NCBI GenBank assembly: GCA_005777405.1
Contig: SXMH01000211.1
Coordinates: 1-37,762, forward strand
Length of the DNA stretch: 37,762 nucleotides
Direction of reading: 5' to 3'
DNA from: Actinomycetota bacterium
Lineage (GTDB): Bacteria; Actinomycetota; Actinomycetes; Actinomycetales; Microbacteriaceae
Made by a program: the position numbers and the translations under genes. Positions 1-37,762 of this stretch are shown one piece after another. The first letter of the stretch is position 1; the number at the start of each line of letters is the position of its first letter. The notes under the pieces are model-generated. The model worked only from the letters and a program-made list of their open reading frames with translations, had not been told where the DNA came from and searched no databases.

Positions 1-1
1 C

Positions 2-292
2 GGGCTCGGCATCGCGTGGAAGGCCTACCTGCTGTCGCTCGACGGGGCTGAACCGCCGGTGATCGACGGGCTCACGGCCGCGCAGCGCTTCTTCTTGTCG
101 TGGGCGCAGGCCTGGCAGATCGCCATTCGGCCCGAAGAAGCCTTGCGCTTGCTGTCGATCGACCCGCACTCGCCGAACGAGTTTCGGTGCAATCAGATCG
201 TGCGCAACATCGATGCCTTCATCGAGGCGTTCGAGGTGCAGGAGGGTGACTCGCTCTGGCTCGCCCCCGAGGAGCGGGTCACCATTTGGTAG
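2..292 (+). CDS. M13 (neprilysin/PepO) family metallopeptidase, C-terminal fragment
   Basis: The reading frame is open from the left edge, so only the last 96 or so residues are present and the start lies outside the window. The visible part matches the conserved end of M13 zinc endopeptidases: an LTAAQRFFLSWAQ block, then DPHSPNEFRCNQIVRN, an AFxVQEGD stretch and the terminal Trp (VTIW) that closes the active-site domain in this family. The HExxH zinc site lies upstream and cannot be checked. In the family the enzyme cleaves short peptides. The TAG stop overlaps the TTG start of the next gene by 7 bases, which suggests coupled translation. Family assignment is strong; substrate is unknown. 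Confidence 0.9.
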   Translation, partial: GLGIAWKAYLLSLDGAEPPVIDGLTAAQRFFLSWAQAWQIAIRPEEALRLLSIDPHSPNEFRCNQIVRNIDAFIEAFEVQEGDSLWLAPEERVTIW

Positions 293-1194
293 AACAGCCC
301 CTGCTGCGCACGAGGGGAGCCCAGGCGGGCCCCCCTCGACTGCCGCGCCACGCGGCCATTGAGCGCAAGCCCGGGTTCACGCCATCGTTCCGATCGCTCG
401 GGGCCTTGGCCTACGAAGGCGCTCGCGTCTCGGTCGCGGTGGTCGACCTCGATAGCGGGGAGACCGTCTTCGCGGTCGACGAGCGGCTCGTGCTGCCGAC
501 CGCGTCGATCGGCAAGATCTTGTTGCTCATCGAAGTGAGCGCGCGACTCACCGAGCGGACGGTGAGCGACTATGCGATCGCCGATCGCTCCGTGCAGGAT
601 GCCGTTGCCGACAGCGGCATCTGGCAGCACTTGCAAGCACCCGCCCTGCCCATCGCCGACCTCGCGGCGCTCGTCGGAGCCACGAGCGACAACCTCGCTA
701 CCAACGTGCTGCTGCGCCAGATCGGTCTCGACGCCGTGCGGTCGCGCACCGAGCGTCTGGGCCTCGTGCGCACCGCGCTGCTCGATCGTGTGCGCGATGT
801 GCGCGGCCCTGACGATGCCCCGCAGCTCTCGGTCGGGTCTGCGGCCGAACTCGCGTGGCTCTTCCAGGCGCTCGCGAGCGATCAGATCGTCGACGCGACG
901 ACGAGCCGACGCGTGCTGTCGTGGCTCTCGCTCAACAGCGACCTCTCGATGGTGGCGAGCGCGTTCGGCCGCGACCCGCTCTCGCACCGCGGCGTCGAAC
1001 ACAACACCTGGATGGTGAACAAGACAGGCACCGACCTGGGGGTGCGCAGCGAGGCCGGACTGTTGCGCGGGCCACGCACAGGCATCGCCTACTCGGTCTC
1101 GGTGCACTTCGACGACGCCAACCTCGCCGCCCGACTGCGCGTCATGGATGCCCTCCGCACGCTCGGCGTCGACCTCCTGGAGTACGTCCACTAG
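286..1194 (+). CDS. Class A beta-lactamase-fold serine hydrolase
   Basis: The 302-residue protein carries the serine beta-lactamase/penicillin-binding signature: SxxK (S74-IG-K77), SDN (134-136) and KTG (246-248, in NKTGTD). Spacing fits the class A fold. I see no ExxLN omega-loop motif between residues 150 and 185, where the deacylating Glu166 of true class A enzymes should lie, so it may be a peptidase or penicillin-binding-like hydrolase rather than an efficient beta-lactamase. No signal peptide is evident at the assigned start. The TTG start overlaps the M13 peptidase stop, so it appears to be the second gene of that operon. A later start is possible, because the first 30 residues are low complexity and unlike the family. 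Confidence 0.82.
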   Translation: MVEQPLLRTRGAQAGPPRLPRHAAIERKPGFTPSFRSLGALAYEGARVSVAVVDLDSGETVFAVDERLVLPTASIGKILLLIEVSARLTERTVSDYAIADRSVQDAVADSGIWQHLQAPALPIADLAALVGATSDNLATNVLLRQIGLDAVRSRTERLGLVRTALLDRVRDVRGPDDAPQLSVGSAAELAWLFQALASDQIVDATTSRRVLSWLSLNSDLSMVASAFGRDPLSHRGVEHNTWMVNKTGTDLGVRSEAGLLRGPRTGIAYSVSVHFDDANLAARLRVMDALRTLGVDLLEYVH

Positions 1195-1233
1195 GCCGGC
1201 TGGTCGCTCGCAGGGGCGCACCGACCGTTCTAC

Positions 1234-1262
1234 TTGTCCTCCTTTTGGGGGACCGCTACTCT
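1234..1262 (+). promoter_or_regulatory. Candidate sigma-70-type promoter for the first surface protein
   Basis: TTGTCC (1234-1239) and TACTCT (1257-1262) are separated by exactly 17 bases, leaving a leader of about 125 bases before the ATG at 1392. The match is modest and judged by eye. The 197-base gap 1195-1391 holds nothing else I can name. Confidence 0.35.
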
Positions 1263-1391
1263 GCGTTCACCCATGCACTGAAGCCATTCCCGACGCTCGG
1301 GCGGAAGTGCGCGCAAGTCCCCCTCTAACCGAACCGTTCCACCCGCCGTCGTCGGAGACGGATGGCTCCCTTCCCCCAGGAGCTGATACCC

Positions 1392-3245
1392 ATGATTCGC
1401 TCGCGATTTTTTGCTGCCCTCACGGCGGTCGTACTCGCTCTCGGTTTCTCCTTCGCCGGGTCGAGTGCCGCCCTCGCTGGTCAAGGCGAGAACAATGGCG
1501 CCGACAAGGTCTTCGTGTGCAAGTACGTCGGAACCCCCGGTACCGATGAGGTATTGCAGACCGGCCAGAACCCCATCAGCGTCAGCGTCAATGCGATTCC
1601 CAACTATCAAGGCGTGGGCTCGTACTTTGCTGATGCTCAAGGGCGTTCGTATGTGCTCGCGGAAGACACGCGCACGGGCGGCGGTCAAACTGGTGAGCCC
1701 GATGTCTCGGAGTGCCCGCCGGCCCAGGGACCTGTTGCTAGTGCGTCCATTACGCCAGCGGCAGCGGACTGCGACAACGACACGCAGCTGATTGCGACCA
1801 ACGGCTCCATCAGCAACGCCACGTGGGGAACCCCCGTGATTGACGGCAGTCAGATCAGCATCACCGCGACACGCACGGGTTCGGCACTCTTTGCGGCGGG
1901 CGATGGAGTCTCGGGTGACCGCACGACCAAGACCTTCACGTTCCCCTTCGAGCAGGCGCCCGTGGGCGATTGTGGGCCAGGAGTGGCGACGGCCGGCATC
2001 ACGATCAACGTTCCCGATTGCTTCGACAACCGTTCCACGCTCATCGCGAGTGACGACGCCAACTCGAGCAACATTGCGTCGTGGAGCACCGTGACGACTG
2101 ACGTCAACGGTGACGACACCTACTTGCTCATCACCGCGACCGCGGCTGACGGCTTTGTCTTCGCCGCCGGCGAAGGCGTGAGCGATGACGGAACCCAGAA
2201 GACATTTCGCGTTCTGCAAGAGACGGTCACTGACGAAGACTGTGTGCTTCCGGCGATCGGAGTCGTTGTTGTCGGAGAGAAGATCACGTGTCTTGATCCC
2301 GAGGGCTGGTTCTCGTTCGGCCCCGGAGACGGCGTGAGCGAGGCCGACGCAGCACTGATCGAGTGGACCGTAGGCCCTGCTGAATACGGCGACAACGACG
2401 AGCCGGGCATCCAGCACGCAGTGTCTGAGACGGTGACCATCACGGTGACGGCCAGCCTGGTCGACAGCGCGCTCGGCGAATACGCCGTGAGTGACGAGTC
2501 GGGTGACGGTGAGGTCGACCCCGAGACAGGTGCGATCACGTGGACCTTCATGTTCTTCGAAGCGAGCGACTGCGATGAGACCGTCGTGGTGCCCGAGGTG
2601 GAGTACGTGGACGAGTGCGACACCATGAGCTACACGATCTTCGCGGCAGTGGGCGTGACCTACACCCGCACGGTCAACGGCTTCGAGTACGCCGTGGTCT
2701 TCCCCGATGGTGAAGACTCGGTGACGTTCCCCGCGGCGTTGCTCGACGAGGTTCAGGTTGAAGCGACGGCGCTGCCGGGCTACGTGCTGTCCGACGACTA
2801 CGAGATCTGGGACTACCAGTTCGTCGAGGGCTTCTGCCCCGAGACCGGGCCGGCGACCACGGCTTCGGCCGAGTTCACGCTCGGCGAGTGTGAGGGCGAC
2901 AGTACGGTCGAACTCACCGACGAAGGCGGAGTCATCTGGCGCATCGACGGCGAGGTCGTCGACGGCAACGCGACGCATTCGCTGCCTGTTGGCACCGAGG
3001 TCGAGGTCACTGCCGAGCTTGAGGGCCCGACTGACGAGCAGCCACTGGGCTGGACGTGGAGCGACCCCGAGCAAGTGACGAGTTGGGTTGACAGCATCCC
3101 GGCCGTCGACGAGGAGTGCTCGCCCGAACTGCTCGCGTCGACCGGCTTGGGCACTCTCGCCGAGCAGGTGGGCGTGCTCGCGGTGCTGCTGACTCTGGCA
3201 GGCATGGGCCTCGTGATCCGTCGCCGCTTGAGCCCGGTGGCGTAG
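1392..3245 (+). CDS. Secreted LAxTG-anchored surface protein with Cys-framed modules
   Basis: This 617-residue protein has a Sec signal peptide (MIRSRFF then a hydrophobic core, probable cleavage after ALA at residue 29). The C-terminal sorting signal is LASTG (581-585), a membrane segment and an RRR tail. LAxTG is the motif typical of class E sortases of high-GC Gram-positives, so it is probably linked to the wall. The mature part is acidic and Thr/Val-rich with regularly spaced Cys. Two segments, about 2599-2835 and 2887-3115, follow a module of Cys, about 15 residues, GV-x-(W/Y), a PxG-x-VxVxA turn and a closing aromatic strand, also found in the next gene. The start was placed at 1392, not the upstream in-frame GTG, because AGGAG lies just before it. 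I recognise no enzymatic domain; an adhesin or wall-scaffold role is inference. Confidence 0.85.
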   Translation: MIRSRFFAALTAVVLALGFSFAGSSAALAGQGENNGADKVFVCKYVGTPGTDEVLQTGQNPISVSVNAIPNYQGVGSYFADAQGRSYVLAEDTRTGGGQTGEPDVSECPPAQGPVASASITPAAADCDNDTQLIATNGSISNATWGTPVIDGSQISITATRTGSALFAAGDGVSGDRTTKTFTFPFEQAPVGDCGPGVATAGITINVPDCFDNRSTLIASDDANSSNIASWSTVTTDVNGDDTYLLITATAADGFVFAAGEGVSDDGTQKTFRVLQETVTDEDCVLPAIGVVVVGEKITCLDPEGWFSFGPGDGVSEADAALIEWTVGPAEYGDNDEPGIQHAVSETVTITVTASLVDSALGEYAVSDESGDGEVDPETGAITWTFMFFEASDCDETVVVPEVEYVDECDTMSYTIFAAVGVTYTRTVNGFEYAVVFPDGEDSVTFPAALLDEVQVEATALPGYVLSDDYEIWDYQFVEGFCPETGPATTASAEFTLGECEGDSTVELTDEGGVIWRIDGEVVDGNATHSLPVGTEVEVTAELEGPTDEQPLGWTWSDPEQVTSWVDSIPAVDEECSPELLASTGLGTLAEQVGVLAVLLTLAGMGLVIRRRLSPVA

Positions 3246-3249
3246 AGCG

Positions 3250-3286
3250 TGGTCGGTCTGCCCCCACTGCGGGGGCAGACCGACCA
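3250..3286 (+). terminator. Strong hairpin terminator after the first surface protein gene
   Basis: A perfect 16-bp stem (3250-3265 with 3271-3286) closes a 5-base loop (actgc) and begins 5 bases after the stop codon. A pyrimidine-rich stretch rather than a clean T tract follows, as is common in high-GC actinobacteria. Confidence 0.85.
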
Positions 3287-3452
3287 GTCTGTCCTTCCTT
3301 TCATGTTTCTCATCCGATAGTGTGACCAAACGTCGAGAAGTGGGCGCACCCGACATTCGCCCTCGGTCTCGACGCGCGGCACCCACCGCAGCAACGGTTC
3401 CCCCCAGAACCGGCAGCACCACCCGAATAACCCGAATACCCGATCCCCCCTT

Positions 3453-3478
3453 CTTCGAGCGCGCTCGCGTGCTCGAAG
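3453..3478 (+). promoter_or_regulatory. Leader hairpin just upstream of the Shine-Dalgarno of the second surface protein
   Basis: CTTCGAGC (3453-3460) pairs perfectly with GCTCGAAG (3471-3478). A G-T pair and two further G-C pairs extend the stem to 11 bp around a ctcg tetraloop. AGGAG (3496-3500) and the ATG at 3508 follow within 30 bases. No T tract follows, so a role in translation or mRNA stability is more likely than termination; this is inference. Confidence 0.5.
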
Positions 3479-3507
3479 CGCGGGCTCCCTCACCCAGGAG
3501 CACCCCC

Positions 3508-6500
3508 ATGCAACGCAAAGAACTCCGTCGTCTTGAGCGCCGCCACAGCCTGCGCAAGCGCATTCTTGCTGGCGGCACCGCCGTTCTCATCGCCCTCGGC
3601 ATGGCCGTCGGCGGCACGGCGCCCGCATTCTCGACGGGCGGCGGCGGAGCGTCGACGAACCCCAACACCACGGAGTACTGGCAAGCCAAGTACCCCAACG
3701 CGGTGGCGTGCTACTACCACGAGAGCAATGGCGGGTCGCACGGCAGCGTGGTCGACGGCGCCGTGGTGCTCGGCGAGTACGGCAGCGACTGGCCCGGCGA
3801 CCGCTGGGAGGTGCTGATCGTCAAGGGTGGCAGCAACGGCGGTGACGGCAACGGCAACATGGTCTACGAGCTGCCGCAGGCCGGCCTCAAGAACACCTAC
3901 TACCCGCCGACCAACCCGAACAACGGCAAGCCTTTCGGCGTCTCGCACTGGATCGTGTGTAAGGGCGAGACCCCGGCGCCCGAGGTTCCCAAGGCGGGCA
4001 ACGACCTCGACTGTGTCACTGCCACGAACTACCCCGGCCGCGCGCTAACCAACGGCGACCACATCAACATGGATGTGGTGCAAGACGGCAAGAAGTTCCA
4101 GATCAACGCTCAGATCGACCGTCGGCAGTCGCAAGACCCGCGCAGTGAGTCGGGACTCGTGGTGCGCGTCAACGCCCCCGGGTTCTCCAACATCGTTCTG
4201 CCGATCACCAATGCTCAGCGCGACTCGGGCATTTTCGAGTTCGAGTACTCCACCTACCTCACCGGCTCGTGGACGATCGAGTGGGTGCAGTTCAACAGCA
4301 CCTACTTCAACCAAGACCGCAACAGCGCGAAGTTCCTGATCTGTGGTGACCTCCCGACCGAAGAACTCGTCGAGCCCACGGTCGACTCGACCCCGATGAC
4401 CTGCGACACCGACGGCAGCTACACGCTCGACCCGGTCGAGGGTGTCGTGTGGTTCGTCGCTGTGACGGCGCTCGATGGCACTCCGGCTGACGACGACTTC
4501 GAGCAGGTCGACCCCGGCACTTACCCCGTGTCGACCGACCAGACGGTGCACGTGCGCGCGGAGGTCGAGAGCGATGAGTACGGCTTCGCACCCGAGACGC
4601 AGACCGAATGGGCTATCGACTTCGAGCGCCCGGGCGACTGCGCCCCGCCGCCCTGTATCCCGGACGAGTTCATCTCGTACACGTACAACAACACGAACAA
4701 CACCGGCGTCGTGACCGTCGTGCAGCCCCAGGGCTATGACGACCAGCTCTGCGCGCCGCTGTACGTGACCGCTGCCGCGTGGGCGTTCGACCGCCACGAC
4801 AACCAGTGGACTCAGACGCTCGTCGTCGCCAACGAGATCAATGGCGGCACGGCGATCACTGAGCCGGGAACCTACGAGTACGGCGCTCCGGTCGGCTGTG
4901 GCCAGGGCGACATCTACGCCTCGCGCACCGCGTTCCCGAAGCCGTCACCGTTCCTCAACGGCCCGAACAACCCGGCGTGGCCTGACGGTGTGACGCCGTG
5001 GCCCTTCGTCGAGACCTTCCTGCACAACATGGGCTTCGACGGACCGAACCCGACCTACATGGTCACGCAGCCCGGTTGTAACGCTCTCGAGCCGGTCGCG
5101 CCCGACTACACGGCGATCGACAAGTGTGAGCAGTACGGCTCGCTGACGCTCGACGATTCGAGCCCCTACATCTCGTACATCGTGCGCGATGAGGAGGGCA
5201 CCGTCGTCGACGCGGCCGACGCCAAGGAGGGCACCTTCACGGTGACCGCCGTCGCGGCATTCCCCTACGTGCTCAAGAACTACCCTGCAGGCGGCTGGGT
5301 CGTCGAGCTCGGCGACTACCGCGAGTGCGTCGAGCCGACGTTCACCGCCAACCCGGTGACCGATGTCGACTGCGTGAGCAACGTTCCCTACATCTCGAGC
5401 CAGGTCTCGGTCACCGACCCCGACGGCACGCTGCCGGCAGGCACGCCCGTCTACATGGTCTTCGCCTACCCGGGTGACGCTTCGCAGAACCACGAAGTGC
5501 AGATCGGCGTGCTCGATGCTGATGGCAACCTCGTCGGCGACGACGTGCTGTGGCCTGGCGCCGCGGTCGACGGTGACGGCAACGCCACCGACTGGCCCGG
5601 TTGGGACTTCGTCGACGGCGCCTGGGTGCCCACCGCTGCCTACGAGCAGTTCGGGTGGACGCGCGACCTCACCGCCGTCACCATTCGGGTGAACCCGGAG
5701 ATCGAGGTGCCGCTCAGCTACCCCGGCCCGACCGAGGCGTGCTACGGCCCCGTCGAGATCGCGCCCGTTCCGGTCGCGAGCGAGTGCGACGAGCAGCAGG
5801 GTCTCGGCTTCGACCTGCCGGCGATCACCGGGGTGACCTGGTTCGTCAACGGCGAAGAGCGCTCGGGCTTCCAGCCCGTCACGGTGGCCGGCGACTACGT
5901 CGTGACCTTCGAGATCGACGCCGACGCTGAGGGCGGACCCTTCGCACTCACTCCGGGCGCCGAGGATGAGTTCACGTTCTCATACACGGCGGAAGACCTC
6001 ACGGCCTGCGACCCGCCGGTGCTGCCGGTGACGGATGCCCAGCTCGCCTTCCTCGCACCCACGTGTGAGCTCGGCCAGCGACTCGACCCCGAGAACTACG
6101 TGTTCGACGCCGAGCTCGCTGAGCACGTCTCGACCACGGTCGAGGGCTCGAGCTACACCGTCGTGTTCCGCATTCTCGACTCGGCGGAGGACGCGGTCTT
6201 CGACCAGAGCCCCGACGTGACCGTCGATGGCCGCACCGTGACCGATGAGGGCAAGACCCTCACCTTCACGGGCACGCTCAGTGGCGTGCTCACCGGCGAG
6301 GAGTGCGACCGTGTCATCGAGGTCGTCGACCCCTACGGCGTGACCGACACCTGCCTCGAGGGCGCGAGCTACTACGTGCGTCTCGTGGAGGGTGTGGAGT
6401 ACACCATCACGGTCAACGGCGGCACGCCGACGGTCGTCAACTGGAGCGGCACCAACGAGGTGCGCACGTTCTCGGCGGCGCCGGGCGACGTGCTCAACAT

Positions 6501-6969
6501 CACTGCCGCGGCCACCTAGGGCTTCACCCTCGCGCCGCAGCCCGGACCGCTCGACCACACCTTCGAGGTCTGGCCCGAGGAGTGCCTGCCGACCCTGCCG
6601 CTCGTCGAGGGCTCGGTGACGTTCACTCCTGCCAGCTGCCTTGACTCGACCAACTGGGTCACGCTCGACGATGTCGAGGGTGTGCAGTGGCTCGTCAATG
6701 GCGAAGAGCGCGACGCGGCCCGCTGGCCGATGCCCGCCGGCACCGTCGAGGTCGAAGCTACGGCCCTCGAAGGCTTCGGTTTCGGCCCTGAGACGCAGAC
6801 GTCGTGGGAGTTCACGTTCGCTGCGGTCGACGACTCGACGTGCGACGTCGATGAACTCGCCATGACGGGCGCCTCGAACGCTCTCGTCGGCACGGGAATC
6901 GCCGCGCTGCTCATCACCCTCGCGGGAATGGGCGTCGTCATCGGTCGCCGGGTGCGCCAGGAGGCTTAA
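3508..6969 (+). pseudogene. Large LAxTG-anchored surface protein interrupted by an in-frame TAG
   Basis: From ATG 3508 (AGGAG 7 bases upstream) the frame runs 1003 codons, then TAG (6517-6519), and continues open in the same frame for 149 more codons to TAA at 6969. The N-terminus is a long signal peptide (MQRKELRRLERRHS, hydrophobic core, APAFS). The part after the stop encodes one more Cys-framed module and a full sorting signal: LAMTG (about 1117-1121 of the read-through product), membrane segment, GRRVRQ tail. The interrupted module aligns with intact ones: where they read ALEGFGF or ALPGYVL, this copy reads AAT-stop-GFTL. One base change (TAG from GAG, CAG, AAG or TAC) explains it. As read, the product would be secreted but not anchored. 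Alternatives are a sequencing error, a recent null allele or read-through. The function of the surface protein is unknown. Confidence 0.85.
6517..6519 (+). other. In-frame amber codon splitting the surface protein from its anchor
   Basis: TAG lies at codon 1004 of the surface protein frame, inside a conserved module. Protein-like sequence with family motifs continues on both sides in the same frame. Confidence 0.9.
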
Positions 6970-7038
6970 GCCGCACTTCTGCACCAGACCGGTGCGCCGG
7001 GCCGACCCGAGCGCGACCCGGCGCACCTCGCACCAGCC

Positions 7039-7076
7039 GAACCGGGTGCTCGCTGATCACAGCGGGCACCCGGTTC
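7039..7076 (+). terminator. Terminator after the surface protein locus
   Basis: GAACCGGGTGC (7039-7049) pairs perfectly with GCACCCGGTTC (7066-7076). A T-G pair and CGCT/AGCG extend the stem to 16 bp with a 6-base loop (gatcac). TTC follows. Confidence 0.85.
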
Positions 7077-7095
7077 TTCGTGCGAGCATCGCCGC

Positions 7096-7503
7096 ATGAT
7101 CACACCGGCCCTTGCGCGGCAGCTGCGTGACGCCGGACTTCGCTGGAAGCCCGAGTCAGGAGACCGTTTTCAGCTCGACCAGCCTGAGCTCGATGGCGAG
7201 ACCTACACCGTGAGCGAACTCACGATCGAAACGCACGACTACGCCACCGGCACCGTGCTCGGGTTCAATGGAACGACCGAGTGGGCCCTCGATTCGGTGC
7301 CGGTCGATGAGGCGTTATGGCTGCCCCGCGAAGACCAGTTGCGCGACCTGCTGCGTGGCACCTTTCGACGCCTCGAGCGTGATGGAGACGACTACGCCGT
7401 CACAATCGAACTCGACGGCGAGCCGCTCACCTCGCGCAGCCTGGTCGCGGCCGAAGCCTACGGCCGCGCCTTGCTCGCGCTGTTGGAGCGGTCGCAGGCC
7501 TGA
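7096..7503 (+). CDS. Conserved actinobacterial protein of unknown function (135 aa)
   Basis: I cannot assign a function. It is a soluble, acidic protein with no signal peptide or membrane segment. A central GFNGTTEWALDSV stretch is followed by EALWLPREDQLRDLL, a conserved look that I associate with small actinobacterial proteins sometimes given misleading pilus-assembly names in databases. It starts 20 bases after a strong terminator, so it likely has its own promoter. The next gene begins 18 bases after its stop but carries its own -10 hexamer. Confidence 0.75.
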   Translation: MITPALARQLRDAGLRWKPESGDRFQLDQPELDGETYTVSELTIETHDYATGTVLGFNGTTEWALDSVPVDEALWLPREDQLRDLLRGTFRRLERDGDDYAVTIELDGEPLTSRSLVAAEAYGRALLALLERSQA

Positions 7504-7508
7504 GGTCG

Positions 7509-7514
7509 TAGGCT
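7509..7514 (+). promoter_or_regulatory. -10 element TAGGCT of a leaderless transcript
   Basis: TAGGCT ends 6 bases before the GTG at 7521 and no Shine-Dalgarno sequence precedes that start. Transcription would begin at or next to the start codon. Confidence 0.55.
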
Positions 7515-7520
7515 GACGAG

Positions 7521-8840
7521 GTGAGCAGCATGATCGTCGTCGGCGCCGGTCTTGCGGGTCTCATCGCGGCTCGCGAGCTCGTGTTGCAGGGTCATGAGGT
7601 GCAGATCGTCGAGAGTGCCGACCGCGCCGGCGGTGGCATCGAACGACGCGAGCTCGCCGGTATTCCCCTCGACGTGGGGGCGAGCTGGTTCGACCCGCGC
7701 GACGGCGAGGTTGCTTCCTTGCTCGCGCGCGTGACCGATGCACCCACCATCGTCGCGGCGTCACCCGTGCGCTGGTGGATCGAGGCGGGCTCATCGGCAC
7801 TGCCGCTTCCGCACCTGACCATCGAAGGGGTGCCCGCGGCGCCGCTGTCGCAGGAGTGCGTCGAGATCGTGGGCCGAGGGGCAGCCTGGCGAGGGATGCT
7901 CGACGCGGTGCTGCCCGGGCCCTACGGCGCGAACGCCGCCACGCTGGGCGGGCTCGTGCGGGCGCGGATGGGCGACGGCATCGTCGAGCGGCTCATGGTT
8001 CCGGTCGTGCGTGCCACGCGCGGAGTGCATCCGGATGCTCTGCCGATCGCCGCGGCAACGGGACTGCGGCACGCGCTGCTGCAGCAGAACTCGCTCGGTC
8101 GTGCCGTCACGCACCTCGCGCTCGACCGCGCACCGAATGAGCATCTCGCGACGCTCGACGGCGGCATGTCGACTCTCGTTGACGCGCTGCTGGCCGAGCT
8201 TGACCGTTTCGGTGTTCCCGTGCGACTCGGGTGCGCAGTCGACCCCGTCGCCGAGGCCGAGGATGGTCGCGGGCACGCGAGCGATACCGGGTTGCGCATC
8301 GACGGAACGTGGGTCGACGGAAACGTGGTGGTTGCCGCTCCGCTCGACAGCAGCGGTATCGACGGCGAGTCGACGGTCGGCACGATCGTGTTCGATGAGC
8401 GCGTCGTGCCTGCCGAGCATCGGGGCGCGGGAGTGCTCGGTCGTGGTGATGCTGATGGACGATTGCGGCGCGCGACGGAGCTGAGTGCGCTGTGGTCGCT
8501 GGGGCCTCCGGCAGCCGGTCGCGTGGTGCTGCGCGTCGAGGTGGTGGGCAGGCACGACCTCGCGCAGCTCGTGGCCGAGGTGGCGCGCTGCTGGGGTCTG
8601 CCTCTCGACGAGTCGTCGGTGCTCGACGCGCACGTGGGCGTGCGCCCCGACTGGTCGGCGCGGCCCTTCGAGACACCGGGGGACGCCGTCGATGTAGGTC
8701 CGTACCGGGGCGTTGTTGCGCAGATCGGCGCGCATCGCAGCGGCACCGGCGTGCACTTGGTGGTCGCCCACACTCTCTCCACCATGCGCCAACTCTCGAG
8801 CGCGACGGCGGAGGGCGAGCGCGCCGGCGAGCAGGCCTGA
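7521..8840 (+). CDS. FAD-dependent oxidoreductase, protoporphyrinogen-oxidase-like
   Basis: The protein (439 aa) opens with a Rossmann FAD motif (VVGAGLAGLIAA, residues 6-17; ribose-binding Glu near 31) followed by an RAGGGIE stretch, as in the amine oxidase/protoporphyrinogen oxidase group. HemG/HemY-type enzymes oxidise coproporphyrinogen III or protoporphyrinogen IX. A HemD-like gene 1.2 kb downstream supports a tetrapyrrole role, but overall conservation looks weak and other flavin amine oxidases remain possible. The start is GTG with a leaderless-type promoter. The C-terminal third, rich in Ser/Thr and Arg, shows no membrane anchor. Confidence 0.7.
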   Translation: MSSMIVVGAGLAGLIAARELVLQGHEVQIVESADRAGGGIERRELAGIPLDVGASWFDPRDGEVASLLARVTDAPTIVAASPVRWWIEAGSSALPLPHLTIEGVPAAPLSQECVEIVGRGAAWRGMLDAVLPGPYGANAATLGGLVRARMGDGIVERLMVPVVRATRGVHPDALPIAAATGLRHALLQQNSLGRAVTHLALDRAPNEHLATLDGGMSTLVDALLAELDRFGVPVRLGCAVDPVAEAEDGRGHASDTGLRIDGTWVDGNVVVAAPLDSSGIDGESTVGTIVFDERVVPAEHRGAGVLGRGDADGRLRRATELSALWSLGPPAAGRVVLRVEVVGRHDLAQLVAEVARCWGLPLDESSVLDAHVGVRPDWSARPFETPGDAVDVGPYRGVVAQIGAHRSGTGVHLVVAHTLSTMRQLSSATAEGERAGEQA

Positions 8841-8970
8841 CCCGGCCTAGCACGCCGCGAGGCTCCTGGGAATCCCCTCCGCATCACTCGACTGTCAGTC
8901 GGGTGCGCGCACTACGCTGGTCACCGCGCCACGATCGAGCCGCACTCGGTCGGGCCGAGAGGAGTTCGCC

Positions 8971-9321
8971 ATGAGAGGCAAGATTCTGTTCGCCACCGGC
9001 CTTGCCGTTGGTTACGTACTGGGCACTCGCGCGGGTCGCGAGCGCTACGAGCAGCTCAAGCGCAGTGCGCTCGGCTTCTGGAACGACCCTCGAGTGCAGC
9101 ACCGCGTCGACCAGGTCGAAGACTTCGTGAAAGAGAAGGCTCCCGAAGTCGCCGACTTCGTGACGGATGGCGCCAAGAAGGTTGTCGGCGCCGTCTCGGG
9201 CAAGTCTGACGCCACGAAGCCTGCTCCGAAGTCGACGACCAAGACCGCGTCGAAGACTCCCGCGAAGAAGTCGACCACCGGCAGCTCGACGACGCGCGCG
9301 AGCACCTCGCGCTCGTCGTGA
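8971..9321 (+). CDS. YtxH-like small envelope/stress protein
   Basis: This 116-residue protein has a short N-terminal hydrophobic segment (ILFATGLAVGYVLG) followed by TRAGRERYEQL, the typical start of YtxH-type general-stress proteins, then an amphipathic helical part and a Lys/Ser/Thr/Ala-rich tail like that of histone-like proteins. GAGGAG precedes the ATG, giving a good start. It is followed at 20 bases by the Holin-X gene and then DUF3618, a trio that often travels together in actinobacteria. Function is unknown; association with the inner membrane is likely. Confidence 0.78.
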   Translation: MRGKILFATGLAVGYVLGTRAGRERYEQLKRSALGFWNDPRVQHRVDQVEDFVKEKAPEVADFVTDGAKKVVGAVSGKSDATKPAPKSTTKTASKTPAKKSTTGSSTTRASTSRSS

Positions 9322-9340
9322 CTGACGGCAGGAGCATCCT

Positions 9341-9763
9341 GTGACCACCACATCGACCGACACGGCGCGCGAGCGTCGCGGGCTGTTCAAGCTCATCGCC
9401 GATATTCCGGGGTTGCTGCGCGAGCTCATTGAGGCGGAGATCGCCTCGATGAAGGCCGAGATCGTGGGGAAGCTCAAGGCAGCGGGCATCGGTGCGGGCT
9501 TTCTCGTCGTGGCGGGTGCGTTCGCGTTCTTCGCCGCCCTCGTGCTCACCGCGGCGGGAGTGCTCGCCCTCTCGCTCGTGCTACCCGGCTGGGCCGCCGC
9601 GCTCATCGTTGGCGGTGCGCTACTCGTGCTCGCCGCTCTTGCCGCCGTCATCGGCATCGCGCAGCTCAAGCACGGCGTGCCACCGACGCCCGAGAAGACC
9701 ATCGACAGTGTCAAGGAAGACGTTCGCGTGCTGCGCGGCGTCAGGAAGCGAGAAGCATCATGA
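9341..9763 (+). CDS. Phage-holin-family (Actinobacterial Holin-X) membrane protein
   Basis: This 140-residue protein has an amphipathic N-terminal helix (LFKLIADIPGLLRELIEAEI) and two hydrophobic segments at roughly residues 47-75 and 83-108, the layout of the Holin-X/DUF1469 family. Despite the family name these are ordinary chromosomal genes in actinobacteria, and nothing else phage-like is nearby. GTG start with AGGAG upstream. Its stop overlaps the next ATG (ATGA), so it is coupled to the DUF3618 gene. The role is unproven, probably envelope homeostasis. Confidence 0.82.
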   Translation: MTTTSTDTARERRGLFKLIADIPGLLRELIEAEIASMKAEIVGKLKAAGIGAGFLVVAGAFAFFAALVLTAAGVLALSLVLPGWAAALIVGGALLVLAALAAVIGIAQLKHGVPPTPEKTIDSVKEDVRVLRGVRKREAS

Positions 9764-9984
9764 GCGACCCCGTGCAGCAGTCCGTCGCATCGGCGCGTGC
9801 CCAGCTCGAAAGCACCCTCGACGCCATCGACGAGAAGCTCGACGTGCAGAAGCGCGCGAGTGAGCTCGCCGACAACGTCAAGCGCTCGTACCAGTCGAAC
9901 CCGGTGCCGTGGATCATCGGGGCGACTGCGGCTGCCGTGGTCGTAGCGGGCCTCGTGGCATGGGCGATCTTCTCTGACGACTGA
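9760..9984 (+). CDS. DUF3618 small membrane protein
   Basis: The 74-residue protein has an N-terminal helix with the DUF3618 pattern (ARAQLESTLDAIDEKLD) and a single C-terminal membrane segment (WIIGATAAAVVVAGLVAWAI). DUF3618 genes typically sit beside Holin-X genes, as here. The start overlaps the upstream stop by 4 bases. Function unknown; probably an inner-membrane protein with a cytoplasmic helical domain. Confidence 0.85.
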   Translation: MSDPVQQSVASARAQLESTLDAIDEKLDVQKRASELADNVKRSYQSNPVPWIIGATAAAVVVAGLVAWAIFSDD

Positions 9985-10035
9985 CGCGGCGAGGGGCGGG
10001 CGCTCGATTAGGCCCGTGAGCACAGCGCGGTCATC

Positions 10036-10872
10036 ATGGAGGTGATGGCCTCGCACGATGATTCTTCGATCGAGCGCACACCCACGGGTGCGCTCCCCGT
10101 TGTGCGGCCCTTGCTCGGCTGGCCGGTGCTCGTGCCTCGCGGCGGAAAGTGGGGCGACGGGGTCGCCGCGCAGTTGCGCACGCTCGGCGCGACGCCGGTC
10201 ATCGCTCCTCTCATCAACTTCGCCGGGGCGCTCGATCCCGAGGCGCTCGCGGCAGAGTTCCGCGCCCTGGAGGCGGGCCGCTACGAGTGGCTCGTCATCA
10301 CGAGTGCTACCACCGTCGACGTACTGGTGGGCCACAGCGTGCGCGTGCCTGAGACGGTGCGCATCGCCGCCGTGGGTGAGACGACCGCACAAGCCCTGCA
10401 ATTGGCAGGATTCTCCGTCGACTTCACGCCGAGCGACGCCTCGGCGCGCGGCCTCGTGCGCGAGTGGCCCGCGGCACGAGTGCACGGAGCAGTACTGGTG
10501 CCGCAGAGCGACATCGCCGAGCCGACCCTCGTCAGTGGACTCGCCGAGCTCGGGGTCGACGCGCGGTTCGTCAGCGCCTATCGCACGGTCGGGGTTCCCG
10601 CGCCCGCTGAGGTGGTGAGCGACATCGCCGACGGCCACATCCGTGCGCTGCTCGTGAGTTCCGGCAGCGTGGCCCGTCAGATCGCCGCACAGTTCACCGT
10701 GCCCGACTCGACAGTGGTCGTCTGTATCGGCCCTCGCACCGCCTTCGACGCTCGTGATGCCGGGCTCACGGTGCATCGCATCGCCGAGGAGCGATCGACG
10801 CTCGCACTCGTGCAAGCTCTCGCCGAACACGCCATGCATCCCGACGACACCTCACCGCCCGTCGTCAGCTGA
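10036..10872 (+). CDS. hemD: Uroporphyrinogen-III synthase-like protein (HemD)
   Basis: HemD closes and inverts ring D of hydroxymethylbilane to give uroporphyrinogen III. The 278-residue protein has the expected two-lobed alternating alpha/beta pattern: VLVPRGG near residue 34, EWLVITSATTVDVL, IAAVGETTAQALQLAGF, then a second lobe with VLVPQSDIAEPTLV, RALLVSSGSVARQIAAQ and VVVCIGPRTAFDARDAG. The family is poorly conserved, so the fold-level pattern is the main evidence. The start is uncertain: ATG 10036 and ATG 10045 are both in frame. hemC and hemB are not in the window. Confidence 0.78.
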   Translation: MEVMASHDDSSIERTPTGALPVVRPLLGWPVLVPRGGKWGDGVAAQLRTLGATPVIAPLINFAGALDPEALAAEFRALEAGRYEWLVITSATTVDVLVGHSVRVPETVRIAAVGETTAQALQLAGFSVDFTPSDASARGLVREWPAARVHGAVLVPQSDIAEPTLVSGLAELGVDARFVSAYRTVGVPAPAEVVSDIADGHIRALLVSSGSVARQIAAQFTVPDSTVVVCIGPRTAFDARDAGLTVHRIAEERSTLALVQALAEHAMHPDDTSPPVVS

Positions 10873-10886
10873 CGCGTGGGGAGAGC

Positions 10887-11288
10887 TCAGGCGGGCAGCC
10901 CTCCGATGAGCAGCAGGATCGCGAGCGCCGGCGGCACTGCCTGCACGAGAGCAGCGCGCAGCATGCGCCGTGACGTGAGCGCCAGAGACACGCCCGCCAG
11001 CAGCATGACCCCGGCCCCCGCCACGATGACCGCCGTGCCGACGAGTGAATGCGGGTCGAGCACGAGCAGCACGATGCCGGCGACGACGACGAGCGCGAGC
11101 CCGAGGTTGTAGACGCCTTGGTTGGCGGCGAAAAGCGTGAGCGTCGGCGAGAGTTGGTCATCGCGCACGCCGAACAGACGGCGGCCGACGGGTCGGGAGA
11201 ACAACACGGTCTCGACGACGAAGAACAGCACGTGCAGCAGGGCCGCGAGGGCGGCCAGCACGACTCCTACGACTTGCAGCACGGTCAT
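10887..11288 (-). CDS. DUF1304 family integral membrane protein
   Basis: This 133-residue protein consists of about four hydrophobic segments (near residues 3-30, 55-78, 85-105 and 113-131). The FFVVETVLF stretch near residue 25 and the AANQGVYN stretch near 54 are characteristic of DUF1304 membrane proteins. Function is unknown. It is convergent with the HemD-like gene and lies 13 bases downstream of the oxidoreductase gene on the same strand, so the two are probably one transcription unit. Confidence 0.85.
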   Translation of the reverse strand: MTVLQVVGVVLAALAALLHVLFFVVETVLFSRPVGRRLFGVRDDQLSPTLTLFAANQGVYNLGLALVVVAGIVLLVLDPHSLVGTAVIVAGAGVMLLAGVSLALTSRRMLRAALVQAVPPALAILLLIGGLPA

Positions 11289-11301
11289 CGGATGCTCTCT
11301 C

Positions 11302-12336
11302 TCACTCGATCGTCACGCCCACCCGGCCGCGCACAGCGCCGGAGAGCAGCTCGGCGGCCGCGTCGGCGGCCGATTCCAGGTCGACCCACCGGGTCAGGGA
11401 GTCGATCATCGACGGCTCAAGGTCAGCACCGAGTCGCCCCCAGGCGTGCTCGCGCACAGCGAGCGGTGCCGCCGTCGAGTTGGCGCCGAGCAGCGCGACG
11501 CCGCGCAGAATGAACGGCATGACGGTCGTCGGCAGGTCGGGGGAGGAGGCATTGCCGCACGCCACGACGGCGCCATTCGGCGCTGTCGTCGCGAGCACGG
11601 TCGCGAGACTGCGGCCGCCGACCGCGTCGACGGCAGCCGCCCAGCGCTGAGATTCGAGTGGCTTGCTCTCGCGATCGAGCTCGCTGCGGTCGATGACCTC
11701 GGCGGCGCCGAGCGCTCGGAGAGCATCCACGTGATCGCGGGAGCCGGTGGCGGCGACGACGCGACGTCCGCTCGCGGCGAGCAGAGCGACGGAGTACGAG
11801 CCGAGCCCGCCACTCGCTCCCGTGACGAGTACGTCGCCGTCGGGCACACCGTGCTTCTCGAGTGCGAGTACCGCCATCATGGCGGTGAATCCCGCGGTGC
11901 CCACGGCGGCGGCGCGAGCGTTCGAGAGTGACGCGGGCACGGCAACGAGAGTGCCGCCGTCGAGTACGGCGCGCTCGGCGAGACCGCCGTGGCGCGTCTC
12001 ACCCGCGCCGGCACCGTTGAGCAGCACGCGATCGCCAGCTCGCCACCGCGGATGGTGTGATTCGGTGACGATACCCACGACATCGATGCCGGGGACGAGC
12101 GGGCTGATGCGCGCGACCCCTCGATTGCCGTTGAAGGCGAGAGCATCTTTGAAGTTGAGGCTCGAGTGCGTGACGTCGACCGTGACGTCGCCGACGGCCC
12201 CCTCGACCAGCAGGGCACCACCGAGCGCGTCGTCAGCGTCGAGGTCGGCGAGTCGGGCATCCAGTGCGGGCGATGCTTCGGAACCGCTCGACGCACCAGC
12301 AGCCTCAGAGCGGGTGAGCAGCCAGCCGCGAGTCAT
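11302..12336 (-). CDS. AcuI/YhdH-type acrylyl-CoA reductase (MDR superfamily)
   Basis: AcuI/YhdH enzymes reduce acrylyl-CoA to propionyl-CoA with NADPH and are zinc-independent medium-chain reductases. Visible features of the 344-residue protein are SSLNFKDAL (58-66), PGIDVVGIV (82-90), the Rossmann signature VTGASGGLGSYS (171-182) and a VRGRVGV C-terminus, all typical of the group. It lacks the structural-zinc Cys set of alcohol dehydrogenases. It starts with ATG behind a leaderless-type TAGGCT. A general quinone or enone reductase role is the alternative. Confidence 0.85.
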   Translation of the reverse strand: MTRGWLLTRSEAAGASSGSEASPALDARLADLDADDALGGALLVEGAVGDVTVDVTHSSLNFKDALAFNGNRGVARISPLVPGIDVVGIVTESHHPRWRAGDRVLLNGAGAGETRHGGLAERAVLDGGTLVAVPASLSNARAAAVGTAGFTAMMAVLALEKHGVPDGDVLVTGASGGLGSYSVALLAASGRRVVAATGSRDHVDALRALGAAEVIDRSELDRESKPLESQRWAAAVDAVGGRSLATVLATTAPNGAVVACGNASSPDLPTTVMPFILRGVALLGANSTAAPLAVREHAWGRLGADLEPSMIDSLTRWVDLESAADAAAELLSGAVRGRVGVTIE

Positions 12337-12342
12337 GCGACC

Positions 12343-12348
12343 AGCCTA
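12343..12348 (-). promoter_or_regulatory. -10 element TAGGCT of a leaderless transcript (AcuI-like gene)
   Basis: On the minus strand TAGGCT ends 6 bases before the ATG at 12336, with no Shine-Dalgarno sequence between them. Confidence 0.55.
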
Positions 12349-12413
12349 GGGGGCACGACCGAGCGATCGGCGAGGGGCGGAGCGTCGCGTGGATGCCCGG
12401 GGCGCAGCCGATC

Positions 12414-13439
12414 TCAGCCGAAGAGCAGCGCAGCCTCGTCATAGCGGCTCTGCGGCACCGTCTTGAGCGTGCCGAGCGCCGCCTCGAACCCGACGGTGAC
12501 GATGTCGGTGCCGCGCAGCGCGACCATGCTGCCCCAGTCGCCGCGGTTGACGAGGTCGATCGAGGCCATGCCGAGGCGCGTGGCGAGCACGCGGTCGAAC
12601 GCGCTCGGGGTGCCACCGCGTTGAATGTGGCCGAGTGTCGTCGCGCGCGTCTCGATGCCGGTGCGCTCTTCGATGAGCGGCGCGATGCGCTCGCCGATGC
12701 CGCCGAGCCGCGGGCGGCCGAAGGCGTCGAGGCCGCGCTCGTTGAGCGGTTCGTCATCGCCGTCGAGGGTGAAGCCTTCCGCCACGACGACAAGTGGTGC
12801 ACGGCCGCGGTCGTATGCGCTCCGCACCCAGGCGCAGAGCTGGTCGAGGCTCGTGTTCTGCTCGGGGATGAGAATGGCGTGCGCCCCCGAGGCCATGCCC
12901 GAGTGCAGGGCGATCCAGCCGACGTGCCGGCCCATGACTTCGGCGACCATGCAGCGATTGTGGGCGTCGCCGGTCGTGCGAAGGCGGTCCATCGCCTCGG
13001 TGGCGATGCCGACCGCGGTGTCGAAACCGAAGGTGTAGTCGGTGGCGTCGAGGTCGTTGTCGACCGTCTTGGGTACGCCGACGATCTTGACCCCGGCGTC
13101 GGTGAGCCGCTTGGCAGCCGCGAGGGTGCCTTCTCCGCCGATCGCGATGATGCCGTCGAGGCGATTCTCGTCCATGACGGCATTGATGCGATCGACCCCG
13201 CCGCGCCCCTCGAAGGGGTTCGTGCGGCTCGTGCCGAGAATGGTTCCACCCTGCTTCGAGATGCCTTTGACCTCGTGACGGGTGAGCGGCAGGGTGTCGT
13301 TCTCGACCAGGCCTTTCCAGCCGTCTTTGAAGCCGACGAACTCGTGGTGGTGCACGGTCGTTCCGACAAGCACTGCCGCGCGGATGACCGCGTTGAGGCC
13401 GGGGGCGTCGCCGCCCGACGTCAGCATTCCGATACGCAT
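12414..13439 (-). CDS. pfkA: 6-phosphofructokinase
   Basis: The enzyme phosphorylates fructose 6-phosphate to fructose 1,6-bisphosphate in glycolysis. The 341-residue protein shows the phosphoryl-donor loop GGDAPGLN (9-16), GGEGT (101-105), PKTVDND (123-129) with the catalytic Asp127, GRHVGW and HIQRGGTPSAFDR. Gly at 104 points to ATP rather than pyrophosphate as donor, while Lys at 124 is common in actinobacterial group enzymes. It is upstream of the AcuI-like gene on the same strand but separated by that gene's own promoter. Confidence 0.95.
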   Translation of the reverse strand: MRIGMLTSGGDAPGLNAVIRAAVLVGTTVHHHEFVGFKDGWKGLVENDTLPLTRHEVKGISKQGGTILGTSRTNPFEGRGGVDRINAVMDENRLDGIIAIGGEGTLAAAKRLTDAGVKIVGVPKTVDNDLDATDYTFGFDTAVGIATEAMDRLRTTGDAHNRCMVAEVMGRHVGWIALHSGMASGAHAILIPEQNTSLDQLCAWVRSAYDRGRAPLVVVAEGFTLDGDDEPLNERGLDAFGRPRLGGIGERIAPLIEERTGIETRATTLGHIQRGGTPSAFDRVLATRLGMASIDLVNRGDWGSMVALRGTDIVTVGFEAALGTLKTVPQSRYDEAALLFG

Positions 13440-13507
13440 GCGCCTATCCTGCCCGCTCTCGCGAGGGCGCGCGAATGCGCACCCAGCCTCGACCCTGCCC
13501 GCGACCG

Positions 13508-13513
13508 TAGAGT
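13508..13513 (+). promoter_or_regulatory. -10 element TAGAGT of a leaderless transcript
   Basis: TAGAGT ends 7 bases before the ATG at 13521, and no Shine-Dalgarno sequence precedes that start. Confidence 0.5.
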
Positions 13514-13520
13514 GCTCGCC

Positions 13521-13898
13521 ATGACCCTGCTCGACCTCGCCGACGAACCGTACATTCTGCTCACCACGACCCGCCGCAGCGGGGCAACGGTGCCGACGGC
13601 GGTGTGGGTCGTGCGCGACGGCGACACGCTGCTCGTGACGACCGGCGCTGGCTCAGGCAAGGTCAAGCGCATTCGTCACACCCCTGCCGTGACGCTGCAA
13701 GCGTGCGACCGTGCAGGCCACCCGCACGACGGAGCGGTAGTGCTCGAGGCGGTCGCGAGCATCGACGAGTCGCTCGAGACGCGCGAGCGTCTCGAGCAGC
13801 TGCTGCACGACAAGTACGGCGCGCAATACCTGGCCATCAAGGCCGCGCGCGTCGTGTCTGGCCGCTATGCCGGCTCGGTGGCGGTACGTCTCGCCTGA
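13521..13898 (+). CDS. PPOX-class (F420/FMN split-barrel) oxidoreductase
   Basis: The 125-residue protein has the split-barrel pattern: EPYILLTTTRRSGATVPTAV, then VWVVRDGDTLLVTTGAGSGKVKRIRHTPAV in which the GSGKVKRI part is the phosphate-binding region of F420-dependent PPOX-class proteins. Members reduce diverse substrates with F420 or bind FMN or heme; the substrate here is unknown. The frame stays open far upstream, antisense to pfkA, but the start was placed at ATG 13521 because homologues begin here and a -10 hexamer lies 7 bases upstream. Confidence 0.85.
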   Translation: MTLLDLADEPYILLTTTRRSGATVPTAVWVVRDGDTLLVTTGAGSGKVKRIRHTPAVTLQACDRAGHPHDGAVVLEAVASIDESLETRERLEQLLHDKYGAQYLAIKAARVVSGRYAGSVAVRLA

Positions 13899-14048
13899 GG
13901 TGCGGTGCGACACGGAGTCGATGCGCAGAACTGCCTATGTCGCTCACGCCCCCGCGCGCAGTACATTCATGCCGAACGCGCTCAATGGGAGCGCGCATCC
14001 ACCCCTCCGCGCATCGACTCTTTCGCGCAACGACCCCAAGGAGCTCAC

Positions 14049-14402
14049 ATGACTGACGCACCTCCCCCCGCAGCACCGCCCGCCGGCGTTCCCGCTGCAG
14101 CACCCGCGAACCCGGGCAAGACACTCGGCATCGTGGCGCTCATCCTGTCGATCCTGCCCTTCCAACTGATCGGCATCATTCTCGGTTTCGTCGCACTCAA
14201 CCAGTCGAAGAAGGCCGGCCAGAAGAACGGCGTCGCCGTGGCGGCGATCGTCATCGGCTTCATCTTCATCGTCATTGGCATCATCGTGTCGATCATCGTT
14301 GCCGTCAGCGGCGCCGCGCTCTTCGGCGGCCTCGTCGACGTCTGCTCGCAGCTTGGCCCCGGCACGTGGGACGTTGACGGAGTGGTCTACACCTGCGGCT
14401 AA
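14049..14402 (+). CDS. DUF4190-like small membrane protein
   Basis: The 117-residue protein has a Pro/Ala-rich cytoplasmic N-terminus (about 22 residues) and two hydrophobic segments (about 26-48 and 62-93) separated by NQSKKAGQKNG, the layout of DUF4190-type proteins. A short C-terminal tail with two Cys follows (VDVCSQLG and VVYTCG). AAGGAG precedes the ATG. Function unknown. A similar protein is encoded at 16946, so the region holds two paralogues. Confidence 0.8.
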   Translation: MTDAPPPAAPPAGVPAAAPANPGKTLGIVALILSILPFQLIGIILGFVALNQSKKAGQKNGVAVAAIVIGFIFIVIGIIVSIIVAVSGAALFGGLVDVCSQLGPGTWDVDGVVYTCG

Positions 14403-14417
14403 GCCGCACTCTCGCGC

Positions 14418-14455
14418 AACGGCGGGGAGCTCTCGATGAGCGGCTCCCCGCCGTT
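14418..14455 (+). terminator. Strong hairpin terminator
   Basis: AACGGCGGGGAGC (14418-14430) pairs perfectly over 13 bp with 14443-14455, with a 12-base loop that can itself form ctc/gag. It lies 15 bases after the DUF4190-like stop. Confidence 0.85.
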
Positions 14456-14501
14456 CGTGCGTTGCTGGCAGCGGCAGGGTCGCATCGTCGGTCGCGCCGC
14501 G

Positions 14502-14507
14502 TAGCCT
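14502..14507 (+). promoter_or_regulatory. -10 element TAGCCT of a leaderless transcript
   Basis: TAGCCT ends 6 bases before the GTG at 14514, with no Shine-Dalgarno sequence between them. Confidence 0.5.
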
Positions 14508-14513
14508 GAGCGC

Positions 14514-15524
14514 GTGGAGCTTGCCGACCTCTCCGCGGCACCGGATGCCGAGCTCGAGCTCGAGACCGACGAGCCGCGCGACCTGCGCGCGACGCTCGGC
14601 TTCGTGCGTCGTGGTCGCGGCGACCCGAGCATGCTGCGCTTCGTCGGTGCGGGTGGCGCGTGGGTCGAGGTCTGGCGCGCGCAACGCACTCCCGAGGGCA
14701 CAGCGAGCCTGCGGTTGCGCGTGCATCGTGCCGTTGACGGCTCGACCGTGGTGCGCGCGGCTGCCTGGGGCGAGGGGGCCGAGTGGAGCATCCACCGCGT
14801 GCCCGCACTCATCGGTGAGCACGACGACTGGACCGGACTGGATGCTCGCCTCGACGAGCTCGCCGACGCTGGCACCACGGCCGCGGCAGCCCTGCGTCGG
14901 GTGCGACGACGTCACCGCGGCCTGCGCCTCACGAGCACCGCGCTCGTGCTCGAAGCGGCGGTGGCGGGAGTGCTCGAGCAGAAGGTGACCGGAGTCGAAG
15001 CGCGGCGGGCATGGCGCACGCTCGTGCTGCAGCACGGCGAGCGCGCACCAGGCCCTGCACCTGAGGGGCTCACGGTCATGCCCGACGCGGTGGGCTGGCG
15101 CAGCATCCCCGATCATGACTGGCATCGGGCGGGAGTCGGACCGCAGCGCATGGCGACGATCCGTCGCGTGGCGGCCGTGGCGAACTCGCTCGACCGGCGG
15201 CTCATGAGCGACCGCGGGGGCGTGGTGCCCGACGGAGCCGAGGCCGCTCTGCGCTCGATTCCGGGAGTCGGCGTGTGGACGGCCGCCGAGGTGCTGCAGC
15301 GCTCGCACGGTGCACCCGACCTGCTGAGCATCGGCGATGCCCACCTGCCGCACGTCATCGGCACGTGGTTCACCGGCGATCGACTCGACGATGCGGGGAT
15401 GGTCGAAGTGCTCGCTCCCTACGCCGGTCATCGACAGCGAGTTGTGCGCCTCGTCACGAGTGAGGGCGTCGAGGTGCAGCGTTTCGGTGCGAGAGCCACG
15501 ATCGAAGACCATCGCCGGCGTTGA
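14514..15524 (+). CDS. DNA-3-methyladenine glycosylase II family protein (AlkA-like, HhH-GPD)
   Basis: AlkA-type enzymes remove alkylated bases in base excision repair. The 336-residue protein has an N-terminal domain of about 130 residues and an HhH-GPD domain: VLEQKVTGVEARRAWR in the LQQQVS position, the helix-hairpin-helix SIPGVGVWTAAEVL (about 248-261), and the candidate catalytic Asp275 in GDAHLPH. No Cys cluster of the iron-sulfur subfamily is seen. It starts with GTG behind a leaderless-type promoter and follows a strong terminator, so it is an independent unit. Substrate range cannot be read from sequence. Confidence 0.85.
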   Translation: MELADLSAAPDAELELETDEPRDLRATLGFVRRGRGDPSMLRFVGAGGAWVEVWRAQRTPEGTASLRLRVHRAVDGSTVVRAAAWGEGAEWSIHRVPALIGEHDDWTGLDARLDELADAGTTAAAALRRVRRRHRGLRLTSTALVLEAAVAGVLEQKVTGVEARRAWRTLVLQHGERAPGPAPEGLTVMPDAVGWRSIPDHDWHRAGVGPQRMATIRRVAAVANSLDRRLMSDRGGVVPDGAEAALRSIPGVGVWTAAEVLQRSHGAPDLLSIGDAHLPHVIGTWFTGDRLDDAGMVEVLAPYAGHRQRVVRLVTSEGVEVQRFGARATIEDHRRR

Positions 15525-15530
15525 GTCGCT

Positions 15531-15536
15531 TAGCGT
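15531..15536 (+). promoter_or_regulatory. -10 element TAGCGT of a leaderless transcript
   Basis: TAGCGT ends 7 bases before the GTG at 15544 and lies just after the glycosylase stop. Confidence 0.5.
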
Positions 15537-15543
15537 GTGCGGC

Positions 15544-16092
15544 GTGAACAAGCTACTGCGCCTGCTCTGGGTCATGGTGAAAGCCCGATTCCGCGCTCCC
15601 CTCAAGCCCACCGATGTCGGCACGGTGCGCTTTCGCGTGCTGCCCGTCGATCTCGACGTGCTCGGGCACATGAACAACGGGGTCTATCTCTCGCTCATGG
15701 ATTTGGGCCGCATGGACCTCATGGTGCGCGCGGGCGTGTGGAAAGAACTCAGCCGCCGCGGCTACTACCCGGTGGTGGTGAGCTCGACGATCACCTATCG
15801 GCGATCGCTCGATCCCTGGCAGCGCTTCGAGCTGGAGAGTCGCATCGTCGGGCTCGACGATGTCGCCGGCTACGTCGAGCAGCGGTTCGTGCGCCATGGC
15901 GAGATCTGCGCGCGCGCTGTCATCAAAGCGCGGTTCCTCAAGAAGAGCGGCGGCATCGTGCCGATTCCCGAGCTCGCTGAGCTGTTCGGGCTCGACCCAG
16001 CCGATCACCCACTGCCCGCGTGGCTCGCCGAGTGGGGCGGCAACGCGGCGTTGCCTTCGCGCCGCGACCCCGCACCGAGCGTGTGGGAGTGA
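15544..16092 (+). CDS. Hotdog-fold acyl-CoA thioesterase family protein
   Basis: The 182-residue protein shows the 4-hydroxybenzoyl-CoA thioesterase/FadM-like signature: a strand RFRVLPVDLDVLGHMNNGVYL (residues 30-49) with the active-site-type D-x-D and GHMNN motif, then the DLGRMDLM helix and a central SSTITYRRSLDPWQ strand. Such proteins hydrolyse acyl-CoA thioesters; the substrate is unknown. The frame extends further upstream, but GTG 15544 fits the family N-terminus and the promoter. The C-terminal Pro/Arg-rich extension (last 25 residues) is less typical. Confidence 0.83.
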   Translation: MNKLLRLLWVMVKARFRAPLKPTDVGTVRFRVLPVDLDVLGHMNNGVYLSLMDLGRMDLMVRAGVWKELSRRGYYPVVVSSTITYRRSLDPWQRFELESRIVGLDDVAGYVEQRFVRHGEICARAVIKARFLKKSGGIVPIPELAELFGLDPADHPLPAWLAEWGGNAALPSRRDPAPSVWE

Positions 16093-16151
16093 TGTGCGTC
16101 GCGGTGCACATGACGTTCGTCAAGGGGTGCGATATCGGCGTGTTGGGGCGC

Positions 16152-16157
16152 TAGCGT
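16152..16157 (+). promoter_or_regulatory. -10 element TAGCGT of a leaderless transcript
   Basis: TAGCGT ends 6 bases before the ATG at 16164, with no Shine-Dalgarno sequence between them. Confidence 0.5.
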
Positions 16158-16163
16158 GCAGGC

Positions 16164-16550
16164 ATGAGTGACGACGACCGCAGCCCCCGCTCCGTCTACA
16201 GCGTGGGGGAGGAGCCCGAAGTGCAGGCTTCGCTCGCGAACGAACGCACGGCACTCTCGTGGATTCGCACGGGCATGGCGCTCGTCGCCGGTGGCGTCGC
16301 GCTCGCCACCCTCGCGAGCTTCGGCGACCTGCCGCTGCTTATCATCGTCATCGCCGGGCTCTCGAGCCTCGGCGGAGCCGGCCTCGGCCTCTGGGCGCTC
16401 TACTCGTGGCGCCGAGCTGAGCGGGCACTGCGCTTGCGCGAACCGCTGCCCGCGCCGGCCGCCCTGCCCTGGCTCGTGGGCGGCGTCATCGCCGTCGCGC
16501 TCGTGCTCGCTGGTTTAACCGCCTTTCAGGCGATCGAACTGGCGCGGTAG
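16164..16550 (+). CDS. YidH/DUF202 family membrane protein
   Basis: The 128-residue protein has the DUF202 hallmark LANERTALSWIRTGMAL (24-40), followed by three hydrophobic segments (about 34-53, 57-78 and 103-123). Function of the family is unknown. Its TAG stop shares its last base with the GTG of the next gene, itself a DUF202 member, so the two are coupled and may form a heteromeric membrane complex; that last point is inference. Confidence 0.88.
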   Translation: MSDDDRSPRSVYSVGEEPEVQASLANERTALSWIRTGMALVAGGVALATLASFGDLPLLIIVIAGLSSLGGAGLGLWALYSWRRAERALRLREPLPAPAALPWLVGGVIAVALVLAGLTAFQAIELAR

Positions 16551-16861
16551 TGGCGGCGCGCTCGAGCCGGGCACCGGTCGACCGCACGAGCCTGTCGTGG
16601 CAGCGCACAACGGCGCACTCGATCGTCGTCGCGCTCGTCGCCGCGATCACGTCACTGCAGCTCGGCGAGCCTGCCGTGGCCATCGCGGCCGGAATCTTGG
16701 CGATCGTGGCGCTCGGCATCGGAGCCACCACCCCCCGCGTGCGCCATTCAACGGCCGAGCGTCGCGAGCCCTGGGCGCTCATGGTGCGCACGGTCGCGGT
16801 GCTCGGGCTGTCGGCTGTCGTGGCGCTCGTGCTCGTGGTGGCCGTCGCGTTCGACGCCTAA
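16550..16861 (+). CDS. DUF202 family membrane protein (second of a pair)
   Basis: The 103-residue protein has a shortened DUF202 motif, DRTSLSWQRTTAHS (11-24), where the Glu-Arg of its neighbour is replaced by Asp-Arg. Three hydrophobic segments follow. GTG start overlapping the upstream stop by one base. Paired DUF202 genes of this long/short type are common in actinobacteria. Function unknown. Confidence 0.85.
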   Translation: MAARSSRAPVDRTSLSWQRTTAHSIVVALVAAITSLQLGEPAVAIAAGILAIVALGIGATTPRVRHSTAERREPWALMVRTVAVLGLSAVVALVLVVAVAFDA

Positions 16862-16945
16862 GGCTTGACACCGGTCGCGTGGTTTGCGACGGTCGTCGTT
16901 GAGTCGTGCTCAACCAGAGTGGCGACCGCCCCGTCGAGGAGAACC

Positions 16946-17329
16946 GTGAGCACCGAGAACACCACCCCTGAGAACACCACGCCCGCACACATCACGCCCG
17001 AGAACACCACGCCTGAGAACACCACGCCCGCGCCCGCTGCCGCGCCCGCCCCTCACGGTGACCCTGCGGCTCCCGCACCCTACGTGCCAGCAGCTGCCGC
17101 CCCCGCGGAGTCGAAGACCTTCTCTCTGCTGGGCATCATCTTCGGGGCCATCGCCGTGCTGTTCATTCCGATTCTGATCGGCACAGCGGGTATCATCATG
17201 GCGATCATTGCGAAGAACAAGCGCGAGAAGCTGGCAAACGTCGCGCTGATCGTGGCGATCGCGGGTACGGTTCTCGGGTTCATCGTCGGCGCCATCGTCA
17301 ACGCCGCGGTGCAGGCCGCGTTTCTGTAG
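16946..17329 (+). CDS. DUF4190-like membrane protein with ENTTP repeats
   Basis: The 127-residue protein begins with five pentapeptide units (ENTTP, ENTTP, AHITP, ENTTP, ENTTP), continues as a Pro/Ala-rich linker, and ends with two hydrophobic segments (about 55-80 and 92-120) around KNKREKLAN, the DUF4190 layout. It is a paralogue of the protein at 14049. GTG 16946 was chosen because GAGGAG precedes it; an upstream in-frame GTG/ATG would add an unlikely leader. Function unknown. The N-terminal arm probably lies in the cytoplasm. Confidence 0.8.
   Translation: MSTENTTPENTTPAHITPENTTPENTTPAPAAAPAPHGDPAAPAPYVPAAAAPAESKTFSLLGIIFGAIAVLFIPILIGTAGIIMAIIAKNKREKLANVALIVAIAGTVLGFIVGAIVNAAVQAAFL
16955..17029 (+). 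repeat. Five tandem 15-bp units encoding ENTTP
   Basis: The unit is gagaacaccacgccc. Units 1, 2, 4 and 5 are near-identical and the middle unit is diverged (gcacacatcacgccc). Because the period is a multiple of three, copy-number change would keep the frame. Confidence 0.9.
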
Positions 17330-17348
17330 CACCGCCGTGGCGCCTCGC

Positions 17349-18233
17349 TCAGCAGTGGGCGAGTTCGTGGTCGGGGCTCGAGGGGGGTGCGAGCATCCTG
17401 TCGCGCAGCACCGTGAGCGCTGGCACCTCGCCGCGGGCGCAGACCTCTGACCACGAACCGCGCAGGTCGTCGGTGTACTCGACGTTCATGACCTGGTCGC
17501 CATAGACCTCGCGGGCGAGGTCGCATTCGCTCCAGAGGTCGCACTCCTCAGTGATCGCGAACGTGAAGCCAGCCTCGTCACGCCCGCGCGCGCCGAGCTC
17601 GAGCGCGTTCTTCTGCCCGGCGGCAAGGCCGAGCTCGGCGGCGGCCGCGACGAGGTCAGTCGCGAGAGCGATGGCACCGTCGGCATTGAGCGCGTCGTGC
17701 GAGCGAGCGTAGGTGTCGAGGTTGTCGAATTCGACCGCGGCGAACCCGTGCTCAGCGCACTGCTGAAGTGTCGGAGTGAGGTGCAGCACGATCGCGGCGC
17801 GCGTGCCCGCCGTGCGCGTGTCGAGCAGCACTTCGTCGGGCCAGCCGGGGTCGGTGACGAGCGTGCCAGCCTCGTCGCGCAGCAGCGCCTCGGGAGCGTT
17901 CTCGAGCCACCCGTCGAGCTCGCCAGGCTGCGTCTGAAAACCGTTGACGTAGCAGATCGACAGGATGCCCTCCGCCGCCTGCTCGGAGGCATCGCGCACG
18001 ACAACGACCGTGCCGGGCAGTGGCTCGGAGGCCCCGCCGAGCTGGTAGTCGATCGCTCCCGCGCTCGGCAGACCGAACGACGCTGCGGCGGGAGGTGCGG
18101 GGGCGTCGGGCGCGGGGGAGGGGAGTTGCTCGGGCGTGGTCGAGAGTGGCACAGGCGCGAGAGCGCACGAGCTCAGCAGCAGCGGCAGGCTCGCGGCGAG
18201 CATCCACTGACCGGACCGGCGCGACCGCGTCAT
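17349..18233 (-). CDS. GH114-like (endo alpha-1,4 polygalactosaminidase family) lipoprotein
   Basis: The 294-residue protein has a lipoprotein signal peptide (MTRSRRSGQWM, hydrophobic core, lipobox LSSC with Cys23), a Pro/Ala-rich linker and a TIM-barrel-like domain: the IDYQLGG start, SICYVNGFQTQPGE (SICY-x-N-x-G), WPDEVLLD, GFAAVEFDNLDTY with acidic residues at the strand end, and LAAGQKNALE. These match the GH114/DUF297-type family, which acts on galactosaminoglycan-like polymers in studied members. It should sit on the outer face of the membrane. Start 18233 was preferred over an upstream in-frame start because of the signal peptide and the ATGA overlap with the upstream FAD oxidoreductase gene. 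The true substrate is unknown. Confidence 0.8.
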   Translation of the reverse strand: MTRSRRSGQWMLAASLPLLLSSCALAPVPLSTTPEQLPSPAPDAPAPPAAASFGLPSAGAIDYQLGGASEPLPGTVVVVRDASEQAAEGILSICYVNGFQTQPGELDGWLENAPEALLRDEAGTLVTDPGWPDEVLLDTRTAGTRAAIVLHLTPTLQQCAEHGFAAVEFDNLDTYARSHDALNADGAIALATDLVAAAAELGLAAGQKNALELGARGRDEAGFTFAITEECDLWSECDLAREVYGDQVMNVEYTDDLRGSWSEVCARGEVPALTVLRDRMLAPPSSPDHELAHC

Positions 18234-19831
18234 CGCGACTCGAGCACCGCCATCGCGGCATTGTGACCGGCGATGCCGCTCACCGCGCCACCGCGGCGGG
18301 CGCCTGAACCGCACAGCAGTACACCGTCGATGCCGCTGTCGACTCCCCAGCGGCGGGCGGGGGTGTCGAGGGGCTCGTCGTGCTCGGCCCAGGGCCAGTC
18401 GAGGTCGCCGTGGAAGATGCTGCCGCCGGGCAGGCGCAGCGCGTGCTCGAGGTCGCGCGTGGTCTTCGTCTCGACGCAGGGGTTGCCGTTGCCGTCGAGC
18501 AGTAACAGGGGCTCGATGGGTTCGCCGAGCACCGAGTCGAGCGAGTCGAGCACCGCGCGCTGCAGGGTCTCGCGCATGGCGTTGTTCGTGCTTTCCGTGA
18601 GCAGGCGGTCGGGCGTGTGCAGGGCGAAGACGGTGAGGGTCTGGGCTCCGCTCGCTCGCAACTCGGGGCCGAGAATGCTCGGGTCGGTGAGCGAGTGGCA
18701 GTAGATCTCGGCGGGCACGGGGTCGGGAACGCGGCCTGCGACGGCCGCGTCGTGTGCGGCTTGCAGTTGCGTGAAGGTCTCATTGATGTGGAAGGTGCCG
18801 CCGAAGGCCGCGTGCGGGTCGAGTGCGGCATCCCGCAATCGAGGCAGCCGGCTCAGCAGCAGGTTGACCTTGACCTGGGCGCCTTCTGCGGGAGGTGCCG
18901 CGAAGCCGTCATCGGATGCTCCCGCACCGTCACCCGCCGCGAGCAGCCGAGCGAGCTCGTGCGGCGAGCAGTTCACGAGAACGTGCTGCGCTGCGGTGCT
19001 GTGCTCGACGCCAGCGCTGTCGACCCAGTGCACGACGCGATCGCCGTGCAGCGCTGTGACTTCGGCTCCCGTCGTGAGGGTGGCACCGGCGAGCCTCGCG
19101 GCGCGTTCGAGCTCGCCCGACACCGTGCCCATGCCGCCCACCGGAACATTCCAGTCGCCCGTTCCGCCGCCGATGACGTGGTACAGAAAGCAGCGGTTGG
19201 CGCGCAGGCTGTCGTCGACGTTCGGCGCGAAGGTGCCGATGAGCGCGTCGGTGAGCACGACACCGCGCACGAGATCGTGCTCGAAGGCGTCGGCGATCGC
19301 GACGCCTACAGGTTGCTCGATGAGCGACTGCCACAGGGCTGCATCACCGACGGCGGCACGTGCTTCGTCGCGCGTGAGCAGGGGGTCGGTCACGGTCGGA
19401 AAGAGTGCGCGCGCGAGACGCTCGGTGCCCTCGTAGAACCTGCCCCACGCGGCAGCGTCGGCGGCAGCGCCGATGCTCGCGAAGCTCGCGGCCGTAGCTT
19501 CAGGGTCGTGGTTGTCGACGAGCAACCCGGCGCCCGGTGAGAAACCGTCGCCGCCCGGCACTGGCGTGTACGAGCTGTAGCGGCGCGGCGCGAGGGCGAT
19601 GCGCAGACCGAGATCGTCGATGATGCGCTGGGGCAGCAGGCTCACGAGGTAGCTGTAGCGGCTGAGCCGTGCATCCACCCCCGCGAAGGCTTCGGCCGAG
19701 ACCGCGGCGCCGCCGAGCGCGTCAAGCCGCTCGAGCACCTGCACGTCGAGACCCGCCTGGGCAAGGTAGGCCGCTGCGGTGAGGCCGTTGTGGCCGCCGC
19801 CGATGATGATGACGTCACGCCGCTCGGTCAT
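18230..19831 (-). CDS. Phytoene-desaturase-like FAD oxidoreductase (PYROXD2-type)
   Basis: The 533-residue protein begins with a dinucleotide-binding motif (VIIIGGGHNGLTAAAYLA, about residues 7-24, Glu near 34) and ends with the conserved C-terminal flavin motif GVLLCGSGARRGGAVSGIAGHNAA. This is the NAD(P)/FAD oxidoreductase group that includes carotenoid desaturases and mammalian PYROXD2. No carotenoid genes are nearby, so a desaturase role is not supported; the substrate is unknown. The ORF extends upstream of the ATG, but the start is well set by the TACGCT -10 element 6 bases before it. Coupled by ATGA to the GH114-like gene; divergent from putA. Confidence 0.85.
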   Translation of the reverse strand: MTERRDVIIIGGGHNGLTAAAYLAQAGLDVQVLERLDALGGAAVSAEAFAGVDARLSRYSYLVSLLPQRIIDDLGLRIALAPRRYSSYTPVPGGDGFSPGAGLLVDNHDPEATAASFASIGAAADAAAWGRFYEGTERLARALFPTVTDPLLTRDEARAAVGDAALWQSLIEQPVGVAIADAFEHDLVRGVVLTDALIGTFAPNVDDSLRANRCFLYHVIGGGTGDWNVPVGGMGTVSGELERAARLAGATLTTGAEVTALHGDRVVHWVDSAGVEHSTAAQHVLVNCSPHELARLLAAGDGAGASDDGFAAPPAEGAQVKVNLLLSRLPRLRDAALDPHAAFGGTFHINETFTQLQAAHDAAVAGRVPDPVPAEIYCHSLTDPSILGPELRASGAQTLTVFALHTPDRLLTESTNNAMRETLQRAVLDSLDSVLGEPIEPLLLLDGNGNPCVETKTTRDLEHALRLPGGSIFHGDLDWPWAEHDEPLDTPARRWGVDSGIDGVLLCGSGARRGGAVSGIAGHNAAMAVLESR

Positions 19832-19837
19832 GGCGCC

Positions 19838-19843
19838 AGCGTA
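19838..19843 (-). promoter_or_regulatory. -10 element TACGCT of a leaderless transcript
   Basis: On the minus strand TACGCT ends 6 bases before the ATG at 19831. The divergent putA start is only 34 bases from this ATG. Confidence 0.55.
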
Positions 19844-19865
19844 GTCGGCAGGGGAGGATAGGCAG

Positions 19866-22800
19866 GTGACGACGACTGCGAACCCGAGCCCGCGCGACGC
19901 CGACGAGGCCGTGGCGCTCGTACGCCGGTGGCTCGCGGCGGTCGAGCGCGCTGAGCAGACGGGCGTGAAGCCCGACGCCAACGCCGCACGACTCGCGGGG
20001 CTGCTGCACGACCCGGTGGGGCTCGACTTTGCCATCGGCTTCGTCGACCGGGTGGCGCGGCCCGATGACCTGGGCGTCGCGGCACGCAATCTCGAAGAGC
20101 TCGCGCGCAGCATCCCGAGTTTTCTGCCCTGGCCATTGCGCGTGCTCATCGCGATCGGCGGGCCGCTCGCACGACTCGCGCCGTGGCCCATCGTGCCGAT
20201 CGCGCGACTCGTGCTGCGGCGCATGGTGGGGCATCTCGTGGTCGACGCGTCACCGAACCGGCTCGACCGCACCCTCGAGCAGTTGCGTGCCGAGGGCGAC
20301 CGGCTCAACATCAACCTGCTCGGCGAGGCGGTGCTCGGCGACGCCGAGGCCGACCGCCGGCTCGCGGGCATCACCGAGCTCGTGAAGCGCCACGACGTCG
20401 ACTACGTCTCGGTCAAAGTCTCGGCCATCGTCAGCCAGCTCAGCATGTGGGCCTTCGACGAGACCGTCGACCGCGTCGTCGGGAGGCTCACTCCCCTCTA
20501 CGAGACGGCCGCGCTCGGTGTCTCGCCGACCTTCCTCAACCTCGACATGGAAGAGTTTCGCGACCTCGACCTCACGATCCAAGTGTTTCAACGACTGCTC
20601 GATCGACCCGCCTTGCGCAGCTACGAGGGCGGCATCGTGCTGCAGGCGTACCTGCCCGAGGCGCTGCCGGCGCTCGATCGCCTCACCGGGTGGGCGCAGC
20701 GCCGGCGCGCGGAGGGCGGTGCGGGCATCAAGGTGCGCGTCGTCAAAGGGGCCAATCTCGCGATGGAGCGCGTCGACGCGGCCCTGCACGGCTGGCCCGT
20801 GGCGGTGCTGCCGAGCAAGCGCCAGAGCGACGCCAACTACAAGCGGGTGCTCGATGCCGCCTTACGACCCGACCGCGTGGATGCTGTGCGCATCGGCGTC
20901 GCCGGCCACAACCTCTTCGACATCTCGTGGGCGTGGCAGCTCGCCGAGCAGCGCGGCGTGACCGACGCGGTCGACGTCGAAATGCTCTTGGGCATGGCGC
21001 CCGACCAAGCCGCCGCGGTGCGCAATACCGTGGGTCGCCTGCTGCTCTACACACCCGTCGTGCACCCGCGCGACTTCGACTCGGCCATCAGCTATCTCAT
21101 TCGCCGACTCGAAGAGAACGCGAGCAGCGAGAACTTTCTCTCCGGAGTGTTCGAGCTCTCGACCTCGCCCGAGATCTTCGAGCGCGAAGAGCAGCGCTTT
21201 CGTGAGTCGCTCTCCACCTTCGAGGCCGCACCCTCAGCACCCGCGCCGCGCCGCGTGCAGAACCGACTCGACGAGCGTCCCCTCGAGTCGTCGCGCGTAC
21301 TGCCCTCGCCCTCGGGAGTGCGCGAGGGCTTCAGCAACGCACCCGACACCGACCCTGCCTTGCCTGCCAACCGCGAGTGGGGCCGCGCCATTCTGCAGCG
21401 CGCGCAGACGACGACACGCGGGCACGCGCTCGTCGATGCGAGCGGCATCGCCAACGTCGGAGCCGTCGAGCGGTTCGTTGCCGAGACGCGCAGCGCTGCT
21501 GCCGGCTGGGCCGCGCGGTCGGTCGACGAGCGGGCGAGCATCCTGCACGAATGCGGACGGATGCTCGCCGCGCGCCGCGCCGACCTGCTCGAAGTGATGG
21601 CGGCCGAAGCCGGCAAGACGCTCGCCGAAGGCGACCCCGAGGTGAGCGAGGCCATCGACTTCGCGCACTACTACGCCGAGAGTGCGCGCGACCTGGCCCG
21701 CATCGACGACGCGACCTTCACGCCCGTGCACCTGACGCTCGTCGTGCCGCCCTGGAACTTTCCCGTCGCGATTCCCGCCGGGGGAGTGCTCGCGGCGCTC
21801 GCCGCGGGCAGCGCGGTCATCATCAAGCCCGCACCGCAGGCGCGACGCAGCGCCGCGGTCATGGTCGAGGCGCTCTGGGATGCCGGCGTGCCGCGAGAGG
21901 TGCTGCGCTTCGTCGACGTGCCCGAGAACGAGGTCGGGCAGGCGCTCGTGGCGCACCCCGCGATCGATCGGCTCGTGCTGACCGGTGCGTGGGAGACCGC
22001 GGCGCTCTTTCGTTCGTGGCGGCCTGACCTGCCTGTGCTCGCTGAAACGAGCGGCAAGAACGCGATGGTGATCACACCGTCGGCCGACATCGACCTCGCC
22101 GTCGCCGACCTCGTTCGCTCGGCATTCGGGCACGCGGGTCAGAAGTGCTCGGCGGCATCGCTCGCGATTCTCGTCGGCTCGGTCGCGACCTCCGAACGAT
22201 TCGAACGTCAACTGGTGGATGCTGTCACCACGTTGCGCGTCGGCTCGGCGCTCGACCCCCGCACGGTCGTGGGGCCGCTCATCGAGCGTGCCTCGGGCAA
22301 GCTGCTGCGCGGCCTCACGGCGCTCGACGAAGGGGAAGACTGGCTCGTCGAGCCGCGCGCCCTCGACGCGACGGGCTCGCTGTGGAGCCCCGGCGTGCGT
22401 CGAGGCGTCGTGGCTGACAGCGAGTTTCACACCACCGAGTACTTCGGCCCGGTGCTCGGGCTCATGCGGGCACGCGATCTCGACGAGGCACTCGACCTGC
22501 AGAACGGGGTCGCCTACGGGCTCACCGCCGGGCTGCACTCACTCGACCCCGCCGAAGTCGAGTACTGGGTCGACCACGCGCAAGCGGGCAACCTCTATGT
22601 CAACCGAGGCACGACGGGCGCGATCGTGCGGCGCCAGCCCTTCGGCGGGTGGAAGCGGTCGAGTGTCGGCGGCTCGACGAAGGCTGGCGGGCCCTCGTAC
22701 GTGTTCGGCTTCGGCACGTTCGCGCCCGTGCCACGAGAGCCTCGCGAGACGCTGAGCCTGCGCGGACTCGAGCGCGGCGTGCGCGAGGTGCTCGAAGCGA

Positions 22801-23405
22801 GCCAGCCCGGGCTCGACTTCGCGGGCTTCGACTCCGCGCGCGCCGGAGCCTTGAGCGACCAGCTCGCGTGGGATGACGAGTTCGGCGTGGCCCGCGACGA
22901 CAGCAGGCTTGAGGCGCTGCCCGACCAGCCGGTCGAGAGAAACGTGCTGCGGTATCGTCCCGCGCCCGTCACGGTGCGCGCGGCCTCGGGTGCCGGCATG
23001 CCGGAGACCGTGCGAGTGCTGTTGGCGGCTGCGCGCGCGGGCTCGCGCGTGGCGATCAGCACGGCTGTGCCGCTGCCGGCGAGCTTGCTCGCCCTCGTGG
23101 ATGCGGGGCTGGGCTCGCTGCGAGCATCCACGATCACGGTCGAAACGGACGACGAATTCACCGAGCGGATGCTCGCCGAACGCCCACCGCGCATCCGACT
23201 CGTGGCGGCCGCGGGAGCGGGACGCGCGCTGCAGTCGGCGTTGCACACCGCACTCGGGGGCGACCCGGATGTCGCGATCTGGGCAGGACCGGTGACCGCG
23301 GCGGGTCGCGTCGAGCTGCTGCCCTTCCTGCGCGAGCAGGCCGTGTCGATCACGACGCACCGGTTCGGCAACCCCTACCCGGCCCTCGCGGACCTGCCGC
23401 TCTAG
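19866..23405 (+). CDS. putA: Bifunctional proline dehydrogenase / L-glutamate gamma-semialdehyde dehydrogenase
   Basis: PutA oxidises proline to glutamate in two steps on one chain. In this 1179-residue protein the FAD-dependent proline dehydrogenase barrel spans about 80-450 (VSVKVSAI, FLNLDMEEF, RVVKGAN, LPSKRQSDANYKRVLD, YTPVVHPRDF). The aldehyde dehydrogenase spans about 500-980: VVPPWNFPVAIPAGG, catalytic-type Glu727 in LAETSGKNAM, Cys761 in GQKCSAAS, and NRGTTGAIVRRQPFGGWKRS. A C-terminal domain of about 180 residues follows. There is no N-terminal ribbon-helix-helix, so it does not regulate itself as E. coli PutA does. GTG start with GGGAGG upstream. It should act at the membrane, giving electrons to quinone. 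Confidence 0.95.
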   Translation: MTTTANPSPRDADEAVALVRRWLAAVERAEQTGVKPDANAARLAGLLHDPVGLDFAIGFVDRVARPDDLGVAARNLEELARSIPSFLPWPLRVLIAIGGPLARLAPWPIVPIARLVLRRMVGHLVVDASPNRLDRTLEQLRAEGDRLNINLLGEAVLGDAEADRRLAGITELVKRHDVDYVSVKVSAIVSQLSMWAFDETVDRVVGRLTPLYETAALGVSPTFLNLDMEEFRDLDLTIQVFQRLLDRPALRSYEGGIVLQAYLPEALPALDRLTGWAQRRRAEGGAGIKVRVVKGANLAMERVDAALHGWPVAVLPSKRQSDANYKRVLDAALRPDRVDAVRIGVAGHNLFDISWAWQLAEQRGVTDAVDVEMLLGMAPDQAAAVRNTVGRLLLYTPVVHPRDFDSAISYLIRRLEENASSENFLSGVFELSTSPEIFEREEQRFRESLSTFEAAPSAPAPRRVQNRLDERPLESSRVLPSPSGVREGFSNAPDTDPALPANREWGRAILQRAQTTTRGHALVDASGIANVGAVERFVAETRSAAAGWAARSVDERASILHECGRMLAARRADLLEVMAAEAGKTLAEGDPEVSEAIDFAHYYAESARDLARIDDATFTPVHLTLVVPPWNFPVAIPAGGVLAALAAGSAVIIKPAPQARRSAAVMVEALWDAGVPREVLRFVDVPENEVGQALVAHPAIDRLVLTGAWETAALFRSWRPDLPVLAETSGKNAMVITPSADIDLAVADLVRSAFGHAGQKCSAASLAILVGSVATSERFERQLVDAVTTLRVGSALDPRTVVGPLIERASGKLLRGLTALDEGEDWLVEPRALDATGSLWSPGVRRGVVADSEFHTTEYFGPVLGLMRARDLDEALDLQNGVAYGLTAGLHSLDPAEVEYWVDHAQAGNLYVNRGTTGAIVRRQPFGGWKRSSVGGSTKAGGPSYVFGFGTFAPVPREPRETLSLRGLERGVREVLEASQPGLDFAGFDSARAGALSDQLAWDDEFGVARDDSRLEALPDQPVERNVLRYRPAPVTVRAASGAGMPETVRVLLAAARAGSRVAISTAVPLPASLLALVDAGLGSLRASTITVETDDEFTERMLAERPPRIRLVAAAGAGRALQSALHTALGGDPDVAIWAGPVTAAGRVELLPFLREQAVSITTHRFGNPYPALADLPL

Positions 23406-23420
23406 CGTTCATGACGGGAG

Positions 23421-23465
23421 GGTTCAGGCCTCGCGGGTTCAGGTCTGGCTCATTCAGGTCTCACA
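23421..23465. repeat. Three tandem 15-bp units at the mftG stop
   Basis: ggttcaggcctcgcg, ggttcaggtctggct and cattcaggtctcaca follow each other directly. Read on the minus strand the last one contains the mftG stop codon, and the other two repeat the GACCTGA/GGCCTGA stop in the same frame. Confidence 0.75.
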
Positions 23466-24983
23466 GAGCGCGTCGGCGATGACCTCGCCGATGAGCACGG
23501 CCGTCGCTGCCGGACCGCTCGTCGGCGTCGAGGGCAGCAGCCCCACGTCGGCGATGTAGAGCCCCTCGACGCCGTGCACCGCTCCGCGACCGTCCACGAC
23601 CGACGTCGCAGGGTCGGTGCCCATCGGCGTCGTGCCGCACGTATGCAACGCCGTCGAGAGACGAGCGAGCATCCATTCGTCGAGTTCGGCGTCGTCGAGT
23701 GCCGCGAGGTGCGGGTGCTCGCTGCGCGCTCCCAACAGGCGCAGGGCGTCGTTCTCGAGGAGTACCGTGGCGAGTCGCACGGCCGCCCGCATCCGCGCTC
23801 GATCGGGCTCGGTCGAGAGGTAATGAAAATCGAGCACTGGCCGCCCCGAGTCGTCGAATCGCAGCTCGCCACGTCCCGTCGATTGCAGGGGCGACACGAG
23901 CAGACTGAGGTGATGGTCGTCGGGCTCGGTGCCGAGCATGCGGCCGAGCGGGCGCAGCACCGAGAGCACTTCGAGATCGCCGACACCGCCTCCGGCGCCG
24001 AGCTCGTCGGCGAGACCGCTGGAGCCGTGGGCCGAGACGCCGAGCGGCGCCTCGACGGCATGCGCGAGCACTGACGCTGGCGCGGTGAAGCGCAACGCGA
24101 CCTGGGGATGGTCGTGCAGCTGCGCGCCGACGGGAGCGTGCAGCACGACCGGTACGCCGGTGGCGGCAAGCGCCTCGGCCGAGCCGATGCCACTGCGCAC
24201 GAGCAGCCGCGGTGTCTCGATCGCGCCGGCGCACAGCACGACGAGATCGGCCTCGAGCACATGGCGCTGGCCTTCGGCGAGCACCTCGACACCCGTCGCG
24301 CGACCGCGCCGGTCGATCACGATGGCGATCGCCTCGTGACCGCCGCGCAGCTCGACGCCGGGGGGAACGGGGTCGAGAAACGCGCGGGCGGTGCTCCAGC
24401 GCTCGCCTCGCAGCACGTTGGTCGGCGTCGATCCGATGCCGGGCGGCAGCTCGGGGCTCGCATTCTGATCGTCGACGAGCGGGAGCCCTGCCTCCTCACC
24501 CGCCGCGAGCAGCGCAGCGCTGAGGGGGTGGCTCGATGGTGCGCGCGTGACCGGCATGGGTCCTTCGGTGCCGTGCCCTGGCGCGTGCCCGAACTCGTGG
24601 TCGTGCTCGATGCGCGACCACAGCGGGGACGTGGCTGCTGCGCTCCAGCGCGCGTCCCCCGCGATTGTCGCCCACGCGTCGAGGTCACGTTCGCGCGCAC
24701 GGCGAAAGTACCCGCCGTTGATCGCCGTCGACCCTCCCGCCGCGCGACCACGCACGACCGTGTGGTCGCGACCGGAAACGAGCACGCCGGCATAGCCGAC
24801 AGCGAGTGGATCCCCGGGCATCGCCCCCGCAAGGCTCGACGCGTCGCGGCTCTCGAACGGGGCAGGCACGGGCCCCCACTCGAGCAGCAGCACGCGGGCT
24901 CCTCGCGCGGCGAGTCGCGCGGCGAGCGGCGCGCCCGAGCCGCCCGCGCCGACGACAATGACGTCGGCCGCGGCAGAGGTCAC
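23454..24983 (-). CDS. mftG: Mycofactocin-system GMC oxidoreductase MftG
   Basis: MftG belongs to the GMC flavoprotein family. In mycobacteria it is required for mycofactocin-dependent alcohol use and is thought to re-oxidise mycofactocinol and feed electrons to respiration. The 509-residue protein has the FAD motif VIVVGAGGSGAPLAA (8-22; Glu35), the GMC signature GGSTAINGGYFRR, the second signature GAIETPRLLVRSGIG, and catalytic His447 in ALHTCGTTPMG. At the usual second catalytic position (Asn/His in NPxxT) it reads PTSGPAAT, so the partner is not obvious. The GTG start overlaps the mftR stop (GTGA), giving an mftR-mftG operon. Naming rests on this context as well as on sequence. Confidence 0.88.
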   Translation of the reverse strand: MTSAAADVIVVGAGGSGAPLAARLAARGARVLLLEWGPVPAPFESRDASSLAGAMPGDPLAVGYAGVLVSGRDHTVVRGRAAGGSTAINGGYFRRARERDLDAWATIAGDARWSAAATSPLWSRIEHDHEFGHAPGHGTEGPMPVTRAPSSHPLSAALLAAGEEAGLPLVDDQNASPELPPGIGSTPTNVLRGERWSTARAFLDPVPPGVELRGGHEAIAIVIDRRGRATGVEVLAEGQRHVLEADLVVLCAGAIETPRLLVRSGIGSAEALAATGVPVVLHAPVGAQLHDHPQVALRFTAPASVLAHAVEAPLGVSAHGSSGLADELGAGGGVGDLEVLSVLRPLGRMLGTEPDDHHLSLLVSPLQSTGRGELRFDDSGRPVLDFHYLSTEPDRARMRAAVRLATVLLENDALRLLGARSEHPHLAALDDAELDEWMLARLSTALHTCGTTPMGTDPATSVVDGRGAVHGVEGLYIADVGLLPSTPTSGPAATAVLIGEVIADALCET

Positions 24984-25609
24984 GGTCGCGGCGCGTCGTC
25001 GATGAGCATGAGGTCGCGCGCCGCGAGAAAGGCATCGTCGAGCAAGTGGCTCAGCGAGCTCGAGTCGTCGGCGAGCCACTGCTCATAGGCGGCGAGCGAC
25101 ACGCCCAGGCAGACCCAGGCCACGGTCTGCGGCACGAGCGAGTGCGCTGGCTCGCCGCGTCGCTCGGCGACGTACTCGGCGATGACCTGCCTCCAGTCGG
25201 CGTAGCGGATCGCCGAGTGCGCCACGAGGGAGGGCACCGTCAGCAGCAGCGTCATGCGCTCGCGGTGGTACTGCAGCTCGCCATCGGGGATGTGGTTGAA
25301 GACGACGATCGCGATGCGGAGAGCATCCCGCAGCGACAGGCTGGGCGGCAGGGACGCGAGGTGTGCGCGCATGCCCGCGAGCATCTCGTCGAACTGGCCC
25401 CAGGGCAGGTCGTTCTTCGAGGGGAAGTAGCGAAAGAACGTGCGGCGGCCGATGCCGCACGCCGTGGCGATGTCGTCGATCGTCACGCGGTCGAAGCCGT
25501 GCTCGATGAACAGCGAGAGGCCCGTGTGGCTGATCTCAGCGTGAGTCGTGGCGGGATGGCGGCCGATGCGAACAACGGGAGCAGCGGAAATCTTGGCGAT
25601 CTCGGACAA
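24980..25609 (-). CDS. mftR: TetR-family mycofactocin regulator MftR
   Basis: The N-terminal HTH (VTIDDIATACGIGRRTFFRYFPSKNDL, about 42-68) is a clear TetR domain, followed by an all-helical ligand domain of about 130 residues. In mycobacteria MftR represses the mft genes and responds to long-chain acyl-CoA. I place the start at TTG 25609 because AGGAGG lies 7 bases upstream; an upstream in-frame GTG at 25636 has no ribosome-binding site and lies inside a palindrome that looks like an operator. It is divergent from mftA with about 100 bases between starts and overlaps mftG by 4 bases. Self-repression is likely. Confidence 0.88.
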   Translation of the reverse strand: MSEIAKISAAPVVRIGRHPATTHAEISHTGLSLFIEHGFDRVTIDDIATACGIGRRTFFRYFPSKNDLPWGQFDEMLAGMRAHLASLPPSLSLRDALRIAIVVFNHIPDGELQYHRERMTLLLTVPSLVAHSAIRYADWRQVIAEYVAERRGEPAHSLVPQTVAWVCLGVSLAAYEQWLADDSSSLSHLLDDAFLAARDLMLIDDAPRP

Positions 25610-25631
25610 TCTGCGTCCTCCTCTTCCCTTC

Positions 25632-25644
25632 GGCACTGAGTGCC
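25632..25644. promoter_or_regulatory. Candidate MftR operator (GGCAC-TGA-GTGCC)
   Basis: A perfect dyad with 5-base arms and a 3-base centre lies in the mftR-mftA intergenic region, followed 4 bases later by another 8-bp palindrome CAGTACTG (25649-25656). The position suits control of both divergent transcripts. Assignment to MftR is inference. Confidence 0.45.
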
Positions 25645-25670
25645 AATACAGTACTGCTCACCGGAAGGTT

Positions 25671-25686
25671 CCGACATCGACGTCGG
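25671..25686. promoter_or_regulatory. Near-perfect 16-bp dyad in the mftA leader
   Basis: CCGACATCGACGTCGG reads as a palindrome with one mismatched pair. It lies 24 bases before the mftA ATG, upstream of the GAGGAGG ribosome-binding site. It could be an operator half or an mRNA hairpin. Confidence 0.35.
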
Positions 25687-25710
25687 AGCATCTACGAGGA
25701 GGAGCATGCC

Positions 25711-25815
25711 ATGAGCATCGCTGAAAGCCGCCCCACGACCGCCCACGACGAACTCGTCGAAGAGGAATCACTGGTCGAGGAAGTCTCGATCGATGGAATG
25801 TGCGGCGTCTACTAG
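25711..25815 (+). CDS. mftA: Mycofactocin precursor peptide MftA
   Basis: This tiny gene encodes 34 residues: MSIAESRPTTAHDELV, an acidic EEESLVEEVS stretch and the invariant C-terminus IDGMCGVY. That ending is the diagnostic signature of mycofactocin precursors; the final Val-Tyr pair becomes the redox cofactor after MftC decarboxylates and cyclises it. GAGGAGG lies 8 bases before the ATG, one of the strongest ribosome-binding sites in the window, suiting a precursor needed in excess. mftB starts 7 bases after its stop. It is easily missed by gene callers because of its length. Confidence 0.97.
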   Translation: MSIAESRPTTAHDELVEEESLVEEVSIDGMCGVY

Positions 25816-25822
25816 GCCCGGC

Positions 25823-26113
25823 ATGGACCTTCCGCCGCTCGACCTCAGACTCACCATCCACCCGCGCGTCTCGGTGCGCCCCGAGCCCTTCGGCGCGTTG
25901 CTGTATCACTTCGGCACGCGCCAGCTGAGCTTTCTGAAAGACCGCACACTGCTCGGCATCGTGCAGAGCCTTGATGGAGATCGCTCGCTCGGCGAAGCGA
26001 TCGAGCTCGAAGGCGTCACGCCCGATCGCGTCGACCGCTACCGTCGCGCCATCGGCACGCTCATGGCCTCGTCGATGCTCGTGCCCGCCGCGCGCACGGA
26101 GGCTGCAGCATGA
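25823..26113 (+). CDS. mftB: Mycofactocin peptide chaperone MftB
   Basis: MftB is a PqqD-like peptide-binding protein (RiPP recognition element) that presents MftA to the radical SAM enzyme. The 96-residue protein has the RRE-like N-terminal strands (HPRVSVRPEPFGALLYHF, then TRQLSFLKDRTLLGIVQSL) and a winged-helix-type C-terminal half. ATG 25823 was chosen because a longer in-frame start would overlap the end of mftA. The stop overlaps the mftC ATG by 4 bases (ATGA). Confidence 0.95.
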   Translation: MDLPPLDLRLTIHPRVSVRPEPFGALLYHFGTRQLSFLKDRTLLGIVQSLDGDRSLGEAIELEGVTPDRVDRYRRAIGTLMASSMLVPAARTEAAA

Positions 26114-27450
26114 CGCTCATCGACTCGCCCACCGTCACAGCATCGACGCCGGCGCCGCCCGCTGCACCGCGGCCACCCGCGACGTCACAGACCCTGCTCG
26201 GTCACTTCGAGCGCGGACTCGACGCTCCCATCTGCCTGACGTGGGAACTCACCTACGCGTGCAACCTCTCGTGCAGCCACTGCCTCTCGAGCTCGGGCCG
26301 TCGAGACCCGCGCGAACTCACGACAGAAGAGTGCAAGGGCATCATCGACGAGCTGCAGCGCATGCAGGTCTTCTACGTCAACATCGGCGGCGGCGAGCCG
26401 ACAGTGCGCAGCGACTTCTGGGAGCTCGTCGACTATGCGACGGCGCACCAGGTGGGGGTGAAGTTCTCGACCAACGGTGTGAAGATCACCCCCGAGGTCG
26501 CGCAGCGCCTCGCGGCGAGCGACTACGTCGACGTGCAGATCTCACTCGACGGCGCGACCGCCGAGGTCAACGACTTCGTGCGCGGCCCGGGGTCGTACGA
26601 CCTCGCGATGCGCGCGATGCAGAACCTCTTCGATGCAGGCTTCCGCGGCTTCAAGCTCTCGGTCGTGTGCACGCGCCAGAACATCGGTCAGCTCGATGAG
26701 TTCGCGGCGATCGCCGAACGGTTCGGTGCGCAGTTGCGACTCACGCGCCTGCGGCCGAGCGGTCGCGGCGCCGACGTGTGGGACGAACTGCACCCCCTGC
26801 CCGAGCAGCAGCGCGAGCTCTACGACTGGCTCGTCGCCAACGGCGACCGCGTGCTCACCGGCGACTCGTTCTTTCACCTCTCGGCATTCGGCGAGGCGCT
26901 GCCCGGTCTCAACCTCTGCGGTGCCGGCCGCGTGGTGTGCCTCATTGACCCGATCGGTGATGTCTACGCCTGCCCCTTCGCGATTCACGACGAGTTTCTC
27001 GCGGGCAACATTCGCGAGCCCGGCGGGTTCACGAGCGTGTGGCGCGAATCGTCGCTCTTCCAGCGGCTGCGCGAGCCCACCGGCGGCGGAGCCTGCGGCT
27101 CGTGCTCGTTCTACGACTCGTGCCGCGGTGGCTGCATGGCCGCCAAGTTCTTCACGGGCCTGCCGCTCGACGGCCCTGACCCGGAGTGCGTGCGGGGTTT
27201 CGGCGAGCAACTGCTCGCCGAGCGGGCGATGGATGCTGTGCCCAAGCCCACGGGCGATCACTCGCACCGCACCTCGCCGCCGCGCCCGCGCGGCTCGACC
27301 GGTCCCGTGCCACTCACGTTGAGCATCCGTCGTCCTGATGCCCCACCGGTGCACGCGTGCGCCGAAAGCCCGCTCGCGGGCTTCTCTCCTGACGCCGCGA
27401 CAACTCAGACTCTCACCGCCGCAGGGTGCGCCTGCGGAACCGACCACTAG
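26110..27450 (+). CDS. mftC: Mycofactocin radical SAM maturase MftC
   Basis: MftC uses S-adenosylmethionine and iron-sulfur clusters to decarboxylate the C-terminal Tyr of MftA and join it to Val. The 446-residue protein has the radical SAM motif CNLSCSHC (Cys51, 55, 58), GGGEP (93-97) and a SPASM domain with Cys at 270, 277, 288, 329, 332, 338, 342 and 360, enough for two auxiliary clusters. The first 40 residues are Pro/Ala/Thr-rich. After residue 370 a tail of about 75 residues is mostly disordered-looking but contains the ACAESPLAGF stretch and ends CACGTDH, with three more Cys. Coupled to mftB. Confidence 0.96.
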   Translation: MTLIDSPTVTASTPAPPAAPRPPATSQTLLGHFERGLDAPICLTWELTYACNLSCSHCLSSSGRRDPRELTTEECKGIIDELQRMQVFYVNIGGGEPTVRSDFWELVDYATAHQVGVKFSTNGVKITPEVAQRLAASDYVDVQISLDGATAEVNDFVRGPGSYDLAMRAMQNLFDAGFRGFKLSVVCTRQNIGQLDEFAAIAERFGAQLRLTRLRPSGRGADVWDELHPLPEQQRELYDWLVANGDRVLTGDSFFHLSAFGEALPGLNLCGAGRVVCLIDPIGDVYACPFAIHDEFLAGNIREPGGFTSVWRESSLFQRLREPTGGGACGSCSFYDSCRGGCMAAKFFTGLPLDGPDPECVRGFGEQLLAERAMDAVPKPTGDHSHRTSPPRPRGSTGPVPLTLSIRRPDAPPVHACAESPLAGFSPDAATTQTLTAAGCACGTDH

Positions 27451-27635
27451 GAGCCGCCCGGCCCATCCACCCTCACGAGCCCGGCCCGCTCACCCGCACC
27501 ATCTCCCACATCGATGAGCCGCGCGGCATCGCCGCCGCGGTGGTTCGTCGTACCCGCGCGGCGCACGCGCGCAGAACCTTCTGAGCCACACCACTCACCC
27601 GCACCACTCACCCACAACACCGAAGGAGGCACGCG

Positions 27636-28442
27636 ATGGGGCGTGTATCAGGAAAAGTCGCATTCGTCACCGGCGCAGCACGAGGACAGGGCCGCGCGCA
27701 CGCGCTGCGGCTCGCCGAGGAGGGGGCCGACATCATCGCGGTCGATCTCTGTGCTCCCGTGCCCGATCTGCAGTACCCGCCGGCGACGCCGGATGATCTC
27801 GCCGAGACGGTGAAGCAGATCGAAGCGCTCGACCGCCGCATCGTGGCGAAGCAAGCCGATGTGCGCGACTTCGCGGCACTGAGCGCGGCCGTCGACGAGG
27901 GCGTCGCCGAGCTCGGCGGTCTCGACATCGTCGTCGGCAACGCGGGTATCTGCATCATTGCCGATGCCGAAAGCACGACGCCCGAGATCTGGAAGAACAC
28001 GATCGACACGAACCTCACGGGCGTGTGGCACACCGTGCAGGCCGCCGTGCCGCACCTCAAGGCACGTGGCGGCGGCTCGATCATTCTCACGAGCTCGGCA
28101 GCCGGCCTCGTCGGGCTCCCGTTCCTCACCGCCTACATCGCAGCGAAGCACGGCGTCACTGGGCTCGGCAAGGCCTACGCCATTGAGCTCGGGCGCTTCG
28201 GCATTCGCGTCAACACCTTGCACCCGGGCGGAGTCGACACGGCGATGGGCGGAATGGGTGCGGCCTTCCCCGAGTACATCGAGAAGAACCCCGGCATCGT
28301 CATGGGCGGCTACGGAGTGCTGCCCGAAACGACCACGCAGCCGCGCGATCAAGCCAACGCCGTGCTGTGGCTCGCCTCTGACGAGGCGAAGTTCGTCACC
28401 GGCACGCAGGTCTCGGTCGATGCGGGCATGGTCGTCTGCTGA
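27636..28442 (+). CDS. Mycofactocin-coupled SDR family oxidoreductase 1
   Basis: This 268-residue short-chain dehydrogenase has the cofactor motif TGAARGQGR (12-20), NAG at 102-104, and the catalytic triad Ser154, Tyr167, Lys171 (YIAAK). An insertion after the second strand (PVPDLQYPPATPDDLAETV) is the hallmark of mycofactocin-coupled SDRs, in which it buries NAD so that it cannot exchange and needs mycofactocin as acceptor. Carveol dehydrogenase is a characterised relative; the substrate here is unknown. GAAGGAGG precedes the ATG. It is about 185 bases downstream of mftC, a gap with short cactcaccc repeats but no clear terminator. A strong hairpin follows. Confidence 0.92.
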   Translation: MGRVSGKVAFVTGAARGQGRAHALRLAEEGADIIAVDLCAPVPDLQYPPATPDDLAETVKQIEALDRRIVAKQADVRDFAALSAAVDEGVAELGGLDIVVGNAGICIIADAESTTPEIWKNTIDTNLTGVWHTVQAAVPHLKARGGGSIILTSSAAGLVGLPFLTAYIAAKHGVTGLGKAYAIELGRFGIRVNTLHPGGVDTAMGGMGAAFPEYIEKNPGIVMGGYGVLPETTTQPRDQANAVLWLASDEAKFVTGTQVSVDAGMVVC

Positions 28443-28462
28443 CCCGAGATCACTGACCCATC

Positions 28463-28488
28463 GGGGGCGGTCGTGAGCGGCCGCCCCC
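28463..28488 (+). terminator. GC hairpin between SDR 1 and SDR 2
   Basis: GGGGGCGGTC (28463-28472) pairs with GGCCGCCCCC (28479-28488) around a 6-base loop, with one T-G pair. There is no T tract, so partial termination or mRNA processing is possible. Confidence 0.6.
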
Positions 28489-28542
28489 ACCACCGGCCCC
28501 ACCGTGGTGTGCCGGGCAACACCCACCAGGAAGGAGAACGCA

Positions 28543-29376
28543 ATGGGGCGTTTAGACGGAAAAGTGGTGTTCATCACGGGCGTCGCCCGCGGACAGGGTC
28601 GCAGTCACGCGATTCGGTTCGCTGAGGAGGGCGCCGACATCATCGGCATCGACGTGGTCGAGCCGATCGCGGGCAGCACCTCGCCGCCCGCCACGCAGGC
28701 CGACATGGACGAGACGGTGCGAGCGGTTGAAGCACTCGATCGGCGCATCGTGGCGACCAAGGCCGACGTGCGCAGCCTTGAGCAGGTCAAGAAAGCGGTC
28801 GATGACGGTGTGGCGCAACTCGGCCGACTCGACGTCGTCATCGCCAACGCTGGCGTCTCGACCTTCATGGGGCCCGCAGAGTCACTCACCGAAGAGGCGT
28901 TCGTCGACATGGTCGACATCAACCTCACCGGCGTGTGGCGCTCGTGCGCGGCAGCGATTCCGCACATCAAGGCGGGTGGTCGTGGTGGCTCGATCATCAT
29001 GACGAGCTCGGCGGCGGGCCTCATGGCCTACGCCAACGTCGGTCACTACGTCGCGGCCAAGCACGGTGTCGTCGGCCTCATGCGCACCCTCGCGCTCGAG
29101 TTGGCACCCGACAGCATCAGGGTCAACTCGATTCACCCGACCACGGTTGACACTCCGATGGTCAACAACGAGGCGACCTTCCGCCTCTTCCGACCCGACG
29201 TTGAGAACCCCGGTGTCGACGACTTCATCGAAGCGGCGAAAGTCATGAACGCCTTGCCCATCGGATGGGTCGAGGCCGTCGACATCTCCAACGCCATGGT
29301 GTGGCTCGCCTCTGATGAGGCCCGCTACGTCACGGGCGTCACGCTGCCGGTCGACGCCGGCGCCGTCATCAAGTAG
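28543..29376 (+). CDS. Mycofactocin-coupled SDR family oxidoreductase 2
   Basis: This 277-residue paralogue of the preceding gene has TGVARGQGR (12-20), the NAD-burying insertion PIAGSTSPPATQADMDETV, and Ser156, Tyr169, Lys173 (YVAAK). It is closer to SDR 3 than to SDR 1: the two have identical length and share VEALDRRIVATKADVR and GLMRTLALELAP. The start at 28543 follows AAGGAG; an upstream in-frame start lacks one. Expected to oxidise an alcohol, passing electrons to mycofactocin; the alcohol is not known. Confidence 0.92.
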   Translation: MGRLDGKVVFITGVARGQGRSHAIRFAEEGADIIGIDVVEPIAGSTSPPATQADMDETVRAVEALDRRIVATKADVRSLEQVKKAVDDGVAQLGRLDVVIANAGVSTFMGPAESLTEEAFVDMVDINLTGVWRSCAAAIPHIKAGGRGGSIIMTSSAAGLMAYANVGHYVAAKHGVVGLMRTLALELAPDSIRVNSIHPTTVDTPMVNNEATFRLFRPDVENPGVDDFIEAAKVMNALPIGWVEAVDISNAMVWLASDEARYVTGVTLPVDAGAVIK

Positions 29377-29384
29377 TCGCACGA

Positions 29385-29413
29385 GCCCGGCCCGCGGGTC
29401 ACGCGGGCCGGGC
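29385..29413 (+). terminator. Perfect 11-bp GC hairpin between SDR 2 and SDR 3
   Basis: GCCCGGCCCGC (29385-29395) pairs perfectly with GCGGGCCGGGC (29403-29413) around a 7-base loop. It starts 8 bases after the SDR 2 stop and has no T tract. Confidence 0.65.
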
Positions 29414-29452
29414 ATCCACCGCAGAGACAACACGAACGTAAAGGAGACCACC

Positions 29453-30286
29453 ATGGGTCGATTGGACGGAAAAGTCGTACTGGTGTCGGGCGTTGCCCGC
29501 AGCCAGGGCCGCAGCCACGCGCTGCGCTTCGCGCAAGAGGGCGCCGACGTCATCGGGTTCGACGTGCTCGACGAGATCAAGGGCTCGCCCTCGCCGGCAG
29601 CGACGCAGGCCGACATGGATGAGACCGTGCGGCAAGTGGAAGCGCTCGATCGTCGCATCGTCGCCACGAAAGCCGATGTGCGCGACTACGCGGCAGTGAA
29701 GGCTGCCGTCGAGGAGGGCGTGGCGCAGCTCGGCCGCATCGACGTGGTGCTCGGCAACGCGGGTGTCTTCACAGCGCCCTCGCTCGCGGAGGATATGGAA
29801 GACGACATCTTCATGGACACCCTCGACATCAACGTCGCGGGCGTCTGGCGCACGGCGAAGGCCGCGATTCCGCATCTGAAGAAGAACGAGCACGGCGGGT
29901 CGATCATTCTCACGAGCTCGGTCGCCGGGCTCATGGGGTACCCCAACTTCGCGCACTACGTGGCGTCGAAGCACGCGGTGGTCGGCCTCATGCGCACCCT
30001 CGCGCTCGAACTCGCGCCGCACCACATTCGCGTCAACTCAGTGCACCCGGGCTCGGTCAACACGGTCATGGTGATGAACGACACACTCGCCCGGCTGTTC
30101 AGGCCCGACTTGGAGAACCCGACGACGGACGACTTCAAGGCGGTGGCCAAGCAGATGAACCCCATGGGCATCGACTTGCTCGAGGCCTACGACATCTCGA
30201 ACGCCATGGTGTTCTTGGCATCGGATGAGGCCCGCTACATCACGGGCGTGACACTGCCAGTCGACGCCGGAACGATGGTCCAGTGA
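29453..30286 (+). CDS. Mycofactocin-coupled SDR family oxidoreductase 3
   Basis: This 277-residue paralogue of SDR 2 has Ser156, Tyr169, Lys173 (YVASK) and the insertion EIKGSPSPAATQADMDETV. The cofactor loop reads SGVARSQGR, with Ser in place of the Gly seen in its two neighbours, a change that could alter NAD affinity. Start follows AAAGGAG at 29453. Unlike the other two it is not followed by a hairpin: its stop overlaps the start of the AAA+ ATPase gene (GTGA), tying this dehydrogenase to the ATPase/VWA pair. Confidence 0.92.
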   Translation: MGRLDGKVVLVSGVARSQGRSHALRFAQEGADVIGFDVLDEIKGSPSPAATQADMDETVRQVEALDRRIVATKADVRDYAAVKAAVEEGVAQLGRIDVVLGNAGVFTAPSLAEDMEDDIFMDTLDINVAGVWRTAKAAIPHLKKNEHGGSIILTSSVAGLMGYPNFAHYVASKHAVVGLMRTLALELAPHHIRVNSVHPGSVNTVMVMNDTLARLFRPDLENPTTDDFKAVAKQMNPMGIDLLEAYDISNAMVFLASDEARYITGVTLPVDAGTMVQ

Positions 30287-31197
30287 CCGAATCACCCGAC
30301 GTCTCGGCGAGCCGCACGCGGGTCGCCGAGCACCACGTCGGCCGCGAGCGTGAGATCGAAATCCCGCTCGCGGCCGTCGCGGCCGGTCGCGACATCGTGC
30401 TCGAGGGCCCGCCCGGCACGAGCAAGACCACGATGCTGCGCGCGATCACCGAAGAGTGGGGCATTCCGCTGCTCTTCGTCGAGGGCAACGCCGACCTCAC
30501 GCCGGCGAAGCTCGTGGGGCATCACAACCCCTCGCGCGTGCTGCGCGAGGACTATTCGCCCGACAACTTCGTGCCGGGGCCGCTCACCGAAGCCATGCAG
30601 ACTGGCGGTTTTCTCTACATCGAAGAGTTCAACCGCGCGCCCGATGACACGCTCAACACCCTTCTCACCGCTATGGCCGATCGGCGACTCGCGATTCCTC
30701 GCGTTGGCATGATCGAGGCGCTACCGACCTTCCGGGTCATCGCCTCCATGAACCCCTACGACAACGTCGGCACCACGAAGCTTTCGTCGTCGATCACCGA
30801 CCGTCTCAACCGGCTCGCCGTCGACTACCAAGGCGCTGAGGCCGAGGAGTCGATCGTGCGATTGCGCGCAGCACCCGCGGGGCCGCTCGCCGACCGACTC
30901 GTGGCCGATGCGGTCGCCGTCACGCGCGCAACGCGCACGCACACGTTCGTTCGGCAGGGCTCGAGCGTGCGCGGCGCGATCGACCTCGTTGCCGTCGCGA
31001 TGCAGTTGGCCGAGCTGCGCGACGTCGCTGTTGCCGACGACGATCGCTACCCCGAGCTCGTGTTCGACGCGATGGTCGTGGCGCTCTCCGGCCGCATCCA
31101 CATCGACGAGGCGGTTGACATCACGCCCGAAGCGGTTCTGCGCGAGATCTGGCAAGACCGCTTCATTCTCGAACCCGCGCTCGCGGAGCCCGGATGA
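30283..31197 (+). CDS. MoxR-type AAA+ ATPase in the mycofactocin operon
   Basis: The 304-residue protein has Walker A GPPGTSKT (42-49), Walker B FLYIEE (Glu114/115), sensor 1 in VIASMNP (Asn157) and an arginine-containing SSSITDRLNRL segment, then a C-terminal helical lid. MoxR/CbbQ-type ATPases work with a VWA-domain partner to activate or insert cofactors into enzymes, for example methanol dehydrogenase or Rubisco. The VWA partner follows directly. Coupled by GTGA to SDR 3. I infer that the pair conditions a mycofactocin-linked dehydrogenase or MftD; no direct evidence in sequence. Confidence 0.9.
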   Translation: MTESPDVSASRTRVAEHHVGREREIEIPLAAVAAGRDIVLEGPPGTSKTTMLRAITEEWGIPLLFVEGNADLTPAKLVGHHNPSRVLREDYSPDNFVPGPLTEAMQTGGFLYIEEFNRAPDDTLNTLLTAMADRRLAIPRVGMIEALPTFRVIASMNPYDNVGTTKLSSSITDRLNRLAVDYQGAEAEESIVRLRAAPAGPLADRLVADAVAVTRATRTHTFVRQGSSVRGAIDLVAVAMQLAELRDVAVADDDRYPELVFDAMVVALSGRIHIDEAVDITPEAVLREIWQDRFILEPALAEPG

Positions 31198-31203
31198 AGA
31201 GAG

Positions 31204-32184
31204 GTGCAGCTCGATTCTCCGATTCGGCGCGAACGTCGAGGTACGCGATCGACGACACCGAGCAGGCCGTTGTCGAGAGCACCAAAGCAGTTGTCGGAGC
31301 AGCCGAAGGTGTTCGAGCCGGGCGAAGGTGGGGCGGGGATGGTCTTCCGATCGCGCCCCGCGCCTCGCACCGGTCACACCGTGCAGCGACCGGGTGGCAC
31401 GGCGGAGGGCTTCACCGACGAGGTCGCCGAGCTTGTACCCGTGGAGGCGACGGGCGAGTTGGATGCCTCGGTGCGGGCGCTCGCGCGGCAGATCGCCTCA
31501 CGGCTCATGATTCCGCGACCGAAGAACGACGCGCGATCACATCGCGGCTCGGGCGCGCTCGCGAGCGTGCCGTATCGCCGGGGCTCCGACGAGATCGATC
31601 TCGACAAGACCATCGAGATGCTCGCCGAGCGGCCCGTACCAGAAGACGAAGACATCATCGTGCGCGAGCGGGTGCGCACGCGGCGTTCGCTCGTACTCGT
31701 CGTCGATGTCTCGGGCTCGATGAAGGGCGAACGCATCCGATCGGCAGCCGCGATCGTGGGGGCGCTTGCAGGCGAGCTCTCCGACGACGACCTCGCGGTC
31801 ATCGCCTTCTGGTCAGATGCCGCCGTGCTGCAGTCGTTCGGCCAGCACCAGAGCCCCGATCGCCTGCTCGATCTGCTGACGAGCATTCCCGCGCGCGGTC
31901 TCACGAATGTCGGCTTTCCGCTCGAGCTCGCGGCGCGCGAGCTGCGCAAGCGCCCCGCGCAGGACGCGCGGGTGCTGCTGCTCTCAGACTGCGTGCACAA
32001 TGCGGGGCCCGATCCGCGACCGATCGCCCGTCGACTGGCGCGCCTCGACGTCATGCTCGACCTCAGCGGCGAGCACGACACCGAACTCGCCCGCGAGCTC
32101 TCGCGCGCCGGCCGCGGCATGCTGCAGACCGTCACCACCCACCGCGACGTGGGCCCAGCCTTGACGAGGATCTTCGCCTCGTGA
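31204..32184 (+). CDS. VWA-domain protein, partner of the AAA+ ATPase
   Basis: The 326-residue protein has a disordered, Arg/Pro-rich N-terminal half (about 1-120) and a C-terminal von Willebrand A domain with a complete MIDAS metal site: DVSGSM (168-173), a Thr in RGLTNVG near 236 and Asp in LLLSDCVHNAG near 263. This matches the CoxE/CbbO-like partners of MoxR ATPases. GTG 31204 lies 6 bases after the ATPase stop with GAGAG close by. A competing frame from ATG 31194 lacks the GC-rich third positions. mftD follows after 43 bases. Confidence 0.87.
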   Translation: MQLDSPIRRERRGTRSTTPSRPLSRAPKQLSEQPKVFEPGEGGAGMVFRSRPAPRTGHTVQRPGGTAEGFTDEVAELVPVEATGELDASVRALARQIASRLMIPRPKNDARSHRGSGALASVPYRRGSDEIDLDKTIEMLAERPVPEDEDIIVRERVRTRRSLVLVVDVSGSMKGERIRSAAAIVGALAGELSDDDLAVIAFWSDAAVLQSFGQHQSPDRLLDLLTSIPARGLTNVGFPLELAARELRKRPAQDARVLLLSDCVHNAGPDPRPIARRLARLDVMLDLSGEHDTELARELSRAGRGMLQTVTTHRDVGPALTRIFAS

Positions 32185-32227
32185 ACCGACCCGCCCCCCT
32201 CACGCACCATCACAAGGAGAACGCATC

Positions 32228-33400
32228 ATGAGCAAGAACGCCTGGTTCGAGACCGTCGCCGAGGCCCAGCGTCGCGCAGAGAGACGCCTGCCGGCGCCCG
32301 TCTATGGCGCCCTCATCGCGGGGTCGGAGAAGGGCGTGACGCTCGACGACAACATCGCGGCCTACAGCGAGCTCGGCTTCGCCCCGCGCATCGCCGACCA
32401 CCACGCGCAGCGCGACCTGTCGACCTCCGTCATGGGCATCCCCATTTCGATGCCCGTCATCATCTCGCCGACCGGCGTGCAAGCCGTGCACCCCGAGGGC
32501 GAGGTCGCCGTCGCGCGGGCGGCGAAGAACCGCGGCACGATCATGGGCCTCAGCTCGTTCGCCTCGAAGTCGGTCGAAGACGTCACGGCGGCGAACCCCA
32601 ACACGCTCTTCCAGGTCTATTGGAGCGGCGCGAAGGACGAGATGGTGCACCGCCTCGAGCGCGCCAAGGCTGCGGGTGCGAAAGGACTCATCGCCACCCT
32701 CGACTGGTCGTTTTCGCACGGACGCGACTGGGGCAGCCCGCAGATTCCCGAGCGCCTGACGCTCGGCGCCGCCATGAACTTTGCCCCTCACGCGCTGCCG
32801 CGCATCCCGTGGCTGTGGAGTTTCGCGAAGACCTTCCGTATTCCCGACCTCAAGGCGCCCAACCTCGAACCGAAGGGTGGCGGCGAAGCGCCCACCTTCT
32901 TCGGCGCCTATGGCGAGTGGATGGGCACGCCCCCGCCCAGCTGGGACGACGTGCGGTGGTTGCGCGAGCAGTGGGACGGCCCCTTCATGCTCAAGGGCGT
33001 GGGCCGGGTCGATGATGCCAAGCGCGCGATCGACATCGGGGCGACGACCATCTCGGTCTCGAACCACGGCGGCAATAACCTCGACACCATTCCGGCCCCC
33101 ATTCGCATGCTGCCCGGCATTGTCGACGCCGTCGGCGACCAGATCGAGGTCGTGCTCGATGGTGGTGTGCGCCGGGGTTCAGACGTCGTCAAGGCTGTCG
33201 CGCTCGGTGCTCGTGCCGTCATGATCGGGCGCGCCTACCTCTGGGGCCTCGCCGCGAACGGGCAGGCGGGCGTCGAGAACGTGCTCGACATCATGCGCGG
33301 TGGCATCGATTCGGCGCTGCTCGGCCTCGGTCGAGGATCGCTGAGCGAGCTCACTCGCGACGACATCTACGTGCCCGAGGACTTCGCGAGGGTGCGCTGA
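32228..33400 (+). CDS. mftD: Mycofactocin biosynthesis FMN-dependent deaminase MftD
   Basis: MftD is an FMN enzyme of the lactate-oxidase/glycolate-oxidase family that oxidatively deaminates the released pyrrolidinone intermediate to give redox-active premycofactocin. The 390-residue protein has the family pattern: MPVIISPTGVQAVHPEGEVA, LKGVGRVDDAKRAID, the catalytic His280 in SNHGGNNLD (family SxHGGRQLD, here Asn where Arg is usual, as expected for MftD), and LDGGVRRGSDVVKAVALGA phosphate-binding loops. AAGGAG precedes the ATG. It is separated from mftABC by five genes, unlike the compact mycobacterial order. Confidence 0.95.
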   Translation: MSKNAWFETVAEAQRRAERRLPAPVYGALIAGSEKGVTLDDNIAAYSELGFAPRIADHHAQRDLSTSVMGIPISMPVIISPTGVQAVHPEGEVAVARAAKNRGTIMGLSSFASKSVEDVTAANPNTLFQVYWSGAKDEMVHRLERAKAAGAKGLIATLDWSFSHGRDWGSPQIPERLTLGAAMNFAPHALPRIPWLWSFAKTFRIPDLKAPNLEPKGGGEAPTFFGAYGEWMGTPPPSWDDVRWLREQWDGPFMLKGVGRVDDAKRAIDIGATTISVSNHGGNNLDTIPAPIRMLPGIVDAVGDQIEVVLDGGVRRGSDVVKAVALGARAVMIGRAYLWGLAANGQAGVENVLDIMRGGIDSALLGLGRGSLSELTRDDIYVPEDFARVR

Positions 33401-33434
33401 GTCGCGGCGGGCGCGTCGAGTCGAGCGACCCCGC

Positions 33435-33440
33435 TACGGT
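33435..33440 (+). promoter_or_regulatory. -10 element TACGGT, internal leaderless promoter for mftE-mftF
   Basis: TACGGT ends 6 bases before the GTG of mftE at 33447, in the 46-base gap after mftD, with no Shine-Dalgarno sequence before the start. Confidence 0.5.
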
Positions 33441-33446
33441 GGCGTC

Positions 33447-34151
33447 GTGACCCGACTCGACGAGGCCGCCTGGCCGAGCATCCCGAACGGAGCCCTGCTG
33501 CTCGTGCCTCTCGGGTCGACCGAGCAGCACGGACCGCACTTGCCGTTCACGGTCGACGCGCGCGTTGCGTCAGCGGTGGCGGTGGCGGTCGGTGCGCGAC
33601 TCGACGCGGTGGTCGCACCGGTATTGGCGTTTGGCTCGAGCGGCGAGCACCAGCAGTTCGCGGGCACGCTCTCGATTGGTCAGGATGCCCTGCGCCTGCT
33701 GCTCGTCGAGCTCGTGCGCTCGGCGCGCACGTGGGCGGCTCGCGTCGTGCTGGTGAACGGGCACGGCGGCAATGTGCCGGTGCTGTCGGAAGTCGTGCCG
33801 AGCTTGCGCGGCGAAGGGCATGATGTCGCGTGGCTCGGGCTCGGTAGTGCTGGAGCGTCGGGCGACGCGCACGCCGGGCGCACCGAGACCTCGCTCATGC
33901 TGCATCTCGACCCGGCGCGCGTCGCAGGTTTCGACGACGTCGTTGGTGCGACCGCCCCGATCACCGAACTCATGCCGGCACTACGCGACGGGCGGTTGCG
34001 CGAGGTGGCACCAAACGGAGTGCTCGGCGACGCCCGTGGCGCGACCGCGGCCGAGGGTGCGGCGCTGCTGGGCTCGATGGTCGACGAGGCTGTCGCGCGC
34101 ATTCGGCTCGGCGACGTCGGCCCGCTCGGCGAACTGCGGGGCCGCGCGTGA
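33447..34151 (+). CDS. mftE: Mycofactocin peptidase MftE (creatininase family)
   Basis: MftE cuts the modified Val-Tyr dipeptide from the MftA leader. The 234-residue protein has the creatininase metal-site motifs: GSTEQHGPHLP (Glu26, His28), Asp37, NGHGGN with His106, and AHAGRTETS with Glu147, so both metal sites look intact. GTG start behind a leaderless-type promoter. Its stop overlaps the mftF GTG by 4 bases. Confidence 0.95.
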   Translation: MTRLDEAAWPSIPNGALLLVPLGSTEQHGPHLPFTVDARVASAVAVAVGARLDAVVAPVLAFGSSGEHQQFAGTLSIGQDALRLLLVELVRSARTWAARVVLVNGHGGNVPVLSEVVPSLRGEGHDVAWLGLGSAGASGDAHAGRTETSLMLHLDPARVAGFDDVVGATAPITELMPALRDGRLREVAPNGVLGDARGATAAEGAALLGSMVDEAVARIRLGDVGPLGELRGRA

Positions 34152-35575
34152 GACTGCCCGACGGGTTCACCGTGCGTCTCAACCGCCGCACGCACGTGGC
34201 CGACAGGGGCGCGACGCTCGTGGGCGGCGTGCCGACGAAAGTGCTCTATCTCACGGCGCTCGCGCAGTCGATGCTGCACGGCGGGGTGCTCGTCGTGCGG
34301 TCGGCAGCCACGGCGGCGCTCGCCGAGCGACTGCTCGAGGCCGGCATTGCCGACCCGGTGGTTGCCGAGCTGCCCGAGCTCGAGGCCGGGTACGCCGGAG
34401 GGCCATCGGCCAGTGCCGTGACGGTCGTCGTGCCCGCGCACGATCGACCTGATGCGCTCGCGCGGCTGCTCGCGAGCATCCCGTCGGGGGTGCCGGTCGT
34501 CGTCGTCGATGACGCCTCGCGGCGGCCCGAGCCGATGCGACGGGTGGCAGACGAGTTCGGCGCGCGACTGCTTGTCATGCCGCGCAACGGAGGGCCGGCT
34601 GAGGCGCGGAACGCGGGACTCGCGGTCGTCGACACACCTTTCGTCGCGTTCGTTGACAGCGACATGGTGCTCGACGCTGACACGCTGCCGCTGCTGCTGC
34701 GGCACTTCGCCGACCCACGCGTCGGACTCGTCGCGCCGCGCATCGCGGGCCTCGAGCCCGAGGGCGGGTCGAACTGGATCACGCGCTACGAGGCGGCGCG
34801 GTCGTCACTCGACCTCGGGGCGGAGCCGGCGAACGTGCGGCCCGGCGCGCGCGTCTCGTGGCTGCCGGCGGCGTGCCTCGTGGCACGCACGGACGCGATC
34901 GGCGCCGGGTTCACGCCGCGCATGCGCGTGGCCGAGGACGTCGATCTCGTGTGGCGACTGTGCGAGTCGGGCTGGCGCGTGCGCTACGAGCCCGCCGTCG
35001 AGGCGCGGCACGAGCACCGCCGCACCGTTCTCGACTGGCTCGGCCGCAAAGCGTTCTACGGCACGGGCGCCGACGACCTCGCCGCTCGACACGGCGACAC
35101 GGTTGCGCCCGCCGTGTTCACGCCATGGACTCTGGTCTTCGTCGGAGCCTTGCTCGCTCAACGGCGCTGGTCGCTGCCCGTCGCCGCGGGGGCGGCAGCG
35201 GTTGCCGCCGTGCGCATCGGCTCGCGGTTGAGGCCGACGCCCGATCGTGTGCGCATCGCCGTGCGACTCACCGGGCTCGGGGCGCTCGCCGCGACGGCGC
35301 AAACAGCTGAACTGTTGACGCGGCACTGGTGGCCGCTCGCTCTCGTCGGCTCGGCCGTGTCGCGGCGGGTGCGACGGGCAACGGTCGTTGCTGCGGTCGC
35401 CGACGCAGTCTATGAACACCGCCGCACCGAGACCGGCATGGGGCTGGTCTCGTTCGCGGTGGCGCGGCGGCTCGACGACCTCGCCTACGGCGCGGGAGTG
35501 TGGTGGGGCGCACTGCGGGCGCGGTCGATCCGTGCGCTACGGCCGGTCGTGCGGGTGCAGTCGCGCATGCGGTAG
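34148..35575 (+). CDS. mftF: Mycofactocin glycosyltransferase MftF
   Basis: MftF is a family 2 glycosyltransferase that adds a chain of beta-1,4-linked glucose to premycofactocin. In the 475-residue protein an N-terminal part of about 85 residues precedes the GT-A domain: VTVVVPAHDRPDALARL (91-107), VDDAS, NGGPAEARN (148-156), DSD (170-172) and EDVDLVWR (263-270). The C-terminal part has hydrophobic stretches after residue 320 that suggest membrane association. GTG start overlapping mftE. It is the last gene of the cluster; the next gene is convergent. Confidence 0.94.
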   Translation: MRLPDGFTVRLNRRTHVADRGATLVGGVPTKVLYLTALAQSMLHGGVLVVRSAATAALAERLLEAGIADPVVAELPELEAGYAGGPSASAVTVVVPAHDRPDALARLLASIPSGVPVVVVDDASRRPEPMRRVADEFGARLLVMPRNGGPAEARNAGLAVVDTPFVAFVDSDMVLDADTLPLLLRHFADPRVGLVAPRIAGLEPEGGSNWITRYEAARSSLDLGAEPANVRPGARVSWLPAACLVARTDAIGAGFTPRMRVAEDVDLVWRLCESGWRVRYEPAVEARHEHRRTVLDWLGRKAFYGTGADDLAARHGDTVAPAVFTPWTLVFVGALLAQRRWSLPVAAGAAAVAAVRIGSRLRPTPDRVRIAVRLTGLGALAATAQTAELLTRHWWPLALVGSAVSRRVRRATVVAAVADAVYEHRRTETGMGLVSFAVARRLDDLAYGAGVWWGALRARSIRALRPVVRVQSRMR

Positions 35576-35591
35576 CGGGCTGTGTGGATGC

Positions 35592-35948
35592 TCAGCCGCG
35601 CTGCGCTGCCCGAACTAGCTCGAGCGCGCTCGCGTCATCGAGGCCGAGCCGCCGAGCTCGCTCGACGAACTCGCGCGCGGCGACCTGCGCCTGCTGTTGC
35701 GCGACATCGCCTTGGGGCGCGATGAACGAGCCGGCCCGGCCGCGGGTCTCGATGATGCCGTCAGCCTCGAGCTCACGGTAGGTGCGCGCGACAGTGTTGA
35801 CCGCAAGCCCCAGCTGCTCGGCGAGCGCGCGCACGGTCGGCAGCTTGGCGCCTGCCGAGAGCTGCCCGTCGGCGACGGCGTCTCGCACTTGAGTGCGCAG
35901 TTGCTCGAACGGTGGGGTCGGCGAGCTCGCGTCGATCGAGTACCTCAT
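35592..35948 (-). CDS. Short GntR-family regulator (YtrA/YhcF type)
   Basis: The 118-residue protein is a winged-helix GntR DNA-binding domain (KLPTVRALAEQLGLAVNTVARTYRELEADGIIETRGRAG region, about 36-73) with only a short helical tail, the small GntR type that often controls transport or membrane genes. Target unknown. Its ATG overlaps the upstream RamB-like gene's stop (ATGA), so the two are co-transcribed. The frame stays open further upstream through the RamB gene but that part is a shadow. Confidence 0.88.
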   Translation of the reverse strand: MRYSIDASSPTPPFEQLRTQVRDAVADGQLSAGAKLPTVRALAEQLGLAVNTVARTYRELEADGIIETRGRAGSFIAPQGDVAQQQAQVAAREFVERARRLGLDDASALELVRAAQRG

Positions 35949-37426
35949 GCGCGCGTTCCGACGCTCGGCGCGTGCCGCTCGAGAAACCCGAGCACTTCGG
36001 TCTGGTCGACACCGGGAAACGACTCCGTCGGCAGGGTCGCGAGCAGGCTCGCGTGGATGCGCGCTTGCGGCCGCGCGCGGCCCTGCCACTTGGCTGCGAG
36101 TGTGTCGGGTGCCCGACGGCAGCAGCCCGGGTCGGGGCACGTCGACGAGCCGCGGCGCGCTGTCTCGCGGCCGCGGAACCACTTCACGTGCGCGAAGGGA
36201 GTGCCGACCGAGATCGAGAAGTCGCCCCCCGAGCCCGACTCGATGCGCGAGGTGCACCAGTAAGTGCCCGTGGGCTTGTCGGTGTACTGGTGGTACGGGC
36301 TGAACCGGTCGGGCTCGTCGAAGACCTGTCGCGCTGACCACTGACGGCAGACGGTCTGCCCTTCGACTGCACCGAGCGCGTCGGTCGGGAACTGCACCGC
36401 GTCGTTCTCGTACGCCTTCGAGAGCACCCCGCCCGACGACACCTTGAGAAAGTGCACGGGAATACCGAGGTGCTCGGTCGCGAGGTTCGTGAAGCGGTGC
36501 GCGGCCGTCTCGTACGAGACCGCGAAAGCATCGCGCAAGTCTTCGACGGCGAGTTCGCGGCGCTCTTTCGCCCGCTGCAAGAAGTCGACCGCGCCGGCTT
36601 CCGGGATCAGCAGCGCGGCTGCGAGGTAGTTCGTCTCGACGCGCTGGTGCAGGAACTCGGCGTAGTCGCGCGGCTCTGATCGCCCGAGCACGTGGCCCGC
36701 GAGCGCTTGGAGGAGCGTCGTGCGAGCATCCCGCCCCGGAGCGTGCTGCACGGGCAAGTAGATGCGGCCGTTCGCGAGGTCGGTGACCGAGCGGGTCGAG
36801 GCTGGCAGGTCGCCGACGTAGTGCAGCGTGAAGCCGAGGTGCGCGGCGAGTTCGGCGGCGAGGCGCTGCGAGAGCGGGCCGCCCTCGTGGCCCACGGCCT
36901 TCAGCAGGTCGGCCGCCGTGGCTTCGAGCTCGCCGAAGTAGTTGTCGCGAGCGCGCATCGACGTGCGCAGTGCCGTGTTCGCGCGTCGTGCCTCTTCGGG
37001 CGTCGCCGCGCGCTCGCTGTGCACGCGCTGCAGTTCGCGGTGCAGGGCGAGCACGGTCTCGATCGCGTCGTCGCTCAGCGACTTGCGCACCGGCAGCGGC
37101 GGGATGCCCAGACTCGCGAACAGCGGACCAGCCTGCACTCGCTCGAGCTCGACTTCGAGGGCCGCGCGGCCCGTCAGGGGCTCAGCGCTGAGCACCTGAT
37201 CGAGGCTCGCGCCGAGCACTCGTGCGATCGCCTGCAGTTCGCTCAGCTTCGCCTCGCGCTTGCCGTTCTCGAGAACGCTCAGGTGCGAGGTGACCGTGCC
37301 GATCGCCTGGGCAACCTCGGCGAGGGTCAGGCCGGCGTCGGTGCGGAGGCGGCGGAGGCGGCGGCCGAGCGTGAGGGAGTCGAGCACCTCTTCAGGCTCG
37401 CGTGCGGCAAGGGCGTGGTCGAGCAT
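35945..37426 (-). CDS. ramB: RamB-like regulator of acetate metabolism (XRE/IrrE-like)
   Basis: RamB controls glyoxylate-cycle and acetate genes in corynebacteria and mycobacteria. The 493-residue protein has an N-terminal XRE helix-turn-helix (LGRRLRRLRTDAG, TLAEVAQAIG, LSVLENGKREAKLSELQAIA; about 20-73), a central IrrE/ImmA-like domain (about 190-320) that lacks HExxH and so is not a peptidase, and a C-terminal domain with Cys motifs (VCRQWSARQVF, WCTSR, CPDPGCC) seen in this family. I start it at ATG 37426; an upstream in-frame GTG would overlap the divergent aceA. Divergence from aceA is the classical RamB arrangement. The operon partner is the GntR gene. Confidence 0.9.
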   Translation of the reverse strand: MLDHALAAREPEEVLDSLTLGRRLRRLRTDAGLTLAEVAQAIGTVTSHLSVLENGKREAKLSELQAIARVLGASLDQVLSAEPLTGRAALEVELERVQAGPLFASLGIPPLPVRKSLSDDAIETVLALHRELQRVHSERAATPEEARRANTALRTSMRARDNYFGELEATAADLLKAVGHEGGPLSQRLAAELAAHLGFTLHYVGDLPASTRSVTDLANGRIYLPVQHAPGRDARTTLLQALAGHVLGRSEPRDYAEFLHQRVETNYLAAALLIPEAGAVDFLQRAKERRELAVEDLRDAFAVSYETAAHRFTNLATEHLGIPVHFLKVSSGGVLSKAYENDAVQFPTDALGAVEGQTVCRQWSARQVFDEPDRFSPYHQYTDKPTGTYWCTSRIESGSGGDFSISVGTPFAHVKWFRGRETARRGSSTCPDPGCCRRAPDTLAAKWQGRARPQARIHASLLATLPTESFPGVDQTEVLGFLERHAPSVGTRA

Positions 37427-37558
37427 GCGGAGAGCATCCCACGGGTCGTTCTTCGGCGCCAGCGAAATACGCGCGAATTTCAGTCGATTGAACCGGTAGT
37501 CGGGGGTTGTTCTTCGCTCAGAGTGGCTGACACGACCCGCCCAACGAAGGAGCACACC
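37427..37558. promoter_or_regulatory. ramB-aceA divergent promoter region with candidate dyad
   Basis: This 132-base spacer includes an AT-richer island (about 37461-37495) that stands out from its surroundings. It contains GAAAT (about 37464-37468) and ATTTC (about 37477-37481) as inverted arms 8 bases apart, a plausible regulator site. AAGGAG for aceA lies at its right end. Assignment to RamB is inference. Confidence 0.45.
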
Positions 37559-37762
37559 ATGACCGCCCAGCCGCACCGACCTGGCGACCAGACCGAGACC
37601 GCCGCCGAGCTCGAGACCCGTTGGAAGACCGACGCCCGCTGGAACGGCGTGCGCCGCGACTACACCGCCGAGGACGTCGTCGCGCTGCGCGGCCCCGTGC
37701 GCGAAGAGCGCACGCTCGCCCGCCGCGGCGCCGAGAAGCTCTGGGAGCAGATCCAGGCCAAC
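37559..37762 (+). CDS. aceA: Isocitrate lyase, N-terminal fragment
   Basis: Isocitrate lyase splits isocitrate into glyoxylate and succinate in the glyoxylate bypass. Only the first 68 residues are in the window, but they carry the characteristic N-terminus: RWKTDARWNGVRRDYTAEDV, ALRGPVREERTLARRGAEKLW. The catalytic KKCGH loop lies beyond the end. ATG at 37559 with AAGGAG 8 bases upstream. Divergent from the RamB-like regulator, consistent with control by acetate or fatty-acid supply. Confidence 0.92.
   Translation, partial: MTAQPHRPGDQTETAAELETRWKTDARWNGVRRDYTAEDVVALRGPVREERTLARRGAEKLWEQIQAN

Follow-up and report, generated by a model that had tools for sequence, protein, structure and literature searches.

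A MoxR-type AAA+ ATPase and a VWA-domain protein, encoded side by side within a mycofactocin operon, constitute, with a probability of roughly 60%, a dedicated remodelling machine for mycofactocin-dependent nicotinoprotein dehydrogenases. The pair was identified in the window, i.e., the whole stretch of 37,762 nucleotides analysed here, and belongs to a discrete MoxR/VWA family that is spread across Actinomycetota and is not peculiar to the window. The case rests on intact motifs in both proteins and on a gene order that is kept from locus to locus. The family also shares genomes with MftC, stands beside dehydrogenases of three mycofactocin-coupled families, and has MoxR subclades that appear to follow the dehydrogenase class; from these gene data we infer physical binding of the pair to its clients, ATP-driven remodelling, and a step acting on NAD.

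Genetic organization of the mycofactocin locus

The locus corresponds to the definition of a mycofactocin cluster, with mftA-mftE and mftR recognized by family cut-off or motif (Table 1); NCBIfam cut-offs were passed by MftB, MftC, MftD, MftE, MftR, SDR1 and SDR2, and SDR3 was over that of TIGR03971. The genes on the plus strand are arranged in the order mftA, mftB, mftC, SDR1, SDR2, SDR3, MoxR, VWA, mftD, mftE and mftF, with mftR and the mftG-like gene on the strand opposite to the rest of the operon. As proposed by the initial annotation, the pair lies between the third SDR and mftD, with coordinates, strand and motifs in agreement, and is coupled to SDR3 by the sequence GTGA, in which the SDR3 stop overlaps the MoxR start. 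The mft operon is sporadic, MftC and the pair being absent from all 13 same-family genomes among the matches listed.

Table 1. Features of the mycofactocin locus in the window.
Feature	Position	Strand	Remarks
mftG-like GMC oxidoreductase	23454..24983	-	TIGR03970 327.7 bits, below cut-off 387.45
mftR	24980..25636	-	TIGR03968 260.7 bits
mftA precursor peptide	25711..25815	+	34 aa, C-terminus IDGMCGVY
mftB	25823..26113	+	TIGR03967 92.8 bits (scored from 25793)
mftC radical SAM maturase	26110..27450	+	TIGR03962 655.2 bits
SDR1, mycofactocin-coupled SDR	27636..28442	+	TIGR03971 354.6 bits, cut-off 300; likely client class
SDR2, mycofactocin-coupled SDR	28543..29376	+	TIGR03971 386.7 bits (translation begun at 28540), cut-off 300; likely client class
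SDR3, mycofactocin-coupled SDR	29453..30286	+	TIGR03971 369.8 bits, cut-off 300; likely client class
MoxR-type AAA+ ATPase	30283..31197	+	304 aa; putative motor of the pair; Pfam AAA_5 87.9 bits
VWA-domain (CoxE-like) putative adaptor	31204..32184	+	326 aa; start codon uncertain; Pfam VWA_2, VWA_CoxE
mftD	32228..33400	+	TIGR03966 681.2 bits; 43 bases 3' of VWA gene
mftE	33447..34151	+	TIGR03964 270.9 bits
mftF (glycosyltransferase family 2)	34148..35575	+	Pfam GT2 only, plus position

Features of the MoxR and VWA proteins

The MoxR protein of the window retains the motifs GPPGTSKT, FLYIEE, ASMNP, DRLNR and GSSVRGA, which we take to be Walker A, Walker B, sensor-1, the arginine finger and the sensor-2 region, respectively; these are mostly invariant across 30 aligned sequences. 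The solved folds nearest to its AF2 model (pLDDT 90.0) were NorQ (9qh9_C) and CbbQ (6l1q_A), each with a Z of 23.9; ranks 1-10 were all occupied by NorQ or CbbQ (Z 20.1-23.9), the next fold having a Z of 17.4. By its motifs, predicted fold and VWA neighbour, the protein is a MoxR AAA+ of the CbbQ/GvpN/NorQ group. The VWA protein carries a complete MIDAS (DVSGS, LTN and LSD), whose residues D168, S170, S172, T234 and D262 do not vary among 30 aligned sequences, that of the window included; both the intact Walker motifs and the complete MIDAS site read earlier from the window were thus confirmed. The AF2 model of the VWA protein reached a pLDDT of 82.4, and its structure matches were generic among the 50 listed; that the VWA domains of NorD and CbbO are absent from these 50 carries no weight.

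Other identities were discarded. As gas vesicle protein GvpN, MoxR scored 81.8 bits against a TIGR02640 cut-off of 266.8. For the MoxR-VWA-beta-propeller ternary system, bpMoxR PF20030 gave a near miss (26.0 bits, cut-off 27), and the identified genes from mftC to mftF in the window include no beta-propeller protein. An anti-phage defence role was likewise rejected, with PADLOC yielding a weak IetA match for MoxR (17.8 bits) and nothing for VWA.

Adjacency to mycofactocin-coupled dehydrogenases

Before counting, MoxR hits with less than 190 bits to the window protein were dropped, together with L061 (the record of L013 again) and L001 (the window duplicate of L096); loci L126-L155 are outside the classification, among them L152-L154, which are MoxR pieces of 166-180 bits, and L155, the L105 region. 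One contig scan contributed its best 80 matches, and each count from it is to be read as "at least". Among the 109 classified family hits, from collections that may contain some species twice (L051 and L114 are nearly identical), a mycofactocin-coupled dehydrogenase stands immediately upstream of MoxR in 87, and a VWA gene follows MoxR on the same strand within 600 bp in 102. The upstream enzymes correspond to 60 NDMA-dependent ADHs (TIGR03989), 23 SDRs of TIGR03971, the same type as upstream of MoxR in the window, and 4 SDRs of TIGR04504; the median gap between dehydrogenase and MoxR was 72 bp in the 85 loci with unbroken frames. All 60 ADHs matched TIGR03989 at E<=1e-130, and the 25 family-adjacent ADHs of the phylum sample all exceeded its cut-off. 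TIGR03971 was matched at E<=1e-88 by 22/22 scanned SDRs, which comprise the divergent SDR of L022 and every upstream SDR except those of the broken L010 and L024 (21/23); the remaining upstream SDRs were over TIGR04504 (4/4).

No mycofactocin-coupled dehydrogenase lies directly upstream in 17 of the 109 hits. Other neighbours of the pair include an MttB-like methyltransferase (L070) and BKACE (L079), and the neighbouring SDRs of L067 and L074 match no mycofactocin-coupled family at E<=1e-50. In L027 the pair is located beside a lactate-dehydrogenase-like flavoprotein; the gene upstream of MoxR at this locus was rejected as MftD (173.5 bits, TIGR03966 cut-off 470.85).

Viewed from the enzymes, 57 genomes encode 94 ADHs that exceed the TIGR03989 cut-off, of which 25 have a family member as neighbour; in family-positive genomes alone the figure is 25/42. 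In a paralogue control with 25 mft genomes, a TIGR03989 ADH was found within 5 kb of 22/28 family members compared to 0/90 other MoxR-like hits (G573:C76:7831, the end of a family member, was omitted). The presence of the pair beside these dehydrogenases recurs beyond chance, and we consider them very probably its functional partners. The sporadic distribution of the mft operon mentioned above (0/13) would agree with a MoxR pair for general stress that is passively carried along in mobile operons, but in view of the repeated adjacency to three enzyme families, the intact motifs and the 0/90 of the paralogue control this reading is scarcely credible.

Co-occurrence with mycofactocin biosynthesis

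In the phylum sample of 396 genomes, the family was detected in 33, MftC in 51 and both in 27, compared to 4.25 expected (Fisher and shuffle statistics are uncorrected for relatedness); in the order sample, the family and MftC co-occurred in 9/10. The family is absent from 24 of the 51 MftC genomes, therefore mycofactocin enzymes can work without the pair. These 24 include 13/14 MftC genomes of family f22 and 8/8 of f69. The mft loci of G136, G164 and G271 contain client-related SDRs (41-52% identity) with no MoxR within ~20 kb.

Where one contig holds both, the distance from the pair to mftC ranges from 1.2 kb to 2.7 Mb. Occurrence equally often away from mft genes had been named by the initial annotation as an argument against the link; such distances do occur, yet even there the pair adjoins a mycofactocin-coupled dehydrogenase, as in G227 and G249, whose pairs lie 1.0 to 2.7 Mb from mftC and directly behind a dehydrogenase. 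Since pairs far from the biosynthesis genes still adjoin a dehydrogenase, the latter, and not MftD or the cofactor genes, would be the steady partner. These loci, together with the apparent tracking of dehydrogenase class by MoxR subclades (see below), make it improbable that the pair serves mycofactocin biosynthesis (MftD, MftE or MftF) instead of the dehydrogenases, as could be suggested by its position 43 bp before mftD in the window and by L009, L054 and L059, where it adjoins mftC, mftE or mftF and has no dehydrogenase as neighbour.

Trees and class specificity

In the MoxR tree, the three dehydrogenase labels required 2 changes over 87 of 115 rows (17 "none", 6 outgroup, 3 tandem and 2 divergent rows were omitted), compared to at least 20 in shuffles, relatedness being uncorrected. 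When all seven groups were placed on the same tree, in which many forks are open, 21 changes were counted against 50.6 shuffled. Judging from these sequences, MoxR subclades follow the dehydrogenase class. The distance matrices of MoxR and ADH were correlated (r=0.46, 60 pairs), and in 11 mftC-bearing loci, a set too small to carry weight, the partial r was 0.60 for MoxR-ADH given mftC and 0.24 for MoxR-mftC given ADH.

The congruence with SDR3-type proteins for which the initial annotation had suggested a survey found no support: MoxR-adjacent SDRs form no clade and are dispersed in the tree of SDRs from these loci (15 changes vs 16.8 shuffled; as low in 118/500), and SDR3-specific co-evolution is unsupported at this sampling. 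A single ADH subclade as client was likewise unsupported, the adjacent ADHs being distributed across the TIGR03989 tree and clustered to a degree (17 changes vs 26.1 shuffled). The partner of the pair is apparently the dehydrogenase class, not SDR3 specifically.

Proposed function

The suggestion made at the outset, that a mycofactocin enzyme has an energy-dependent helper not described before, is strongly supported by the genomic context (MftC co-occurrence, three dehydrogenase families), with the amendment that the fixed partner appears to be the dehydrogenase class and not MftD or SDR3. We propose that MoxR, presumably as a hexamer, would be the motor, acting through the VWA protein as putative adaptor; the metal in the MIDAS of the latter would hold on to an acidic residue of the dehydrogenase. 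ATP hydrolysis would strain the client, and its closed NAD site would open. The most likely purpose would be activase-like, either the removal of nicotinamide in a dead-end or wrong state or the renewed opening of the site, after which the enzyme could again hand electrons to mycofactocin. The chances are about even that the pair serves the handling of the cofactor and not the folding or assembly of the enzyme. Somewhat more tentatively, the pair may represent an overlooked class-specific activase in many actinobacterial mycofactocin systems, with ATP-driven resetting of tightly held NAD and separate SDR and ADH isoforms.

SDRs possess a Ser-Tyr-Lys active site, with S156, Y169 and K173 showing no variation in the TIGR03971 set. 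As these enzymes do not require a metal, metal insertion cannot be the common function of the pair. A NorQD-like insertion of zinc into the dehydrogenase is very improbable, given that SDRs make up two of the three dehydrogenase classes, even though NorQ, whose system is a metal-inserting one (see below), is among the nearest folds and the pair-adjacent ADHs keep invariant cysteines and one histidine at the expected zinc-ligand positions, which we take to be zinc ligands.

According to the respective papers, NAD is buried in TIGR03971 SDRs, with no exchange seen (PMC5264612), and is non-exchangeable in some members of the mycofactocin-tied nicotinoprotein families (PMC3023750, 2011). A chaperone that aids dehydrogenase folding, or NAD uptake in assembly or oligomers, without re-activating the mature enzyme, would produce the same adjacency (87/109 MoxR hits behind a mycofactocin-coupled dehydrogenase), and MoxR/VWA pairs elsewhere are linked to maturation (PMC12657314); we regard it as unlikely. 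Against it, PMC5264612 describes 42 of 69 mycobacterial TIGR03971 SDR targets as obtained as protein, apparently without a partner of this kind, and NAD that seems to have co-purified after expression in E. coli was present in nine of ten crystal structures; therefore, NAD loading as such needs no pair there. This argument is weak because the group of those clients may not use the pair.

The remodelling machine proposed here would add a conserved component, unmentioned in the literature searched, to the mycofactocin redox system, and turns into a testable question how an enzyme whose NAD is closed in and does not exchange can be repaired, opened or reset. NDMA-dependent ADHs and carveol-type SDRs from pair-bearing genomes may need the pair for full activity. 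MoxR/VWA machines, so far concerned with metal centres and rubisco, would be extended towards NAD-binding dehydrogenases and, if the activase reading is true, would include an activase directed at a nicotinamide cofactor site.

Comparison with known systems

The gene set of the described mycofactocin system occurs in the window, whereas MoxR, ATPase, VWA and AAA are all absent from the text of the 2011 survey. A MoxR/VWA partner of mycofactocin or nicotinoprotein enzymes was found in no description within the full-text literature searched, outside which lie subscription papers and preprints; in the available part of PMC11778925, "ATPase" occurs once, as a transcriptome term. The actinobacterial pair MSMEG_0748/MSMEG_0751 similarly consists of MoxR and VWA proteins encoded beside an oxidoreductase cluster, but its enzyme is a molybdenum CO dehydrogenase (PMC12657314); the word mycofactocin is absent from the text of that paper.

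The NorQ/NorD system shares with the window the fold nearest to the MoxR model (9qh9_C, Z 23.9) and differs in its task, as SDR clients need no metal. According to PMC13036017, NorQD drives the insertion of metal into nitric oxide reductase; the 70-kDa NorD, compared to 326 aa for the VWA protein of the window, has a MIDAS that is required for the client and dispensable for NorQ binding (PMC9976466). The CbbQ/CbbO rubisco activase combines a MoxR motor of like predicted fold (6l1q_A, Z 23.9) with a VWA partner; the client there is rubisco, whereas here it is likely a mycofactocin-coupled dehydrogenase, the neighbours being dehydrogenases and mft genes. According to PMC4660213, CbbO attaches to rubisco via its VWA domain, and CbbQO occurs as two isoform sets, each specific for one of two rubisco forms, a specificity that parallels the apparently class-specific MoxR subclades described here.

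The MoxR/VWA pair in the mycofactocin operon

The initial annotation placed a MoxR-type AAA+ ATPase and a VWA protein inside a mycofactocin (mft) operon, and this was confirmed together with their coordinates, GTGA overlap, Walker motifs and MIDAS site. The plus-strand order is mftA, mftB, mftC, three mycofactocin-coupled SDRs (TIGR03971), MoxR, VWA, mftD (beginning 43 bases past the VWA gene end), mftE and mftF, while an mftG-like gene and mftR occupy the minus strand. The mftG-like product (327.7 bits, under the TIGR03970 cut-off of 387.45) is perhaps a divergent MftG. Walker, sensor and arginine motifs are unbroken in the window MoxR, as are the MIDAS residues in its VWA partner; alignments of 30 sequences each, the window's included, show no variation in the MIDAS residues or at most of the MoxR motif positions. 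The window MoxR stayed under every curated NCBIfam cut-off (top model GvpN, 81.8 bits against 266.8), and the GvpN and MadB models were matched by 30/30 aligned MoxRs at E<=1e-5, an E-value and not a curated cut-off. The source genome is a draft (2.48 Mb, 219 contigs, 81.5% complete); because the operon is sporadic in its taxonomic family, with MftC or the pair in none of the 13 listed genomes, a horizontal gain is suggested.

Coordinates of features in the window and in surveyed loci (L-numbers, around matches to related MoxRs)
Feature	Position	Strand	Remark
Window, mft operon	23454-35575		
Window, mftG-like gene	23454-24983	-	
Window, mftA	25711-25815	+	product ends IDGMCGVY
Window, MoxR	30283-31197	+	start codon within SDR 3 stop (GTGA)
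Window, VWA gene	31204-32184	+	6 bases after MoxR
L016 (Agromyces)	4628-9948		
L021 (Granulicoccus)	8443-10885		
L040	10001-11668		
L067	9129-11853		
L070 (Peptococcaceae MAG)	9376-13453		
L074	7879-10573		
L079 (Deltaproteobacteria MAG)	4083-6989		
L098	1498-3307		
L105	566-2325		

Family boundaries and neighbouring genes

The window MoxR is a member of a genuine, sharply delimited family. Among the best 80 loci considered in a GTDB genome scan, queried with an alignment of 11 MoxRs, 66 showed 43-78% best-segment identity, followed by 14 at 24-34%. Across 25 mft genomes, 28 family matches reached at least 216 bits (at least 42% identity) and the next MoxR-like matches at most 85 bits; three further MoxR matches in the window genome are 27-33% identical.

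We sorted 109 MoxR matches of at least 190 bits (loci L002-L125) by their nearest recognised gene. Directly upstream (same strand, within 400 bp) were 60 ADHs, 23 window-type SDRs, with broken frames in two (L010, L024), and 4 second-type SDRs, all from families that NCBIfam names NDMA-dependent or mycofactocin-coupled. TIGR03989 was matched by 60/60 of these ADHs (E<=1e-130) and TIGR03971 by 22/22 SDRs scanned (21 of the 23, plus that of L022; E<=1e-88), both E-values lying near the curated cut-offs without being identical to them; the four second-type SDRs exceeded the TIGR04504 and NF040491 cut-offs. Three further matches come second in a tandem of MoxR genes that follows an SDR; for the L022 and L030 matches an SDR lies nearby on the opposite strand. 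The remaining 17 include L009, L054 and L059, adjoining mft biosynthesis genes, L025, adjoining mftC-like fragments, L057, at a contig edge, and L072, where an ADH lies 2.1 kb upstream; the last 11 had neither mft genes, a contig edge nor a recognised dehydrogenase as in these loci. A VWA gene lay within 600 bp downstream in 102/109, the seven exceptions being three first MoxRs of tandems and four that end at a contig edge.

The tandems (L040, L098, L105) are ordered SDR, MoxR, MoxR, VWA, with two differing MoxR genes that possibly form a mixed hexamer and a mycofactocin-coupled SDR upstream. A row of six SDR genes precedes the pair of L016, a large client expansion. The L052 record, which carries the title Bifidobacterium breve MAG, also has an mft cluster; its MoxR groups with Actinomycetota MAG rows, and the label looks doubtful.

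Some pairs adjoin other genes. The related pair of L070 (46-47% identity) is flanked by genes for a DUF2284 protein and an MttB-like methyltransferase, which suggests that outside Actinomycetota the client is unconnected with mycofactocin, and that of L079 lies behind a BKACE (beta-keto acid cleavage) enzyme. The family members of L067 and L074 follow FabG-like SDRs that matched no mycofactocin-coupled family at E<=1e-50, and may represent a client switch or overlooked mycofactocin enzymes. No recognised dehydrogenase adjoins the pair of L021, which has what we read as a PadR-like protein upstream and luciferase-like and MmgE/PrpD genes close by.

Co-occurrence with mycofactocin genes

Surveying the family against mft genes revealed co-occurrence: among 396 Actinomycetota genomes the family was present in 33, MftC in 51 and both in 27, where 4.25 would be expected (Fisher p 3e-22, with no correction for relatedness). 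Within the window's order (198 genomes), MftC occurred in 13 genomes, and in 9/10 family-positive ones. In 25 genomes carrying both, a TIGR03989 ADH lay within 5 kb of 22/28 family matches, versus 0/90 other MoxR-like matches. Six family genomes had no MftC match at E<=1e-100: G429 carries MftC in two pieces, one exceeding the cut-off; in the drafts G366 and G540, each less than 90% complete, a TIGR03989 ADH adjoins MoxR; the MoxR of G239 groups with an outgroup-like row; and G228 and G497 are partial matches. Where both share a contig, mftC lies 1.2 kb to 2.7 Mb from the pair, and a TIGR03989 ADH precedes 25/38 family matches at a distance of 2-120 bp; the dehydrogenase is therefore a steadier partner than the biosynthesis cluster.

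The family was absent from 24/51 MftC genomes, namely 13/14 in taxonomic family f22 (by our reading the mycobacterial and nocardial group), 8/8 in f69, and G271, G469 and G560. The mft loci of G136, G164 and G271 have client-like SDRs but no MoxR nearby, and only 25 of the 94 TIGR03989 ADHs over the cut-off (57 genomes), or 25/42 when counting family-positive genomes, adjoin the family. The enzyme class can therefore do without the pair, common though it is. The eight f69 genomes (G359, G403, G422, G433, G536, G545, G553, G577) are small (1.5-2.2 Mb) and retain MftC and TIGR03989 ADHs, 4/6 of those fetched making up a separate branch of the TIGR03989 tree.

Specialisation by dehydrogenase class

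A tree of 115 MoxRs, built by a quick method, left many forks open; on it, 2 changes, the minimum, sufficed for the three dehydrogenase labels (87 rows), against at least 20 in 200 shuffles, and all seven labels required 21, against 50.6 when shuffled. SDR-type and ADH-type pairs coexist in six genomes (G049, G093, G249, G429, G514 and Geodermatophilus sp. DF01-2), each behind its own enzyme class. MoxR-touching SDRs formed no special clade within the SDR class, giving no support to a match specific to SDR 3, and the ADHs adjoining the family are scattered across the TIGR03989 tree. The initial proposal of an energy-dependent helper of a mycofactocin enzyme is partly supported: gene context upholds the partner class, and the specific client is corrected from SDR 3 to the dehydrogenase class. 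The two genes would appear to work for a class of enzymes rather than for one SDR.

Discussion

The words MoxR, ATPase, VWA and AAA are all absent from the text of the 2011 survey, and a full-text literature search returned nothing relevant on a MoxR/VWA pair with mycofactocin-type dehydrogenases. Among the papers listed in a literature search, those with mycofactocin in their title have mycobacteria as their subject in title or abstract, and the pair may have been missed so far because work centred on mycobacteria, f22 being family-poor. The pair would be a MoxR/VWA machine of a known kind with a client class that we did not find described.

The TIGR03971 and TIGR03989 families and an iron-dependent family have been linked to mycofactocin, with non-exchangeable NAD in some of their proteins (PMC3023750). 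In TIGR03971 SDRs, NAD is buried beneath an insertion, no exchange was seen by NMR, and NAD co-purified from E. coli (PMC5264612). Tightly held NAD, not a metal, would be common to the SDR and the zinc ADH, and would be re-oxidised in place by mycofactocin in both; on this shared feature, we infer that the pair is a putative activase or cofactor-handling machine for its clients. Re-opening or resetting would be favoured over first loading, since NAD co-purified from E. coli.

The predicted structure of the window MoxR (pLDDT 90.0) has NorQ and CbbQ as its nearest folds (Z 23.9; first other fold 17.4). In NorQD, the client needs the VWA MIDAS, NorQ binding does not (PMC9976466), and a twisting action via the NorD linker has been reported (PMC13036017). 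In CbbQO, the AAA+ protein is the motor and the VWA protein the adaptor, and two isoform sets serve two rubisco forms (PMC4660213).
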